64,000 bases of DNA, from contig NZ_CP075188.1 of assembly GCF_020510525.1 (NCBI RefSeq), positions 1,922,001-1,986,000 of the forward strand. Reading direction: 5' to 3'. The translations under genes and the position numbers were made by a program. Numbering within the stretch: position 1 is the stretch's first letter; each line of letters opens with the position of its first letter. The stretch comes from Quatrionicoccus australiensis. GTDB lineage: Bacteria; Pseudomonadota; Gammaproteobacteria; Burkholderiales; Rhodocyclaceae. Shown here piece by piece: positions 1 to 64,000 of the stretch. Below the pieces are notes generated by a model, which saw nothing but the letters and a program-made list of their open reading frames with translations, made no database searches and was not told the origin of the DNA.

Positions 1-944
1 CGCCGCATCTGCTTTCCCGGGTTGATCTGGTGGGCGTTTCGGTGCCAGCCGATTTTCTTGTTTCTTCCCGCCTGTTCCAGGCGTCATCGCGCGATGCGGC
101 TGAGACCCATGTCATTCAGCGCCTGACTTTCGAGAAGCTGACAGTTTCAGCGAACGATCTGGCGCTGAAGGATCTGTCCGGAGAGGTTGTTTTCAAGAAT
201 GATGGCGGTGTGGAAAAGGCCAGTTTCGCTAATGTCGATCTGGGTATCCGCTTCTCCGCGACGCCTGCCAAGGGCGGCTTTTTGCTCGATATCGAGGGTT
301 TTGGCTGGAAGCCGTTCGGGCAGTTGCTGAGTTTTGATTCCTTGCAGGCCAAGGGCTTGTTGCAAAAAGGGAAGCTGGTTGTCCAGAGTTTTGATACGAC
401 CTTTTTGAATGGCATTCTGAAGGGAAGCTGGTTGCTGGACTGGAGCGGGAGTGGCTTGTCGATGGCCGGTGACGCCACCCTGGCTCGACTGGATTGCCGC
501 AAGGTGAGTACGGCTTTCGCGCCTGAATTGAAGCTGGAAGGCGAGCTGGGTGGCAGTTTGCGTTTGCGCGGCAATGGCAAGGACTGGGATGCCTTGCTGC
601 GCAATATCGATGCCAATCTTGATGCCGATATAACGCGTGGCATTTTGCACGGGGTTGACCTGGGGGAGGCTGTTCGCCGCGGCGCCGGTTTTGTCGTGAA
701 TTCCGGCTCGACCAAGTTCGATCGCCTGAAAGTTGCAGTTGCGATCAACCCGCGTCAGGTCGTGGGGCGCGATATCCAGATGTCGGCGGGGATGGTTACG
801 GCTAGCGGACAGTTCTCGGCCGTCGCCGATCGTCCTGTTGATGCCGGTTTGCTGGTGACGATGCAGTCTTCGGTAGCAACTGCGCGCACCTCGGTTCGGG
901 TCAGTGGTGTCTTGCCGAATCTGAGCGCAGTCAGCGGGCGATAA
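1..944 (+). CDS. AsmA-family protein, C-terminal part (truncated at window edge)
   Basis: The reading frame is open from the left edge (first full codon at base 3) to a TAA at 942-944, so the N-terminus lies outside the window. The visible residues are rich in alternating beta-strand patterns and end in the usual AsmA C-terminal region (DITRGILHGVDLGEAVRRG, then GRDIQMSAGMVTASGQF). AsmA-like proteins are inner-membrane anchored periplasmic proteins linked to outer-membrane assembly or phospholipid transport. That role is family knowledge. Without the N-terminus the exact subfamily cannot be assigned. A bidirectional terminator follows directly. Confidence 0.7.
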   Translation, partial: PHLLSRVDLVGVSVPADFLVSSRLFQASSRDAAETHVIQRLTFEKLTVSANDLALKDLSGEVVFKNDGGVEKASFANVDLGIRFSATPAKGGFLLDIEGFGWKPFGQLLSFDSLQAKGLLQKGKLVVQSFDTTFLNGILKGSWLLDWSGSGLSMAGDATLARLDCRKVSTAFAPELKLEGELGGSLRLRGNGKDWDALLRNIDANLDADITRGILHGVDLGEAVRRGAGFVVNSGSTKFDRLKVAVAINPRQVVGRDIQMSAGMVTASGQFSAVADRPVDAGLLVTMQSSVATARTSVRVSGVLPNLSAVSGR

Positions 945-945
945 A

Positions 946-973
946 AAAGGGCAGGACCTCGGTCCTGCCCTTT
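946..973. terminator. Bidirectional intrinsic terminator
   Basis: A perfect inverted repeat (aaagggcaggacc / ggtcctgcccttt) with a two-base centre lies between the convergent AsmA-like gene and tyrB. It has an A-run on the left and a short T-run on the right, so it can serve both strands. Confidence 0.75.
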
Positions 974-996
974 GCCATCCTGCCGGGCCTGATTGA

Positions 997-2205
997 TCAG
1001 GCCTTGGTGACGGCGGCGATGGCCTTGGCCACGTAGTCGAGGTTCTTGGTGTTGAGTGCGGCCAGGCAGATACGACCGGTCGACACGGCGTAGATGCCGA
1101 ATTCGTCCTTCATGCGTTCAACCTGGGCGGCGGTCAGGCCGGTGTAGGAGAACATGCCGCGTTGATGGGCGACGAAGGAGAAGTCCTGGGCGCAGCCGGT
1201 GGCCTTGATGGCATCGACCAGGCCGGTGCGCATGGCGCGGATGCGCAGACGCATGCCGGCCAGTTCTTCTTCCCACTGGGCGCGCAGTTCGCTCGAAGCG
1301 AGTACGGCAGCAACCAGGGCGCCACCGTGGCTCGGCGGGTTGGAGTAGTTAGTGCGGATGACGCGCTTGACCTGCGACAGCACGCGGGCCGACTCTTCCT
1401 TGGCGGCGGTGACGACGGACAGGGCGCCAACGCGCTCACCGTACAGCGAGAAGTTCTTGGAGAACGAGCTGGAAGCAAAGAACTGCAGGCCGGAAGCCGA
1501 GAAGGCGCGAATCGCGACGGCGTCGGCATCGATGCCGTCGGCAAAGCCCTGGTAAGCCATGTCAAGGAAGGGCACCAGGCCGCGTTCCTTGCAGATGCCG
1601 ACAACTTCGGCCCACTGGGCGTCCGACATGTCGGCGCCGGTCGGGTTGTGGCAGCAGGCGTGCAGCAGCACGACCGAGCCCGGTACCATGGCGTTCAGGT
1701 CGGCCTTCATGCCGGCGAAGTTCACGCCGCGGCTGGCCGCGTCGTAGTAGGTGTAGTCTTCGACCACGAAACCGGCGGCCTCGAACAGGGCGCGATGGTT
1801 TTCCCAGGACGGGTTGCTGATGTAAACCTTGGCGTCCGGATTGAGGCGCTTCAGGTAATCGGCACCGATGCGCAGGGCACCCGTACCACCGATGGCCTGG
1901 GCGGTGATCACACGGCCGGCAGCGAGGAGTTCGGAGTCCTGGCCGAACAGCAGGTTCTGCACGGCGGTGTTATAGGTGGCCGGGCCTTCGATCGGCTGGT
2001 AGCCACGCGGCAGGGCTGCCTTGACGCGGATGTCTTCGGCCGTTTTGACGGCGCCGAGCAGGGGGATCTTGCCGTTGTCGTCGAAATAGACGCCAACGCC
2101 GAGGTTGACCTTGGTGCTACGCGTGTCGGCATTGAAGGATTCGTTCAGGCCGAGGATGGGATCACGCGGGGCCATTTCCACCGCAGCAAAGATCGAAGAG
2201 GACAT
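997..2205 (-). CDS. tyrB: Aromatic amino acid aminotransferase (class I, PLP-dependent)
   Basis: A 402-residue protein that transfers amino groups between aromatic (and dicarboxylic) amino acids and 2-oxoglutarate in the cytoplasm. The family signature is clear: MAPRDPILGLNESF near the N-terminus, LNVGVGVY-like substrate loop (KVNLGVGVY), HACCHNPTGAD, DMAYQGFADG, and the PLP lysine in SSSFSKNFSLYGERVG. The start at 2205 was chosen because MSSSIFAAVEMAPRD is the normal N-terminus and a GGAGT ribosome site lies just upstream. The open frame continues upstream only as antisense to uvrB. aspC-type specificity cannot be excluded; Beta- and Gammaproteobacterial TyrB and AspC are close paralogues. 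Confidence 0.88.
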   Translation of the reverse strand: MSSSIFAAVEMAPRDPILGLNESFNADTRSTKVNLGVGVYFDDNGKIPLLGAVKTAEDIRVKAALPRGYQPIEGPATYNTAVQNLLFGQDSELLAAGRVITAQAIGGTGALRIGADYLKRLNPDAKVYISNPSWENHRALFEAAGFVVEDYTYYDAASRGVNFAGMKADLNAMVPGSVVLLHACCHNPTGADMSDAQWAEVVGICKERGLVPFLDMAYQGFADGIDADAVAIRAFSASGLQFFASSSFSKNFSLYGERVGALSVVTAAKEESARVLSQVKRVIRTNYSNPPSHGGALVAAVLASSELRAQWEEELAGMRLRIRAMRTGLVDAIKATGCAQDFSFVAHQRGMFSYTGLTAAQVERMKDEFGIYAVSTGRICLAALNTKNLDYVAKAIAAVTKA

Positions 2206-2280
2206 AAAGACTCCATGGAATAATAGGCACAATGTTCGCACAGCGATCTTGCCGGGCGAGAGAAACCGAAGAATTTTAGC

Positions 2281-4344
2281 ATGATAGAAACCCCGACCAA
2301 CACACCCGTAGCCTGCTTTGAAGGCAGTCCCTTCCGTCTGCATCAGCCGTTTCCGCCGGCCGGCGATCAGCCCGAGGCGATCCGCCTCCTCGTCGAGGGG
2401 CTGGAGGACGGTTTGTCCTTCCAGACCTTGCTCGGCGTAACCGGTTCGGGCAAGACCTACACGATGGCAAATGTGATCGCCAGGACAGGTCGACCGGCGC
2501 TGGTGCTGGCGCCGAACAAGACGCTGGCGGCGCAGTTGTATTCGGAGTTCAAGGAGTTCTTTCCGGAAAATTCGGTCGAGTACTTTGTTTCCTACTATGA
2601 CTATTACCAGCCGGAAGCCTATGTCCCGTCGCGCGACCTGTTCATCGAGAAGGACAGTTCGATCAACGACCACATCGAGCAGATGCGCCTGTCGGCGACC
2701 AAGAGCCTGATCGAGCGACGCGACGTGGTGATCGTCGCCACGGTGTCCTGCATCTACGGTATTGGTGATCGCGACGAGTATCACAACATGATCCTGACCA
2801 TGCGCGTCGGCGATCGACTCGACCAGCGCGCCATCGTCAAGCGCCTGACCGAGATGCAGTACGAGCGCAACGACATGGATTTTCACCGCGGAACATTCCG
2901 CGTACGCGGCGACATCATCGACATCTTTCCGGCCGAACATGCCGAACACGCCATCCGTGTTTCGCTGTTCGACGACGAGATCGAAGGATTGCAGTTTTTT
3001 GACCCGTTGACCGGTCATCTGCTGCATAAGGCACTGCGCTTCACCGTTTTCCCGGCGTCGCATTACGTGACGCCGCGCGACACCGTGGTGCGTGCCATCG
3101 AGGCAATCAAGACGGAGTTGCGCGAGCGGATCGACTTCTTTACGAAGAACAACAAGCTGGTCGAGGCGCAGCGTATCGAGCAGCGCACCCGTTTCGATCT
3201 CGAGTTGCTCGACCAGATCGGCTTCTGCAAGGGCATCGAAAACTACTCGCGGCACTTTTCCGGGCGTCGCGCCGGCGAGGCGCCGCCGACCCTGATCGAC
3301 TACCTGCCGGCCGATGCGTTGATGTTCATCGATGAGTCGCACGTTACCATCGGCCAGGTTGGCGGCATGTTCAAGGGAGACCGTTCGCGCAAGGAGAATC
3401 TGGTCGATTACGGCTTCCGGCTGCCCTCTGCGCTCGACAACAGGCCCTTGCAGTTCAACGAATTCGAGTCGCACATGCGGCAGACGGTGTTTGTCTCGGC
3501 GACGCCGGCTGATTACGAAAACCAGCATGCGGGGCAGGTCGTGGAGCAGGTGGTGCGGCCGACCGGCCTGGTCGACCCGGAAGTGATCGTGCGTCCGGCA
3601 TCGACCCAGGTTGATGACCTGCTTGCGGAAATCAGGAAGCGGGTCGAGGTTGGCGAGCGCGTCCTGGTCACGACGCTGACCAAGCGCATGTCGGAAGATC
3701 TGACGGACTTCCTCGCCGACAACGACATCAAGGTGCGCTACCTGCACTCGGATATCGATACGGTTGAGCGTGTCGAGATCATTCGCGATCTGCGTCTCGG
3801 CGAGTTCGATGTGCTGGTCGGCATCAATCTGCTGCGCGAGGGGCTCGACATTCCCGAGGTCTCACTGGTCGCAATTCTCGATGCCGACAAGGAGGGCTTT
3901 TTGCGCTCCGAGCGCTCGTTGATCCAGACCATGGGCCGGGCGGCGCGTCATATCCATGGCACAGCCATCCTTTATGCTGATACAGTTACGCAATCCATGC
4001 AGCGCGCCATCGCCGAAACCGGGCGGCGGCGCGAAAAGCAGATCAGTTTCAATCTGGAGCAGGGTATTACGCCGCGCGGTGTGTCCAAGAAAATCAAGGA
4101 CATCATCGATGGTGTTTACGATGCAGAATCGGCGCAGACCGAGCAGAAAGCAGCTCAGCAGCAGGCTGCCTATCTGGCCATGGATGAAAAGAGCGTTGCC
4201 AAGGAAATCAAGCGTCTGGAAAAACTGATGCTTGAGTGTGCGAAAAACCTTGAATTCGAAAAGGCGGCGGCGGCCCGCGACGACTTGTTCCGGCTCAGGG
4301 AGCGGGTTTTCGGTGCGGCGCCCCACGACCCTGATGGAGACTGA
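2281..4344 (+). CDS. uvrB: UvrABC system protein B
   Basis: A 687-residue DNA-damage recognition helicase-like subunit of nucleotide excision repair. It is loaded by UvrA and recruits UvrC (also in this window). Visible features are Walker A GVTGSGKT (residues 52-59), the damage-probing beta-hairpin region ([16 protein letters not shown], about 100-117), the DESH Walker B motif (about 350), helicase motif [11 protein letters not shown], and a C-terminal UVR domain ([14 protein letters not shown]) that contacts UvrC. Length matches the family. It is divergent from tyrB with 75 bp between starts. I see no LexA-type CTGT-N8-ACAG operator there. Confidence 0.97.
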
Positions 4345-4349
4345 TAAAA

Positions 4350-4832
4350 ATGATATATCGCGTGCTCTTTGTGTGCATGGGAAATATATGCCGATCCCCG
4401 ACGGCGGAAGGTGTCCTGCGGCAATTTGTCCGGCAGAACAACCTGGGAGACAAGGTCGAGGTTGATTCGGCCGGAACGCATGGCTATCACGTCGGTGAGG
4501 CGCCCGATTCGCGGACGCAGCGTGCCGCGGCGGTGCGTGGCTACAATCTCTCGCAACTGCGGGCCCGCAAGGTGGCGCGCCAGGATCTCGATTATTTCGA
4601 CCTGATTCTTGCCATGGACAAGAATAATCTCGACAACCTGCAACGTCTGGCGAGTCCGGAGCAGCATGAAAAGATCAAGCTGTTCATGGATTTTTCAAAA
4701 AACTTTGACGACAACGAAGTGCCTGACCCGTATTACGGCCTTGGGCATGGTTTCGATCTGGTGCTGGATATGGTTGAGGATGCTGCGCAGGGGCTGATCG
4801 AGGACATCAAGGAAAAGCTGGCGCATTCCTGA
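4350..4832 (+). CDS. Low-molecular-weight protein-tyrosine phosphatase
   Basis: A 160-residue cytoplasmic phosphatase. The P-loop CMGNICRS gives the nucleophile Cys9 and Arg15, and the general acid Asp lies in VPDPYYG. These proteins dephosphorylate phosphotyrosine, often on bacterial tyrosine kinases, or act on small substrates. No kinase or capsule gene is nearby, so the substrate is unknown. It starts 5 bases after uvrB and is probably co-transcribed with it. A strong terminator follows. Confidence 0.92.
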   Translation: MIYRVLFVCMGNICRSPTAEGVLRQFVRQNNLGDKVEVDSAGTHGYHVGEAPDSRTQRAAAVRGYNLSQLRARKVARQDLDYFDLILAMDKNNLDNLQRLASPEQHEKIKLFMDFSKNFDDNEVPDPYYGLGHGFDLVLDMVEDAAQGLIEDIKEKLAHS

Positions 4833-4853
4833 TTCGCTGTTTGAACCGGAAAT

Positions 4854-4886
4854 AAAAAAGGGGCGCCCGAAGGTGCCCCTTTTTTT
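4854..4886. terminator. Bidirectional intrinsic terminator
   Basis: Stem aggggcgcc / ggtgcccct with a cgaa tetraloop, preceded by an A-run and followed by seven T. It separates the convergent phosphatase and rne genes. Confidence 0.85.
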
Positions 4887-4901
4887 GTCAGGCCGAAACG
4901 C

Positions 4902-7685
4902 TCAGTTCTGCGTTTCCACCATGACCAGTGGTGCATCCTGGGACTGCTCGGCAGCAGTCTTCTGCTTGCGCGGACGCCCCAGCTTCACGGGTGCTTCCGG
5001 TTGGGCCATGAGCGGTGCCGCCGTGGTTTGCACGAGGACCAGGCCGCTTTCGGAAAGGGTCTTTTCCAGATCAACCGGAACGGCGACCGGTGCCACGATT
5101 TTGCTGCTTTCGACGACGTCGACCGCTACGGCGGCAATCGCGACTTCCGGTTCGGCTGCAGGAGGAGCGATTTCAGGTTGCGGCGCGGCTTCGACAGGTG
5201 CAGCAAGTGCTTCCGCCGGTGCAGCGACTTCAGTTGCCGGAGCTGTGACTTCAACTGCCGGAGCTGTGACTTCAGCTACCGGAGCGGCGGCTTCAACTGC
5301 CGGAGCGACGGCTTCGGTGATGGTGACGGCAACCGGCTCGACAGCAGCTGGTGCAGCTTCCTGGGCGAGGACCGGGGCAGGCTGGGCGGCCGGTTCCGGT
5401 GCCGGAATCACGACGACAACCGGTTCCTGGCTGATCTGCTCGGCGCTTTCGGCAACTGCCGGAGCCTTGTCCTGCGTTTCCGCCGGTGCTGCATTGACGC
5501 CGTTGTTCTCGGCTTCGTTGCGGCGTTCACCGCGGCCGCGACCACCGCGACGACCACGGCGACGGGCGCCCTGTTCTTCGCCGTTGCCGGCTTCGGGGGC
5601 ATCGCCGGCGTTGCCCGGCAGATTCAGGTTGGCCGTTTCAGCGGTAGCGACCGGAGCGTTCAGCTTGTTGTCGACGCTGGTTTCCGCCGGTTGCTGGCGA
5701 TCGCGGCGTTCCTTGCGTTCGCCGCGCGGGCGACGTTCCTGACGCTCGCCTGCATTGGCTGTCGTAGCGGTCGACTCTTCACGCGGGGCCTTTTCCGCGT
5801 TGCGTTCGCCGCGTTCGTTGCGATTGCCGCGTTCTTCGTCACGTCCCTTGTTGCGCCCGTTGCGGCGGCCATCCCTGCCTTCGCCACGTTCACGACGACC
5901 TTCGTTGCGGCCTTCGCGCGGCTTTTTCGGTGCCGGTTGGGCAACCGGTGCCGGTTCGGCAGCCTTGGGCTCGCTACGGAACCAGGAGAAGATCTTGGCG
6001 ATCAGGCCGGCTTCAGCCTGTGCCGCTGCCGGTGCCGGCACTTCCACCGTCTTTTCCGGCATGATCGGCGCCGGTTGTTCCGGCGAGATACCCTTGATCA
6101 TGGCTTCCTGGCGCGGCTTGGCAGCTTCGTCCTTGCCGTTGCCCGGCTTGCTGGCTTCCTCGATCGGGGCGTCGACCATCTTGTAGGACGGTTCACGCAC
6201 GTCGTCGTTGTTGAGGTCGTCGTGGCGCAGGCGGGTAATCGAATGTGCCGGCGTTTCCAGGTGGATGTTCGGGATCAGCAGGATGGTGACCTTGTGGCGC
6301 AATTCGATGGCCTGGATGTCCGGGCGCTTCTCGTTGAGCAGGAAGGTGGCAACATCGACCGGCATCTGGACATGCACGGCGCCGGTATTTTCCTTCATCG
6401 CTTCCTCTTCGAGGATGCGCAGGATGTGCAACGCGGCCGATTCGGTGGAGCGGATGTGGCCGGTGCCGGTACAGCGCGGGCAGGAGATGTAGCTGGTTTC
6501 GGCGAGAGCCGGACGCAGGCGCTGACGCGACAGTTCCATCAGGCCGAAGCGGCTGATCTTGCCCATCTGAACGCGAGCACGGTCGAAACGCAGCGCATCG
6601 CGCAGGCGGTTTTCGACTTCGCGCTGGTTCTTCTGGTTTTCCATGTCGATGAAGTCGATCACGATCAGGCCGCCGAGGTCGCGCAGGCGGAGCTGGCGGG
6701 CCAGTTCTTCTGCGGCTTCGAGATTGGTCTTGAACGCGGTTTCTTCAATATCGGCACCCTTGGTGGCGCGACCGGAGTTCACGTCGACTGCAACCAGCGC
6801 TTCTGTGTGGTCGATGACGATGGCGCCGCCGGACGGCAGGTTGACCTGGCGGACGAAGGCGGTTTCGATCTGGTGTTCGATCTGGAAGCGCGAGAAAAGC
6901 GGTACATCATCGCGGTAACGTTTGACGCGATTGATGTTGGCCGGCATCACCGTGCCCATGAAGGCGCGGGCCTGTTCGTACACCTCGTCGGTGTCGATGA
7001 GGATTTCACCGATTTCCGAGTGGAAGTAGTCGCGAATGGCGCGGATGACCAGGCTGCCTTCGAGGTAGATCAGGAAAGCACCACTCTGCTGCTTGGCGGC
7101 GCCTTCGATGGCGGTCCACAGCTGCATCAGGTAATTCAAGTCCCACTGCAGTTCCTCAGCCTGACGGCCGATGGCTGCGGTACGGGCGATCAGGCTCATG
7201 CCGCTGGGCACTTCGAGCTGGTCCATGGTGTCGCGCAATTCGGCGCGCTCGTCACCGTCGACGCGACGGGAAACACCACCGCCGCGCGGGTTGTTCGGCA
7301 TCAGCACGAGATAACGGCCGGCCAGGGAAACGTAGGTGGTCAGGGCGGCGCCCTTGTTGCCACGTTCGTCCTTGTCAACCTGGACGATCAGTTCCTGACC
7401 TTCCTTGAGGGCTTCGTTGATCTTGGCGCGACCAACTTCGATGCCGGGCTGGAAATAGGAACGGGAGACTTCCTTGAACGGCAGGAAGCCGTGTCGATCC
7501 GCGCCGTAGTCTACGAAGCAGGCTTCGAGACTGGGTTCGATGCGGGTGATGATCCCCTTGTAAATATTGCTTTTACGTTGTTCCTTGGCGGCTGATTCAA
7601 TGTCTAGGTCAATCAGTTTCTGACCATCAACAATGGCGACACGGAGTTCTTCAGCCTGTGTCGCATTGAAAAGCATGCGTTTCAT
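4902..7685 (-). CDS. rne: Ribonuclease E
   Basis: A 927-residue endoribonuclease that initiates mRNA decay and matures rRNA and tRNA; the C-terminal part normally scaffolds the degradosome. The N-terminus [22 protein letters not shown] is typical and sets the start at 7685, ten codons inside a longer frame. Next come the S1 domain ([13 protein letters not shown] onward), catalytic-site segments [10 protein letters not shown] and [11 protein letters not shown], and the zinc-link CPRC (about residue 404). From about residue 560 the protein is low complexity: Arg/Glu-rich blocks, then Ala/Pro/Glu repeats. It ends with KLGRPRKQ. The gene is divergent from rluC, as in many Proteobacteria. Confidence 0.96.
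5215..5319. repeat. Five 21-bp tandem repeats inside rne
   Basis: Five consecutive 21-bp units, two of them differing at one base, encode seven-residue repeats of the APAxEVT/A type in the disordered C-terminal region of RNase E. The length is a multiple of three, so copy-number change would keep the frame. Confidence 0.85.
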
Positions 7686-8085
7686 TATTTTGGGGCTCCA
7701 GCGCGCTTGGAGCACGCGACAGGGAAGCGCCAGTTCAGGCAGCGACAGTTTCAGTTAGCGGATTGCTTCATGTAAATAAATGGCAAAGGCGATGAAGAAT
7801 GTGCTGATCAACAAATGGCTGCGTGTTTTTTATTGAAATTCGCAACCTGATAATTCCTGCAACGGGCAATCCGTGCGTGCTTAAGGCGGGCTAATCCATT
7901 AACATCACTACTTTTGGTGAGTGAACTTAACCAGTCGTTTCACGTTGGTCTGGCTTGCGCAAGTGGCGCAAGTGAGACTTCGGAGCCTGCCGTGCGGCGG
8001 TCGCGCTATTGGCGCGTGGCGAACGGTCTGACGGTTCGGAATCTCTTGCAAACCTAGACGAAAAACGTGGGCAGTATATTAGAAA
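7686..8085. other. Divergent rne-rluC intergenic region with rne leader
   Basis: Four hundred bases with no supported gene. The left half is AT-richer than its surroundings and must hold the rne promoter and its 5' untranslated leader. Long autoregulated leaders are known for rne. On the rluC side a TATATT box lies at 8075-8080, only 5 bases before the rluC ATG, and I could not pair it with a good -35 element. No promoter is called. Confidence 0.5.
7695..7713 (-). promoter_or_regulatory. Hairpin covering the rne ribosome binding site
   Basis: On the minus strand GCTCCA and TGGAGC form a 6-bp stem with a 7-base loop, 9 bases before the rne ATG. The GGAG in the second arm is the only Shine-Dalgarno candidate, so folding would hide it. 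Regulation of rne through its leader is known in E. coli; this particular hairpin as a control element is inference. Confidence 0.45.
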
Positions 8086-9093
8086 ATGAATGATGCTGGT
8101 AACAATTCGGTCACCCATGTCGTGATCGGCGAAGAAGAAGAGGGCCAGCGTCTTGACAACTATTTGATCAGGCGTTGCAAGGGGGTTCCGAAGAGCCACC
8201 TTTATCGTATTTTGCGCAGCGGTGAAGTGCGCGTGAACAGTCGGCGGGTGGATGCCACCTATCGCCTTTGTGCCGGTGACAATTTGCGCATTCCGCCGAT
8301 CCGCATTGCCGAGCGGCCGCAGAACGAGGTCGATGAGGCGGCCAAGCAGCGCGTCGATCTGCCGATCATCTATGAGGACGAAGCGCTGCTCGTCATCGAC
8401 AAGCCGGAAGGCATTGCGGTGCACGGCGGCAGTGGCGTCAGTTTCGGCGTGATCGAGGCCTTGCGCCGGCAGCGGCCCCAGGCCAAGTTCCTCGAACTGG
8501 CGCACCGCCTCGACCGTGAAACTTCGGGCATCCTGCTGGTCGGCAAAAAGCGCCTGGCGCTGACGGCGCTGCACGACATGTTCCGCGAGCACGGGGCCGG
8601 TGCCGACAAGCGCTATCTGGTGCTGGTCAAGGGGCGCTGGATGAACAACACGCAGCACGTCAAGCTGCCGTTGTACAAGTATCTGACCGAAGGCGGCGAG
8701 CGGCGCGTCATGGTGCGTGATGACGGCAAGGCGTCGCACACGGTTTTCCGCCTGCTGGCGCGCTGGCCGGACATGAGTCTGCTCGAGGCGCAATTGAAGA
8801 CCGGGCGCACGCACCAGATCCGGGTGCATCTCGCGCATCTCGGTTTTCCGATTCTCGGCGACGAGAAATACGGCGAATTTGCCCTCAACAAGAATCTCAA
8901 ACGCGAAGGTCTGAAGCGCATGGCGCTGCACGCCTGGCGCATGGCCTTCCGGCATCCGCTGACGGCGGCGCCGCTGGAGTGTGTGGCGCCCTTGCCGGAC
9001 AGCATCGGCGACTATGTCGTAGCGGTCGACGCGAAAAAAACACGCGAATTCACCGCCGAAAACCTGCAACAAATTCTCGGGAAAGAACTCTGA
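8086..9093 (+). CDS. rluC: 23S rRNA pseudouridine synthase RluC
   Basis: A 335-residue RluA-family enzyme that converts specific uridines of 23S rRNA to pseudouridine. An S4 RNA-binding domain occupies about residues 20-75 (QRLDNYLIR, HLYRILRSGEVRVN). The catalytic motif HRLDRETSG is at 140-148, with Asp143 as nucleophile. The KTGRTHQIRVHL motif lies nearer the C-terminus. The S4 domain and the position next to rne favour RluC over RluA. The following phosphatase gene starts 6 bases downstream. Confidence 0.92.
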   Translation: MNDAGNNSVTHVVIGEEEEGQRLDNYLIRRCKGVPKSHLYRILRSGEVRVNSRRVDATYRLCAGDNLRIPPIRIAERPQNEVDEAAKQRVDLPIIYEDEALLVIDKPEGIAVHGGSGVSFGVIEALRRQRPQAKFLELAHRLDRETSGILLVGKKRLALTALHDMFREHGAGADKRYLVLVKGRWMNNTQHVKLPLYKYLTEGGERRVMVRDDGKASHTVFRLLARWPDMSLLEAQLKTGRTHQIRVHLAHLGFPILGDEKYGEFALNKNLKREGLKRMALHAWRMAFRHPLTAAPLECVAPLPDSIGDYVVAVDAKKTREFTAENLQQILGKEL

Positions 9094-9098
9094 GCAAC

Positions 9099-9749
9099 AT
9101 GAAGTATCAACTGATCGTTTTTGACTGGGATGGCACGCTGCTTGATTCGGCAGGTGCCATCGTCAACGCCATCAAGGCATCGAGTCGTGATCTCGGCTTG
9201 CCCGAGCCGAGCGACGAGCGGGCCCGGCACGTGATCGGGCTGGGTCTGACCGATGCCTTGCGGCATGCGGTGCCGGAGTTGCAGCCGGAGCGCTACCAGG
9301 AAATGGTTGAGCGTTACCGTTTTCATTATTTGTCGGCGGATAACCAGTTGGTGCTGTTTCCCGGGGTTCCTGAAATGTTGGCTCGCCTGCAGGCAGCTGG
9401 GCATATCCTGACGGTGGCGACCGGCAAGAGTCGTCTCGGCCTGGAGCGGGCGCTCGATCATTCCGGTTTGCGCCCCTTGTTTCAGGCCTCGCGTTGCGCC
9501 GATGAATGTCATTCGAAGCCGCATCCGCAAATGCTGGAAGAGTTGACGGCGGAATTCGGCATGGCGAACGCGTCGACCGTGATGATCGGCGATACCTCGC
9601 ACGATCTGCTGATGGCCAGCAATGCCGGGGTTGATAGCCTGGCGGTGACGTACGGGGCGCATCCGCACGAACATTTGCTGGAGCACAAGCCGCGGGCCTG
9701 TCTGCATAGCGTTCGGGAGTTGGACGATTGGCTGCTGCGCTACGCCTGA
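9099..9749 (+). CDS. HAD-superfamily phosphatase, phosphoglycolate phosphatase-like
   Basis: A 216-residue cytoplasmic phosphohydrolase. Motif I DWDGT is at residues 9-13 with the nucleophile Asp9 and acid Asp11. Motif II is VATGKSR, motif III the KPHP lysine, and motif IV GDTSHD. The helical cap between motifs I and II places it in the Gph/PGP-type subfamily. The ATG at 9099 was chosen because it directly precedes the conserved YQLIVFDWDGT strand. The frame runs further upstream only inside rluC. Substrate is not determined by sequence. Confidence 0.88.
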   Translation: MKYQLIVFDWDGTLLDSAGAIVNAIKASSRDLGLPEPSDERARHVIGLGLTDALRHAVPELQPERYQEMVERYRFHYLSADNQLVLFPGVPEMLARLQAAGHILTVATGKSRLGLERALDHSGLRPLFQASRCADECHSKPHPQMLEELTAEFGMANASTVMIGDTSHDLLMASNAGVDSLAVTYGAHPHEHLLEHKPRACLHSVRELDDWLLRYA

Positions 9750-10087
9750 TTTGTGCTGGTAGCGAGGTGGTCGAGGCGGGCCGCGGGTTTCGTTTTCTGG
9801 TCGAGCGTTACGGTCAGCCGGCTAACGCTTTTGTCATTCGTTACCACGGGCAGGTTTTTGCCTATTTCAACGAATGTGCACATGTTCCGGCGCAGCTGGA
9901 CTGGCAGCCCGGCGAGTTCTTTGATCATTCCAAGCTATACTTGATCTGCTCGATTCATGGCGCGCTTTATGCTCCGGATACGGGCAGGTGCCTTGGTGGA
10001 CGTTGCGGCAGAAAAGGGCTCAAGCCCCTGCCAGTAAGCGAAATCCAGGGGCAGATTTATTTAGAACTGGAAAACAGTCATGGATAA
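9728..10087 (+). CDS. Rieske [2Fe-2S] domain protein
   Basis: A 119-residue single-domain Rieske protein with ligands C-A-H (Cys50, His52) and C-S-I-H (Cys74, His77). It resembles the small ferredoxin-like Rieske proteins found between this HAD phosphatase and an S49 peptidase in Betaproteobacteria. The best start is a TTG at 9728, inside the end of the phosphatase gene, giving a 22-base overlap. No ATG exists before the conserved core, so the exact start is uncertain. Its redox partner is unknown. Confidence 0.8.
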   Translation: MAAALRLICAGSEVVEAGRGFRFLVERYGQPANAFVIRYHGQVFAYFNECAHVPAQLDWQPGEFFDHSKLYLICSIHGALYAPDTGRCLGGRCGRKGLKPLPVSEIQGQIYLELENSHG

Positions 10088-11042
10088 CCCCCAATCTCCT
10101 GATACGAATTTGTCCTGGGAGCGGAAAACCCTGGAAAAGCTGGCCTTTGCCTCGCTCGAAGAGCAAAAGGCAAAGCGGCGCTGGGGTATTGTCTTCAAGG
10201 CGCTCGGTTTTGCCTATCTGCTGGTCGTCCTGTTTGCGGTGGTCGATTGGGGGGCTGGTTCCGAGCATGAGCAGCGCCATACCGCAATGGTTACCCTGAA
10301 TGGCGTCATCGAGGCCAAGGGGGAAGCCAATGCTGAAAACCTGATTGCTGCGCTTGATGCCGCCTTCGAGGAAAAGAATGCGGTCGCCGTTGTGTTGCGT
10401 ATCAACAGTCCGGGCGGCAGTCCGGTTCAGGCCGGTATGATCAATGACGAGATCCGTCGCCTGCGCGGCAAGTATCCGGACAAGCCGCTCTATGCCGTGG
10501 TCGAGGACATGTGCGCCTCTGGCGGTTATTTCGTGGCTGTGGCGGCTGACAAGATTTACGTGAACAAGGCCAGCATCGTCGGCTCGATCGGCGTGCTGAT
10601 GGATGGCTTCGGCTTCAATGGTGTCATGGACAAGGTTGGCGTCGAGCGCCGCCTGCTGACGGCCGGTGAAAACAAGGGCTTCCTTGATCCGTTCTCGCCG
10701 CAGGTCGAGCGCCACAAGGTGCATGCCCAGACGCTGCTTAACGACATTCATCAGCAGTTCATCGATGTCGTCAAGGCGGGCCGTGGCAAGCGCCTGAAGG
10801 AAACGCCGGAAATGTTCTCCGGTCTGATGTGGACCGGTGTGCAAAGCGTGCAGATGGGTCTGGCCGACGATTTTGGCAGCATCGACTCGGTGGCGCGCGA
10901 CGTCGTGCAGGCCGAGAAGGTGCTTGATTATTCGGTCAAGGACAATATTGCCGAACGTTTTGCCAAGCGTCTCGGGGCTGGTGCGGTCAACGGCCTGTGG
11001 AAGGGGGTTTCCGAAAGCGCGCTCGGGGCGCGCCTGCGGTAA
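10080..11042 (+). CDS. sppA: S49-family signal peptide peptidase (SppA-like)
   Basis: A 320-residue inner-membrane serine protease that degrades cleaved signal peptides and membrane fragments. One transmembrane helix lies at about residues 37-56. The catalytic dyad is visible as Ser147 in CASGGYF and Lys199 in AGENKGF, with INSPGGS and VGSIGV also conserved. Its length matches the short single-domain SppA form rather than the 600-residue E. coli protein. It overlaps the Rieske gene by 8 bases, so the HAD-Rieske-peptidase genes are probably one transcript from rluC. Confidence 0.88.
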   Translation: MDNPQSPDTNLSWERKTLEKLAFASLEEQKAKRRWGIVFKALGFAYLLVVLFAVVDWGAGSEHEQRHTAMVTLNGVIEAKGEANAENLIAALDAAFEEKNAVAVVLRINSPGGSPVQAGMINDEIRRLRGKYPDKPLYAVVEDMCASGGYFVAVAADKIYVNKASIVGSIGVLMDGFGFNGVMDKVGVERRLLTAGENKGFLDPFSPQVERHKVHAQTLLNDIHQQFIDVVKAGRGKRLKETPEMFSGLMWTGVQSVQMGLADDFGSIDSVARDVVQAEKVLDYSVKDNIAERFAKRLGAGAVNGLWKGVSESALGARLR

Positions 11043-11045
11043 GCC

Positions 11046-11753
11046 TCAGGCCAGTAGCAGAAAGACGGTCGGACGCCGCTCGATTTCGGGCGGCGTTTGT
11101 TTTTTCCACTGGGCAATTGTTTTGGTAATGACCGATTCGCCGGGCAGGGTCAGGTCGGTGGCGACGGTCAGGCGGGTTGCCGGCTGGCAGGCTTGCAAGA
11201 TGGCATCGAACATGGCGCGATTGCGATAAGGTGTTTCGATGAACAGCTGCGTCTGCATGCGTTTGCGCGATTCGGCCTCGAGTTCGCGCAGGGTCTTGCT
11301 GCGATCGGCTTCCTTGGCCGGCAGATAGCCCTGAAAGGCGAAACGCTGGCCGTTCAGTCCCGAGGCCATCAGGGCGAGCAGGAGAGAGGATGGTCCGATC
11401 AGTGGTACGACCCGGATGTTTTCCTTCTGTGCCAGGGCAACGAGGTTGGCGCCCGGGTCGGCGACGGCGGGGCAGCCGGCTTCGGAAAGCAGCCCGACGT
11501 CGTGGCCGGCGCGCAGCGGTTCAAGCAGGCGGTCGAGCGCGGCATCTTTGGTGTGCTCGTTCAATTCTTCCAGTAATAATTCCTGCAACGGTTTGGCCGT
11601 GCCGGCGGCTTTCAGGAAGGCGCGTGCGGTCTTGGCCTGCTCGACGACGAAATGCGTCAGTGGGTGAATCACCGTCAGGACGTTGGCCGGGAGCGATTCC
11701 TGCGGCGCGGTCGGGCCGAGCGGAACCGGGATCAGGTAGAGGATGCCGGTCAT
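11046..11753 (-). CDS. SAM-dependent methyltransferase of the RsmI/tetrapyrrole methylase fold
   Basis: A 235-residue protein of the COG0313 family (GILYLIPVPLG, LLSEAGCPAVADPG, IGPSSLLLALMASGL, FIETPYRNRAM). Full RsmI, the 16S rRNA C1402 ribose methyltransferase, is nearer 280 residues. This shorter form is the paralogue commonly found beside a Maf gene in Betaproteobacteria, and its substrate is not established. The ATG at 11753 overlaps the TAA of yceF (TAATG), which suggests translational coupling. Confidence 0.82.
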   Translation of the reverse strand: MTGILYLIPVPLGPTAPQESLPANVLTVIHPLTHFVVEQAKTARAFLKAAGTAKPLQELLLEELNEHTKDAALDRLLEPLRAGHDVGLLSEAGCPAVADPGANLVALAQKENIRVVPLIGPSSLLLALMASGLNGQRFAFQGYLPAKEADRSKTLRELEAESRKRMQTQLFIETPYRNRAMFDAILQACQPATRLTVATDLTLPGESVITKTIAQWKKQTPPEIERRPTVFLLLA

Positions 11754-12334
11754 TACAGAACGCTGACGCCCTGGTTGCGCAACAGGTCGCACAGTGCGAT
11801 CAGGGGTAGGCCGACCAGGGCGTTCGGGTCGTCGCCCTGCATGCTGCTCAGTAGCGCGATGCCCAGTCCTTCAGATTTGGCCGAGCCGGCGCAGTTGTAG
11901 GCGGGTTCGCGGCGCAGGTAATTCTCGATTTCGCTGTCGCTCAGGTGGCGAAAGCCGACCAGGGTCGGAACGCCGCGTACTTCTGCCAGTCCGGTGCGGG
12001 CGTTGTAGAGGCAGAGACCGGTGAAAAAATTGACGGTTTTGCCGGAGAGGGTGCGCAGTTGTTCGACGGCACGTTCATGGTTGCCAGGTTTGCCATAAAT
12101 TTTGCCGTCGACCGTTGCGACCTGGTCGCTGCCGATGATCAGGGCGTCGGGATACTCGCTGGCGACGGCGCGTGCCTTGGCTTCGGAGAGGCGCAGGGCA
12201 AGGCTTTCCGGCGACTCGTCGGGGAGGGGGGTTTCGTCGGTTTGCGGGTTGGCAACGGCAAAGGGCAGGCCGAGGCGGGCGAGGAGTTCGCGTCGGTACG
12301 GCGAGGTTGAAGCGAGAATAATTGGTTGGGTCAT
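11753..12334 (-). CDS. yceF: Maf/YceF-type nucleotide pyrophosphatase
   Basis: A 193-residue Maf-family house-cleaning pyrophosphatase. The signature [12 protein letters not shown] opens the protein, followed by [22 protein letters not shown], the catalytic-loop IIGSDQVA, and [13 protein letters not shown]. YceF-type members hydrolyse 7-methyl-GTP; that assignment rests on the location beside yceD-rpmF-plsX, as in E. coli. The start at 12334 was taken because [12 protein letters not shown] is the normal N-terminus. Upstream residues of the longer frame would lie in the yceD promoter. Confidence 0.9.
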
Positions 12335-12388
12335 GAAAGTTTCGTTACAACAAGGTGTTGCGCCGACTTCTTGAAGCGGCACTTTGTT

Positions 12389-12417
12389 TTGACTTGGAAA
12401 GCCAAAAATAATATCAT
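12389..12417 (+). promoter_or_regulatory. Strong sigma70 promoter of the yceD-rpmF-plsX-fab operon
   Basis: TTGACT at 12389-12394, a 17-base spacer, and TATCAT at 12412-12417 form a near-consensus promoter. The predicted transcript start is near 12424. It drives rpmF and the lipid genes and rules out any translation start upstream of about 12424. Confidence 0.8.
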
Positions 12418-12445
12418 CTCGCGTTTAAGTCGCAACGGTTCAAGA

Positions 12446-12934
12446 TTGAAAAGGATTCCTGACGCTTTTGTGTTCGCCAAGGATGGGCGTGTTCTCGAAG
12501 GAGAGCTGGCTGTCGCTGACTTGGAACGCCTGCATGATCTGCTGGCTGAAGTATCCGGGAGCGTAAGCTTTCGACTTCAGGGTTCCAAGGGTGAGCATGG
12601 AAAGTATTTCCTGCAGCTGGAAGTTGGCGGGTTGCTCCTGCTGGCGTGTCAGCGTTGTCTGGAGGCGGTTCCTTTCGAGCTTGATGTCGATTGTCTTCTG
12701 GAGTTGCTTCCCGAGGGTGCCGACATGTCGCAAGACGAACTCGAAGACGACACCCGTGATTTCCTGCCGGTGGCGGGCGAACTGAGCGTGGCCGAATTGG
12801 TGGAGGATGAAATTCTCCTGGCCCTGCCGGTCGCGCCGCGGCACGAAAAATGTGGTTTGCCTGGTGCAGCCGGTTCTGGTGAGCGGATCAATCCGTTTGC
12901 CGTTCTGGATGGGCTTAAAGGCAAGCCGAACTGA
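12446..12934 (+). CDS. yceD: YceD (DUF177) protein, 23S rRNA accumulation factor
   Basis: A DUF177 protein of about 162 residues. The family core is visible: FVFAKDGRVLEGEL, a CQRCLEAV cysteine pair, and a C-terminal NPFAVLDGLK. YceD homologues affect 23S rRNA accumulation and are almost always encoded next to rpmF. The frame is open from 12326, but the promoter at 12389 excludes that start. A TTG at 12446 gives the usual short stretch before the FxFAxxG motif. The Shine-Dalgarno sequence there is weak, so the start is inferred. Confidence 0.8.
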   Translation: MKRIPDAFVFAKDGRVLEGELAVADLERLHDLLAEVSGSVSFRLQGSKGEHGKYFLQLEVGGLLLLACQRCLEAVPFELDVDCLLELLPEGADMSQDELEDDTRDFLPVAGELSVAELVEDEILLALPVAPRHEKCGLPGAAGSGERINPFAVLDGLKGKPN

Positions 12935-12952
12935 TTTTTTTGGAGTATTAAC

Positions 12953-13132
12953 ATGGCTGTTCAACAGAACAAAAAATCCCCGTCCAAGCGTGGCATGCAT
13001 CGCGCTCATGATTTCCTGACCGTTGCTCCGCTGGCTGTCGAGCCGACGACCGGTGAGACGCATCTGCGTCACCACATCTCCCCGAACGGTTTCTACCGTG
13101 GCAAGAAGGTTCTGAAGGCCAAGGGCGAGTAA
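12953..13132 (+). CDS. rpmF: 50S ribosomal protein L32
   Basis: A 59-residue ribosomal protein beginning [20 protein letters not shown] and containing [17 protein letters not shown]. It is the cysteine-free form of L32 (no zinc ribbon), as in other Betaproteobacteria. A TTGGAG ribosome site lies 6-7 bases before the ATG. It sits between yceD and plsX, the standard arrangement. Confidence 0.97.
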
Positions 13133-13142
13133 TCGTTCATTG

Positions 13143-13177
13143 AAAGGCAGGCGGTTCGTCTCGGACCGCCTGCCTTT
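13143..13177 (+). terminator. Intra-operon terminator or attenuator between rpmF and plsX
   Basis: A 13-bp perfect stem (aaaggcaggcggt / accgcctgccttt) with an 8-base loop is followed by ttttc-tttt. It ends 9 bases before the plsX ATG. As the lipid genes continue downstream, it probably acts as a partial terminator that lowers plsX-fab transcription relative to rpmF. Confidence 0.7.
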
Positions 13178-13186
13178 TCTTTTGCC

Positions 13187-14218
13187 ATGACAGCCCGCAT
13201 CGCCATTGATTGCATGGGGGGAGACCACGGTCCGTCAGTGACGGTTCCGGCGGCACTCCGTTTTTTGGTGGAGCATTCGGCGGCACAGCTCATCCTGGTG
13301 GGTCAGGAGAGTGTCTTGCGCCCTATGCTTGCTACCCAGGTCGATAATCCGCGTCTTCGCATCGTTCACGCCTCTGAAGTGGTGGGGATGGATGAGTCGC
13401 CGGCGCTCGCTCTGCGCAACAAAAAAGATTCGTCCATGCGTGTCGCCATCAATCTCGTCAAGGCTGGCGAGGCGGATGCTTGCGTCTCGGCCGGCAATAC
13501 CGGCGCGCTGATGGCGATCTCCAGATTTGTCCTGAAAATGTTGCCGGGTATTGATCGTCCGGCCATTTGTGCGCCGTTGCCTACCGTCAACGGGCATACC
13601 CATATGCTCGATCTGGGAGCCAACGTCGATTGTGGCCCCGAGCATTTGCTGCAATTCGGCATCATGGGTGCCATGCTGGTTTCAGCCATGGAGCACAAGG
13701 ATCGCCCGACCGTTGGCCTGCTCAACATTGGTGAAGAAGAGATCAAGGGTAACGAGGTCGTCAAGGCGGCGGCCGAGTTGCTGCGAAATTCGGGGCTTAA
13801 CTTCATCGGCAACGTTGAGGGAGATGGTATCTACAAGGGCGATGCGGACGTGGTTGTCTGTGACGGCTTTGTCGGCAATGTTGCCCTGAAAACCTCGGAA
13901 GGTCTGGCCCAGATGCTGGGTTCGTCGTTGCGCAGCGAGTTCAAGCGTAACTGGCTGACCAAGCTGGCTGCCCTGATTGCGATCTCTGTCCTCAATAACT
14001 TCAAGCGGCGTTTCGATCATCGCCGGTACAACGGTGCGATCCTGCTTGGCTTGAAGGGTATTTCGGTCAAGAGTCACGGTTCGGCTGATGAGCTGGCTTT
14101 TGGCAATGCCATAAGCCGGGCTTACGAGGCTGCCAAAAATCAGGTGGTTGAGCGCATCGCTGGTCGTATTGCCGAAATGACTACAACGGTGCCTGCAGGC
14201 GCCGGGGAGACTGTCTGA
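13187..14218 (+). CDS. plsX: Phosphate acyltransferase PlsX
   Basis: A 343-residue enzyme that converts acyl-ACP and phosphate to acyl-phosphate, feeding phosphatidic acid synthesis with PlsY. The N-terminus [12 protein letters not shown] is diagnostic, with [10 protein letters not shown] and [10 protein letters not shown] further on and the usual C-terminal [14 protein letters not shown]. It is a peripheral membrane protein in the family. The fabH gene begins at the base after its stop codon. Confidence 0.96.
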
Positions 14219-15178
14219 ATGTTTGCACGTCTGATCGGTACCGGTAGCTGCCTGCCCGGTAATCCCGTTAGCAACAATGATCTGGCGGCGCGCGGCATCG
14301 ATACCAATGATGAGTGGATTGTCACGCGCACAGGCATTCGCAGTCGCTATCTTGCCGAACCGGGTACCACTTCCAGTGAGCTTGGCCTGGTTGCGGCGCA
14401 GCGTGCACTTGAGATGGCTGGTGTTGCTGCGAGCGATCTCGATCTGATCATTGTTGCTACCTCGACGCCCGATTTCATCTTTCCGAGCACGGCCTGTTTG
14501 ATTCAGGGGCGGCTGGGCAACAAGGGTGCCACGGCATTCGATGTCCAGGCGGTCTGTGCCGGTTTCACCTATGCGCTCGGGATTGCCGAAAAGTTCATTC
14601 GCTCCGGCAGCCACAAAAAAGCCCTGGTGATCGGCGCCGAAGTCTTCTCGCGCATTCTCGACTGGCAGGACCGTGGCACCTGTGTGCTGTTCGGCGACGG
14701 AGCCGGGGCGGTTGTGCTCGAAGCTTCCGAAAAGCCGGGCATCCTGGCGACGGCGATGCATGCCGACGGCAGTCAGAGCGGCATCCTGAACGTACCCGGT
14801 CAGATCTGCGGCGGTCAGGTGACCGGTGATCCTTTCCTGCGCATGGATGGTCAGGCTGTTTTCAAGTTCGCGGTGCGTGTGCTTGCCGAGATTGCCGAGG
14901 AGGTTTGTCGCGATGCGGGCATACAGACGGCTGATGTCGACTGGCTGATCCCGCATCAGGCAAATATCCGCATCATCGAGGCAACCGGCAAAAAGCTGGG
15001 TGTTGACCGCGAGAAAGTCATTGTCACGGTGGATCGTCACGGTAATACTTCTGCCGCTTCGGTGCCCTTGGCGCTCGACGAGGCAGTGCGTGATGGCCGC
15101 ATCAAGCGCGGCCAGAAAGTCCTGCTCGAGGGTGTGGGCGGCGGCTTTACCTGGGGCGCAGCCCTGCTCGAATTCTGA
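14219..15178 (+). CDS. fabH: 3-oxoacyl-ACP synthase III (FabH)
   Basis: A 319-residue condensing enzyme that starts fatty acid synthesis from acetyl-CoA and malonyl-ACP. The active site is complete: Cys113 in [10 protein letters not shown], His in PHQANIRI, Asn in [20 protein letters not shown] near residue 40 is also typical. It abuts plsX without spacing and precedes fabD by 16 bases, with an AAGGAGA ribosome site for the latter. Confidence 0.96.
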
Positions 15179-15194
15179 TAAAGGAGACCGCAGA

Positions 15195-16121
15195 ATGTCT
15201 TTTGCTTTCGTATTTCCTGGCCAGGGCTCGCAGAGCGTTGGCATGATGGCAGCCTACGGCGATGTCGCCGTGGTGCGTGCGACTTTCGATGAGGCTTCGG
15301 CTGCCCTTGGGGATGACCTGTGGGCGATGGTTGCTGAAGGGCCGGCTGAAGTGCTGACCCAGACGGTAAACACGCAGCCGGTGATGTTGACCGCTGGCGT
15401 CGCAGCCTGGCGTCTGTGGCTGGAAAAGGGCGGGCGCAAGCCGGTTGTGCTGGCCGGACACAGTCTTGGCGAGTATTCCGCTCTGGTCGCTGCCGGTGTT
15501 ATCGAATTCAAGGATGCCGTGCCGCTGGTTCGTTTGCGCGCTGCCGCCATGCAGGAAGCCGTGCCGGTCGGTACCGGTGCGATGGCTGCCGTGCTTGGTC
15601 TGGATAATGCCGGCATTGCCGCGGCCTGTGCCGAAGCGGCGCAGGGTGAGGTGGTCGAGCCGGTCAACTTCAACGCCAATGGTCAGACGGTGATCGCTGG
15701 CCACAAGGCCGCCGTCGAGCGTGCCATGGAAGCCTGCAAGGCGCGCGGTGCCAAGATGGCCAAGGCGCTGCCGGTTTCGGCGCCGTTCCACTCTTCCCTG
15801 ATTCGTCCGGCAGCAGACAAGTTGGCGGCGCGTCTCGCCGAGCTGGCTTTGAATGTGCCGCAGATTCCGGTCATCAACAATGTCGATGTCGCGATCGAGA
15901 ACGATCCGGCTCGCATCAAGGATGCCCTGATTCGTCAGGCCTACAATCCGGTGCGCTGGGTCGAGACCATTCAGGCGATGGCGGCACTGGGTGTGACGAC
16001 TGTTGCTGAGTGTGGTCCTGGCAAGGTTCTGGCCGGTCTGACCAAGCGCTGTGCTGATGGTGTTGTCGGTGTGGCGCTGGCCGATGCCGCCGCCATCGAA
16101 GCCAATCTCGGTCTGGAGTAA
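15195..16121 (+). CDS. fabD: Malonyl-CoA:ACP transacylase
   Basis: A 308-residue enzyme that loads malonate onto acyl carrier protein. FPGQGSQ lies at residues 7-13, the nucleophile Ser90 is in GHSLGEYSAL, and the catalytic His is in SAPFHSSL. The ATG at 15195 follows AAGGAG with good spacing. The frame extends upstream only through fabH. A three-base gap separates it from fabG. Confidence 0.96.
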   Translation: MSFAFVFPGQGSQSVGMMAAYGDVAVVRATFDEASAALGDDLWAMVAEGPAEVLTQTVNTQPVMLTAGVAAWRLWLEKGGRKPVVLAGHSLGEYSALVAAGVIEFKDAVPLVRLRAAAMQEAVPVGTGAMAAVLGLDNAGIAAACAEAAQGEVVEPVNFNANGQTVIAGHKAAVERAMEACKARGAKMAKALPVSAPFHSSLIRPAADKLAARLAELALNVPQIPVINNVDVAIENDPARIKDALIRQAYNPVRWVETIQAMAALGVTTVAECGPGKVLAGLTKRCADGVVGVALADAAAIEANLGLE

Positions 16122-16124
16122 GTC

Positions 16125-16865
16125 ATGCTGAACGACAAGATTGCTCTGGTTTCCGGTGCGACGCGCGGCATTGGTCGTGCGATTGCCCTTGAACTGGGTA
16201 AGTTGGGCGCAACGGTCATCGGTACGGCAACCAGCGAAGACGGTGCGGGCAAGATTTCCGCCTATCTCGCCGAGGCCGGCATCAAGGGCAAGGGCGTGGC
16301 ACTGGATGTCTGCAACGTCGCCCAGACCGATACGGTGCTTGCCGATGTGGCCAAGGAGTTTGGTGCCATTACGGTCCTTGTGAATAACGCCGGCATTACC
16401 CGCGACAACCTCGCCATGCGCATGGGTGACGACGAGTGGGATGCCGTGATCGATACCAATCTGAAAGCGGTGTTCCGCCTGTCGCGCGCTGTCATGCGCG
16501 GCATGATGAAGGCGCGTTTCGGCCGTATCGTCAATATTACTTCGGTGGTTGGTTATTCCGGCAATGCCGGTCAGGCCAACTACTGTGCTGCCAAGGCTGG
16601 CGTGGCGGGGATGACTCGCTCGCTGGCCCGCGAACTGGGTAGCCGCAACATTACGGTCAACTGTGTTGCACCGGGCTTTATCGCCACTGACATGACGCAC
16701 GCGCTGACCGAGGAGCAGAAACAAGCCATGCTTGCTTCCATTCCGCTTGGCCGTGCCGGAACACCGGAAGATATTGCCGGTGCTGTCGGTTTTCTCGTAT
16801 CCCCGACTGCGGCTTATGTCACCGGCACAACCGTGCATGTGAATGGCGGCATGTTCATGGATTGA
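16125..16865 (+). CDS. fabG: 3-oxoacyl-ACP reductase
   Basis: A 246-residue short-chain dehydrogenase that reduces 3-oxoacyl-ACP with NADPH in fatty acid elongation. It has the dinucleotide motif GATRGIG (11-17), NNAG (87-90), and catalytic Ser140, Tyr153 and Lys157 (YCAAK). VTGTTVHVNGGMFM closes the protein, as in FabG. It lies between fabD and acpP in the canonical order. Confidence 0.96.
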   Translation: MLNDKIALVSGATRGIGRAIALELGKLGATVIGTATSEDGAGKISAYLAEAGIKGKGVALDVCNVAQTDTVLADVAKEFGAITVLVNNAGITRDNLAMRMGDDEWDAVIDTNLKAVFRLSRAVMRGMMKARFGRIVNITSVVGYSGNAGQANYCAAKAGVAGMTRSLARELGSRNITVNCVAPGFIATDMTHALTEEQKQAMLASIPLGRAGTPEDIAGAVGFLVSPTAAYVTGTTVHVNGGMFMD

Positions 16866-16938
16866 TTTCCCGAAGCTCCGGCTTTTGGTAAAATTCACCT
16901 GTTTTTTTTCGTACCCCTGAGGGGAAGGAGTTTTTCTA

Positions 16939-17175
16939 ATGGATAACATCGTAGAGCGCGTCAAGAAGATCGTCGCCGAACAACTGGGCGTGAACGAAGC
17001 GGACATCAAGAACGAGTCCTCCTTTGTGGACGATTTGGGCGCTGATTCCCTGGATACCGTTGAGCTGGTCATGGCTCTGGAAGAGGAATTCGAGACCGAA
17101 ATCCCGGACGACCAAGCTGAAAAGATCACGACGGTTCAACAGGCTGTCGATTTCATCCTCGCCAACAAGAAGTAA
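16939..17175 (+). CDS. acpP: Acyl carrier protein
   Basis: A 78-residue acidic carrier protein. The phosphopantetheine attachment serine is Ser37 in [10 protein letters not shown]; AcpS, encoded at 29420, would modify it. The protein ends in VDFILANKK. An AAGGAG site lies upstream of the ATG. The 73-bp gap after fabG has an AT-rich segment, and acpP often has its own promoter. I could not define one with confidence. Confidence 0.98.
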
Positions 17176-17196
17176 TTCAATTCTCGTTGACCCAGG

Positions 17197-17222
17197 CAAG
17201 GCCGGCCCCATGGCCGGCCTTG
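17197..17222 (+). terminator. Hairpin between acpP and fabF
   Basis: A perfect 11-bp stem (caaggccggcc / ggccggccttg) with a ccat loop, followed by a short ctactttt stretch, 24 bases before the fabF start. It may partly terminate transcription after the highly expressed acpP or protect its mRNA 3' end. The T-run is weak. Confidence 0.55.
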
Positions 17223-17246
17223 CTACTTTTGCTTTCGGAGTGCACC

Positions 17247-18482
17247 TTGGCACGTCGCAGAGTCGTAATCACCGGTCTGGGCATCGTTAGCCCGGTCGGA
17301 AATACCGTCGAAGAAGCCTGGCAGAATATTCTGGCTGGCCGCTCCGGCATCGCCCACGTCACCAAGTTCGATACGTCTACCTTCCCGGTCCAGATTGCCG
17401 GCGAAGTAAAGAACTTTGACATCACCAGCTATATTTCAGCCAAAGACGCCCGGCGCATGGATGATTTCATCCATTTCGGCCTGGCTGCCGGCATTCAGGC
17501 CGTGCGTGACGCCGGTCTGGACAAGGAAAATGTGGTCGACCTCGAGCGTGTCGGTGTCGCCATCGGTTCCGGTATCGGCGGTTTGCCGCTGATCGAGGCA
17601 ACCCAGGTCGAATACGCCGCTGGCGGCATTCGCAAGGTTTCGCCGTTCTTCGTTCCCGGTTCGATCATCAACATGATTTCCGGCAACCTGTCGATCCAGT
17701 TTGGTTTCAAGGGCCCGAATATCGCCCTGGTTTCCGCCTGCACGACGGGTACGCACTCGATCGGCGATGCTGCGCGCATCATCGAATACGGGGATGCCGA
17801 CGTGATGGTTGCCGGTGGTGCCGAATCGACCGTTTCGCCGCTGGGCATGGGCGGTTTCTGTGCGGCCCGCGCGCTGTCTACCCGCAATGACGACCCGACC
17901 ACGGCCAGTCGTCCGTGGGACAAGGATCGTGATGGTTTCGTGCTGGGCGAGGGCGCCGGTGTCATGGTTCTCGAAGAGTACGAGCATGCCAAGGCCCGTG
18001 GTGCCAAGATCTACGCCGAACTGGCTGGTTATGGCATGAGTGGCGATGCTTATCACATCACCGCGCCGAATACCGACGGTCCGCGTCGTTCTATGCTCAA
18101 TGCGCTGAAGAATGCCGGCGTCGCCCCGGGCGATGTCCAGTATCTGAATGCGCACGGCACGTCTACGCCGCTCGGCGACAAGAACGAAACCGAAGCGGTC
18201 AAGCAGGCCTTTGGTGAAGCTGCCTACAAGCTGGTGGTCAATTCGACGAAGTCGATGACCGGTCACTTGCTGGGCGGTGCGGGTGGTATCGAGTCGCTGT
18301 TTACGGTGCTCGCCATCCACAACCAGATTTCGCCGCCGACCATCAACATCTTCAATCAGGATCCGGAGTGTGACCTGGATTACTGTGCCAACGCGGCACG
18401 CCCGATGCAGATTGATGTCGCGCTGAAGAACAACTTCGGCTTCGGTGGAACCAATGGTTCGCTGGTTTTCAAGCGCATCTGA
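17247..18482 (+). CDS. fabF: 3-oxoacyl-ACP synthase II (FabF)
   Basis: A 411-residue elongating condensing enzyme. The active site is Cys165 in [10 protein letters not shown], with His in [11 protein letters not shown] and in GHLLGGAGG. The start is a TTG at 17247 with CGGAG 6 bases upstream. It gives the standard N-terminus (M)[17 protein letters not shown]. The frame upstream of it encodes the acpP-fabF hairpin and is not coding. It closes the fatty acid block. Confidence 0.95.
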
Positions 18483-18503
18483 TTTAGCGTTTGGGATAGA
18501 GCG

Positions 18504-18938
18504 GTGCAGTTTCCGATCACCATCGGACTGCACCGTTCGCGTTTTCTGGTCGGCGCTTTTGTCTTTCTGGTCTTGCTGACCGTCCTGGTTTTATTCCTTT
18601 TTCAGCGGTCGACCGCTGTTTTTGCGGCAATTTCCCTGCTACTGGCGGTGCTTTTGGCCTGGCTGTGGCGGTATCGGCAACCGCGTTGTCCGGCCATCCG
18701 TCTTGAGGCGAGCGGGGTGATTTCCCTGCCGACCGGCGATGGCGAGTTCGCGGCTGCGCAACTCCTGCCTGGAGCAACGGTGCATCCCTGGTTGACCGTA
18801 GTCCGCCTGCGGAGTGCGGCCGGACGCGTCTGCACCCTGTGCTTGACGGTCGACAGCCTGAAAAGGGAGGATTTCCGCCAGCTCAGGGTGTTCCTGCGCT
18901 GGCGGGCCGATTTCAGCGGCGCGGACGACGCCGCTTGA
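18504..18938 (+). CDS. YgfX-like inner-membrane protein
   Basis: A 144-residue protein with two adjacent transmembrane helices (about residues 15-32 and 36-52) followed by a cytosolic part with [11 protein letters not shown]. The length, topology and HPWLTV-like motif match the YgfX/CptA family. E. coli YgfX was described as a toxin paired with SdhE, but no sdhE partner is adjacent here. Betaproteobacteria often place such a gene between fabF and nadB. The last 26 bases overlap the end of the convergent nadB. Confidence 0.7.
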
Positions 18939-20490
18939 GCACGGTGTTCTTTGCCTTGGGCAGCATTTCCGGATAGTCGCGGGAGTAGTGCAGGCCGCGG
19001 CTTTCCTTGCGCTGCATGGCGCAGCGGACGATCAGGTCGGCCGTGAACACCAGGTTGCGCAGCTCGATCAGGTCGTGGCTGACCCGGAAGTTGGCATAGA
19101 ACTCGTCGATTTCCCGCATCAGCAGGCCGATCCGGTGCCTGGCGCGTTTCAGGCGCTTGGTGGTGCGGACGATGCCGACGTAGTCCCACATGAAGCGGCG
19201 CAGTTCATCCCAGTTGTGCGAAATGACGACTTCCTCGTCGGCGTCGGTGACGCGGCTTTCGTCCCAGGGCGGCAGCGTCGGCTGCTTGCCGGTTTTGCCG
19301 GCCAGGATGTCGTTGACCGCTGCCTCGGAAAAAATCAGGCATTCGAGCAGCGAGTTCGAGGCCAGGCGGTTGGCGCCGTGCAGGCCGGTGCATGAGGCTT
19401 CGCCGGCAACGTAAAGGCCGGCGACATCGGTGCGGCCCTTGGGGTCGCTGACGATACCGCCGCAGGTGTAGTGGGCGGCCGGAACGACCGGAATCGGATC
19501 GCGCGCGATGTCGATGCCGAGTTCGAGGCAGCGCGCATGGATGTTCGGGAAATGCTCGAGCAGGAAGGCTTCGCCCTTGTGCGAAATGTCGAGATAGACG
19601 CAGTCGATGCCGCGTTTTTTCATTTCGAAGTCGATGGCGCGGGCGACGATGTCGCGCGGAGCGAGTTCGGCCCGTTCGTCGTGCTCGAGCATGAAGCGCG
19701 TGCCGTCGGGCAGGCGGAGCAGGCCACCTTCGCCGCGTACTGCTTCGGAAATCAGGAAGGACTTGGCCTGCGGGTGATACAGGCAGGTCGGGTGGAACTG
19801 GATGAATTCCATGTTCGAAACGCGGCAGCCGGCACGGTAGGCCATGGCGATGCCGTCGCCGGTCGAGGTGTCGGGATTGGTCGTGTAGAGATAGACCTTG
19901 CCGGCGCCGCCGGTGGCGATCAGCGTGTTTGGCGCGCTGACGGTAATGACCTCGCCGCTGCGACTGTTCAGGACGTAGGCGCCGAAGCAGCGGTTTTCTC
20001 CGGTGCCCAGCTTGTCGCCGGTAATCAGGTCGATCGCGATATGGTTCTCGAGGACGGTGATGTTCGGGGTGGTGCGGACTTTTCTGGTTAGTGTGTCCTG
20101 CACCGCGAGGCCGGTGGCATCGGCGACGTGGATGACGCGACGGGCGCTGTGACCGCCTTCGCGGGTCAGGTGATAACCGGCTTCGTCCTTGGTGAAGGGA
20201 ACGCCTTGTTCGATCAGCCATTCGATGGCGTGGCGGCCGTTTTCAACGACAAAACGGGTGGCAGGCTCATCGTTGAGCCAGGCGCCGGCAATCAGCGTGT
20301 CCTGGATGTGGGCTTCAATCGAGTCCTTGCTGTCAAGAACAGCAGCGATGCCGCCCTGTGCCCAGCCGGATGCCGAGTCCTCGAGGTTGCGTTTGCTGAT
20401 CAGTCCAACCCGGCAATGCTTGGCCAGGCGAAGGGCGGCGGATTGGCCGGCCAGACCGCTGCCAATAATCAGGACATCAAAATTCTGCAC
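18913..20490 (-). CDS. nadB: L-aspartate oxidase
   Basis: A 525-residue flavoenzyme that oxidises L-aspartate to iminoaspartate, the first step of de novo NAD synthesis. The FAD motif [14 protein letters not shown] opens the protein. ASGWAQGG, the HSARRVIH segment, and [22 protein letters not shown] with [12 protein letters not shown] are all family hallmarks. A GTG at 20490 gives the normal N-terminus ([11 protein letters not shown]). An ATG 26 codons further upstream is possible but would add atypical residues. nadA and nadC are not in the window. Confidence 0.93.
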
Positions 20491-20664
20491 GGCTGTTCTC
20501 TTGAAGGGTAATTGTTTTGCTCGAAATATAGCATGTGAAAAACGATTCATCCCGTTACAGAGTGTCACAATTAAGGATAATTACCTATCCTCTGCCCGAA
20601 ATGGGCTGCGTTATACTGCGCCCCACAAACAGACCAATGAATATCCCCAGGGAACCCACAATCC

Positions 20665-21264
20665 ATGAGTGAGCGCGAAGTCGACCAAATCCTGGTCGAG
20701 CGGGCGCAAGGCGGAGATCAGCGCGCCTTCGACCAGTTGGTGAGCAAATACCAGCGCAAGCTGGGACGTTTGCTGTCGCGCTTCATTCGCGACCAGGCTG
20801 AAGTGGAAGATGTTTCCCAGGAGGCTTTCATCAAGGCCTACCGTGCCTTGCCTTCCTTCCGGGGTGACAGTGCCTTTTACACCTGGCTGTACCGGATCGG
20901 CATCAATACTGCCAAGAACTACCTGGTTTCACAGGGTCGGCGGGCGCCAACCTCGACCGAGTTCGACTCCGAAGAGGCCGAAAACTTCGAGGATGCCAGC
21001 CAGCTGCGCGATATCAATACGCCGGAAAGCCTGTTGCTGTCGAAACAGATCGGGCAAACGGTGAATGCGGCGATGGATGCGCTGCCCGAGGAATTGCGTA
21101 CGGCCATCATGCTGCGTGAAATCGAGGGCATGTCCTACGAGGAAATCGCCGGCATCATGGATTGTCCGATCGGTACGGTGCGCTCCCGCATTTTCCGGGC
21201 GCGCGAAGCGGTTGCCGGAAAATTGCGTCCCTTGCTCGATATTGCGCCGGATCGGCGGTGGTGA
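20665..21264 (+). CDS. rpoE: RNA polymerase sigma factor RpoE (ECF, AlgU type)
   Basis: A 199-residue envelope-stress sigma factor. Region 2 includes DQAEVEDVSQEAFIKAYRALPSFRGDSAFYTWLYRI; region 4 has LREIEGMSYEEIAGIMDCPIGTVRSRIFRARE. Normally the next genes are rseA and rseB, which encode the membrane anti-sigma factor and its protector. Here rseC starts two bases after the stop. Upstream there is a TATACT box at 20612-20617 without a convincing -35. I see no RpoE-type GGAACTT promoter. Confidence 0.93.
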   Translation: MSEREVDQILVERAQGGDQRAFDQLVSKYQRKLGRLLSRFIRDQAEVEDVSQEAFIKAYRALPSFRGDSAFYTWLYRIGINTAKNYLVSQGRRAPTSTEFDSEEAENFEDASQLRDINTPESLLLSKQIGQTVNAAMDALPEELRTAIMLREIEGMSYEEIAGIMDCPIGTVRSRIFRAREAVAGKLRPLLDIAPDRRW

Positions 21265-21266
21265 GC

Positions 21267-21701
21267 ATGCTTGAAGAACCGGCAACCATACGCGCGATTG
21301 TGCGTGCGCTGGATGGAGCAGATGCCATTGTCGAAGTCGCCCAGGGCGGTTGTGGGCGCTGCCACGAAGAAGGTGGTTGTGGCGGGCAGCATCTGACGCA
21401 GATGTTTTGCAGTTCGCCGAAAACCTATCGTGCCGAAAATTCGCTGGGAGCAGCAATCGGCGATAGCGTGACCATTGCTGTTGCGGCAGGCAGCGTCAGG
21501 CGTACGGCAAATCTGGCTTACGGTATTCCCTTGTTGGCGATCATTGCCGGTGCTGTGTTTGGCATGCAACTGGCCGGCGATACTGGTGCCATGGCGGGGG
21601 CTGCGCTTGGCATGCTGGTGTCGCTCGTCTATGTTCGCTTCCGCTCGCGTGAAATCAATGCCGATCCTGCCGGGCGTCCGCATATCATTTCCCGTTCCTA
21701 G
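21267..21701 (+). CDS. rseC: SoxR-reducing system protein RseC family
   Basis: A 144-residue membrane protein. A cysteine cluster (CGRCHEEGGCGG, about residues 30-41, then FCSSP) precedes two transmembrane helices (about 80-115). RseC positively affects sigma-E in some species and in others belongs to the SoxR-reducing system, so its role depends on host. It begins with an ATG two bases after rpoE and lies upstream of mucD, as in rpoE operons, although rseA and rseB are missing. Confidence 0.88.
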   Translation: MLEEPATIRAIVRALDGADAIVEVAQGGCGRCHEEGGCGGQHLTQMFCSSPKTYRAENSLGAAIGDSVTIAVAAGSVRRTANLAYGIPLLAIIAGAVFGMQLAGDTGAMAGAALGMLVSLVYVRFRSREINADPAGRPHIISRS

Positions 21702-21722
21702 TCGATCAGGAGGCAAGCGCCC

Positions 21723-23132
21723 ATGAAACGCTGGCTGGCTGTTTTCTCTCTTTGCTTTGCATGCACCACTGCTTTTGCCCAGGCCCGCGGCTTGCCGGAT
21801 TTTACCGAGCTGGCTGAAAGGCAGGGGCCGGCCGTGGTCAATATCAGCACGACGCAGGTGCAGCGCAGCGCTGCGGCGGCGCCTTTCCCGTTCGACGAGA
21901 ATGATCCGGCTTTCGAGTTTTTCAAACGCTTCATTCCCCGGCATCCCGGAGGTGGTACGCCGCGCGAGTTCGAGAACAAGTCGCTGGGTTCCGGCTTCCT
22001 GATCAGCCCGGATGGCTATGTCCTGACCAATGCTCATGTGATTGATGGTGCTGACGAAGTGACGGTGCGCCTGACCGACAAGCGTGAATTCAAGGCAAAG
22101 GTTGTCGGGGCCGACAAGCGGACCGATGTGGCGTTGATCAAGATCGAGGCCGCCAATCTGCCGGTTGTGAAGCTCGCCGATCCGGCGCAATTGAAGGTCG
22201 GAGAATGGGTGGTGGCCATCGGTTCGCCGTTCGGTTTTGACAATTCCGTGACGGCGGGCATTGTTTCAGCCAAGGGGCGCTCCTTGCCCCAGGAAAACTA
22301 TGTGCCTTTCATCCAGACCGATGTTGCGATCAATCCCGGCAATTCGGGTGGTCCGCTGTTCAACATGCGTGGCGAGGTGGTCGGTATCAACTCCCAGATA
22401 TACAGCCGCAGTGGCGGCTATATGGGTGTCTCGTTCGCGATTCCGATTGATGTGGCAATGGATGTCCAGCAGCAGTTGCGCGCTTCCGGCAAGGTCAGTC
22501 GCGGGCGTCTGGGTGTGGTCATCCAGGAGGTCAGCAAGGAGCTGGCTGATTCGCTGGGCTTGAGCAAGCCGGTTGGTGCCCTGGTCAATGCCGTTGAAAA
22601 GGGTGGGCCGGCCGAGAAGTCGGGCCTGGAGCCCGGTGATGTCATTCTCAGGTTTGATGGCAAGAATGTCGGCAATTCGGCTGACCTGCCGCGCCTGGTG
22701 GCGGCGACGCGACCGGGTACCCGGTCTGTCGTGCAAATCTGGCGCAAGGGTGCGCTGCGCGAAGTGTCGGTCACGGTCGGCGAGATTGTTGATGACAAGC
22801 AGGCGAACGGGCGGCCGTTGCGCAATGCCAAGCCGGCCGAGCCGGCTGCCAATCGCCTTGGTCTGGTGGTCTCCGAGTTGTCCGCCGAGCAGAAGCGCGA
22901 TCTCAAGCTGAATTCCGGCCTGCTGATCGAGGATGTTCGTGGTTCGGGTGGGCGGGCCGAGTTGCGTCCCGGTGATGTCATTGTTGCCGTGATCAGCAAA
23001 GGAGCGACTACCGAATTGAAGTCGGTCGACCAGTTCAACAAGCTGCTTGCCCAGTTCGACAAGGGGAGTAATGTCACCTTGCTGATCCGCCGCGGCGAGA
23101 TTCAGACCTTTGTCACCGTCAAGGGCTTGTGA
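21723..23132 (+). CDS. mucD: Periplasmic serine protease, DegP/MucD type
   Basis: A 469-residue Do-family protease and chaperone of the periplasm. It has a signal peptide (residues 1-20, cleavage after AFAQ or nearby) and the catalytic triad His105 (TNAHVIDG), Asp135 (RTDVALIK), Ser208 (NPGNSGGP). Two PDZ domains follow (about 260-350 and 375-465). The location downstream of rpoE and rseC fits MucD, which degrades misfolded envelope proteins and dampens AlgU signalling in Pseudomonas. Confidence 0.93.
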   Translation: MKRWLAVFSLCFACTTAFAQARGLPDFTELAERQGPAVVNISTTQVQRSAAAAPFPFDENDPAFEFFKRFIPRHPGGGTPREFENKSLGSGFLISPDGYVLTNAHVIDGADEVTVRLTDKREFKAKVVGADKRTDVALIKIEAANLPVVKLADPAQLKVGEWVVAIGSPFGFDNSVTAGIVSAKGRSLPQENYVPFIQTDVAINPGNSGGPLFNMRGEVVGINSQIYSRSGGYMGVSFAIPIDVAMDVQQQLRASGKVSRGRLGVVIQEVSKELADSLGLSKPVGALVNAVEKGGPAEKSGLEPGDVILRFDGKNVGNSADLPRLVAATRPGTRSVVQIWRKGALREVSVTVGEIVDDKQANGRPLRNAKPAEPAANRLGLVVSELSAEQKRDLKLNSGLLIEDVRGSGGRAELRPGDVIVAVISKGATTELKSVDQFNKLLAQFDKGSNVTLLIRRGEIQTFVTVKGL

Positions 23133-23378
23133 ATGCCTGTTGAGCTAACCCTGATCAGTCGCAGCTATTGCCATCTCTGTCACGACATGGAGGTTGCGCT
23201 TGCTCCCCTGTTGGCCGAGTTCGGGGCTGTTCTCAAGGTGGTTGATGTCGATGCCGATCCGCTGCTTGAGGCCAGGTATGATGAGTTGGTGCCGGTTTTG
23301 CTGCATGCCGATACCGAGCTTTGTCATTACTTCCTGGATGTCCCCAAAACTCGTGAATATTTGGCTGGAATCCGCTAA
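23133..23378 (+). CDS. Glutaredoxin-family thiol-disulfide protein (DUF836-like)
   Basis: An 81-residue thioredoxin-fold protein with the redox motif CHLC (Cys13-Cys16) after the first beta-strand, and VPVLL as the cis-Pro segment. Single-domain proteins of this kind lie between mucD and lepA in many Betaproteobacteria. Its ATG immediately follows the mucD stop. The substrate is unknown; a periplasmic role is unlikely because no signal peptide is visible. Confidence 0.82.
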   Translation: MPVELTLISRSYCHLCHDMEVALAPLLAEFGAVLKVVDVDADPLLEARYDELVPVLLHADTELCHYFLDVPKTREYLAGIR

Positions 23379-23401
23379 AATACAGGGTCTTCTGAACAGG
23401 G

Positions 23402-23428
23402 AAGGGCGCCGGAAAAGCGCCCTTTTTT
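23402..23428 (+). terminator. Intrinsic terminator before lepA
   Basis: Stem aagggcgc / gcgccctt with a 7-base loop and six T. It closes the rpoE operon and implies that lepA has a separate promoter or depends on readthrough, as the lepA ATG is only 11 bases further on. Confidence 0.75.
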
Positions 23429-23438
23429 ACTAGCATCA

Positions 23439-25229
23439 ATGGATCACATCCGTAATTTCTCCATCATTGCCCACATTGACCATGGCAAGTCGACGCTGGC
23501 TGATCGCATCATCCATCTTTGTGGTGGCCTCTCCGACCGTGAAATGGAAGCCCAGGTTCTCGACTCGATGGATATCGAGCGCGAGCGCGGCATCACCATC
23601 AAGGCGCAGACTGCCTCGCTGAGCTACAAGGCGCGCGATGGCAAGGTCTATAACCTGAACCTGATCGATACGCCGGGACACGTGGACTTCTCCTACGAGG
23701 TTTCGCGTTCGCTGTCGGCCTGTGAAGGTGCGCTGCTGGTGGTTGACGCTTCGCAAGGCGTCGAGGCGCAGACCGTGGCCAATTGCTACACCGCGCTGGA
23801 TCTCGATGTCGAGGTCGTGCCGGTGCTCAACAAGATCGATCTGCCGTCGGCTGATCCGGATAACGCACGTCAGGAAATCGAGGACGTGATCGGCATCGAT
23901 GCGACGGATGCGGTGCTGGCTTCTGCCAAGACCGGTCTCGGTGTCGAGGACATCCTCGAAGCCGTGGTTGCCCGCATTCCCGCACCGACGGGCGATGCAA
24001 GCGCGCCGCTCAAGGCCCTGATCATCGATTCCTGGTTCGACAACTACGTGGGCGTGGTCATGCTGGTGCGCGTCGTCGATGGCGTGATGCGTCCGAAGGA
24101 CAAGCTGTTTTTCATGGCGACCGGCGCGCAGCAGTTGTGCGAGCAGGTTGGCGTGTTTTCCCCGAAGTCGGTGTCGCGCAGTGAATTGCGCGCCGGCGAG
24201 GTGGGTTTTGTCATTTCCGGCATCAAGGAACTGAAGGCGGCCAAGGTTGGTGACACGATCACCACCATGGATCGCAAGGCGGCGGCGCCGTTGCCTGGTT
24301 TCAAGGAAATCAAGCCGCAGGTGTTCGCCGGTCTGTATCCGGTCGAGTCCAATCAATACGATTCCTTGCGCGAGTCGCTGGAAAAGCTGAAGCTCAACGA
24401 TGCGTCGCTGCAATACGAGCCGGAAGTTTCGCAGGCGCTTGGCTTCGGCTTCCGCTGCGGCTTCCTTGGCTTGCTGCACATGGAAATCGTGCAGGAACGC
24501 CTGGAGCGCGAGTTCGATCAGGATCTGATCACGACCGCGCCGACCGTGGTTTATGAAGTCGTCAATCGCGACGGCAGCGTCATCCAGATCGAAAACCCGG
24601 CCAAATTGCCCGATGTCAGCAAGATCGAGGAAGTGCGCGAGCCGATCATCACGGCCACGATTTTCGTGCCGCAGGATTACCTCGGCAACGTCATCACGCT
24701 GTGCAACCAGAAGCGCGGCAACCAGGTCGACATGCATTACCACGGCCGCCAGGTGAAGCTGGTCTATGAAATGCCGATGGCCGAAGTGGTCATGGATTTC
24801 TTCGACAAGCTGAAGTCCTGCTCCAAGGGTTACGCCTCGCTCGATTACGACTTCAAGGAGTATCGTCCGGCCGATGTGGTCAAGCTCGATATCCTGATCA
24901 ACAGCGAAAAGGTCGATGCCCTGTCGCTGATCGTGCACCGCTCCAACGCCCAGTACCGCGGTCGCGAGCTGGCAAGCAAGATGCGCGAACTTATTCCCCG
25001 CCAGATGTACGACGTGGCGATTCAGGCGGCCATCGGTTCGCACATCATTTCGCGCGAAAACGTCAAGGCGATGCGCAAGGACGTGCTGGCCAAGTGTTAC
25101 GGCGGCGACATCAGCCGCAAGAAGAAACTGCTGGAAAAGCAAAAGGCCGGCAAGAAACGCATGAAGCAGGTCGGCAGTGTCGAAATCCCGCAAGAAGCCT
25201 TCCTCGCCGTATTGCGCGTTGATAACTAA
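23439..25229 (+). CDS. lepA: Elongation factor 4 (LepA)
   Basis: A 596-residue translational GTPase that acts on the ribosome and aids 30S maturation. It has G1 AHIDHGKST, the switch segment [11 protein letters not shown]3 DTPGHVDF and G4 NKIDLP. The C-terminal domain unique to LepA is seen in [29 protein letters not shown]. It is the first gene of the long operon ending in nagZ, a common arrangement with lepB and rnc. Confidence 0.97.
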
Positions 25230-25240
25230 GAAACCGAACG

Positions 25241-26029
25241 ATGAACTTTCCCCTGATCCTTTTCATTCTGCTCCTCGTCACCGGTGCGCTCTATGCGGTC
25301 GACGTGCTGAAATTCCGCAAATTGCGCGCACCGAACGCACCGGAGCCGCTCTGGGTGGAGTGGGGCGCCGGCTTCTTCCCGGTCATCCTGCTCGTTTTCG
25401 TGCTCCGTTCCTTCCTCTTCGAACCGTTCAAGATTCCCTCCGGTTCGATGATTCCGACGCTGCTGGTCGGCGACTACATTCTGGTCAATAAGTTCGCCTA
25501 CGGTATCCGGTTGCCGGTGATCAACAAGAAGATCATCAGCATCAACGATCCGCAGCGTGGCGATGTCATGGTTTTTCGTTATCCGGAAGATCCGTCGCTC
25601 GACTACATCAAGCGCGTCATCGGCGTGCCTGGCGACACCGTGGCGTATCAGAACAAGCGTCTGACGATCAACGGCCAGGCGGTCGACATGAAAAAAGTCG
25701 AGGATTTCGAGCATCGCGACCGGATGTATTTCTCCGAGCAATATCAAGCCACGATGGGTAGTGTTCAGCATCGTGTGCTCAATGATGCTGATGCGCCGGC
25801 TTTTATTGCCGATGCGGCGCATTTTCCGCAGCGCGAAAATTGCACATACAATGCCGCTGGCGTTATTTGCAAGGTGCCGGCCGGCCATTACTTCATGATG
25901 GGCGACAATCGCGACAACAGCCGGGATAGTCGGGCCTGGGGTTTTGTGCCGGAAGAGAATATCGTCGGCAAGGCTTTCTTCATCTGGCTGAATCTCGGCG
26001 ACCTGAGCCGGATCGGCTCGTTCAGATAA
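25241..26029 (+). CDS. lepB: Signal peptidase I
   Basis: A 262-residue inner-membrane protease that removes signal peptides from exported proteins. Two N-terminal transmembrane segments (about residues 3-21 and 43-60) precede the catalytic Ser69 in PSGSMIPTL and Lys124 in DYIKRVIGVPGD. The box E motif MGDNRDNSRDSR is intact. It lies 11 bases after lepA. Confidence 0.96.
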   Translation: MNFPLILFILLLVTGALYAVDVLKFRKLRAPNAPEPLWVEWGAGFFPVILLVFVLRSFLFEPFKIPSGSMIPTLLVGDYILVNKFAYGIRLPVINKKIISINDPQRGDVMVFRYPEDPSLDYIKRVIGVPGDTVAYQNKRLTINGQAVDMKKVEDFEHRDRMYFSEQYQATMGSVQHRVLNDADAPAFIADAAHFPQRENCTYNAAGVICKVPAGHYFMMGDNRDNSRDSRAWGFVPEENIVGKAFFIWLNLGDLSRIGSFR

Positions 26030-26039
26030 GGGACTGAAA

Positions 26040-26390
26040 ATGAAATATCAACGTGGTGTTGCCCTTTCCGGGCTGCTTTTCTGGAGTGTCGTGCTGGTGC
26101 TGGTTGCCGTGGTTGGTATGAAAGTGACGCCGACCGTCATCGAGTACGTCAAGATCCTGAAGGACAGCAAGGCCGTTGTCGCCAAGATGGGTCCTGACTC
26201 GACGGTAGCCGATGTCCGCAAGTCCTTTGACAACTTCGCCAATATCGACCAGCTTGCTTTCAGCGGCAATCAGCTGGATATCTCGAAGAACAATGGCAAG
26301 ATCGTCATCGAGTTCGCCTATGAAAAACGCATTCCGCTGTTCTGGAATGTCAGCCTTTTGATCGAATACAAAGGGTCGACCGCTGAGTAA
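26040..26390 (+). CDS. DUF4845 membrane-anchored protein
   Basis: A 116-residue protein with one N-terminal transmembrane helix (about residues 9-27) and a small extracytoplasmic domain (KVTPTVIEYVKILKDSK, IEFAYEKRIPLFWNVSLLIEYKG). This is the DUF4845 family, typically encoded between lepB and rnc in Beta- and Gammaproteobacteria. Its function is unknown. The position suggests a link with signal peptidase or membrane biogenesis, but that is inference. Confidence 0.82.
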   Translation: MKYQRGVALSGLLFWSVVLVLVAVVGMKVTPTVIEYVKILKDSKAVVAKMGPDSTVADVRKSFDNFANIDQLAFSGNQLDISKNNGKIVIEFAYEKRIPLFWNVSLLIEYKGSTAE

Positions 26391-26396
26391 TCGGGG

Positions 26397-27065
26397 ATGA
26401 GTGCACTGGCTCTTGCCCAAAAACTTGGCCACAACTTCGCCGACGCTGCGCTGCTCAAAACGGCGTTGACGCATCGCAGCTTTGGTTCGCCGAACAACGA
26501 GCGCCTCGAGTTTCTTGGCGACGGCGTGCTCAATTTTGTCGTTGCCTCGGCGCTTTACAAGCGCTTTGCCGATTTGCCCGAGGGTGACCTGTCGCGTCTG
26601 CGGGCCAATCTCGTGCGTCAGGATACCTTGCATCGCCTGGCGCTCGAGCTCGGGGTCGGCGACTGTCTGCGTCTCGGCGAGGGCGAACTGAAAAGTGGCG
26701 GTAGCCAGCGTCCTTCCATCCTGGCCGATGCCCTGGAAGCCTTGTTTGGCGCAATCTATCTCGACGCCGGCTTCACGGCAGTGCAGGCGGTGATTGCGCG
26801 CCTCTATCTGCCCTTGTTCGATGAGCTGCGGCCGGGGCAGACGCAGAAGGACGCCAAGACGCGCCTGCAGGAATGGTTGCAGGGCAAGAAGAAGCCGCTG
26901 CCGCGTTACCAGATGCTGGAAACCACCGGTGCTGCCCACGAGCAGCGCTTCGAAGTGGCCTGTGAAATAGATAATCCGCCCTTGCGCACCATCGGTCACG
27001 GCAGCAGCCGCCGCATCGCTGAGCAGGTTGCCGCCGATAACGCACTGAAAGCACTCAAGGCATGA
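26397..27065 (+). CDS. rnc: Ribonuclease III
   Basis: A 222-residue double-strand RNA endonuclease that processes rRNA precursors and regulatory RNAs. The signature NERLEFLGDGVLNFVVA carries catalytic acidic residues; a second set is ADALEALFGAIYLDAG. A C-terminal double-stranded RNA-binding domain occupies about residues 152-222 (DAKTRLQEWLQGKK). Its stop overlaps the era start by 4 bases. Confidence 0.97.
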   Translation: MSALALAQKLGHNFADAALLKTALTHRSFGSPNNERLEFLGDGVLNFVVASALYKRFADLPEGDLSRLRANLVRQDTLHRLALELGVGDCLRLGEGELKSGGSQRPSILADALEALFGAIYLDAGFTAVQAVIARLYLPLFDELRPGQTQKDAKTRLQEWLQGKKKPLPRYQMLETTGAAHEQRFEVACEIDNPPLRTIGHGSSRRIAEQVAADNALKALKA

Positions 27066-27946
27066 AAACATACCGTTCCGGTTATATCGCCATCGTTGGC
27101 CGTCCCAATGTCGGCAAGTCCACCCTGCTCAATCGCCTGGTCGGTGAAAAGATCAGTATCGTGTCGCGCAAGGCGCAGACAACGCGGCACCGCGTCACCG
27201 GCATCGTCACCACCGACGATTCGCAGTTCGTCTTCGTCGATACGCCTGGTTTCCAGACCAAGTTCTCGAATGCCCTGAACCGCACGATGAACCGCGGTGT
27301 CACGCAGACCCTGGCCGACGTCGATCTGGTCCTCTTCGTCATCGAAGCCGGGCATTTCGATGCCAAGGACAAGGCGGTCATCAAGCTGTTGCCGAAGGAC
27401 AGGCCGGTCATTCTGGTCATCAACAAGACCGACCAGATCAAGGACCGGATGACGCTATTCCCGTTCGTCGCCGAGGCATCGGCTGCTTACGATTTTGCTG
27501 CCGTAGTGCCGATCAGTGCCGCCAAGGGGCGCCAGACCGAAGACTTGCTGGCGGCCGCGCGCAAGTATCTGCCGAACGAAGGCCTGATGTTCCCGGAAGA
27601 CGACCTGACCGACAAGAGCGAACGTTTCCTTGCTTCGGAATACATCCGCGAAAAGGTCTTCCGTCTGCTCGGCGACGAGTTGCCCTATGCCACGGCAGTT
27701 GAAATCGAAAAATACGAGATGGAAGGCAACCTGCGCCGCATCTTTGCTGCCATCGTCGTCGACCGCGAGGGGCACAAGGCGATCGTCATCGGCAAGGGCG
27801 GCGACTCGCTCAAGCGCATCGCCAGCGAAGCCCGCCAGGACATGGAGCGCCTGTTCGGCGGCAAGGTCTATCTGGAGATCTGGGTCAAGGTCAAATCCGG
27901 CTGGAATGATGACGAACGCCTGCTGAAGAGTCTCGGTTACGAATGA
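27062..27946 (+). CDS. era: GTPase Era
   Basis: A 294-residue GTPase that binds 16S rRNA and assists 30S assembly. It has G1 GRPNVGKST, G3 DTPGF, G4 NKTD, and a C-terminal KH domain (EGHKAIVIGKGGDSLKRIASEARQDMERL in part). It overlaps rnc upstream and recO downstream by 4 bases each (ATGA), so expression is probably coupled. Confidence 0.97.
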   Translation: MKTYRSGYIAIVGRPNVGKSTLLNRLVGEKISIVSRKAQTTRHRVTGIVTTDDSQFVFVDTPGFQTKFSNALNRTMNRGVTQTLADVDLVLFVIEAGHFDAKDKAVIKLLPKDRPVILVINKTDQIKDRMTLFPFVAEASAAYDFAAVVPISAAKGRQTEDLLAAARKYLPNEGLMFPEDDLTDKSERFLASEYIREKVFRLLGDELPYATAVEIEKYEMEGNLRRIFAAIVVDREGHKAIVIGKGGDSLKRIASEARQDMERLFGGKVYLEIWVKVKSGWNDDERLLKSLGYE

Positions 27947-28671
27947 ACCCGCGCAGCAAGGTCGACGCCCAGCCGGCTTTCGTTTTGCACACCATCCCGT
28001 TCCGGGAAACCAGTCTCATCGTTGAAGTCTTTTCCCGCGATTTCGGCCGCATGTCTTTGCTTGCCCGTGGTGCGCGCCGGCCGCGCGCCGCGATCCGCGG
28101 CCTGCTGATGGCCTTCCAGCCGATCGAGGTGGGCTGGGCCGGCAAGGGCGAAGTGCTGACCCTGATGAAAGCCGAATGGCAAGGCGGTCTGCCGCTGCTC
28201 TCCGGCGAAGCCCTGTTCTGCGGCTATTACCTCAATGAATTGCTGATGCACCTGCTGCCGCGCGAGGATGCGCACGAGCACCTGTTCGAACGCTACGCGG
28301 ACATGCTCGCCCGGTTGGCGGCCGATCCCGCCGGCAAGGGGCGCGAGGCCGATCTGCGCAGCTTCGAGAAGGCCCTGCTGCAGGAACTCGGCTACGGCCT
28401 GACCCTGGAGCACGACAGCTCGGGTCAGCATATCGAGCCGGAAGGCATTTACACTTACCGCATGGAGCAGGGGCCGGTGCGCGTCGAGCATGCCGAGGCG
28501 GCGGCCCAGACCGTCAGCGGGCAGACTTTGCTCGACCTGGCGGCCGAGGATTTTTCCGACCCGCGTTCGCGCAGCGAGGCCAAGGCCCTGATGCGCACCC
28601 TGATGGCCTATTACCTGGCCGGTGTCGAACTGGAAACACGCAAGATATTCAAGGAGTTGCAGGAATTATGA
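27943..28671 (+). CDS. recO: DNA repair protein RecO
   Basis: A 242-residue recombination mediator that helps RecR load RecA onto SSB-coated DNA. The N-terminal OB-fold is seen in [29 protein letters not shown]. The middle has the helical [19 protein letters not shown] segment. The zinc-binding cysteines found in some RecO proteins are absent, as usual in Proteobacteria. It overlaps era and pdxJ by 4 bases each. Confidence 0.93.
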
Positions 28672-29423
28672 TCGAGCTTGGCGTCAATATCGACCACATT
28701 GCCACCCTGCGCCAGGCGCGCATGACCTACGAACCCGATCCCGTCTGGGGCGCCGTCGAGGCGCATCTGGGCGGCGCCGACGGCATCACCGTGCATCTGC
28801 GCGAAGACCGCCGCCACATCCAGGATGCCGACGTGCGGCGCCTGCGCGAGCTGACCCAGGTCAAGCTCAATCTCGAGATGGCGGCAACCGACGAAATGGT
28901 CGGCATTGCCTGCGCCCTCAAGCCGGAAATGGCGATGCTGGTGCCGGAAGGCCGGCACGAGGTGACGACCGAAGGCGGCCTCGATGTGCTGGCGCAGGAA
29001 GCTCGCCTCAAGGACGTGATCAGTCGTCTGGCCGATGCCGGCATCGTGACCAGCGTCTTCATCGATGCCGAGATCCCGCAGATCGAAGCGGCGGCCCGCA
29101 TCGGCGCCAGCGTTTGCGAAATTCACACCGGGCCGTATGCGCACGCTTTCCACGCGCGCGGCCGCGACGCCGAGGCACCGGCCGTGCTCGCCGAACTCGC
29201 CAAGATTCGCGCTGCCGGCGAGGCGATCCGCGGGCTGGGCATGCGCTTCAACGCCGGGCATGCGCTCAACTACTACAACGTGCAGCCAGTGGCGCGTCTG
29301 GCCGGCGTGCGCGAACTGCACATCGGCCACGCCATCGTCAGCCGCTCGGTCTTCGTCGGCCTGCGCGAAGCGGTCCGTGAAATGAAGCAGCTGATGCGCG
29401 AAGCGGCTGGGCAGGGCGAATGA
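28668..29423 (+). CDS. pdxJ: Pyridoxine 5'-phosphate synthase
   Basis: A 251-residue TIM-barrel enzyme that condenses 1-deoxyxylulose 5-phosphate with 3-amino-2-oxopropyl phosphate to pyridoxine phosphate. Hallmarks are [16 protein letters not shown] at the N-terminus, [14 protein letters not shown], a catalytic Glu in NLEMAAT, and [11 protein letters not shown] near the end. The recO-pdxJ-acpS order is the classic one. It overlaps both neighbours by 4 bases. Confidence 0.97.
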
Positions 29424-29797
29424 TCTTCGGCATCGGCACCGACATCGCCGCGGTGGCCCGCCTGCGCGGCATGTGGGAACGCCATGGCGAGCGGGCGCTG
29501 GAAAAGCTGCTGGCGCCGCAAGAGCTTGACGACTTTGCCCGCGCCGCCGACAAGGGGCGCTTTCTCGCCAAGCGCTTTGCCGCCAAGGAAGCCTTCGGCA
29601 AGGCGCTCGGCACCGGCATCAGCCCGCCGGCCGTATTGCCGGCGATCGCGGTCGGGCACGATGAACTCGGCAAGCCGTCCCTGCTGTTTACCGGTCAACT
29701 CGCCGAAATGATGCAAAACCGCGGCCTCAAGGCCCATCTCTCGATCAGCGACGAAGCCGAGTACGCCGTCGCCTACGTTATTCTGGAGCACGCATGA
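29420..29797 (+). CDS. acpS: Holo-[acyl-carrier-protein] synthase
   Basis: A 125-residue 4'-phosphopantetheinyl transferase that activates AcpP (encoded at 16939) with the prosthetic group from CoA. The metal-binding Asp8 lies in [12 protein letters not shown] and Glu58 in [13 protein letters not shown]. Length is normal. It is coupled to pdxJ and nagZ by 4-base overlaps. Confidence 0.96.
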
Positions 29798-30801
29798 GCG
29801 CCTTGCCCTATGGTCCGCTGATGATAGACATTGCCGGTCAGACGCTGACCGACCTCGACCGTGAGCGACTCTGTCACCCGCTGGTCGGCGGCATCATCCT
29901 GTTTTCGCGCAATTTTGCCTCGCGCGAGCAGTTGACCGCGCTGACGGCCGAAATCCACGCGCTGCGCGAGCCGCGCCTGCTCATCGCGGTTGATCACGAA
30001 GGCGGGCGGGTGCAGCGTTTCCGTGACGGTTTCACGCGCCTGCCGGCGATGCGCACGCTGGGCGAGTTGTACCAGCGCGATGCCGCCGCCGGCCTGGCGG
30101 CGACCCGCGCGGTCGGTCTGGTGCTGGCGGCGGAGCTGCGCGCCTGTGGCGTCGATTATTCCTTCACACCGGTGCTCGATCTCGATTACGGCCCGTCGCG
30201 GGTGATCGGCGATCGTGCCTTCCATCGCGATCCGGAAACCGTGATCGCGCTTGCTGCGGCACTTGGCGAAGGTCTGCACGCTGCCGGCATGGGCAATTGC
30301 GGCAAGCATTATCCGGGGCATGGCTACGTGATTCCCGACTCGCATGTCGAGTTGCCGATCGATGACCGGGCACTGGATGCGATGCAGGAAGACCTGCTGC
30401 CGTATCGGCGTCTGGCGCTCGATGCGGTCATGGCGGCGCACGTTATCTACGAGTGTTTTGATTGCAATACTGCTGTATTTTCAAGTAAATGGATTGATTA
30501 CTTGAGAAATGACATCAAGTTTGATGGCGTGGTTTTTACCGACGATTTGTCGATGGCTGGTGCCGGCGTGGTTGGCGACATGCTGGCCCGGGTGCAGACC
30601 GCCTATGCCGCCGGCTGCGACATGCTGCTCGTCTGCAATGCGCCGGATTCAGTCGCCCTGGTGCTCGACAACTGGCAGCCGCAAGTCGATGCCCGGCGTG
30701 GGCAGCGGGTCGGCAAGCTGCTGCCGCAGCAGCCGGCGATGGCGCTCGACGATACGGCCTACCTCGCTGCCCTGGCGCAGGTCGCCGCGCTGACCGCCTG
30801 A
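29794..30801 (+). CDS. nagZ: Beta-N-acetylhexosaminidase NagZ
   Basis: A 335-residue glycoside hydrolase family 3 enzyme that removes N-acetylglucosamine from anhydromuropeptides during cytoplasmic peptidoglycan recycling. The family motif KHYPGHG with DSHVELP carries the general acid/base His, and the nucleophile Asp lies in FTDDLSMAGA. RDPETVIALAAALGEG is also typical. No signal peptide is seen, consistent with a cytosolic enzyme. It ends the lepA operon. Confidence 0.94.
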   Translation: MSALPYGPLMIDIAGQTLTDLDRERLCHPLVGGIILFSRNFASREQLTALTAEIHALREPRLLIAVDHEGGRVQRFRDGFTRLPAMRTLGELYQRDAAAGLAATRAVGLVLAAELRACGVDYSFTPVLDLDYGPSRVIGDRAFHRDPETVIALAAALGEGLHAAGMGNCGKHYPGHGYVIPDSHVELPIDDRALDAMQEDLLPYRRLALDAVMAAHVIYECFDCNTAVFSSKWIDYLRNDIKFDGVVFTDDLSMAGAGVVGDMLARVQTAYAAGCDMLLVCNAPDSVALVLDNWQPQVDARRGQRVGKLLPQQPAMALDDTAYLAALAQVAALTA

Positions 30802-30816
30802 GTTTACAAACTCAGG
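30797..30816. terminator. Palindrome spanning both stop codons of convergent genes
   Basis: CCTGAGTTT-AC-AAACTCAGG is a perfect 9-bp inverted repeat. It contains the nagZ TGA and the stop codon of the convergent hypothetical gene. There is no clear T-run, so it is a compact stem-loop at the two transcript ends rather than a textbook terminator. Confidence 0.5.
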
Positions 30817-31579
30817 AGGGTTGTCCGCTGCGCCGCGCCTGCTGCCAGCCGAGGATGACCTGGCTGCTCTGGCGCTGGATGGCCTGGTAGGTCGTCTGTG
30901 GTAGCGCCTTGCTCAGTGCCGCGAGCAGTTGCTGCGTGCCCTGGCGGCCGATGTCGCCAATCTTGCCGTTGTCGTCGAGCAGGTAAATCTGGATGTGGGC
31001 CAGTGCATCGGCGAGCAGGCGCCAGCCGAGGGCCGGCATGCGCTGGTTCAGGGTCAGCATCAGGCTGCCCAGCACCTGCGCGATGGCCTGTGCCTCATCG
31101 GCGGTTTCGCAGGCAATCAGTGCGTGCCAGATCGCCAGATGGATGCCGCGCCGCAGATCGACCTTGAAGTCGATGGCATCGGTTTCGATTTCCTCGATTT
31201 GCTGGAAGTAACCCTGGAACAATGCATCGGCGCGGGCATCGAGCTGGCTGCGCAGGGCGCCGAGCAGGGCGCTCAGGGCGGGAATCGCGGTCAGGTTGAA
31301 GGTCTGCGTGTAGGCTAGGCCCCACTGGTCGAGACCGCTGACCAGCAGCGCCAGGCGCAGGGTGGCGGCTTCCGGGCTGGCGGCGCTGCGGCTCCATTCG
31401 AGCAGATGGGCGGTAACTTCACCGAGCGTCTTGCCCTGTTCTTCTTCGCTGGTCGAAAAGGCCATGCGGAATACCGACGAGAAAACCTCCTGCGCCAGGC
31501 GGGCGGCCAGACGCTGGCTGTCGCGATCGGCCTGTTCGGCAAGTTGGTCGACGGGGAGGCTGGGGGCAGAAGGATTCAT
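30812..31579 (-). CDS. Hypothetical alpha-helical cytoplasmic protein
   Basis: A 255-residue protein I do not recognise. It is predicted from composition to be mostly alpha-helical, with Gln/Ala/Leu-rich segments (LAARLAQEVFSSVFRMAF, LTAIPALSALLGALRSQL) and no signal peptide or transmembrane segment. The ATG at 31579 was chosen over an upstream start at 31642, because the latter would lie close to the argC terminator and add atypical residues. It lies alone between the nagZ operon and argC. Confidence 0.7.
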   Translation of the reverse strand: MNPSAPSLPVDQLAEQADRDSQRLAARLAQEVFSSVFRMAFSTSEEEQGKTLGEVTAHLLEWSRSAASPEAATLRLALLVSGLDQWGLAYTQTFNLTAIPALSALLGALRSQLDARADALFQGYFQQIEEIETDAIDFKVDLRRGIHLAIWHALIACETADEAQAIAQVLGSLMLTLNQRMPALGWRLLADALAHIQIYLLDDNGKIGDIGRQGTQQLLAALSKALPQTTYQAIQRQSSQVILGWQQARRSGQPS

Positions 31580-31650
31580 GGCGGGGCGGTGTTTTCGGAA
31601 GAGGGCGTATTTTAACGACCCGGCCGCCCGATCGGCGGGCAAAAAGGCAT

Positions 31651-31680
31651 AAAAAAACCCGTCGACCGACGGGTTTTCCG
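31651..31680 (-). terminator. Intrinsic terminator of argC
   Basis: An 11-bp stem aaaacccgtcg / cgacgggtttt with a two-base centre. On the minus strand it is followed by a T-run, so it ends argC transcription before the downstream hypothetical gene. Confidence 0.8.
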
Positions 31681-31692
31681 GAGCGCGAGCGC

Positions 31693-32643
31693 TCAGACCA
31701 GGCCGAGGCTTTCCTCAACGCCAAGATGCACGTTCATCGCCTGCACGGCGGCGCCGGAAGCTCCCTTGCCGAGATTGTCGAGGCGTGCCATGACCAGCAT
31801 GCGCTGCGCGTTGCCGAAGACGGCAATGTCCACGCGGTTGCTGTTATTGTTGGCTTCGACGTTGTAGAAGCCGCCTTCGGTCGTGCTCTCGAGGTCGACC
31901 GGCTGGACGTTGATGAAGGCTTCGCCGGCGTAGTAGTCGGCGATGATCTTCTGCACTTCGGCCGGCGTTGCCGGGCGGGTGAATTGCTGCGGCTGCAGGA
32001 AGGCGGTCACGGTCAGGCCCTTGTAGAAGGGGCCGACGATGGGCTGGAAGATCGGCTCGACGGTCAACCCGGTGTAGGCACACATTTCCGGCAGGTGTTT
32101 GTGGGCGAGGCCGAGCGCGTAGGGGCGCGGTGCCTTGAGTTCGGTCGGGCTGGCGCTGGCTGCCTCGTAGTCGGCGATCATTTTCTTGCCGCCACCGGAG
32201 TAGCCGGTGATGGAATGTGCCGCAATTTGCGTGTCGACCGGCAGCAGGCCGGCGGCGATCAGCGGCTTGAGCGCCAGGATGAAGGCCGAGGCGTGGCAGC
32301 CCGGGTTGGCGATGCGCTTGCTGGCGCGGATCTTGGCGCGCTGGTCCGGGGCCAGTTCGGGCAGGCCGAAGGTCCAGTCCGGGTTGATCCGGTGTGCGGT
32401 CGACGCGTCGATAACGCAGGTATTCGGGTTGTCGACGAGGCTGACCGACTCCTTGGCTGCATCGTCCGGCAGGCACAGGAAGGTGACGTCGGATTCGTTG
32501 ATCAGGCGCTTGCGCTCGGCCAGATCCTTGCGCTTGTCGGCATCGATCTTGAGCAGCGTGATGTCGGCGCGCTTGCCGAGGTATTCGTTGATCTGCAGGC
32601 CGGTGGTGCCTTCCTGGCCGTCGACAAAGACTTTATAGGTCAT
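31693..32643 (-). CDS. argC: N-acetyl-gamma-glutamyl-phosphate reductase (short type)
   Basis: A 316-residue enzyme that reduces N-acetylglutamyl phosphate to the semialdehyde in arginine synthesis. It has [14 protein letters not shown] at the N-terminus, LPDDAAKE, the catalytic Cys in [11 protein letters not shown], and [14 protein letters not shown]. The length and DGQEGTTG motif mark the shorter ArgC class (about 310 residues). The start at 32643 precedes TYKVFVDG. The longer open frame upstream overlaps the efp terminator. No other arg genes are adjacent. Confidence 0.93.
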
Positions 32644-32731
32644 CTTGAATCCGGAAATTGTTGTTGTTCGAAGGTGGAATTCTGGCAGAAAAACATGTCG
32701 CTTTGACGACAAGGTGGGTTTCTGCGCCACA

Positions 32732-32760
32732 AAAAACAGCGGGCAGCCTAAGCTGCCCGT
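32732..32760 (-). terminator. Intrinsic terminator of efp
   Basis: Stem cgggcagc / gctgcccg with a ctaa loop. Reading on the minus strand, the stem is followed after a few bases by TTTTTT. It lies between efp and argC. Confidence 0.75.
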
Positions 32761-32784
32761 TTGCACTGCCGGTAAAGCCGCGGA

Positions 32785-33342
32785 TTACTTGACGCGGTTC
32801 TTGTACTCGTCGGTGCGGGTGTCGATTTCGATCTTGTCGCCGATGCTGACGAAGGCCGGAACCGGCAGTTCGAAACCGGTGGCCAGCTTGGCCGGCTTCA
32901 TGACCTTGCCCGAGGTGTCGCCCTTGACGGCCGGCTCGGTGTAGATCACTTCGCGCACGACGCTGTTCGGCAGTTCGACGGAAATGGCCTTGCCGTTGTA
33001 GAAAACGACTTCACAGGCGAGGCCGTCTTCCAGGTACTTCAGCGCGTCGGTCATGTTTTCGGCTTCGACTTCGTACTGCTCGTAGTCGGCGTCCATGAAC
33101 ACGTACATCGGATCGGCGAAGTAGGAGTAGGTCACTTCCTTCTTGTCGAGCATGACGACTTCGAACTTGTCGTCGGCCTTGTAGACGGCTTCGGAAGCCG
33201 CAGCGGTCAACAGGTTCTTGAGCTTCATTTTGACGACCGCAGCATTGCGGCCGGATTTGTTGTACTCGGTCTTCTGGACGACGAGGGGGTCGGCGCCGAC
33301 CATGATCACGTTGCCGGAGCGGAGTTCCTGTGCGGTCTTCAT
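32785..33342 (-). CDS. efp: Elongation factor P, Arg32 type
   Basis: A 185-residue translation factor that rescues ribosomes stalled on polyproline. The loop that contacts the P-site tRNA reads YNKSGRNAA, which puts Arg32 at the modified position instead of the Lys34 of E. coli. Arg32 EF-Ps are activated by rhamnosylation by EarP, encoded immediately upstream on the same strand. The C-terminus ([20 protein letters not shown]) is typical. Confidence 0.96.
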
Positions 33343-33380
33343 TCTGGGATTCCCGAAAAGCTGAAAAATTAAAGCATTAG

Positions 33381-33386
33381 ATTATA
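33381..33386 (-). promoter_or_regulatory. Candidate -10 box of efp
   Basis: A perfect TATAAT on the minus strand, 39 bases before the efp ATG. It overlaps the earP stop codon. The -35 region (inside the end of earP) is poor, so this is a probable but not certain internal promoter giving efp more expression than earP. Confidence 0.45.
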
Positions 33387-34473
33387 CCTTGGGAGAACAG
33401 AATTTGACGAGCCTCGTCGCCAAATCCGGCTGTTCGGCGAGCTTTTGCGTCCATAGTCCGGTTTGTTCGCCGATTTCGGCGCGTGCGGCAAGGAAATCGT
33501 CCCAGGCGGCGGCGACATCTTTGCCGGTATTCCAGGCGCGGAACATGGCGGTGACGGCTTCACCCGGTTTTTCGCCAAAATCGGCGGTGTACCGCTGCAG
33601 GAAGGCGTCGAGCTTGTCGAGGTGGGCGTCTTCCTCCTGCGCGTAGATCTGCCAGACGAAGGGGCGGCCGGCCCACTGGGCGCGCAGGAAGGAATCCTCG
33701 CCGCGCACGAAGTTGATGTCGCAGCGCCAGAGCAGGCGGTCGTAATCGTCCTGGCTGAGGAAGGGAATCGGTTCGACGCGCAATTGGCCGATTTGCCAGG
33801 GGCCGCTGCCGCCGAGATGCGCCTGTGCCACCGCCAGCGGTTTGCCGGGCGGCAGGTAGCAGATGATAGGCGTTGCTGCGGCGGCCATCCGGTCGAGCAA
33901 TTCGCCGAGTGGCGCGGTGTCGTAGCAGAACATGCTGATGTGCAGGGCGGGGCTGCTTGCCTGGGTTTGTTGCGCGGCAGTACGCCGGGCCAGCAAATCG
34001 CGTTCGCGCAGCAGTCCACCGGTCGACGCCGTAAAACCGGGGAAAAAGAAATGCTTGGTCAGCGCCAGCGTCGGGTGGGGTGACGCCATGCCGTGGCAAC
34101 CCTCGACCCAGCTTTCGGCGCTCAGGTATTCGAGGTTGATCCAGTGCGGCCTGGGTTCGGTGGCGGCCATCGTCCGAACGTAGTCGGCCGGCAGTTCGCA
34201 GGCGAAGGCCTCGATGACCACCGTGCCGACCGATTCGAAGCTGGCTTGCTCCGTCCAGTGACGGATTTCGATGCCATCCAGGAACTGGCGCTCCTGCGCG
34301 CAATCGAGGGCCGGGCAGAGCGCCTGCAGGCTGGCCGGTTCATCCACCCAGAGGCGGACGGCGATGTCGTGTTCGCCGGCCAGTTGTCTGGCCAAGCGCC
34401 AGCACACGCCGATGTCGCCGTAGTTGTCGATGACCCGGCAAAAGATGTCCCAGACTCGCTGCATGGCCGCCAT
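33382..34473 (-). CDS. earP: EF-P arginine rhamnosyltransferase EarP
   Basis: A 363-residue GT-B glycosyltransferase that transfers rhamnose from dTDP-rhamnose to Arg32 of EF-P. Conserved stretches are WDIFCRVIDNYGDIGVCWRLARQLA near the N-terminus, IEAFACELP, INLEYLSAE, the FFPGFTASTGGLLRE segment, and RGEDSFLRAQWAGRPFVWQIY with the nucleotide-sugar site. The ATG at 34473 has GGGA 8 bases upstream; a second ATG at 34464 is an alternative. It is upstream of efp and divergent from udg with 15 bases between start codons. Confidence 0.93.
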   Translation of the reverse strand: MAAMQRVWDIFCRVIDNYGDIGVCWRLARQLAGEHDIAVRLWVDEPASLQALCPALDCAQERQFLDGIEIRHWTEQASFESVGTVVIEAFACELPADYVRTMAATEPRPHWINLEYLSAESWVEGCHGMASPHPTLALTKHFFFPGFTASTGGLLRERDLLARRTAAQQTQASSPALHISMFCYDTAPLGELLDRMAAAATPIICYLPPGKPLAVAQAHLGGSGPWQIGQLRVEPIPFLSQDDYDRLLWRCDINFVRGEDSFLRAQWAGRPFVWQIYAQEEDAHLDKLDAFLQRYTADFGEKPGEAVTAMFRAWNTGKDVAAAWDDFLAARAEIGEQTGLWTQKLAEQPDLATRLVKFCSPKV

Positions 34474-34488
34474 GCTAACATTCCCGCC

Positions 34489-35136
34489 ATGCCAGAATTC
34501 AAAGATCCTCAGGACTGCGTCGCCTGTCCGCGCCTTGCTGCGCACCTCGCCATGATCCGCCAGCGCGACCCCGACTGGCATGCCTTGCCAGTGCCGGCCT
34601 TCGGTCCGCTCACCGCGCGCCTGCTGGTGGTCGGTCTCGGCCCGGGCGAAAAAGGGGCGAATCGCACCGGTCGACCGTTCAGCGGCGACGTCGCCGGCGA
34701 ACTGCTTTATCCGGCCCTGCATCGCTTCGGTTTTGCCAGCGTTGCCGAGCCGCTCGGCGCCGACAAGTGGGCCAACCCGCTGATGCAGTTGACCGATTGC
34801 CGCGTCACCAATGCCGTGCGCTGCCTGCCGCCGGCCAACAAGCCGGTGACCGCCGAGATCCGCCAGTGCAACGGCCATCTCCAGGCCGAACTCGCCGCCA
34901 TGCCCAACCTGCAGGTGATCGTCGCCCTCGGCGGCGTCGCGCACCAGGCGCTGCTCTGGGCATACGGCCTCAAACTCAAGGAACACGTCTTCGGGCACAA
35001 CGTCACGCATCAGTTGCCGGACGGGCGCCTGCTCGTCGATAGCTACCACTGCAGTGGCTACAACTGGCGCACCGGGCGGCTGTCGCGCGAAAGCTTCGAG
35101 GCGGTGTTCGCCGGCATCCTGACGCATCTGCGCTGA
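34489..35136 (+). CDS. Uracil-DNA glycosylase, family 5 (UDGb type)
   Basis: A 215-residue iron-sulfur uracil-DNA glycosylase. The [4Fe-4S] ligands are visible as CVACPRL near residue 13, then CLPPANKP and a later Cys (RQCNGHL). The active-site motif GLGPGEKGANRTGRPFSGD resembles family 5 rather than family 4, and HCSGYN is the C-terminal motif. Family 5 enzymes remove uracil and other deaminated bases. It begins a base-excision/NER pair with uvrC 11 bases downstream. Confidence 0.88.
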   Translation: MPEFKDPQDCVACPRLAAHLAMIRQRDPDWHALPVPAFGPLTARLLVVGLGPGEKGANRTGRPFSGDVAGELLYPALHRFGFASVAEPLGADKWANPLMQLTDCRVTNAVRCLPPANKPVTAEIRQCNGHLQAELAAMPNLQVIVALGGVAHQALLWAYGLKLKEHVFGHNVTHQLPDGRLLVDSYHCSGYNWRTGRLSRESFEAVFAGILTHLR

Positions 35137-35147
35137 GTTTTTCCGCG

Positions 35148-36959
35148 ATGAGTTTCGACCACAAGGCCTTTCTTGCCTCCTTGACCGAGTTGCCCGGCGT
35201 GTACCGGATGCTCGATGCCAACGACGTCGTGCTCTACGTCGGCAAGGCGAAAAACCTCAAGAAGCGGGTCACCTCGTATTTCCGGGAAAACCTGCCCAGC
35301 CTGCGCATCGCGCACATGGTCAGCCAGATCGACCATATCGAGACGACCGCGACGCGTACCGAGGCCGAGGCGCTGCTGCTCGAGAACAACCTGATCAAGT
35401 CGCTGGCGCCGCGCTACAACATCCTGTTTCGCGACGACAAGTCCTATCCCTACATCGTCGTCACGCGCGGCGACTTCCCGCGTCTCGGCTTCTACCGCGG
35501 CAACCCGGATCGCAAGGCCGATTACTTCGGGCCCTATCCGTCGTCCTGGGCGGTGCGCGACAGCATTCACCTGTTGCAGAAAATGTTCCGCCTGCGCACC
35601 TGTGAAGACACGGTATTCGCCAATCGCTCGCGCCCCTGCCTGCTCTACCAGATCAAGCGCTGCAGCGGTCCGTGCGTCGATCTGGTTGCGCCCGAGGAAT
35701 ACGCGGCCGATGTGCAGTTGGCCGCGATGTTCCTGCTTGGCAAACAGCAGGAGGTCACCAAACGCCTGAACCAGGCGATGGAAGAAGCGGCGGCGCGCCT
35801 TGCCTTCGAGCAGGCGGCGATCTATCGCGACCAGATCCAGTCGTTGCACCAGGTGCAGGAAAAGCAGTTCGTCTCGAGCAGCAAGGGCGAGGACGTCGAT
35901 ATCGTCGTCGCCCAGCGCGAAGCCGGGCAGTTGTGCGTCAATCTGGCCATGGTGCGCGGCGGGCGCCATCTCGGCGACCGGCCGCTGTTTCCGAGCAATG
36001 CCGGCGAATCGACGCCGGTCGATGCCATTGCCGCCTTCATCCGCCAGCATTATTCGATGCACCCGGCGCCGGCCCGCCTGCTCATTTCGCCGGCCTTGCC
36101 GGCTGATGAAAAGGGCGAGCTGGAAGGTGCGCTGGCCGAACTGGCCGGGCGTCCGGTGCCGATCCAGGAAGGGCGCTCGGAATTGCACAAGGCCTGGATC
36201 GAGATGGCTTTCCAGAACGTCCGGCTTGCCATCCTGGCGCGCAATCAGGCCTCGGCGCAGCAGGAGCAACGTCTCGCCGCGCTGCAGGAAGCCTTGCAAT
36301 TGCCGGAGGCGATCGAGCGCATCGAATGCTTCGACATCAGTCACACCATGGGCGAGGCAGCCGTCGCCTCCTGTGTCGTCTATCAGGGTAACGGCATGAA
36401 GCGTTCCGACTATCGCCGTTTCAACATGCGCGACATCACGCCGGGCGACGATTACGCCGCGATGCGCCAGGCAGTCAGCCGCCGTTACGACAAGGTCGCG
36501 AGTGGCGAAGGAATGGCGCCCGACCTGATCTTGATCGATGGCGGCAAGGGGCAGGTGGCTTCGGCCTATGCCGCGCTGGCCGATCTCGGATTGACGCACA
36601 TTCCCATGCTCGGCGTCGCCAAGGGCGAGGAGCGCAAGCCGGGGCTGGAAACACTGATTTTCCCTGAGGGACGGGAGCCGTTACAATTGCCGCCGGAACA
36701 CCCGGCCCTGCACCTGATCCAGGAAGTCCGCGACGAAGCCCACCGTTTTGCCATCACCGGCCATCGCGCCCGGCGCAGCAAGGCGCGCAAGACTTCAACG
36801 CTGGAAAGCCTGCCCGGTATCGGTCCGGCCCGACGCAAGGCACTGGTTGCACGTTTCGGTGGCTTGCCCGGCGTTCTCGCGGCCAGCGCGGAGCAACTGG
36901 CAGAAGTCCCCGGTGTCAGCCGGGAGTTGGCCGATAAAATCTATTCTGCGCTACATTGA
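35148..36959 (+). CDS. uvrC: UvrABC system protein C
   Basis: A 603-residue dual-incision nuclease of excision repair. It has the N-terminal GIY-YIG domain (LPGVYRMLDANDVVLYVGKAKNLKKR), the UVR domain (AAARLAFEQAAIYRDQI), the C-terminal RNase H-like nuclease (ECFDISHTMGEAAVAS, LILIDGGKGQ) and a final helix-hairpin-helix region (LPGIGPARRKALVARFGG, VPGVSRELADKI). Length is normal. Its partner uvrB is at 2281. Confidence 0.97.
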   Translation: MSFDHKAFLASLTELPGVYRMLDANDVVLYVGKAKNLKKRVTSYFRENLPSLRIAHMVSQIDHIETTATRTEAEALLLENNLIKSLAPRYNILFRDDKSYPYIVVTRGDFPRLGFYRGNPDRKADYFGPYPSSWAVRDSIHLLQKMFRLRTCEDTVFANRSRPCLLYQIKRCSGPCVDLVAPEEYAADVQLAAMFLLGKQQEVTKRLNQAMEEAAARLAFEQAAIYRDQIQSLHQVQEKQFVSSSKGEDVDIVVAQREAGQLCVNLAMVRGGRHLGDRPLFPSNAGESTPVDAIAAFIRQHYSMHPAPARLLISPALPADEKGELEGALAELAGRPVPIQEGRSELHKAWIEMAFQNVRLAILARNQASAQQEQRLAALQEALQLPEAIERIECFDISHTMGEAAVASCVVYQGNGMKRSDYRRFNMRDITPGDDYAAMRQAVSRRYDKVASGEGMAPDLILIDGGKGQVASAYAALADLGLTHIPMLGVAKGEERKPGLETLIFPEGREPLQLPPEHPALHLIQEVRDEAHRFAITGHRARRSKARKTSTLESLPGIGPARRKALVARFGGLPGVLAASAEQLAEVPGVSRELADKIYSALH

Positions 36960-36964
36960 ACCCC

Positions 36965-37543
36965 ATGCCTTTCAATTTGCCCATCCTGCTCACCTGGCTC
37001 CGCATCGTGGCGATTCCGCTGCTGATCGCGATCTATTACCTGCCAGCCGGCTGGGCGAGCATGCACGAGCGTGATGTCGCGGCGACGCTCATTTTCATGG
37101 CGGCGGCGTTTACAGATTGGGCGGACGGCTACCTGGCCCGGCGTCTGAACCAGACCTCGGCCTTCGGCGCCTTTCTCGATCCGGTTGCCGACAAGCTGAT
37201 GGTTGCCGCTGCCCTGATCGTGCTGGTGCAGCTTGGTCGTACCGACGCGATCATCGCGACCATCATCATCGGTCGCGAGATCACGATTTCCGCCCTGCGT
37301 GAATGGATGGCCAAGATCGGTGCGGCGAAAAGCGTTGCCGTCTCGATGCTTGGCAAGATCAAGACGGCAGCCCAGATGCTGGCCATTCCGCTGTTGCTGT
37401 ACCATGTTCCCTTGTTCGGACAGGATGTTCTGGTGCTCGGTAACTGGTTGATCTGGATCGCCGCCTTGCTGACCTTGTGGTCGATGGGGTACTACCTGCG
37501 CATGGCCTGGCCGGAAATTGCCAAACGCAGTGCAGAAAAATAA
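36965..37543 (+). CDS. pgsA: CDP-diacylglycerol-glycerol-3-phosphate 3-phosphatidyltransferase
   Basis: A 192-residue integral membrane enzyme that makes phosphatidylglycerol phosphate. The CDP-alcohol phosphotransferase signature D-x2-DG-x2-AR-x8-G-x3-D-x3-D appears as TDWADGYLARRLNQTSAFGAFLDPVADK (split across about residues 48-75). Several hydrophobic helices follow. The ATG at 36965 was preferred to a TTG three codons upstream. The tRNA operon lies directly downstream. Confidence 0.95.
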   Translation: MPFNLPILLTWLRIVAIPLLIAIYYLPAGWASMHERDVAATLIFMAAAFTDWADGYLARRLNQTSAFGAFLDPVADKLMVAAALIVLVQLGRTDAIIATIIIGREITISALREWMAKIGAAKSVAVSMLGKIKTAAQMLAIPLLLYHVPLFGQDVLVLGNWLIWIAALLTLWSMGYYLRMAWPEIAKRSAEK

Positions 37544-37553
37544 GCTGAAGATG

Positions 37554-37581
37554 TTGACAGGGCCTGCGAATCGTCTATAAT
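37554..37581 (+). promoter_or_regulatory. Consensus sigma70 promoter of the tRNA operon
   Basis: TTGACA at 37554-37559 and TATAAT at 37576-37581, both perfect, with a 16-base spacer. A GC-rich discriminator (GCGCGC) follows, typical of stable-RNA promoters under stringent control. The first tRNA begins 16 bases after the -10 box. Confidence 0.92.
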
Positions 37582-37597
37582 GCGCGCTCTGTTTGAC

Positions 37598-37673
37598 GCG
37601 GCAGTAGCTCAGTTGGTAGAGCGATACCTTGCCAAGGTATAGGTCGAGAGTTCGAGACTCTTCTGCCGCTCCA
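37598..37673 (+). tRNA. tRNA-Gly (GCC), copy 1
   Basis: A 76-base cloverleaf with acceptor arms GCGGCAG / CTGCCGC, D-arm TAGCTCAGTTGGTAGAGC, anticodon loop TTGCCAA (anticodon GCC), T-arm GAGAGTTCGAGACTC, and an encoded CCA end. It is identical to the copy at 37806. Confidence 0.97.
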
Positions 37674-37724
37674 GTTTTCCAGGGCAAAGCGCAGCTTTGT
37701 TCAGCAGTAAAGATGTATCGGTTA

Positions 37725-37798
37725 GGCGCGATAGCAAAGCGGTTATGCACCGGATTGCAAATCCGTGTAGGTCGGTTCGACTCCGGCTCGCGCCTCCA
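37725..37798 (+). tRNA. tRNA-Cys (GCA)
   Basis: A 74-base cloverleaf with acceptor arms GGCGCG / CGCGCC, anticodon arm CGGATTGCAAATCCG (anticodon GCA), discriminator T and encoded CCA. The GCA anticodon with a U73 discriminator is characteristic of cysteine tRNA. Confidence 0.96.
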
Positions 37799-37805
37799 GG
37801 GTTTT

Positions 37806-37881
37806 GCGGCAGTAGCTCAGTTGGTAGAGCGATACCTTGCCAAGGTATAGGTCGAGAGTTCGAGACTCTTCTGCCGCTCCA
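37806..37881 (+). tRNA. tRNA-Gly (GCC), copy 2
   Basis: A second 76-base tRNA-Gly identical over its whole length to the copy at 37598, only 7 bases after tRNA-Cys. It appears to be a recent duplication or gene-converted copy. Confidence 0.97.
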
Positions 37882-37885
37882 GATG

Positions 37886-37920
37886 AAAAGAGGGAAAGCG
37901 ATTTTCGCTTTCCCTCTTTT
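37886..37920 (+). terminator. Intrinsic terminator after tRNA-Gly copy 2
   Basis: A 16-bp perfect stem (aaaagagggaaagcga / tcgctttccctctttt) with a ttt loop. It ends the Gly-Cys-Gly transcript and implies tRNA-Leu is expressed separately or by readthrough. Confidence 0.85.
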
Positions 37921-37950
37921 GCATTCGGGGGCCGATATAATTGGCAAACC

Positions 37951-38036
37951 GCCCGGGTGGTGAAATTGGTAGACACAAGAGACTTAAAATCTCTCGGCTT
38001 ATGGCTGTACGGGTTCGATTCCCGTCCCGGGCACCA
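37951..38036 (+). tRNA. tRNA-Leu (TAA)
   Basis: An 86-base type II tRNA with acceptor arms GCCCGGG / CCCGGGC, a long variable arm, anticodon loop CTTAAAA (anticodon TAA), discriminator A and encoded CCA. A TATAAT lies at 37936-37941, only 9 bases before the mature 5' end and without a suitable -35, so its promoter is unclear. Confidence 0.96.
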
Positions 38037-38134
38037 ATAAAGCGTTTCATGCAGTTGTGAAACCTGTACTGGTGAATTTTTCGATTGGACTGATTACGGC
38101 TTGCCGGCAATTCATTTTTGTCGCCTGAAACTGG

Positions 38135-38404
38135 GTGTGCAAGTGGAGCGGTTGTCCGAATGGCTGCTTGTTCAGATCGTTGGGGTACCAGGTTGTGTAT
38201 CGGGTAGTTACAAAGTGCCTTGATCATCGTGGTAAATGGGTCAAGGAGGCTGGACCATGGCTGGCATCGTCCGAAGATGCCGAGCATTGGTCCGGCTTGT
38301 TCCGGAGTTTGGGCTACCTCTCCGAAGTCGAAGTGATGCGTGGTCATATTTCAGGCGCGACGGAAGATGACGATTTCCGTAACGCGCTGTCGAGCATGGC
38401 ATAG
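38135..38404 (+). CDS. Small hypothetical protein
   Basis: An open frame of up to 89 residues. The part from about residue 20 (VVYRVVTKCLDHRGKWVKEAGPW, LSEVEVMRGHIS) has the codon use and composition of a real protein. The first 15-20 residues are Cys-rich and doubtful. Alternative starts are TTG at 38180 and GTG at 38195. The stretch LFRSLGY occurs twice, once in this doubtful N-terminus and once near residue 55. No known domain is recognised. The 98 bases between tRNA-Leu and this frame hold only a weak GTTTCA/TGAAAC stem. Confidence 0.5.
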   Translation: MCKWSGCPNGCLFRSLGYQVVYRVVTKCLDHRGKWVKEAGPWLASSEDAEHWSGLFRSLGYLSEVEVMRGHISGATEDDDFRNALSSMA

Positions 38405-38605
38405 CGGCCAGCCCGACGTTTCTATCCCCACTTTTTCTTGCCCTGCCAGCGCGGCTTTTCCCGATTGCGCGGGAGTTGCGTGCGTTTGTCAGGTAGTATG
38501 CCGATGTCGTCCTTGTTCTCGTTGAACAGGGATTCAGGATGACATGGTTTTTAATAAAAATGTAATGCCAGACTGCTAAAGTGGGCTGGCTTACAAGAGG
38601 AATAT

Positions 38606-38788
38606 ATGAATAATCAAATCGAGCAGTTGCGTGAAAAGGCAGTAAAGCTCTGCGCCGATCACGGTGTGACGATCCAGCCTTATGGCGGCGTCTGGTGGTT
38701 GTTGGGCAACGGGATCAACCGTGTTGTCGCAGATTTGGCCGGCTTGTGCCGGTCCGACCTCGCTCCGCTGACCATGGCTGAGCGCTAG
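38606..38788 (+). CDS. Small hypothetical protein (60 residues)
   Basis: A compact gene with an AGAGGAATAT ribosome site before its ATG and a terminator 30 bases after its stop. The protein begins with a charged helix (MNNQIEQLREKAVKLCADHG) and continues with a Trp/Gly-rich segment (YGGVWWLLGNGINRVVADL). I do not recognise the family. The 200 bases upstream contain no supported gene and no well-formed promoter. Confidence 0.65.
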   Translation: MNNQIEQLREKAVKLCADHGVTIQPYGGVWWLLGNGINRVVADLAGLCRSDLAPLTMAER

Positions 38789-38818
38789 ACCCTTTCCGGA
38801 TTACCGAAGGGAATGAAG

Positions 38819-38845
38819 AAAGCCGGGGCGACCCGGCTTTTTGTT
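38819..38845 (+). terminator. Intrinsic terminator
   Basis: Stem aaagccggg / cccggcttt with a gcga loop followed by more T. It separates two small convergent genes and could serve both. Confidence 0.8.
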
Positions 38846-38875
38846 TGTTCGGCTTTTCAGCGCTTGCCTGCCGGT

Positions 38876-39091
38876 TCAGCAGGAAGGTGGCTGGGATGAT
38901 GCTGAATTCTTGCCGGCATTGCTCGCCGATATCGTGCGCAGCGCGGCCGCGGTGCGTAACAGGCTGTCGCTGATCGCCTTCTTGTTGGCAAAGATGCGAT
39001 GCAGTGCCTTGTGCATGCCGGCAACGGTGCGGGCGTAGTGAGCAAGGTCTTCGGTGTCTGGCGGGGTGATTCGATTGCTGGCGGGATGCAT
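38876..39091 (-). CDS. Small hypothetical protein (71 residues)
   Basis: A short protein beginning MHPASNRITPPDTEDLAHYA with an AAAGG ribosome site 6 bases before the ATG. It is helical (TVAGMHKALHRIFANKKAISDSLLRTAAALRTI) and ends in a Ser/Asn-rich tail. A longer start at 39105 in another frame is less likely. No family is recognised. A palindrome lies about 45 bases upstream of the start. Confidence 0.6.
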   Translation of the reverse strand: MHPASNRITPPDTEDLAHYARTVAGMHKALHRIFANKKAISDSLLRTAAALRTISASNAGKNSASSQPPSC

Positions 39092-39133
39092 GCTATGCCT
39101 TTCACATGAATTTCATTGCCCGCCAGTTTATAT

Positions 39134-39147
39134 CGATATGATTATCG
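39134..39147. promoter_or_regulatory. AT-rich palindrome upstream of a small gene
   Basis: CGATA-TGAT-TATCG, a 5-bp inverted repeat with a 4-base centre in an AT-rich stretch. It lies upstream of the minus-strand gene ending at 38876. It loosely recalls Fur-type boxes but matches them poorly; the operator role is a guess. Confidence 0.25.
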
Positions 39148-39196
39148 AATTGTTAACCGGAGATGTTATTTCTGTGTAGCGGTTTGCATTGCCTGA

Positions 39197-39856
39197 TTAT
39201 GGCTTGGTGATGGCTTTCCGGATTTCACCGTTACAGGCATTAGCAATCCGCTCGTACTCTTCCGGCGTGTCGATCAGGGCCTGGGCCGCGTCAACGCTTG
39301 CGATGCGGCGTTCGATGTAAGGGAGCCAGCGTTCGTCGAGTTCCTGCAGCAGTTGTGCACGTTTCTGCCCGACCGGGCCGCGCCACGGTCCGCCAGTGGC
39401 AAAGCGGCTATTCAGCGTGGCGAGCAGGTCCTTTTCGATTTCGCCGATGTGGGCCTGGTAGGTTTTGACATGGCGAAGTTCATGTTCGTAGATCTCGCCG
39501 TAGGCGCAGCTGCCGGCGGGAAACTCCCTGGCCACGTAGAGGACCATGGGAGCAAAGCCGATGCTGATGGTGATTTGCGGGCTGATGCATTCCCAGCGCC
39601 CGCTTTTGTCGATGATGGCGGGCGTGGCGGTGGCGAATTTGACGACCGCGTTGCCGCGGGTCAGGCCAAGTACGACCTGGCCCGGTCGGGTCTGGCTGGC
39701 GCCGATATTGGTCAGGCTCTTGTAGCTGTAGCGGGTGTTTTGCGTGATCGCCACTTCGATGCGCTTGAATGTCACTGAAGGCATCGGCAATTGCTCGCAT
39801 TCGTCGGCGAGGAGCGGTCCGGAGAGGGCAATCAACAGCAGGGCGGCATAACGCAT
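39197..39856 (-). CDS. Secreted protein with HExxH motif (putative metallopeptidase-like)
   Basis: A 219-residue protein with a signal peptide (MRYAALLLIALSGPLLADECEQ, cleavage near LLA-DE). The segment YGEIYEHELRHVKTYQAHI contains HELRH, an HExxH zinc motif, followed by further charged helices. It resembles small periplasmic proteins with a conserved HExxH used for cell-wall or protein processing, but I cannot name the family with confidence. Cysteines near residues 24, 98 and 124 and near the C-terminus could form disulfides. It is 10 bases downstream of the RNase H-like gene on the same strand. Confidence 0.72.
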   Translation of the reverse strand: MRYAALLLIALSGPLLADECEQLPMPSVTFKRIEVAITQNTRYSYKSLTNIGASQTRPGQVVLGLTRGNAVVKFATATPAIIDKSGRWECISPQITISIGFAPMVLYVAREFPAGSCAYGEIYEHELRHVKTYQAHIGEIEKDLLATLNSRFATGGPWRGPVGQKRAQLLQELDERWLPYIERRIASVDAAQALIDTPEEYERIANACNGEIRKAITKP

Positions 39857-39866
39857 TGCGTGTTGA

Positions 39867-40361
39867 TCAGGCCGCAGCGAGGGCGGCATGATGATCGGCC
39901 AGCGTGTTGCCGCGGCAGGTGGCATGGGCCTTGATCCAGGTGATTACCGTGTTTTCCAGGACGCCGCCAATGATCTGCTGCTCGGCCAGCATTTGCGCCA
40001 GTTCGGGATCTTCGCCAAGGCCGTGCATTTTTGCCTGTTGCAGGCGGTTGACCGTATCGAGATTGTCGCAGAACAGGGCGAGCGGCTTGCCGGGAAAGTC
40101 GGCCCCGGCATGATGCAGGGCGAAGAGGGCGGCCTGCAGTTCCTGTTCATTGCTGCCGATCAGCGGTGTTGTGCGGCTGTTGATCTGCGGCTCCTCGTCT
40201 GTATCGGCAAAGATCACGGCCGCCTGGCCGCCATGGCGTTTTTCGCTGGCGTCGGAAAAGACCAGAATGTGGCCGGCAAACCGGCTGCCGAATTTGGCTG
40301 GCAAGGGGCCAATCGATTGATACTGCAGCCGGGGTTTTTTCTTTGGGCGTCTTCTGGGCAT
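39867..40361 (-). CDS. RNase H-fold protein
   Basis: A 164-residue protein with RNase H-like motifs in order: FSDASEKRHGGQAAV (first Asp), NEQELQAALFALHHA (Glu), ALFCDNLDTVNRL (second Asp), and WIKAHATCRGNTLADHHA (His and last Asp). The N-terminus is strongly basic (MPRRRPKKKPRLQ). It is divergent from classical RnhA, so it may be a specialised or degenerate ribonuclease H. It is transcribed with the downstream HExxH gene. Confidence 0.72.
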   Translation of the reverse strand: MPRRRPKKKPRLQYQSIGPLPAKFGSRFAGHILVFSDASEKRHGGQAAVIFADTDEEPQINSRTTPLIGSNEQELQAALFALHHAGADFPGKPLALFCDNLDTVNRLQQAKMHGLGEDPELAQMLAEQQIIGGVLENTVITWIKAHATCRGNTLADHHAALAAA

Positions 40362-40697
40362 GATGGAAGGGCAATTGCTCGGTGGCGGGGAGAATATACT
40401 GTCCCGGCTTTTCTCGCGTGGAGTTTCTTTGTGGCAAAACAGGAAGCCGATCAGGTTTGGCGCTGGCTGTTTTGTCGCTATTCGCCATTGATTTTCCGAG
40501 CCGGGGCCGGTCTATCGTAAAATCACGGGATGAGCCGACCCGAACCGATTTTTGCCCGCCGCAGCAACTGCTGCACTGGGCTGACGGTCGACATGTCGAA
40601 ACAGGCGATTTTGCCTTGCCCGCAGGTGGCCGGATGGCTGCTTGCGGCGGCGAAATGACGGCCATGCCGACCAGTAATACTCTCTGTTAAAGACCCC
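40362..40697. other. Intergenic region with one doubtful 42-residue frame
   Basis: This 336-base gap separates the minus-strand RNase H-like gene from the J-domain operon. It must hold both promoters. One short frame is open at 40530-40658 (ATG to TGA, 42 residues, starting MSRPEPIFARRSNCC), but it has no clear ribosome site and may be chance. I see no repeat or strong hairpin. Confidence 0.4.
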
Positions 40698-40976
40698 ATG
40701 AAAGACTATTACGGATTACTCGGCGTCGCGCCGGATGCCAGCCATGAGCTGATCAAGACGGCTTACCGGCGCAAGGCCGCGCAGTTTCACCCGGACCGCA
40801 ATCCCGATGCGGATGCGGCGGGGAAATTCCGGGCCGTGCAGGAAGCCTACGAAACCCTGGCCGACGTTGAGCGCCGCAAGGCCTACGACGAGACGCGCCG
40901 CTCCAGCCTGATCGACGACCCGCTCGCCGTGGCGCGGGAAATCTGGAGCAACTATTTAGGAAACATGCAAAAGTGA
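40698..40976 (+). CDS. Minimal J-domain protein
   Basis: A 92-residue DnaJ-type co-chaperone consisting almost only of a J-domain: DYYGLLGVAPDASHELIKTAYRRKAAQFHPDRNPDA, with the essential HPD at residues 31-33, then FRAVQEAYETLADVERRKAYD. It lacks the Gly/Phe region, zinc fingers and substrate-binding domains. It would stimulate an Hsp70 ATPase at a site set by its short C-terminal tail (DPLAVAREIWSNYLGNMQK). Its stop codon overlaps the next gene (GTGA). Confidence 0.9.
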   Translation: MKDYYGLLGVAPDASHELIKTAYRRKAAQFHPDRNPDADAAGKFRAVQEAYETLADVERRKAYDETRRSSLIDDPLAVAREIWSNYLGNMQK

Positions 40977-41518
40977 AGCAGTCATATTATTTTTCCGAGC
41001 TTTCTTCGTCCTACGATGCCGAGATCCAGGACCTGCTCAGCGATTCGGAAGGCAAGTCGGCCCTCAAGGCCCGCCTCGCCGAAAAACGCCAGGAATTGCA
41101 CAGCCTGCTGGCGATGATCGAATTCGCGCCCGAGATGGTCGTGCCGGTCTTCTACGACGGCTTTGCCTTCACCAACCCGAAGGCGATGGCAGCAGCCGTG
41201 CAGTGCGAGCCGGATGACGGCGATTTTCCGACCTGGGACCGCCTCTCCGCCTTCGTCAAGCTCGAGGGCTGGGCACAGCCGCTGGCCGATGCCGTGCTCG
41301 GCGAGGGCGCCGGCGAGGAATTCATGGTCACGGCCGCCTGCCTTGAGTATGTCCGCAAGTTCGACACCGCGGCGCCTGCTGCAGCGGCCGAGGATGACGA
41401 GGACGGCGAGCGTCGCGAACGCGGCGAAGACGAGGATGGCGACGATGACGACCGCGACCTGGGCGAGGCCGGCGACGACTGGCTGGCCGACCAGGGCTTC
41501 GACTCCGCCAAGTCCTGA
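40973..41518 (+). CDS. Hypothetical protein with highly acidic tail (J-domain operon)
   Basis: A 181-residue protein starting at a GTG that overlaps the J-domain stop. A helical N-terminal domain (YDAEIQDLLSDSEGKSALKARLAEKRQELHSLLAMIE) is followed by a small folded region (VVPVFYDGFAF, FVKLEGWAQPLADAVLGEGAGEEF). The last 45 residues are mostly Asp, Glu and Arg (EDDEDGERRERGEDEDGDDDD). No family is recognised. Tight coupling suggests a complex with the J-domain protein; this is inference. Confidence 0.75.
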   Translation: MKQSYYFSELSSSYDAEIQDLLSDSEGKSALKARLAEKRQELHSLLAMIEFAPEMVVPVFYDGFAFTNPKAMAAAVQCEPDDGDFPTWDRLSAFVKLEGWAQPLADAVLGEGAGEEFMVTAACLEYVRKFDTAAPAAAAEDDEDGERRERGEDEDGDDDDRDLGEAGDDWLADQGFDSAKS

Positions 41519-41559
41519 GCTGCTGCATACCGCAACCGAATTTCCCGATAAGGCATGAC

Positions 41560-42315
41560 ATGACACATCCGGTCGTACTCAAGACATCCCAACTCATTCT
41601 CGCCGGCGACATCAAGGGCGCCGAAACGGCACTCACCGCGATTGCTGATTCCGATGGCGACGAAGCGCTGGTCACCGTCCTCAACGAAGTGCCGCCCAAG
41701 GACCTGCTCGCCATCATGCGCAGCTTCGACGGCTCCAAGCAGACGGTGGTGAACATGCTGGTGACGCCCGAGCAGTTCGCGCGCGCCGTCGTGCTCGAAA
41801 CGCGCTACCGCGACCAGACCCACGCCGCCTTGCACGGCATGATGAATGCCGTGCTCTACCGCGACATCGACATGACCGCCGAGTACCTCGAGGCGATCGG
41901 CGAGAGCGACGGCGGTTACCAGGTCCTCGCCGACTACTTTGCCGAGCGCGACGACGAATTGCTCGATTTCGCCATCTCCGGCCAGTTCTCCGAAGAGTTC
42001 GACTGGGATGGCGGACATGCCGCGCGCTCGATTTCCTGGCTCAACGAAAAAATCGGCGAAATTGACGAAGCCCTGCACGAAGGCAACTCGATCACCGGTT
42101 CGCGGCCCAAGGTGTCGCGCGCCGACATCGGCGACCACGACTGGATGGAAACCGCCTGGGTGCTGCGTTACGAGCTGCCGGACATTTTCGAGCAGATCGT
42201 CATCACGCTGCGCGACCGCCTGCAACAACGCGTCGAGCGCCTCGAGGAGTCGGAAGACACGGCACCGGTCCGGCCGGCCGCCGCACCTGGCGACGACGAG
42301 GAATCGGCACTGTAA
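41560..42315 (+). CDS. Hypothetical protein (J-domain operon)
   Basis: A 251-residue acidic, probably alpha-helical cytoplasmic protein. It begins MTHPVVLKTSQLILAGDIKGAETALTAIADSDG, which looks like a helical-repeat unit, and has an aromatic central segment (FSEEFDWDGGHAARSISWLNEKIGEIDEAL). No signal peptide, membrane segment or known domain is visible. It is 41 bases after the acidic-tail gene and 11 bases before the next gene. Confidence 0.75.
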   Translation: MTHPVVLKTSQLILAGDIKGAETALTAIADSDGDEALVTVLNEVPPKDLLAIMRSFDGSKQTVVNMLVTPEQFARAVVLETRYRDQTHAALHGMMNAVLYRDIDMTAEYLEAIGESDGGYQVLADYFAERDDELLDFAISGQFSEEFDWDGGHAARSISWLNEKIGEIDEALHEGNSITGSRPKVSRADIGDHDWMETAWVLRYELPDIFEQIVITLRDRLQQRVERLEESEDTAPVRPAAAPGDDEESAL

Positions 42316-42326
42316 GGAGGGCGCCC

Positions 42327-43568
42327 GTGAAAAATTCCGTTGCCATCGTCGATGATCGCCCGTTTTTCGAGCGCGCCGTGCGTTACGGGCTCGAATACGG
42401 CATTCTCGGCCGCGAGCACCTGAGCCGGATGGAAGCCGACGCGCCGAAAGGCATCGTCCAGATCGCCGACCATTTCGGCACCGCCTATCTGCGCACCGAC
42501 CTGGAAACAGCGGTGGCGCGCATGGCCAACCTGATCAGCCTGTATCTCGAGGATTTCTCGAACGGCGACCTGTTCACCGCCGCCGGCTCGCTGCGCGACA
42601 ACACCTTGCTCTCGCACTCGCGCGGCGGCTCGGAAATGCTCAAGCGCCTGCATGCGATGCCGGGCGAAACCAGCATGCATCGCCGTACGGTCGACGCCGC
42701 CGGACAGAAGTTTTTCGTCAATGAGCGGACTTTCGCCTTTCCGCTCAGCCTGAGCAGCTACCGCGAACAGTTGCGGCAATGCCAGGCCAACCAGATGCGT
42801 ATCGACTTCGCCCGCTGGCTGGCCCGCCTGTTGAACGCCCAGCCCGACGAGTACGAGGATTTCAGCGCCGAGGAAGTGATCCGCTCGGCGATGCTGGTGC
42901 TGCATGTCGGTCCGGCGACACTGGAAATACCGTCCAAGACCCAGTTCATCAAGCTGGTCGAGACCCTGCGCAAGAAGTCCTTCAAGGCCAAACCGGCGGT
43001 GCTCGACACTTTCCTGCGCGATGCGCCGGAAGACTTCCGCAAGCTGACGCAGCAAGCGATGCAGGATTTCATCGAGACGGCGCTGCCGCGCCTGAAATCG
43101 GTGGAAAAGTCGGCCGACGAAATCCTGCACGCCGAGGCGCAAGGCGCCTTCTTCATCCGCGAGATGCCGGAAGAGGACGTCGTTGCCTACGACAAGCTGG
43201 TGGCGCGCGAATGGGTGCGCATCACCAAGGGCGATGCCGACGATCCGGCGGTGCTCGCCACCATCTTCCTCAATGTCGCGACCGGCCAGCCGGCCAAGGC
43301 CAAGGCCCTGCTCAAGGAAGCGAAGGGCATCATCCAGGCTTTCCGTGAGCGCGGCTTCGACAGTGCTGCGGTGCTCGCCTTCATCGAGGAGCACGCCCCC
43401 TTCGAGCAGAAGGAAGACCTCAAGGCGATGTGGCTGGAAGACCTCAAGCCGGACGCCGAGGTGCATCTCGCCGACAACGATCCGCAGATGCCCGATGCCT
43501 ACATGGAGCGCTCGCTGCAATGGTTCCGGAAAAACTGCATGGCGAGCTGGAAGGGCAGCAGCCGCTGA
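42327..43568 (+). CDS. Hypothetical 413-residue protein (J-domain operon)
   Basis: The largest product of the operon, with a GGAGGG ribosome site before its start. The N-terminus MKNSVAIVDDRPFFERAVRYGLEYGILGREHL is followed by long helical stretches, including RLHAMPGETSMHRRTVDAAG and FFIREMPEEDVVAYDKLVAREWVRI. I recognise no catalytic motif or domain. The protein seems soluble. A terminator 17 bases after the stop closes the operon, so the four genes form a defined unit. Confidence 0.78.
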   Translation: MKNSVAIVDDRPFFERAVRYGLEYGILGREHLSRMEADAPKGIVQIADHFGTAYLRTDLETAVARMANLISLYLEDFSNGDLFTAAGSLRDNTLLSHSRGGSEMLKRLHAMPGETSMHRRTVDAAGQKFFVNERTFAFPLSLSSYREQLRQCQANQMRIDFARWLARLLNAQPDEYEDFSAEEVIRSAMLVLHVGPATLEIPSKTQFIKLVETLRKKSFKAKPAVLDTFLRDAPEDFRKLTQQAMQDFIETALPRLKSVEKSADEILHAEAQGAFFIREMPEEDVVAYDKLVAREWVRITKGDADDPAVLATIFLNVATGQPAKAKALLKEAKGIIQAFRERGFDSAAVLAFIEEHAPFEQKEDLKAMWLEDLKPDAEVHLADNDPQMPDAYMERSLQWFRKNCMASWKGSSR

Positions 43569-43585
43569 GGCCGCTTGCAGCAAAC

Positions 43586-43616
43586 AAAAAGAGCGACCCG
43601 CGAGTCGCTCTTTTTT
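43586..43616. terminator. Bidirectional intrinsic terminator
   Basis: Stem aaaaagagcgac / gtcgctcttttt with a ccgcga loop, between the J-domain operon and the convergent glutathione peroxidase gene. Confidence 0.87.
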
Positions 43617-43628
43617 ATGCGTGTTTGC

Positions 43629-44177
43629 TCAGTTCTTCGCCAGTTCCTGCTCGATGGCGGCGATCAGTTTCTCGGCGTCGGGCAGGGTGTCCGGCGCAAA
43701 GCGGCGTACCACCTTGCCGGTACGGTCGACCAGGAATTTTTCGAAATTCCACAGCACTTCCGGGGCCGGCGTCGGCTCGATCTTGTAGCCGCGCAATTGC
43801 TCTTCCATCACGGCACGATCCTCGGTGACCGGCTGCGCGGCGGTCAGCCAGGCGTAAAGCGGATGCTTGTCCGGGCCGGTGACAGCTATCTTGCTGTAGA
43901 GCGGGAAGCTGACGCCGAACATCGAGGTGCAGAAAGACTGGATCTCGCTGTCGCTGCCCGGTTCCTGGCCGGCAAAGTCGTTGGCGGGAAAGCCGAGCAC
44001 GGCGAAGCCGCGTTCGCGATAGTCGGCGTAGAGCTTTTCCAGGCCGGCATATTGCGGCGTCAGGCCGCATTTGGAGGCGACATTGACGATGAGCAGGACC
44101 TCGCCGGCTTGCGCCTGCAGCGTTGTCGGCTTGCCGTCGATGGCATTGAGGGCGATATCGTAGAGCGGGTGGGGCAT
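43629..44177 (-). CDS. Glutathione peroxidase family protein
   Basis: A 182-residue thiol peroxidase. The peroxidatic Cys lies in NVASKCGLTPQY, the second motif is GFPANDFAGQEPG, and the Trp-Asn pair is in VLWNFEKFL. These complete the catalytic tetrad with the Gln in the middle motif. A Cys replaces selenocysteine; bacterial members often use thioredoxin as reductant. The start MPHPLYDIAL at 44177 was chosen over the frame start at 44219. Confidence 0.9.
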   Translation of the reverse strand: MPHPLYDIALNAIDGKPTTLQAQAGEVLLIVNVASKCGLTPQYAGLEKLYADYRERGFAVLGFPANDFAGQEPGSDSEIQSFCTSMFGVSFPLYSKIAVTGPDKHPLYAWLTAAQPVTEDRAVMEEQLRGYKIEPTPAPEVLWNFEKFLVDRTGKVVRRFAPDTLPDAEKLIAAIEQELAKN

Positions 44178-44245
44178 GCAGTTCTCCGGGCTTGAATACG
44201 TCATTGAGACAAGCTGCACGCGAATTGGTGCCGCCTGTCTGCTAC

Positions 44246-45868
44246 TCAGACGATATATTGCGCCACCGACTTTTCCATGCGTTCGACCATGCTGTTCAGG
44301 TGCTCAACCGTCGATGTGGTCTGGGCGACCACCGCCATGTTCTGTTCGGTCATCGCGGAGACCTGTTCGACACTCTGCGCCATCTCGCTCATGGCTTGTT
44401 CCTGCTCCCTGGAGGAGTGGGTGATGTCATTGACCATCTGCATGGTCGTGGTCATCTGGGCGTTGATCTCACGCAGCGCCTGCTGCGCGTTCTGGACCAG
44501 GGTGACCCCGTTTTCGACCTGCGTCGCGCCGGTGCGCATCCCGTCGACGGCCTTGCCGGTTTCATCCTGCACGGCATTGGTCATGCCACGGATTTCTTCC
44601 GTTGCCTTGGCGGTGCGTTCAGCCAGTTTGCGGACTTCGTCGGCGACCACCGCAAAGCCGCGCCCGGCTTCACCGGCGCGGGCGGCTTCGATGGCGGCAT
44701 TGAGTGCGAGCAGGTTGGTCTGGTCGGCAATATCCTTGATCACGCCGGTGATGCGTGAAATTTCCTCGGATTGAGCACCCAGCTTCTCGACCTGAGCCGC
44801 CGATGTCTTGACCGTGTCGGCCAGGGACAGAATCGTGCTGCAGGCTTCTTCCGAAAGTCTTTCGCCATCGGCGGAGACCTGGGTCGCAGCCTGGGCGGCA
44901 TCGCGGGTTGCGCCTGCGTGCGCGGCAACCTCGCCGATCGAAACGGTGATTTCCTCGATGCCGGCGGCAGCCGATGCCGTCGCGTCGTTCTGGACACGTG
45001 CCGAGCGCCCGACATTGGCAATCCCCTGGCCGACTTCGCTTGATACCAGATGAACCTGGTGAGCGGTATCTGCCATGCCCTGGACCATGGCCAGGACCGA
45101 CGAGACGAAACGGTCGACCTTGCGGACGAACACGCCGAGATCGTCGGGGCGGGCGAGATCGAAGCGCTGTTTCAGGTTGCCGCTGAGCAGCAGGTTTTCC
45201 AGATAGTCGTTGGCTTTTTCCAGGTCATTGCGCAGTCTCGGGGCAAAAAAGAGCAGGAAGAACAGGCTCCAGAGCACCCCCAGTCCGGCAAGCACCTGAA
45301 GCGCGGAGGCCGGCAGCACGGAGGCGGCGAATACCGCCAGACTCAGCAACAGCGCGAAGATTCCGAACAGCATCGGTTGCAGACCGATCCCGGCAAACAG
45401 GGAGAAGGGAGAGGCATGGGCGGGAACGGCCCGGCCATGAAAAATCCGGATCGAGGTGTCGCCCTGTTTCAGGCGTTGGTAGATGGCTTCGGACGCCTTG
45501 ATTTCTTCCCGACTGGGACAGGTGCGCACCGACTGGTAGCCGACGATCTGGCCGTTCTCGCGGACCGGAGAAGCATTGGCAACGACCCAGTAGAAACCGC
45601 CATCCTGGCGCCGGTTCTTGACCACGCCGCGCCACGGCCGCCCCTGCTTGAGGTCCTGCCACATGTCGGCAAAGGCCTGCGGCGGCATGTCGGGATGGCG
45701 GACCAGGTTGTGCGACTGGCCGATCATCTCTTCGCGCCGGAAACCGCTGATCCGGGCAAAGGCTTCGTTGGCCTCGACGATGTTTCCCTTGAGGTCGGTT
45801 CGCGAGTAGATGAACTGACCTTCCGGAAGATGCGTTTCCGTATTGGTGACAGGCTGGTTGTTACGCAT
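44246..45868 (-). CDS. Aer-like PAS methyl-accepting chemotaxis protein
   Basis: A 540-residue energy/aerotaxis-type receptor. It has an N-terminal PAS domain ([47 protein letters not shown]), two transmembrane helices at about residues 165-215, a HAMP-like region, and a long signalling domain with the hairpin tip [20 protein letters not shown]. Lacking a periplasmic domain, it should sense redox through FAD in the PAS domain. The start at 45868 gives the standard Aer N-terminus. Confidence 0.92.
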
Positions 45869-46277
45869 TGCTGTTTTCCCATGTTTTTTGGCAGCTGTTG
45901 GCGCTTTTGGCGGGTCAGTGCTCAATAATTTGCCGGCCGATGCTACGCAGGGGCTATGACTTAAGCAATATACGGAAGTCGGTATTGGCAGCTATGCAGT
46001 ATTGGTTAAGTGCCAGGCGCCGCGCGGGAAAATACACACGGCATGCGGCCCGCTTCTTGATACGCCGGGCGGTGTCTGTTCATACCGACAGTGTTTTGCC
46101 TGGCATGCAGGAAACCGGTATTCCTTCCGGGTAAGTCCCCGGGCAGCCTGATCCATTTCCGGAATATCTGCGGGTAATTGCATCTCCGCGCAGCAAACAG
46201 TGCGGGTGGTTTGCCGCTGGGGCGATAATTTTATCTAGATCAAGGTAATTGACGCGCCTGACCCGCACCATGCGGAC
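45869..46277. other. Intergenic region upstream of the nor cluster
   Basis: 409 bases between divergent chemoreceptor and norE genes. An 88-codon plus-strand frame (45868-46134) has atypical Arg-rich composition and no ribosome site, so I do not call it. The right end carries an Fnr/Dnr-type box. The rest shows only small imperfect repeats. Confidence 0.5.
46230..46243 (+). promoter_or_regulatory. Fnr/Dnr-type box upstream of norE
   Basis: TTTATCTAGATCAA matches the Crp-Fnr family consensus TTGAT-N4-ATCAA at nine of ten specified positions. It lies 34 bases before the norE ATG. Control by an oxygen- or NO-sensing Fnr/Dnr protein is expected for nor genes. No regulator gene is visible in the window. 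Confidence 0.65.
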
Positions 46278-46877
46278 ATGTCTTCTGTCAGCCTTGATGT
46301 GCCGCCGCCAGTCCGGCGGGTTTTCCTTGATCCGCCGGGCGATCTGGCGATCTGGATTTTCATTCTTGCCGAGTTGCTCGCCTTTGCCGTCCTCTTTGTG
46401 CTTTACGGTGTGGCGCGGGCGCGCCATGTCGAGTTGTTCAACGAAATGCAGCTGACGTTGGACCGGAATGCCGGGGCGCTCAACACGATCCTGCTGATTA
46501 CCGGCAGCTGGTGCGTCGCCCGCGCGGTGGTGGCGATCAAGGGCGATGCCCGTGTCGCCAGCGCGCGCTGGCTGGCGGCCGGGATACTCGCCGGGCTCGG
46601 ATTTCTCGTCGTCAAATTGTTCGAGTACGACGCCAAGTTCGCGGCCGGCATCAATCTCGATACCAATTTGTTTTACATGTTCTACCTGTCGCTGACGTTC
46701 TTTCATTTCATGCACGTCATTCTCGGCCTGCTCATCCTCGTCTTCGTCTGGCACAAGACCAGGCAGGGCGGCTATTCGGCGGCCGACTGCCATGGCATGG
46801 AAAGCGGTGCCAGCTACTGGCACATGGTCGACCTCGTCTGGATCGTGCTTTTCCCGCTGGTCTACGTGCTGCGATGA
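46278..46877 (+). CDS. norE: NorE-like cytochrome c oxidase subunit III family protein
   Basis: A 199-residue membrane protein with about five transmembrane helices (LAIWIFILAELLAFAVLFVLYG, MFYLSLTFFHFMHVILGLLILVFVW, VDLVWIVLFPLVYVL). It belongs to the heme-copper oxidase subunit III family. NorE is not part of the purified cNOR complex but supports activity in Paracoccus. Its stop overlaps the next gene by 4 bases. Confidence 0.87.
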   Translation: MSSVSLDVPPPVRRVFLDPPGDLAIWIFILAELLAFAVLFVLYGVARARHVELFNEMQLTLDRNAGALNTILLITGSWCVARAVVAIKGDARVASARWLAAGILAGLGFLVVKLFEYDAKFAAGINLDTNLFYMFYLSLTFFHFMHVILGLLILVFVWHKTRQGGYSAADCHGMESGASYWHMVDLVWIVLFPLVYVLR

Positions 46878-47134
46878 ACACAAGTTTGCGCACGGATGCG
46901 GTATGGCTGGTGCTTTTACTAGGTACGGCCGTGACTTGGTGGCTGGGCGAAAACGGCCTGGCCGGCACGTCGACCGTACAGGCCATTCTCGCCATCGCCG
47001 GTGTCAAGGGCGTATTGGTGATTCGCGAATTCATGGCCCTGCGGGGCGTCAGGCCGGCTTGGCAGGGGACGGTCATTGGCTGGCTTTGCCTCGTCTTGCT
47101 GGTCAATATGGCTGCTTACTGGAAGGGAATCTGA
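46874..47134 (+). CDS. norF: NorF-like small membrane protein
   Basis: An 86-residue protein with three hydrophobic helices (AVWLVLLLGTAVTWWLGE, AILAIAGVKGVLVIREFMAL, VIGWLCLVLLVNMAAYW). Its size, topology and position directly after norE match NorF or the small subunit-IV-like proteins of oxidase clusters. The ATG overlaps the norE stop and its own stop overlaps the norQ ATG (TGATG). Confidence 0.78.
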   Translation: MNTSLRTDAVWLVLLLGTAVTWWLGENGLAGTSTVQAILAIAGVKGVLVIREFMALRGVRPAWQGTVIGWLCLVLLVNMAAYWKGI

Positions 47135-47934
47135 TGGACATGCGCACGCCAGGAACGGAAGCGCCGTACTACGAAGCCGAGGGCGCCGAGGTGGCGCTGT
47201 TCGAACATGCCTGGCGCAACAAGCTGCCGGTGCTGATCAAGGGGCCGACCGGCGTCGGCAAGACGCGCTTCGTCGCCCACATGGCGGCCCGGCTCGGCCT
47301 GCCGCTGCATACCGTGGCCTGTCACGACGATTTGACCGCAGCCGACCTGGTCGGTCGCCACCTGATCGAGGACGGTCGCACGGTCTGGAACGACGGGCCG
47401 CTGACCCGCGCCGTGCGCCATGGCGGCATCTGCTATCTCGACGAGGTGGTCGAGGCGCGCAAGGACACGACGGTGGTCATCCATCCGCTGGCCGATCATC
47501 GGCGAACCCTGCCGATCGACCGTACCGGCGAGGTGTTGCAGGCGCCGGACAACTTCATGCTGGTCGTTTCCTACAACCCCGGCTACCAGAACTTCCTCAA
47601 GGGCATGAAACCGTCGACGCGGCAGCGCTTCGTTTCGTTGCGTTTCGGTTTCCCGGCGCCGGCCCGCGAGGAGGCCATCCTGATCGGCGAAACCGGTTGC
47701 GACGCGCTGCTCGCCAAACGCCTGGTCGCGCTCGGCAACAGCATCCGCACTCTGAAGGATGTCGATCTCGAGGAAGTGGCGAGTACGCGTCTGCTGGTCT
47801 ACGCCGCCATCCTGATCGGCGACGGCCTCGACCCGGTCGCCGCCTGCCGCGCCGCGCTGGCCGAAAGCCTGTCCGACGACGAGGAAGTCACGGCCGGCCT
47901 GATGGAGATCATCCTTGCCAGCTTCGGCCGCTGA
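47134..47934 (+). CDS. norQ: NorQ, MoxR-type AAA+ ATPase
   Basis: A 266-residue AAA+ protein that, with NorD, inserts the non-heme iron into nitric oxide reductase. Walker A GPTGVGKT is at residues 37-44. Walker B GICYLDEVVEAR and the sensor segment VVSYNPGYQNFLKGMKPSTRQRF follow. The start at 47134 overlaps norF. Its gene lies upstream of norD, separated by a membrane ferredoxin gene, instead of directly next to it. Confidence 0.93.
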   Translation: MDMRTPGTEAPYYEAEGAEVALFEHAWRNKLPVLIKGPTGVGKTRFVAHMAARLGLPLHTVACHDDLTAADLVGRHLIEDGRTVWNDGPLTRAVRHGGICYLDEVVEARKDTTVVIHPLADHRRTLPIDRTGEVLQAPDNFMLVVSYNPGYQNFLKGMKPSTRQRFVSLRFGFPAPAREEAILIGETGCDALLAKRLVALGNSIRTLKDVDLEEVASTRLLVYAAILIGDGLDPVAACRAALAESLSDDEEVTAGLMEIILASFGR

Positions 47935-47938
47935 CCCA

Positions 47939-48101
47939 GGTGTCGTGTTGCACGCTATTCGGCACATAAAACTGCGCCTTTGTCCCCGTGGCGGCGTTAC
48001 AAATCCTCGCGATACCACTGCGTATCGCTGTGGTTTGCGCCTTGCCACAAGGCCAAATGCATCAGTTTTATCAAGTGCTGCATAGCATGCAACACGACAC
48101 C
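47939..48101. repeat. 163-bp imperfect palindrome (MITE- or REP-like element)
   Basis: The outer arms GGTGTCGTGTTGCA (47939-47952) and TGCAACACGACACC (48088-48101) are perfect inverted repeats. Homology continues inward with mismatches and 3-base indels (GCTAT, GCAC, ATAAAACTG, then a GGCG-rich part). A central perfect stem GCGATAC / GTATCGC (48009-48015 and 48022-48028) is at the tip. The whole could fold as one long hairpin. No target-site duplication is obvious. It lies between norQ and the ferredoxin gene and covers the start of the latter. Confidence 0.8.
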
Positions 48102-49049
48102 AGTCGCCAGCGCCGGCGTTTCGTCTGGCAGGCCGCCTTTTTCCTGCTCTTCGCGCTGGCGCCGGTTTTCAATGTCTTCCGTTACGACCTCGAAGCCGGG
48201 CACGCCTGGCTGCTCGGCATGCCCTGGCGGCTTGGCCTGGACGCCTTCATGGCGGGGCGGATCAGCGGCCTGGAGGCTGGCGGCAATCTTCTGCTGCGGC
48301 TGTTCCTGCCGCTGCTGCTCGCCGCCGGCGGCCTGATGCTGATCGCCTGGCGCTGGGGCCGCATCTACTGTGGCTGGCTGTGCCCGCATTTTTCCGCCGT
48401 GGAAACCATCAACCAGCTGATGCGGCGCGCCTCGGGCAAGTTGAGTATCTGGGACAGGCAGGCGCTGCCGCCGCGTCTGGCCGACGGCTCGCCGCGCCCG
48501 TCGCACCCGGTCTGGTGGATACCGACGGTCCTTTTCGCGATCGGTTTCGCGGCCCTGTGGGCAGTCGTGCTGCTCACCTATCTGCTGCCGCCGGCCGAGG
48601 TTTACGGCCGCCTGTGGGCGCTCGATCCGACACGCAACCAGGGCATTTTCCTGCTCGTCGCGACCAGCGTGCTGACCCTGGAGTTTCTCTTCGCCCGCCA
48701 TCTGTTCTGCCGCTTCGGCTGTGCCGTCGGGCTGTTCCAGAGCCTGGCCTGGATGAGCAACCGCGGCGCGATGGTGGTCGGCTTCGACAAGCCGCGCGCC
48801 GCCGATTGCGCCGCCTGCTACGACAACGGCGGACCGGGTTACGCCGCCTGCGAGGGCGTCTGCCCGATGCGCCTGCGGCCGCGTACGGCCAAGCACAAGA
48901 TGTTCGCCTGCACGCAATGCGCCCAGTGCGTGAGTGCCTGCGGCACGGTGCAGGAGCAGCGCGGCAAGGAAAGCCTGCTGCGCTGGGTTGACCAGGACGC
49001 TGCACGGCGCAACGAAGCACAGGTCAGCCTGACCGGAAATCGAGACTGA
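48087..49049 (+). CDS. Membrane-bound 4Fe-4S ferredoxin-type protein (CcoG/NapH-like)
   Basis: A protein of about 320 residues with four to five transmembrane helices. Cysteine motifs are YCGWLCPH, CRFGCAVGLFQ, CAACYDNGG with CEGVCP, and CTQCAQCVSACG, giving two cluster sites in the C-terminal domain. It resembles NapH, NosR or CcoG parts and may pass electrons or handle copper for NO reductase. The start is uncertain: ATG at 48087 lies in the right end of the palindrome, and an in-frame ATG at 48057 with AAGG upstream lies wholly inside it. Confidence 0.82.
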   Translation: MQHDTSRQRRRFVWQAAFFLLFALAPVFNVFRYDLEAGHAWLLGMPWRLGLDAFMAGRISGLEAGGNLLLRLFLPLLLAAGGLMLIAWRWGRIYCGWLCPHFSAVETINQLMRRASGKLSIWDRQALPPRLADGSPRPSHPVWWIPTVLFAIGFAALWAVVLLTYLLPPAEVYGRLWALDPTRNQGIFLLVATSVLTLEFLFARHLFCRFGCAVGLFQSLAWMSNRGAMVVGFDKPRAADCAACYDNGGPGYAACEGVCPMRLRPRTAKHKMFACTQCAQCVSACGTVQEQRGKESLLRWVDQDAARRNEAQVSLTGNRD

Positions 49050-49050
49050 A

Positions 49051-50886
49051 ATGGAAGAATGGGTTGGCGGCCTCTGGCACAAGTTCATCAGCGGTGCGGC
49101 GGCGAAGGATTATCCCGGCGCAGCGGTCCACCTCCCGGAAATGGAGAAAACGCTGGGCATGGTCTTTCGCGCCTTCGGTGGCGATGCCGGCCTGCGCGTG
49201 CAGGGCGCCACCGCTGAGCGGCATGGTGCGCGGCGCTCATTGCTGCAAAGGGTGGCTGGTAGCGGCGAGAAAATGCAGGCGGCCGGGCTCGATGGCGTCA
49301 GCCTGCGCCTGCCGGCGCACATCGCCGTTTTTCCGGAAAGCGGCCTGAATCGCGATCTCTATGTCTGGCTGGCGGCACTCGCCGCGCATGATGTGCCGAG
49401 TGACGAAGCCTGGATCATCCGCAACCAGCGGGCGACGGTGGTGACGCTGGCGCGCTGTCCGGGCCTGCTGCCACGTTATCGCAAGCTGGTCGCGGCGCTC
49501 CTCGCCCGGCGCCCGGACCCGCAGTCCCTGCCGGCTGACGAGGCAGCGCAGGAAACGGCGGTGTGCCAGGCCTTGCAGGTGCCCGGTTCAGTCTCTTGCT
49601 GGCCGGGGCTGAGCCGGCGCGGTGCCCGGGAGATTGCACCGGTGCCCCTGTGGCTTTATCCGCTGGCCGGCGCCGTCGGCGCGCCGCGTCGCCTGCAGCA
49701 TCAGGAATCCGCCGCAGATGTCGAGGCCGAGGACGCCGAGGGGCGGCAAAAGGCGCGACAGACGGAAATGCCGGCCGAGAAGGACGGCATCCTGCTGCTG
49801 TTTCGCGCTGAAAGCATTTTTTCCTGGGCCGAGTACGTCAAGGTCAATCGCTCGCAGGATGACGAAGCCGACGGCAAGGCCGCCAAGGCGGCCGAAAGCA
49901 TGGATCAGCTCGACGTCGCCCAGGATGGCGAGCGCGTCGCCTCACGCGTGCGTTTCGACCTCGACCTGCCGGCCGCGGCCGAGGATGATCTGCCGCTCGG
50001 AGCGGGCATTCCGCTGCCCGAGTGGGATTTTCGCAAGCAGCTCCTGCAGCCCGATTATTGCCGGCTGCAGGCCATGGAATCGCGCCATGTCGAGCCGATC
50101 CCGCTGCCTGAGCGCCTGCGTCCGCATGCCCGGCGCCTGCGTAACCAGTTTGCCGCGCTGGCGCCGACCCGGCGCTGGCTGAAAGCGCAGCCGGAAGGCA
50201 TCGAGCCGGATATCGACGCCTGGGTACGTTTGCAGGCAGATCGTCAGGCCGGCCATCCGGACGCAGCAGCCGGTCTTTACCTGGCCCAGGTGCAGCAGGA
50301 GCGCGATCTGGCGTGCCTGGTTCTGGCCGATTTGTCCTTGTCGACCGATGCCTGGGCTTCCAACGAACAAAAGGTGATCGACGTGATCCGCGACAGCCTG
50401 ATGCTGTTTGCCGAGGCGCTTGGCGCGACCGGCGACCGCTTTGCGCTGTGCGGCTTTTCCTCGCTCAAGCGCGGCCACGTCCGCTTCCACGAACTGAAAG
50501 CTTTCGAGCGGCCATGGGACGACCTGGCGCGTGGGCGCGTGCAGGCGATCAAGCCCGGCTATTACACCCGGCTCGGTGCCGCCATCCGCCACAGTTGTAC
50601 CTTGCTCGGCCGGCAAGCCAACCGGCAGCGCCTGCTGCTCATCCTGTCCGATGGCAAGCCGCATGATCTCGATCTCTACGAGGGCCGTTACGGCATCGAA
50701 GACACCCGGGCGAGCATCACTGCGGCGCGGGAGCAGGGCATCCGCCCGTTTTGCGTGACCATCGACAAGGAGGCAGCAAGCTACCTGCCGCATGTCTTTG
50801 GTGCGCATGGCTTCACCTTGCTGCGCCGGCCGGAGGAGCTGGCCACCCGTTTGCCGCTGCTTTACGCGCAACTGACGCGGGATTGA
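49051..50886 (+). CDS. norD: NorD, von Willebrand factor A domain protein
   Basis: A 611-residue protein needed with NorQ to activate nitric oxide reductase. The C-terminal VWA domain contains the metal-ion-dependent adhesion motif DLSLSTDAW, a later Thr/Gly segment (YTRLGAAIRHS) and LSDGKPHDLDLYEGRYG. The N-terminal two-thirds is helical and includes an acidic variable stretch near residue 230. It starts one base after the ferredoxin stop. Its stop codon lies in an 11-bp tandem repeat. Confidence 0.92.
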   Translation: MEEWVGGLWHKFISGAAAKDYPGAAVHLPEMEKTLGMVFRAFGGDAGLRVQGATAERHGARRSLLQRVAGSGEKMQAAGLDGVSLRLPAHIAVFPESGLNRDLYVWLAALAAHDVPSDEAWIIRNQRATVVTLARCPGLLPRYRKLVAALLARRPDPQSLPADEAAQETAVCQALQVPGSVSCWPGLSRRGAREIAPVPLWLYPLAGAVGAPRRLQHQESAADVEAEDAEGRQKARQTEMPAEKDGILLLFRAESIFSWAEYVKVNRSQDDEADGKAAKAAESMDQLDVAQDGERVASRVRFDLDLPAAAEDDLPLGAGIPLPEWDFRKQLLQPDYCRLQAMESRHVEPIPLPERLRPHARRLRNQFAALAPTRRWLKAQPEGIEPDIDAWVRLQADRQAGHPDAAAGLYLAQVQQERDLACLVLADLSLSTDAWASNEQKVIDVIRDSLMLFAEALGATGDRFALCGFSSLKRGHVRFHELKAFERPWDDLARGRVQAIKPGYYTRLGAAIRHSCTLLGRQANRQRLLLILSDGKPHDLDLYEGRYGIEDTRASITAAREQGIRPFCVTIDKEAASYLPHVFGAHGFTLLRRPEELATRLPLLYAQLTRD

Positions 50887-50917
50887 CGCGGGATTGATGC
50901 GGGTTTGACGCGGGTTT
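50874..50917. repeat. 11-bp tandem repeat at the norD stop codon
   Basis: Four consecutive units of the form gacgcgggatt / gatgcgggttt (50874-50884, 50885-50895, 50896-50906, 50907-50917) and a partial fifth. The first unit ends in the norD TGA. Since 11 is not a multiple of three, added copies upstream of the stop would change the reading frame. Confidence 0.85.
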
Positions 50918-50987
50918 GACGCCGAGCCCGCTGCCGCTAAGCGGTTGACCTACATTTTCGGGTGTTTTTGCCTGTACCCGGAAATTC

Positions 50988-51001
50988 TTGACTTCCATCA
51001 A
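50988..51001 (+). promoter_or_regulatory. Fnr/Dnr-type box upstream of norC
   Basis: TTGACTTCCATCAA matches TTGAT-N4-ATCAA at nine of ten positions. Its centre is 88 bases before the norC ATG, which allows a class II promoter starting near 51036. It indicates separate activation of norCB by an Fnr/Dnr-type regulator. Confidence 0.75.
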
Positions 51002-51082
51002 TGAGCCGCAATGGTCTTCTCCCGTACCTTCCGTCCAGCTGTCGGCAGCCGCCGGCAGGGACTTTAGCTCAAGGGGGAAACA

Positions 51083-52892
<1,810 letters not shown>

Positions 52893-52913
52893 TTGATTGC
52901 TGCTGTGACTTTG

Positions 52914-52943
52914 GGGCCCTCTTCATGCGAGGGCCCATTTTTT
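52914..52943 (+). terminator. Intrinsic terminator of norCB
   Basis: Stem gggccctc / gagggccc with a 7-base loop, then a and six T. It lies between norB and the nosD-like gene. Confidence 0.87.
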
Positions 52944-52958
52944 CTGGTGTAAGGAGCC

Positions 52959-54185
52959 ATGCCGTACGCCAAATGCACGTCCTTTCTGCTGCTTCTCCTG
53001 GCTTGCCTGCTGCCGGCCATCGCCATTGCCGTCCAGCCGCTGCAACCCTGGCTCGACTCGGCTTCGCCGGGTAGTCGCATCCGTTTGCCGCCCGGTATCT
53101 ACAGCGGTCCGGCGGTGATCAGCAAGGCGCTGACGCTGGAAGGTGACGGGCAGGTGATCATTGATGCCGGCGGCAGCGGCACAGTGCTGACGGTCAAGGC
53201 CAACGACGTCAGCTTGCGCGGGCTGCATCTGCGCGCGAGCGGCGATTCGCACGACGCCATCGATAGCGGCCTGCATGTCGAAGGGCAGCGCATCCTGATC
53301 GAGAACAACCGCATCGATGACACGCTGTTCGGGATCGTCCTGCACAGCACCGGCGACAGCATCGTGCGCAACAACCGCATCCGTTCGAAGGCCTTTGCCG
53401 CGGCCGATCGGGGCGACGGCCTGCGCTTGTGGAACAGCAGCGGCAACCTGATCGTCGGCAACGACATCGCGGAGATCCGCGACATCACGGTCAGCAATTC
53501 ACCGCGCAACCGCTTCGTCGGCAATCGCGTCTACGACAGCCGGCGCGCCTTCAATCTGCTCTTCGCCAATCGCAGCCTGATTGAGGGCAACACCCTGGAA
53601 CGCAACTCGACGGGCATCATCGCCCTCAATTCCGACGGCGTGATCATCCGCAACAACCGCGTCATGCATGCCATGGACGCCTCCGGCGCCGGCATCGCGG
53701 TCAAGGAAACCTCGGCCGCGCTGATCATCGGCAACGACATCGTGCATTGCGCCTACGGCATCATGGCCGATTCGCCGATGCACCCGATCAACCGTATCGT
53801 CCTCATCGACAACCGGGTCGCCCACAACGTGACCGGCATCTATTTCTATGGCGAGAAGGGCGGTCACATCGCGCTTCGCAATCGCTTCGAAAGCAATATC
53901 TGGCAGGTCGCGATGGCGAGTACCGGCGATCCGCTGAACGACACTTGGTCGGGCAACTACTGGGACGATTACCAGGGCTTCGACCGCAATGGCGACGGGG
54001 TCGGCGATACGCCGCACGAGATCTACACCTACGCCGACCGCATCTGGCTGGAGACGCCACCGGCCAAGTTCTTCCGCAATTCGCCGCTGCTCGAATTGCT
54101 CGATTTTCTCGAGCGCCTGGCGCCGTTTTCGCAACCCGATCTGGTGCTGCGCGATCCGGCGCCGCTGATCAACCGGCCGCGCTGA
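52959..54185 (+). CDS. NosD-like periplasmic beta-helix protein
   Basis: A 408-residue exported protein (signal peptide about residues 1-24) made of right-handed parallel beta-helix repeats with the NosD/CASH pattern (ENNRIDDTLFGIVL, GNDIAEIRD, EGNTLERNSTGIIALNS). A C-terminal NYWDDYQGFDRNGDGVGDTP segment is typical of NosD. NosD normally helps copper-site assembly in nitrous oxide reductase together with NosF and NosY. None of these, nor nosZ, is in the window. Here it follows norB, so it may serve NO reductase or a distant nos cluster. Confidence 0.85.
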   Translation: MPYAKCTSFLLLLLACLLPAIAIAVQPLQPWLDSASPGSRIRLPPGIYSGPAVISKALTLEGDGQVIIDAGGSGTVLTVKANDVSLRGLHLRASGDSHDAIDSGLHVEGQRILIENNRIDDTLFGIVLHSTGDSIVRNNRIRSKAFAAADRGDGLRLWNSSGNLIVGNDIAEIRDITVSNSPRNRFVGNRVYDSRRAFNLLFANRSLIEGNTLERNSTGIIALNSDGVIIRNNRVMHAMDASGAGIAVKETSAALIIGNDIVHCAYGIMADSPMHPINRIVLIDNRVAHNVTGIYFYGEKGGHIALRNRFESNIWQVAMASTGDPLNDTWSGNYWDDYQGFDRNGDGVGDTPHEIYTYADRIWLETPPAKFFRNSPLLELLDFLERLAPFSQPDLVLRDPAPLINRPR

Positions 54186-54192
54186 AAACTTG

Positions 54193-54214
54193 AGGCGCTG
54201 CAGGGCGCCTTTTT
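54193..54214 (+). terminator. Intrinsic terminator of the nosD-like gene
   Basis: Stem aggcgc / gcgcct with a 6-base loop followed by four to five T, 8 bases after the stop codon. Confidence 0.65.
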
Positions 54215-54217
54215 CCT

Positions 54218-54235
54218 GGTGAAAAATATTTCACC
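54218..54235. promoter_or_regulatory. Palindrome upstream of the hvf operon
   Basis: GGTGAAAAATATTTCACC is a perfect 7-bp inverted repeat around AATA. It lies just upstream of a candidate ECF promoter. It could be an operator or a second weak terminator stem. No regulator is known for it. Confidence 0.4.
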
Positions 54236-54240
54236 GGCCA

Positions 54241-54269
54241 TGTAAGAAAAGCGTTCTCCGTTCGACTAA
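54241..54269 (+). promoter_or_regulatory. Candidate ECF-sigma promoter of the hvf operon
   Basis: TGTAAGAAA at 54241-54249 and TTCGACTAA at 54261-54269 are spaced like the -35 and -10 of ECF promoters. The sigma factor encoded at 56804 would be the natural user. There is no good sigma70 pair. The call is pattern-based. Confidence 0.4.
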
Positions 54270-54325
54270 TCCCCTGAGCGACGATCAAGCCGCTCGCTGG
54301 ATCCCAACCCTTACGGAGAAAAATC

Positions 54326-54607
54326 ATGAAAAAGCAAAACCTCGTTTCCCTGGCCGTCGGTTCCGTCATTGCCGCCGCTTCCTTTGCCGGCCACGCCGCC
54401 GACAATCCTTTCGCCGCCAAGCAGTTGAGTGCCGGCTACCAGTTGGCCCAGGCCGACAAGAAGGCTGACGGCAAATGCGGCGAAGCCAAGTGTGGCGCCG
54501 ACAAGAAAGCCGCCGAGAAAAAGGCGGATAAAAAGGCTGACGGCAGCTGCGGTGCCGGCAAGGGCGACAAAAAGGCCGACGGCAGCTGCGGCGGCAACAA
54601 GAAGTAA
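54326..54607 (+). CDS. hvfA: HvfA-type Cys-rich RiPP metallophore precursor
   Basis: A 93-residue exported precursor. A signal peptide (cleavage near GHA-ADN) is followed by ADNPFAAKQLSAGYQLAQAD, the usual HvfA leader. The Lys-rich core carries four Cys in D/E-x-K/S-C-G motifs: DGKCG, EAKCG and two DGSCG. In characterised HvfA systems the EGKCG cysteines are modified by the HvfB/HvfC enzyme pair to oxazolone-thioamide groups that bind copper. Modification here is inferred from the intact hvfB and hvfC downstream. A strong GGAG ribosome site precedes the ATG. Confidence 0.88.
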   Translation: MKKQNLVSLAVGSVIAAASFAGHAADNPFAAKQLSAGYQLAQADKKADGKCGEAKCGADKKAAEKKADKKADGSCGAGKGDKKADGSCGGNKK

Positions 54608-54673
54608 GAAGCGGCAAGGAATTTGCGGCGGCGCGGGGTTTTCCCCGTTGCCCGCTGCCCAAGGAGAAATGCG

Positions 54674-55534
54674 ATGAGCTTTGCCACTTCTGCCGGCCGC
54701 ATGCCGCACGGTGCCGGTCTCGGCCTGCGCCGCGAACTGCTGGGCGAGCTTGCCGACGGCGTCCCCGACGCGATCGGCTTTTTCGAGATTGCCCCGGAAA
54801 ACTGGGCCGGCATGGGCGGGCGCTCGGCGCGCCAGTTGCGCCAGCTGACCGAGCGGCATGCCTTCGTCTGCCACGGCCTGTCGTTGTCGCTGGGCGGACC
54901 GGACCCGCTCGATACGGCGCTCCTGCAACGCATCAAGGCTTTCATGGCGGAACACGACATCGGCCTCTATACCGAGCATCTGTCCTGGTGCGCCGCCGGC
55001 AGTCATCTCTACGAACTGCTGCCGCTACCGCTGACGGAAAAAGCCGTCAAATGGACGGTCGACCGTATCGCCCGGACGCAGGACCTGCTCGGGCGCCGGA
55101 TCGGCATCGAGAACGCCTCGTACTACATCGCGCTGCCGGGCGCCGAGATGCGCGAGACGGATTTCATCGCGGCCGTCCTTAATCAGGCCGACTGCCTGCT
55201 GCATCTCGACGTGAACAACATCTACGTGAACAGCCGCAATTTCGGCTTCGATCCTGAAGCCTTCCTGCGTGCCTTGCCGCTCGAACGCACCTGCTACATC
55301 CATGTCGCCGGGCATTATGTCGAGCCGGACGGGCTGCTCATCGACACGCATGGCGCGGAGGTCATTGATCCGGTGTGGGCGCTGCTCGCCGAGGCTTACG
55401 CGCAGATTGGCCATATCCCGCCGACCTGTCTCGAGCGTGATTTCAATTTGCCATCCCTGGACCGGTTGACCGCTGAAATCGGGCAGATTTCACGTTTGCA
55501 GGCGGCGGCTGGGCAAATCCGGCGGGCGGCATGA
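54674..55534 (+). CDS. hvfB: HvfB-type MNIO enzyme (DUF692)
   Basis: A 286-residue multinuclear non-heme iron-dependent oxidative enzyme of the MbnB/HvfB family with a TIM-barrel fold. Expected metal-binding segments are seen: FEIAPENW, VCHGLSLSLGG, YTEHLSWC, IENASYYI, HLDVNNIYVN, HVAGHY and DTHG, ending in LERDFNLP. It oxidises cysteines of the precursor. The ATG at 54674 follows AAGGAGAAA. It overlaps hvfC by 4 bases. Confidence 0.93.
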   Translation: MSFATSAGRMPHGAGLGLRRELLGELADGVPDAIGFFEIAPENWAGMGGRSARQLRQLTERHAFVCHGLSLSLGGPDPLDTALLQRIKAFMAEHDIGLYTEHLSWCAAGSHLYELLPLPLTEKAVKWTVDRIARTQDLLGRRIGIENASYYIALPGAEMRETDFIAAVLNQADCLLHLDVNNIYVNSRNFGFDPEAFLRALPLERTCYIHVAGHYVEPDGLLIDTHGAEVIDPVWALLAEAYAQIGHIPPTCLERDFNLPSLDRLTAEIGQISRLQAAAGQIRRAA

Positions 55535-56286
55535 TGAACGGCGATTTCCAGACCTTTCAGTACGAGCTGGCCGCGCATCTGCGCGCGCCGCGCCAGACGT
55601 CGCGGCCGCCTGGCGTGCCGGCGCGGCGCGCCGGTGTCTATCGCGAACTGGTGTTCAACAACCTGTGCAGTTTTCTCGATCCCTGTTTCCCGCTCTGCCG
55701 CGAACTGCTCGGCGAAAAACGCTGGCGGCGCTTGTGCCGCAGCTTCCAGCGTGACTGGCCTTTGCATACGCCGTGGTTTCGCGAGATTCCCGGCGAGTTC
55801 GTGCGCTATCTGGCCGAGGCGACCATCCGCCAGCCGCTGCCGGCCTGGCTGGCGGAGCTGGCGCATTACGAGTGGGCCGAGCTGGCGGTCGACGTCATGG
55901 AAACAGGCAAAACCGGGAGCAAAACCACGGCCAATCCGGCGGGCGATCTGATGGACGCGGTCATCGTCCTCAATCCGGCACTGATGAATCTCGCCTATCG
56001 CTGGCCGGTGCAGCATATCGGCCCGGATTACCGGCCGCGCCGGATGCAGGCGACACACCTGGTCGTCTATCGGGACGCCGACGATACGGTCCGTTTCAGC
56101 GAAATCAGTCCGCTCACGGCGCGCCTGCTTGAACTGCTCGCCGCCGACACCGCCTCCGGTCGCCAGGTGCTGAGCCGCCTGGCCGCCGAAATCAGTCATC
56201 CGCAACCCGCGCAACTGCTTGCCTACGGCCGCGAACTGCTGGCCGAGCTGTGTGCGCAAGGCATCCTGCTCGGGAGTCGTGCATGA
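55531..56286 (+). CDS. hvfC: HvfC-type partner protein (DUF2063)
   Basis: A 251-residue protein with the N-terminal DUF2063 domain (VPARRAGVYRELVFNNLCSFLDPCFPLCRELLG, W-rich HTPWFREIPGEFVRYL). It is the usual partner of DUF692 enzymes and is thought to bind the precursor leader. The annotation as a DNA-binding domain in databases is historical. It is coupled by ATGA overlaps to hvfB upstream and the DoxX gene downstream. Confidence 0.9.
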   Translation: MMNGDFQTFQYELAAHLRAPRQTSRPPGVPARRAGVYRELVFNNLCSFLDPCFPLCRELLGEKRWRRLCRSFQRDWPLHTPWFREIPGEFVRYLAEATIRQPLPAWLAELAHYEWAELAVDVMETGKTGSKTTANPAGDLMDAVIVLNPALMNLAYRWPVQHIGPDYRPRRMQATHLVVYRDADDTVRFSEISPLTARLLELLAADTASGRQVLSRLAAEISHPQPAQLLAYGRELLAELCAQGILLGSRA

Positions 56287-56822
56287 AAAACCGCATTTTT
56301 CGTATGTTGAGCGCTGTCGATGTGCTCGGTCTCTATCTCGGCCTGCTCAGCCTGCGCCTGCTGCTCGGCTGGGATTTTTTCGAGTCCGGGCTGGAGAAAT
56401 TCCGTGGCGAAAACTGGTTCGCCGACATCGTCGACCGCTTTCCCTTTCCGTTCAATGTCGTGCCGCCGGAGATCAGCTGGCAGATGGCGACCTGGTTCGA
56501 ATTGCTGGGCGGCGTTGCGCTGGTGCTGGGGCTGGCGACGCGCTTCTTTTCCGTGTCGCTGATCGTGTTGACCGTGGTCGCCATCGCCGCCGTGCATTGG
56601 CCGGAAAGCTGGTCCGGCCTGGCCGAACTGATGCAGGGTTACGGCTTCACCGACCACGGTCAGGGCAATTTCAAGCTGCCCGTGCTGTTCATTGGTATGC
56701 TGTGGCCGCTCGTGCTGCTCGGGCCGGGAAAGCTGTCGGTCGACGCTGTTTTTCGCCGTCTTTTCGAGCGCACCTCATCAACAGCCGCCTGCAGGACGCC
56801 GCCTTGCCCGACACCGCACTGA
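56283..56822 (+). CDS. hvfD: DoxX-family membrane protein (HvfD type)
   Basis: A 179-residue membrane protein with about four helices. Hallmarks are LRLLLGWDFFESGLEKFRGENWFADIVDRFP and WFELLGGVALVLGLATRF. DoxX proteins accompany DUF692/DUF2063 pairs in Hvf operons, and their role there is not settled. The ATG at 56283 overlaps the hvfC stop. The C-terminal residues (RTSSTAACRTPPCP) are read where the sigma gene starts in another frame. Confidence 0.85.
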   Translation: MKNRIFRMLSAVDVLGLYLGLLSLRLLLGWDFFESGLEKFRGENWFADIVDRFPFPFNVVPPEISWQMATWFELLGGVALVLGLATRFFSVSLIVLTVVAIAAVHWPESWSGLAELMQGYGFTDHGQGNFKLPVLFIGMLWPLVLLGPGKLSVDAVFRRLFERTSSTAACRTPPCPTPH

Positions 56823-57397
56823 TCGACGACGATTTTGTCACCGCCATCCGGCGCGACCTGTTGAAGTTCGCGCAACTGCAGTTGCGCGATGCGGCATTGG
56901 CCGAAGATGCGGTGCAGGAGGCGCTCGCTGCAGCCTGCTCGGGGTCACGCCAGTTTGCCGGGCGGGCGGCGCTGAAGACCTGGGTGTTTTCCATCCTGCG
57001 CCACAAGATCGTCGATCTGATCCGGCAGCAAAGCCGCACCACCAACATCTCGGCACTCGGCGACGACGAGGCCGGGCTGGATGAAGCCTTCGACACCTTG
57101 TTCAAGCAGAACGCCCACTGGCGGCCGGAGGCGCGCCCGGGCGACTGGGGCAACCCGGAGGAAGCGCTGCGCGAAAGCCGCTTCTGGGAGGTTTTCGAAA
57201 TCTGCCTGAATCACCTGCCGGAAAACACGGCGCGCGTCTTCATGATGCGCGAGTTTCTTGAATTCGAGACCGCCGAGGTCTGCAGCGAGCTGGCGATCAG
57301 CGTCAGCAACTGCAACGTGATCCTGCATCGCGCCCGCAACGGCCTGCGCCGCTGCCTGGAGACGAGCTGGTTCGCACCGGGAGAAAAGCCATGCTGA
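56804..57397 (+). CDS. ECF RNA polymerase sigma factor
   Basis: A sigma factor of about 197 residues. Region 2 is seen in FAQLQLRDAALAEDAVQEALAAAC and LKTWVFSILRHKIVDLIRQQ; region 4 in LPENTARVFMMREFLEFETAEVCSELAISVSNCNVILHRAR. The best start is a TTG at 56804 with CAGGA upstream, overlapping hvfD by 19 bases; a CTG five codons earlier is possible. It most likely drives the hvf operon together with the anti-sigma factor encoded next. Confidence 0.9.
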   Translation: MPDTALIDDDFVTAIRRDLLKFAQLQLRDAALAEDAVQEALAAACSGSRQFAGRAALKTWVFSILRHKIVDLIRQQSRTTNISALGDDEAGLDEAFDTLFKQNAHWRPEARPGDWGNPEEALRESRFWEVFEICLNHLPENTARVFMMREFLEFETAEVCSELAISVSNCNVILHRARNGLRRCLETSWFAPGEKPC

Positions 57398-57594
57398 GCT
57401 GCAAGGAAGCCACCCACCTGATGTCCGAAGGACTGGATCGCAAACTGGGCACTGGCGAGCAATTGCAGTTGCGCCTGCATCTGGCGATGTGCAGCGGCTG
57501 TCGCAACTTCCGCGAACAGATGGATTTCCTGCGCGCTGCCTGCCGCAACTTCCCCGGTCGGGACAAGGCGGACGAAAGCCAGCCGCCCAAATGA
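57391..57594 (+). CDS. Zinc-finger anti-sigma factor
   Basis: A 67-residue cytoplasmic protein of the zf-HC2 (ZAS) family: CKEATHLMSE, then H-x3-C-x2-C (HLAMCSGC). It lacks a transmembrane helix, so it would sense the signal in the cytoplasm, perhaps directly by its metal- and thiol-containing site. It overlaps the sigma gene by 7 bases, a classical sigma/anti-sigma coupling. Confidence 0.9.
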   Translation: MLSCKEATHLMSEGLDRKLGTGEQLQLRLHLAMCSGCRNFREQMDFLRAACRNFPGRDKADESQPPK

Positions 57595-57596
57595 AA

Positions 57597-57616
57597 AACG
57601 GGGCCGTAGCCCCGTT
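57597..57616. terminator. Terminator between the hvf operon and ccoNQ
   Basis: Stem aacggggc / gccccgtt with a cgta loop. On the minus strand it is followed by TTTT, so it ends the ccoNQ transcript. It may also end the hvf transcript. Confidence 0.75.
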
Positions 57617-57634
57617 GACCGTTCAGCCCGCCGT

Positions 57635-57814
57635 TCAGCGGCGCAGCAACAGCGCCTTGCGTTGCAGCTCCAGCTCTTCCGGATCGGAGAAGGGCAGGTT
57701 GGCGGCTTCGGCAAAGTCGGACTTGCGGCGGCCGCTGTAGGCCCAGAAAACGATCACGAGGAAGCAGACCAGGCCTGCAACGGTGATCAGGGAACGCATT
57801 TCGTTGATATCCAT
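57635..57814 (-). CDS. ccoQ: CcoQ-like cbb3 oxidase small subunit
   Basis: A 59-residue protein with one transmembrane helix (SLITVAGLVCFLVIVFWAY) and a charged cytosolic tail (SGRRKSDFAEAANLPF). This is the FixQ/CcoQ pattern. It lies 23 bases after ccoN, where ccoO would normally be found. The start at 57814 (MDINEMRSL) has a good position behind the ccoN stop. Confidence 0.88.
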   Translation of the reverse strand: MDINEMRSLITVAGLVCFLVIVFWAYSGRRKSDFAEAANLPFSDPEELELQRKALLLRR

Positions 57815-57837
57815 GGTGATGGCCTTTATCGCAAAGA

Positions 57838-59265
<1,428 letters not shown>

Positions 59266-59654
59266 TGAACGAGCCCTGTTGTTGAATGAAAGCGATCGTC
59301 GCTATGGTGCGGCGTATCGGGCCTTTTTTGTGGCCGGCTGTTGGTCAGGGACAGGGGGAAATAGTTCCGTTTTGTTACAAATAAATTTCGCCGGGAAGCC
59401 GCATAGGACAAGGGAATGCGGCGATCGGGCAAAGCCGGGGGCAGGGGAGTTTCAACTGGCGACTTCCCCCATGCTGTGAATCACTTGATGCCTGTGGATT
59501 AAATTTTTGTCCGGGACAGGCGCAGGCGAGCCGGGAATTTATAATGTTTCTCCCTGTTGACCGTCCGGAAGCGGCTGGAGGCTTCCGCCACTGTCCATTC
59601 ATTTGTCAGAAACTGTCCTCCTTGCTCCTTCGTCCCGCCAACCTCCTGAATGCC
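59266..59654. other. Divergent intergenic region between ccoN and a diguanylate cyclase gene
   Basis: 389 bases that must contain both promoters. I see no clear Fnr box. A GCCGCAT / ATGCGGC inverted repeat lies at 59398-59422, and a TATAAT at 59540-59545 lacks a matching -35 element. The open frame from 59544 is probably untranslated leader, as the real start of the cyclase is at 59655. Confidence 0.45.
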
Positions 59655-61040
59655 ATGCGCAACTGCTGCCTGGTCCTTGCCGTGCTGATGCTGCCGGTCG
59701 TCCACGCTGCCGACAGCGCGCCGCTTGCCATCGGGCTGACGGCGGACGAGCAGGCCTATGTCGAGCGGGTTGGCAGCATCCGGATGTGCGTCGATCCCGA
59801 CTGGACTCCCTTCGAGCACATCAACCCGCAAGGCCGGCATGAAGGCATCGCGGCCGATCTGGTGCAACTGGTGGCGAGCCGGGTCGGCCTGGATATCGAG
59901 CTCTACCCGGTCAAGACCTGGGAAGAAAGTCTGGCGGCGTCGCAGGGCAAGCATTGCCAGATCATGAGCTTTCTCAACCAGACGCCGGCGCGCGACCAAT
60001 GGCTGATCTTTACGCAGCCGATATTCAGCGACGCCAACATCATCGTGACACGCGAAGAGCACCCCTTCATTGGCGATCTGGCCGGCATCAAGGGCGAAAG
60101 CGTTGCCCTGCCGCGCGGCACGATGGTCGAAGAGCGGGTGCGGCGTGACTATCCCGGCTTGCGCGTCATCCTGACCAACAGTGAAGACGAGTCGGTTTCC
60201 CTGGTCTCGGCGCACCAGGCCGACATGACCATACGCTCGCTGATGGTTGCCGCCTATTCGATCAAGAAGGAAGGCCTGTTCAACCTGAAAATTGCCGGCC
60301 AGATTCCGGAATACACCAATCGTCTGCGGGTCGGCGTGCTCAAGGACGAGCCCGTTCTGCGCAACATTCTCGACAAGGCGGTCGGCAGCATTTCACCGCA
60401 GGAGCGCGAGGAGATTTCGAATCGGCATGTGGCCATCCATGTCCAGCCCAAGCCGGACTACCTGACGATATGGAAAATCGTGGCGGGTGCCACCTTGCTG
60501 CTGCTCATCGCGATTTACTGGAATCGCAAGCTGAGCACCCTGAACCGCGAGCTGGTCCGTCTTTCGGTAACCGATCGCCTGACCGGCCTGTTCAATCGCA
60601 GCAAGCTCGATGAAACCTTCGACATTGAAATCCAGCGTGCCTTGCGTTTCGGCCATACCTTCAGCGTCATCATGCTGGATATCGACTACTTCAAGCTGGT
60701 CAACGACCAGTTCGGGCATCAGGTCGGCGATCAGGTACTGGTTGAGGTGGCCCGGCTGCTTGCGGCGCGCCGCCGCGAAACCGACATTCTCGGCCGCTGG
60801 GGCGGCGAGGAATTCATGCTGATCTGTCCGCACACCGATGCGGACGGTGCCGCCATCCTGGCCGAAACCCTGCGCCAGGCTTTCGTGGCCGGCTCGTTCG
60901 TACAGGGCCTGCAGTTGACCGCAAGCTTCGGCGTGTCGGCCTTCCAGTCCGGGGACAAGGCCACCGATATCGTTGCCCGGGCCGATGCGGCGCTCTATCG
61001 CGCCAAGCACCTCGGGCGCAATCGCGTCGAAGTGCAATAA
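59655..61040 (+). CDS. Diguanylate cyclase with periplasmic solute-binding domain
   Basis: A 461-residue membrane signalling protein. A signal peptide (MRNCCLVLAVLMLPVVHAA) is followed by a periplasmic SBP_bac_3 domain (IRMCVDPDWTPFEHINPQGRHEGIAADL, about residues 35-270), a transmembrane helix (IVAGATLLLLIAIYW, about 300), and a GGDEF domain with GRWGGEEFMLI and an upstream DRLTGLFNR. It makes cyclic di-GMP in response to a periplasmic ligand, possibly an amino acid. A porin gene follows 8 bases later. Confidence 0.93.
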   Translation: MRNCCLVLAVLMLPVVHAADSAPLAIGLTADEQAYVERVGSIRMCVDPDWTPFEHINPQGRHEGIAADLVQLVASRVGLDIELYPVKTWEESLAASQGKHCQIMSFLNQTPARDQWLIFTQPIFSDANIIVTREEHPFIGDLAGIKGESVALPRGTMVEERVRRDYPGLRVILTNSEDESVSLVSAHQADMTIRSLMVAAYSIKKEGLFNLKIAGQIPEYTNRLRVGVLKDEPVLRNILDKAVGSISPQEREEISNRHVAIHVQPKPDYLTIWKIVAGATLLLLIAIYWNRKLSTLNRELVRLSVTDRLTGLFNRSKLDETFDIEIQRALRFGHTFSVIMLDIDYFKLVNDQFGHQVGDQVLVEVARLLAARRRETDILGRWGGEEFMLICPHTDADGAAILAETLRQAFVAGSFVQGLQLTASFGVSAFQSGDKATDIVARADAALYRAKHLGRNRVEVQ

Positions 61041-61048
61041 GCCGCAGC

Positions 61049-62389
61049 ATGCGCAAGTGCAGCGGTTTGTCCTCGCGGATGCGGCTGGTGCTGGCGGTTT
61101 CGGCCACTTGCGGCGCCTTGCCGGTGCAGGCCGGTGAAGACCTGCTCTCGGCCCTGGCCGAGAGCACTGTCTCCGGCTATTTCAAGGCCATGTACATCGC
61201 CGATGACAAGAAAGGCGGCCGCCTGGACCAGAGCACGGCCGGCTTCGGCGGCAAGCTTGGCGGCGAGACCGGGACTTTCTACGGTTTCAGCCTGAAAGCC
61301 GCGTGGTACACCACCGGCGATCTCGGTACGCGGCGCGACGATGCGCGGCGCACCGATGCCTACATGTTCGATGTCGACAAGAAGCCGTATTCGCTGATCG
61401 GTGAAGCGCAAATCCGCTTCGCAGCTGGCCGGACCCGGCTGCTTGCCGGGCGGCAGGAATTTTTCTCGCCGCTGATCAACACCTACGACTACCGGATCAT
61501 TCCCAACCTGTTCGAGGCCGTGACGCTGACCAATCGCGACCTGCCCGACACCACGCTGACCCTGGCCTATGTCAGCCGGATGTCCGGTCTGGACGGCGTG
61601 GTCAGCTTTGCCGAGTTCCGCAGCATGTCGCAGCAGGCCTACACCTCGCTGCGCGTCGCAGCCAACGGCGCGATCGACGGCCCGCATGGCACGACGCTCG
61701 ATCCGTCCAGCGTGGTCGGCAACAAGGGCGTCTGGGTCACCGGCCTGGTCTATGACAAGGCATTCCGCGTCCAGGCCTGGAATTATTACGGCGTCGATAC
61801 CCTGAACTCGCTGTATCTCGACGGCCGGGTGAAACGGGATTTCGGCAATGATATTTCGCTCGTCGCCGAGGCGCAGACCTACCATGTCGCGGAAGTCGGT
61901 CAGTTCAAGGACTATCTGGCCCGCCAGGGGCTCAACGCGAGCTACTCGCTGTACGGCCTCAAGGGCACCCTGGCGCATCAGGCGAGCGGCCTGAGCCTGG
62001 CACTGGCCGGCAACCGGTTCACCGGCCAGCGCAACACGGTCAGCGCCTATGGCAACTGGGGCGGCTACCCGGAGTTTGTTTTGATGCCCTATGTCAACGC
62101 CGAAAACAACGGTGTTTCGGCCATTGCCGGCAGCCGGACGGCCAAGCTCACCGTGCTGTGGGATCTACGCTCGATTGGCCTGGCCGAGCAGAGCCTGCTG
62201 TTCGGGCATGCCCGCATTGATATCGACGACGCCATCCAGCCGGCCAGCGATATCGTCGTCAACAGCCTGATCTACCGTGCCCGCCTGAGTCCGAAAGTCT
62301 CGGCCCGCCTCGCTGCGGAGGCGAGAAGCTCGGCCAACAGCCGCTACGACAACAAGTTCGTCGCGCTGGCGCTGCGCTACGATTTTTGA
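61049..62389 (+). CDS. OprD-like outer-membrane porin
   Basis: A 446-residue beta-barrel protein with a signal peptide (cleavage near VQA-GED). Amphipathic strands recur throughout, and the protein ends in the outer-membrane signature LALRYDF with terminal Phe. The segments FKAMYIADDKK, RLLAGRQEFFSPLIN and DLRSIGLAEQSLLFGHARIDI resemble OprD-family substrate-specific porins. Its transported substrate is unknown. It starts 8 bases after the diguanylate cyclase gene and may supply or relate to its ligand. Confidence 0.8.
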   Translation: MRKCSGLSSRMRLVLAVSATCGALPVQAGEDLLSALAESTVSGYFKAMYIADDKKGGRLDQSTAGFGGKLGGETGTFYGFSLKAAWYTTGDLGTRRDDARRTDAYMFDVDKKPYSLIGEAQIRFAAGRTRLLAGRQEFFSPLINTYDYRIIPNLFEAVTLTNRDLPDTTLTLAYVSRMSGLDGVVSFAEFRSMSQQAYTSLRVAANGAIDGPHGTTLDPSSVVGNKGVWVTGLVYDKAFRVQAWNYYGVDTLNSLYLDGRVKRDFGNDISLVAEAQTYHVAEVGQFKDYLARQGLNASYSLYGLKGTLAHQASGLSLALAGNRFTGQRNTVSAYGNWGGYPEFVLMPYVNAENNGVSAIAGSRTAKLTVLWDLRSIGLAEQSLLFGHARIDIDDAIQPASDIVVNSLIYRARLSPKVSARLAAEARSSANSRYDNKFVALALRYDF

Positions 62390-62473
62390 TGCGGCGGACC
62401 TTCGTCACGGTGCCGGCCGCCTGCGGCATAATCCGCGGCTTTCCCTGCCGCTTTTACTTCTCCCGCCTTGTCG

Positions 62474-63178
62474 ATGACCCACCCGGAACAGCCTGAAGCA
62501 TCCCGCCTCTCCATCCTGGCGCTGACCGCGCCGGTGGCGATGGGCTACGTACCGCTCGGCTCGGTATTCGGCTTTCTCTTCGTCCAGGCCGGCGCCGAGT
62601 GGTGGCTGGCCGTGCTTGCCAGCCTCTGCGTCTATGCCGGCGCGGCGCAATTCATGATGATCCCGATGCTCGCTGCCGGCCTGCCGGTCGGCGCCATTGC
62701 GCTGGCAACGCTGATCGTCAATCTGCGCCATATTTTCTACGGCCTGTCGCTGCTCGAAAGAATGCCGAACCAGCGTCTGCTGCGCTGGTATCTGGTTTTT
62801 GCGCTGACCGACGAGACCTATTCGCTACTGACCTCACTGCCCAAAACCGTCGGCCACCGCCAGATGGCGGGGATTGCGCTACTCAATCAGGGCTGGTGGT
62901 TGCTCGGTACGCTGCTCGGCGCCCTGATCGGCGCCAGCGCCAAGCTGCCGCTGGCCGGCCTCGACTTTGCCCTGGCTGCGCTGTTTGCCGTGCTGACGGT
63001 GGAGCAGTGGCGGGCGCGCCGGGATGCCTTCCCGATCTGGGTGGCGTTGTTTGCCTACGGCATTGCCCAGTGGCTGGCGCCGCAACAGGCGCTGCTGATC
63101 GCCATCGTGCTGAGCATCCTGGTTGGCCTGTGGCGCAAGCCGGCGAGCGCGGAATTGTCCGGCGAGGCAAAGCAATGA
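62474..63178 (+). CDS. azlC: AzlC-family branched-chain amino acid exporter subunit
   Basis: A 234-residue membrane protein with the AzlC signature (APVAMGYVPLGSVFGFLFVQAG, LCVYAGAAQFMMIPML, IVNLRHIFYGLSLL, FALTDETYSLL). With AzlD it exports branched-chain amino acids or analogues. The ATG at 62474 is preferred over a TTG two codons earlier. It overlaps azlD by 4 bases. Confidence 0.9.
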   Translation: MTHPEQPEASRLSILALTAPVAMGYVPLGSVFGFLFVQAGAEWWLAVLASLCVYAGAAQFMMIPMLAAGLPVGAIALATLIVNLRHIFYGLSLLERMPNQRLLRWYLVFALTDETYSLLTSLPKTVGHRQMAGIALLNQGWWLLGTLLGALIGASAKLPLAGLDFALAALFAVLTVEQWRARRDAFPIWVALFAYGIAQWLAPQQALLIAIVLSILVGLWRKPASAELSGEAKQ

Positions 63179-63504
63179 GCGACAGTCCCTACATCATCAC
63201 GGTGCTGCTGGCGATGGCGCTGGTCACCTTTGCCTTGCGCGCCTTGCCTTTCCTGGCGGCGCAATGGCTGGGCAGGCACCCCTGGGTTGCCCAACTCGGG
63301 CGCTTCCTGCCGCTCGCCATCATGACCCTGTTGCTGCTGCATGCCATGCATGGCGCCAGCAGCGAACACGCCGCCGGCCCCTGGCCGGAACTGGTGGCAG
63401 TCGCGGTGGTTGTGCTGCTGCAATTGAAGAGTCGCAATCCCTTGTTGAGCATCGTCGCAGGCACCGGGTTATATGTCCTTCTCAGGAATTTTGGCCTGGT
63501 TTGA
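63175..63504 (+). CDS. azlD: AzlD-family transporter subunit
   Basis: A 109-residue membrane protein with three to four helices (YIITVLLAMALVTFALRALPF, FLPLAIMTLLLLHAM, PELVAVAVVVLLQL). It is the small partner of AzlC. The ATG overlaps the azlC stop, supporting co-translation. Confidence 0.9.
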   Translation: MSDSPYIITVLLAMALVTFALRALPFLAAQWLGRHPWVAQLGRFLPLAIMTLLLLHAMHGASSEHAAGPWPELVAVAVVVLLQLKSRNPLLSIVAGTGLYVLLRNFGLV

Positions 63505-63530
63505 GGCGTCGACCGGTGTGTGGTCAGTCT

Positions 63531-64000
63531 TTACAGTAGGCATGGCGAAAACTCCTGTAACGGCGGGGGCAACTTCTCCTTGTCGAGCAAACCGACAACG
63601 CTGCCGATAACCAGCAGGGTCGGCGGTTTCACGGCGAATTTTCTTGCCGTTTCCGGCAGAAGGTTGAGCCGGCTCGGGTAGATGCGCTGTTGCGGCCAGG
63701 TCGCCTTGTAGATCAACGCGGCCGGTGTGTCGCCGGGCAGGCCGGCGGCCTGCAACTGCTCGCTGATGATTTCCAGGCCCTTGACGCCCATGTAGATGAC
63801 GACCGTCTGCTTGGGCTGGGCGAGGGCGGCCCAGTTCAGGTCTATCGTGTGATCCTTGAGATGGCCGGTAACGAAGACGCAGCTTTGCGCGTGCTCGCGG
63901 TGCGTCAGCGGAAAGCCGAAGGCGGCCGCGGCGCCGAGCGCTGCCGTGATGCCGGGGACGATGTCGACCGGGATGCCGTTTTCAAGGAGCAATTCCATTT
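63531..64000 (-). CDS. cobA: Uroporphyrinogen-III C-methyltransferase, 3' part (truncated at window edge)
   Basis: The visible 156 residues are the C-terminal part of a SAM-dependent tetrapyrrole methylase: VDIVPGITAALGAAAAFGFPLTHRE, VFVTGHLKDHT, VIYMGVKGLEIISEQL, and ALIYKATWPQQR, ending PTLLVIGSVVGL. This matches SUMT enzymes that make precorrin-2 for siroheme, heme d1 or cobalamin. It could be the C-terminal half of CysG, but the end of the gene fits CobA/NirE-type proteins too. The N-terminus lies beyond 64000. Confidence 0.85.
   Translation of the reverse strand, partial: MELLLENGIPVDIVPGITAALGAAAAFGFPLTHREHAQSCVFVTGHLKDHTIDLNWAALAQPKQTVVIYMGVKGLEIISEQLQAAGLPGDTPAALIYKATWPQQRIYPSRLNLLPETARKFAVKPPTLLVIGSVVGLLDKEKLPPPLQEFSPCLL

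Follow-up and report, generated by a model that had tools for sequence, protein, structure and literature searches.

The closest described systems come from Neisseria and Haemophilus. The Neisseria sigma-E operon (NMB2140-2145 / NGO1948-1943) is autoregulated with MseR, and its peptide is gonophorin. By published description, it unites in one operon genes for DoxX, a periplasmic protein, DUF692 and DUF2063 proteins, an ECF sigma factor and a ZAS anti-sigma factor, with msrAB as a second target, to which the meningococcal regulon adds a small RNA. Cysteine residues of MseR matter for its activity, hydrogen peroxide raises msrAB and two operon genes in gonococci, and meningococcal sigma-E gave no response to the oxidants tested. 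In Haemophilus exposed to HOCl, expression of the homologous peptide cluster and of msrAB depends on RpoE2, and oxidant sensitivity in vitro was not raised in cells without rpoE2. The modification made by operons of this kind is now assigned as 5-thiooxazole, and the captophorins bind copper; further study of their specific biological function has been stated as needed. Fontiphorin, of the captophorin class, is made by fonABC of Fontimonas thermophila, and in the paper that describes it the word sigma appears in the reference list only.

We analysed a window of 64,000 nucleotides from Quatrionicoccus australiensis, in which the six genes of the original prediction were all located on the plus strand within positions 54186-57594. 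The hvfA gene (54326-54607), encoding a 93-residue precursor, is followed after a gap of 66 bases by hvfB (54674-55534; MNIO (DUF692) enzyme), hvfC (55531-56286; partner protein of the DUF2063/NGO1945 type), hvfX (56283-56822; membrane protein of the DoxX family), the ECF sigma gene (56804-57397; TTG start with AGGA upstream) and the gene for a 67-residue soluble zinc (ZAS) anti-sigma factor (57391-57594). The overlaps of 4, 4, 19 and 7 bases that had been noted across the last five genes were exact. Family profile searches matched DUF692, DUF2063 and ECF families as proposed, with scores above the family cut-offs for HvfB (NF003818, 389.3 bits, cut-off 360), HvfC (NF050145, 285.5 against 142) and the sigma factor (TIGR02943, 258.7 against 162.2). 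HvfX (NF050144, 138 against 80) and the anti-sigma factor (NF052368, 80.2 against 50) also scored above theirs, and the latter matched zf-HC2, in agreement with the predicted soluble zinc type. Further Pfam matches were MbnB_TglH_ChrH in HvfB, DUF2063 and NGO1945_C in HvfC, DoxX in HvfX and Sigma70_r2/r4_2 in the sigma factor. The HvfABCD label first given to the set was right as to family and wrong as to name; since the DoxX gene of such operons is hvfX, the set is HvfABCX.

Two other operon types were considered and rejected: a bufferin (DUF2282, Buf1) operon, for which HvfB reached 256.7 against 310 in the BufB model and HvfA had no Pfam match at E 0.001, and a methanobactin operon, for which HvfB reached 33.6 bits against a cut-off of 325 (TIGR04159). 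In the plasmid collection, coverage of the operon peaked at 23%, and no record reached 80%. The operon is of the captophorin type, a further case of a kind that Neisseria and Haemophilus also have. Taken together, its gene content and family membership, the enzyme signature, the promoter pattern, a two-site regulon prediction and co-occurrence make it very probable that this HvfABCX-type, 5-thiooxazole metallophore operon has a built-in autoregulatory switch of the sigma-E/MseR and RpoE2/HrsE kind.

The arrangement differs from both relatives. In Neisseria, which belongs to a different bacterial group from the host here (the nearest named relatives of the sigma factor are from Azonexus), the DoxX gene comes first, whereas here it follows hvfC. 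Haemophilus influenzae hvfABCX and RpoE2/HrsE are alike in the HvfA, HvfB, HvfC and HvfX types and in a 67-residue soluble anti-sigma factor, but rpoE2-hrsE adjoins msrAB, separate from hvf, whereas here the sigma genes lie within the hvf operon.

The enzyme signature places HvfB among the Lys-Cys MNIOs. In PMC12668002, an Arg-Arg and an Asp-Phe pair are tied to this group; by alignment, R19 R20 and D256 F257 of HvfB match these residues, a signature that the Fontimonas enzyme has in common with HvfB. Both pairs were present in 11/11 aligned same-genus Hvf-type enzymes and either pair in 0/13 aligned MNIOs at 31-38% identity, the aligned proteins being a chosen subset of the MNIOs in the loci.

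HvfA has a signal-like N-terminus, as read off the sequence, a GYQLAQAD segment and, at Cys 51, 56, 75 and 88, the motifs DGKCG, EAKCG, DGSCG and DGSCG in the predicted order, that is, two KCG and two SCG sites. It passed the cut-off of NF050137 (26.9 bits against 19.5), with matched residues 42-59 only, and fell below that of NF050188 (29.4 bits against 95). The motifs, which had been regarded as variant, recur in precursors of the genus. The original prediction had also left open which cysteines are modified, which was overstated for the first two: DGKCG is fully modified by the homologous enzyme pair FonBC, and EAKCG is a portion of a native modified FonA segment. We found no substrate test of DGSCG, which is absent from the substrate variants given in the sections consulted of the homologous-enzyme study. 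The four cysteines compare with six modified cysteines in EGKCG motifs in Haemophilus HvfA and seven thiooxazoles in FonA. The precursor could be decaying, with modification on the DGKCG-EAKCG pair only and the two DGSCG sites as remnants; no other among the 19 distinct genus precursors is as short as HvfA, fourteen of them have six cysteines, and the NF050137 match of HvfA is confined to the short segment given above. We consider this unlikely, as three other genus precursors also have four cysteines, several have Ser, Ala or Asn before Cys, and the enzyme genes are open with products scoring above the family cut-offs.

The anti-sigma residues Cys4, His30, Cys34 and Cys37 have the same numbering as published for MseR and match those of soluble ZAS proteins such as MseR, HrsE and RsrA; when solved structures were searched with its sequence, nothing matched up to E = 0.1. 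A predicted ECF promoter, TGTAAG-N16-CGACTAA, lies on the plus strand at 54241-54269, 56 bases before hvfA; it would be the operon's own promoter and is of the GTAAG / CG(A/T)CTAA type with 12-13 base spacing. The published Neisseria elements are GTMAGBWTT (-35) and CGTCTAAH (-10), 12-13 bases apart, and those here are GTAAGAAAA and CGACTAAT, 12 apart, so that the -10 differs from the consensus by one base and the -35 extension by three.

Two sites in the 4.17-Mb genome fit the strict pattern, one before hvfA and the other before an MsrA-MsrB gene (genome positions 2360970-2360999, minus strand), and none fit the mirrored pattern. What is new here is this two-site regulon, predicted from sequence, in which msrAB is the second target as it is in Neisseria; the sigma factor probably also switches on this repair enzyme for oxidised proteins. 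A looser pattern, GTAA-N16-18-CGACNAA, was rejected: it gave 13 sites against 31 mirrored controls, and with fewer real than mirrored sites it is therefore mostly noise. Ten of its 11 extra sites were inspected by eye, none of which preceded a gene resembling the genus targets; the eleventh, outside that inspection, lies inside a NosD-like gene (53945-53972).

Across the genus, the promoter element was present before hvfA in 6/6 same-strand operons shown and before the anti-sigma gene in 5/5 divergent ones; CGTAAC replaces TGTAAG at locus L062. In 36 same-genus genomes, a target-like gene started within 320 bases of 62/74 pattern sites, compared with 0/39 mirrored-pattern controls. These 62 sites preceded captophorin, methionine-sulfoxide reductase, thiol-redox and a few other genes; 37 belonged to query families set beforehand (hvf, DoxX, sigma/anti-sigma, MsrAB) and 25 were named post hoc, and ten classing queries were taken from the sites themselves and therefore match their own site. 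The denominator includes the 12 sites for which no target was recognised, of which L201 and L203 lie at contig ends. MNIO genes were found in 25/28 sigma-positive and 0/8 sigma-negative genomes, the latter having four pattern sites, none before a target-like gene; the genus genomes are related and therefore not independent tests. Gene architectures were read in 19/27 other sigma-positive genus genomes, and locus L304 was left out of the analysis. A comparison of sites inside long open frames (37/39 controls, 23/60 fetched target sites, 3/12 others) was rejected because the fetched flanks differed, at about 1000 bases either side for controls and about 100 upstream for real sites. The claim that the sigma/anti-sigma pair serves its own operon is well supported by the conserved promoter pattern and the co-occurrence.

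In the mechanism that we propose, the small cytoplasmic zinc anti-sigma factor would bind up the sigma factor in unstressed cells. Stress would free it, most likely when hypochlorite-like or disulfide-forming oxidants oxidise the Cys/zinc site of the anti-sigma factor, with copper-driven oxidation as a possible further route. The freed sigma factor would transcribe from the promoter before hvfA, so that the peptide pathway, sigma and anti-sigma rise jointly, and would also use the second promoter, before the exported MsrA-MsrB protein. HvfC may hand HvfA to HvfB, which would form thiooxazoles on up to four cysteines before export; the product would bind periplasmic copper, the likely ligand, while MsrAB repairs oxidised methionines.

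Apart from the direct signal of the switch, the openness first claimed for the system was overstated: publications on Neisseria already cover the six-gene operon, how it regulates itself and what the anti-sigma cysteines do, and RpoE2 control under hypochlorite is published for Haemophilus. A primarily copper- or heavy-metal-sensing switch, as assumed for gig/bufferin, would make the Msr co-regulation a reflection of copper-driven oxidation. Copper binding by captophorins fits this reading, and MNIO/DUF2063 peptide operons do lie beside or under ECF sigma factors in Cupriavidus (gigPABT/rpoQ-rsqA), Caulobacter (bufferin/sigma-F) and Sinorhizobium (RpoE7), but with other anti-sigma types and a divergent or separate gene layout; Caulobacter has DUF2282-type precursors, and the Cupriavidus gig genes are termed a bufferin cluster. 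Copper and gold induce gig, beside rpoQ-rsqA, yet a membrane-bound location is predicted for RsqA and an RpoQ-dependent gig start has not been demonstrated; sigma-F controls bufferin-type operons under dichromate, yet its partner, a DUF1109 protein, has six membrane segments. With the soluble ZAS residues of the anti-sigma factor here and a predicted genus regulon rich in oxidised-protein repair, we regard metal sensing as rather unlikely and an oxidant as a likelier predicted trigger than copper.

The sigma factor might instead serve mainly oxidised-methionine and thiol repair, with hvf a lineage-specific addition and the neighbourhood incidental. In the fetched stretches, 7/20 same-genus sigma loci (window included) had no hvf gene, so hvf is not the only association of the sigma factor; only 17/80 named loci had an MNIO in the fetched stretch, and 18/74 and 9/74 sites lie before methionine-sulfoxide reductase genes and thioredoxin- or DsbD-like genes, respectively. 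The hvf operon is nevertheless the largest single target class (19/74), and the eight sigma-negative genomes lack MNIO matches, which makes an incidental neighbourhood quite improbable. We tentatively suggest that captophorins may be a constant component of oxidised-protein repair in the periplasm and not a copper response as such. If so, a soluble zinc-redox switch in this genus would deploy HvfA and DUF2282 thiooxazole peptides with MsrAB, MsrP, MsrA/B and thioredoxin-like proteins, and the peptide would remove copper, or scavenge oxidant, that would re-oxidise repaired methionines. With a predicted copper-binding peptide and methionine-sulfoxide repair joined in one small and sharply predicted regulon, this environmental lineage makes it possible to test copper against an oxidant as the signal.

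A possible relationship to the copper-responsive sigma factor SigAb of Acinetobacter was set aside, as judged by description: its anti-sigma factor AabA combines a cytoplasmic domain with a periplasmic part like that of RseA, and its -10 is CGTT. Pairing with methionine-sulfoxide reductases recurs for sigma-E in Neisseria, RpoE2 in Haemophilus and sigma-F in Caulobacter, which also controls YedY, an MsrP-type protein.

The six genes of the operon (window 54186..57594, + strand) represent a real and well-read observation, and the system type is already known. The coordinates, lengths and overlaps in the original prediction agreed with the gene calls, and profile searches placed five of the six proteins above curated cut-offs; HvfA passed the short-motif model NF050137 and did not reach the cut-off of the full-length model NF050188. 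The families assigned to HvfABCD and its sigma/anti-sigma pair stood, but the name did not, since the DoxX protein is HvfX and the set is therefore HvfABCX. Our analysis adds a precisely predicted promoter, two predicted targets in this genome, a predicted regulon across the genus with a control, and a signature of the MNIO (DUF692) enzyme HvfB.

Related systems have been described in several bacteria. Gonococcal NGO1948-1943 encode a DoxX protein, a periplasmic protein, DUF692 and DUF2063 proteins, an ECF sigma factor and a protein of no known function (PMC2954202), in the same order as meningococcal NMB2140-2145, where mseR comes last (PMC2954202, PMC2893595). The meningococcal operon is autoregulated, and the other protein-coding target demonstrated is msrAB (PMC2893595); a later study extended this by a small RNA and by weaker effects that are probably indirect (PMC3240639). 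Under hypochlorite, Haemophilus RpoE2 controls a homologous cluster and msrAB (PMC7907618). In Sinorhizobium, RpoE7 governs a DUF692/DUF2063 operon (PMC6180224). In Caulobacter, the targets of sigma-F include two DUF2282-DUF692-DUF2063 gene sets as well as YedY, with the msrA genes unchanged in that study (PMC3511200). The Cupriavidus gig system is also related (PMC10304878). Sigma and NrsF genes were reported in Buf1 clusters, and a few EGKCG clusters carry PF00174 or ferric-reductase genes (PMC12452194); PF00174 is the domain of the methionine-sulfoxide reductase MsrP, which we found behind the same promoter pattern in the genus. A general link between captophorins, the HvfABCX-type 5-thiooxazole metallophores, and Msr enzymes was not found stated in the partly covered literature on 'methionine sulfoxide reductase' with 'DUF692'.

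Upstream of hvfA, the predicted ECF promoter TGTAAGAAAAGCGTTCTCCGTTCGACTAA is located at window 54241-54269 (+). Its pattern, TGTAAG, 16-17 bases, CGAC and then TAA, CAA or GAA, was observed 5' of hvfA at six loci of the genus, the window included, and at five divergent loci ahead of an hvf operon that begins with the anti-sigma gene; in locus L062, CGTAAC replaces TGTAAG. Compared with the meningococcal sigma-E motif (GTMAGBWTT and CGTCTAAH, 12-13 bases apart; PMC2893595), the spacing in the window is 12 by the same measure, within the published range; the sequences differ at one position of the -10 element and at three of the -35 extension. The whole-genome pattern scan gave no second strict site inside the window, and a strict consensus scan of 54100-57800 gave no sigma-70-type site, which carries little weight as only 0.3 were expected by chance. 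In five genus loci, L077-L081 (about 5700-6555), the hvf operon starts with the anti-sigma gene and the sigma gene points the other way, with the promoter pattern between the two, an arrangement that wires the same components differently. The pattern lies immediately ahead of hvfX-sigma-anti-sigma in L147 (genome G215) and L154 (genome G190), and may therefore be an inner promoter there.

The predicted regulon of this genome has two members. The strict pattern TGTAAGAA-N13-15-CGACNAA gave two sites and its mirrored control none, and the looser TGTAAG-N15-17-CGACNAA returned the same two, with one in the mirrored control. The second site precedes a lipoprotein-like gene (lipobox by eye) whose product has an MsrA domain (44-206) and an MsrB domain (330-445). 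Over the 36 genus genomes the looser pattern gave 74 sites, against 39 mirrored ones. The 72 sites outside this genome were fetched and all 74 were classed by genes starting at most 320 bases from the site: 19 precede hvfA or an anti-sigma-led hvf operon, four DoxX or sigma genes, nine MsrA-MsrB fusions, five MsrB (the weakest being L170, where the inferred start overlaps the site), four MsrP, seven thioredoxin-like, three DUF2282 bufferin, three ArsS radical SAM, two DsbD-like, two DUF1223 and two NPCAA-repeat genes, two a class that we take to be TVP38-like, and 12 no recognised target. Query families set beforehand (hvf genes, DoxX, sigma, anti-sigma, MsrAB) cover 37 of the 74 sites, and the families of the remaining 25 assignments were named once the sites had been seen. 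None of the 39 mirrored sites had a target-class gene within 320 bases in either direction.

The ArsS-type radical SAM genes (L172, L186 and L200, in three genomes) were not anticipated in a redox regulon. In L159, L173 and L204, the pattern is followed by a DUF2282 bufferin-type precursor and then an MNIO gene, so that captophorins of two types may share one switch. In genome G185, divergent sites precede two Cys-rich NPCAA-repeat proteins with a signal-like start by eye (L205:1854-2180, -, and L206:258-920, +), one with a SoxA/TsdA-type cytochrome domain and the other without an NCBIfam match; both may be additional members of this regulon, as metal or redox peptides.

The sigma factor (best E-value 1e-20 or better) was found in 28 of the 36 genus genomes. 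MNIO matches occurred in 25 of these 28 and in none of the eight sigma-negative genomes, among genomes that are related and in several cases incomplete; three of the 25 (G185, G210 and G218) match at 38-44% only and are bufferin-like. The pattern occurred four times in the sigma-negative genomes, never ahead of a recognised target. Among 20 genus sigma loci (the window and 19 of the 27 others, which were fetched), hvf genes precede sigma on the same strand in eight, with hvfX alone in one that lies at a contig end; sigma is divergent from anti-sigma-hvfABC in five, and the fetched stretch of seven held no hvf gene. The TIGR02943 cut-off was exceeded in 19 of 185 genomes of a class-wide sample. 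Among the best 80 of 258 sigma relatives in named genomes, the nearest were Azonexus records (76 and 71% identity), which suggests Azonexus as the genus; the anti-sigma gene adjoined sigma in 76, and the fetched stretches contained an MNIO in 17 and an MsrAB relative in four. Six had hvfA-like precursors, the matches listed including Azonexus hydrophilus, Acinetobacter haemolyticus, Moraxella, Methylobacillus and Methylobacter.

Cys-x25-His-x3-Cys-x2-Cys was present in all 28 aligned anti-sigma homologues, and Cys at residue 4 in 27. The motif positions equal those published for meningococcal MseR, in which Cys34 is indispensable, with contributions from Cys4 and Cys37 (PMC2893595). HrsE of Haemophilus, which is cytoplasmic and inhibitory, has 67 residues (PMC7907618), the same length as the window's anti-sigma factor. 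We infer that the signal is probably an oxidant acting on the anti-sigma factor, with direct copper sensing the less likely alternative.

The KCG motifs of HvfA, originally described as variant, are ordinary in the genus, while its two SCG motifs are less common yet recurrent, as judged from 19 distinct genus precursors (GYQLA and at least one Cys-Gly): EAKCG 41, DGKCG 34, EGKCG 11, DAKCG 6, DGSCG 5, DASCG 4, EASCG 2, DAACG 2 and three singletons. HvfA is the shortest of them (93 residues), and its four Cys lie at the low end (four Cys in four precursors, six in fourteen, eight in one). The letters (Q/E)AD recur around the required GYQLA, which suggests a putative HvfC recognition sequence. 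FonBC of Fontimonas fully modifies DGKCG, and the native FonA segment SGEAKCGEGKCGEK loses 4 Da at every Lys-Cys (PMC12668002); no mention of DGSCG was found in the parts of that substrate work covered.

FonB makes 5-thiooxazole, the group also present in oxazolin and gonophorin, and Lys-Cys type MNIOs conserve Arg15, Arg16 and Phe250, the last adjoining Asp249, the proposed catalytic base (PMC12668002). The Haemophilus product is likewise a thiooxazole (PMC13419390). In alignment, the window's HvfB has R19, R20, D256 and F257 at the Lys-Cys-type positions. Within a chosen part of the collected MNIOs, both pairs were present in 11 of 11 same-genus Hvf-type enzymes and neither in any of 13 MNIOs of 31-38% identity; in five of other groups (51-61% identity), Asp-Phe was found in five and Arg-Arg in four. 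Sequence searches of solved structures gave 3BWW as closest to HvfB, and matched HvfC, the DUF2063 partner, to 3DEE, the gonococcal NGO1945 protein.

The genome is closed (4.17 Mb; the window is G000:C1:1922001-1986000) and has a single MNIO-family match. The six co-directional genes are flanked on one side by a cluster whose last gene is of the NosD family, and on the other by a convergent cbb3 oxidase cluster (ccoN, FixQ type; 57635-59265, -), for which a terminator-like hairpin lies at 57597-57616, in a scan with five such sites against 4.2 in shuffles. The cluster immediately preceding the operon (46792-54185) encodes CbbQ/NirQ/NorQ-type AAA, Fer4_5, VWA, cytochrome c, COX1-family and NosD-family proteins, and its domains resemble those of a nitric-oxide-reductase cluster. 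Elsewhere in the window, another ECF sigma gene (20665-21264, +; weak TIGR02943 match, 57.8 bits), followed by a protease-like gene (21723-23132), looks from its sequence like a classical RpoE system.
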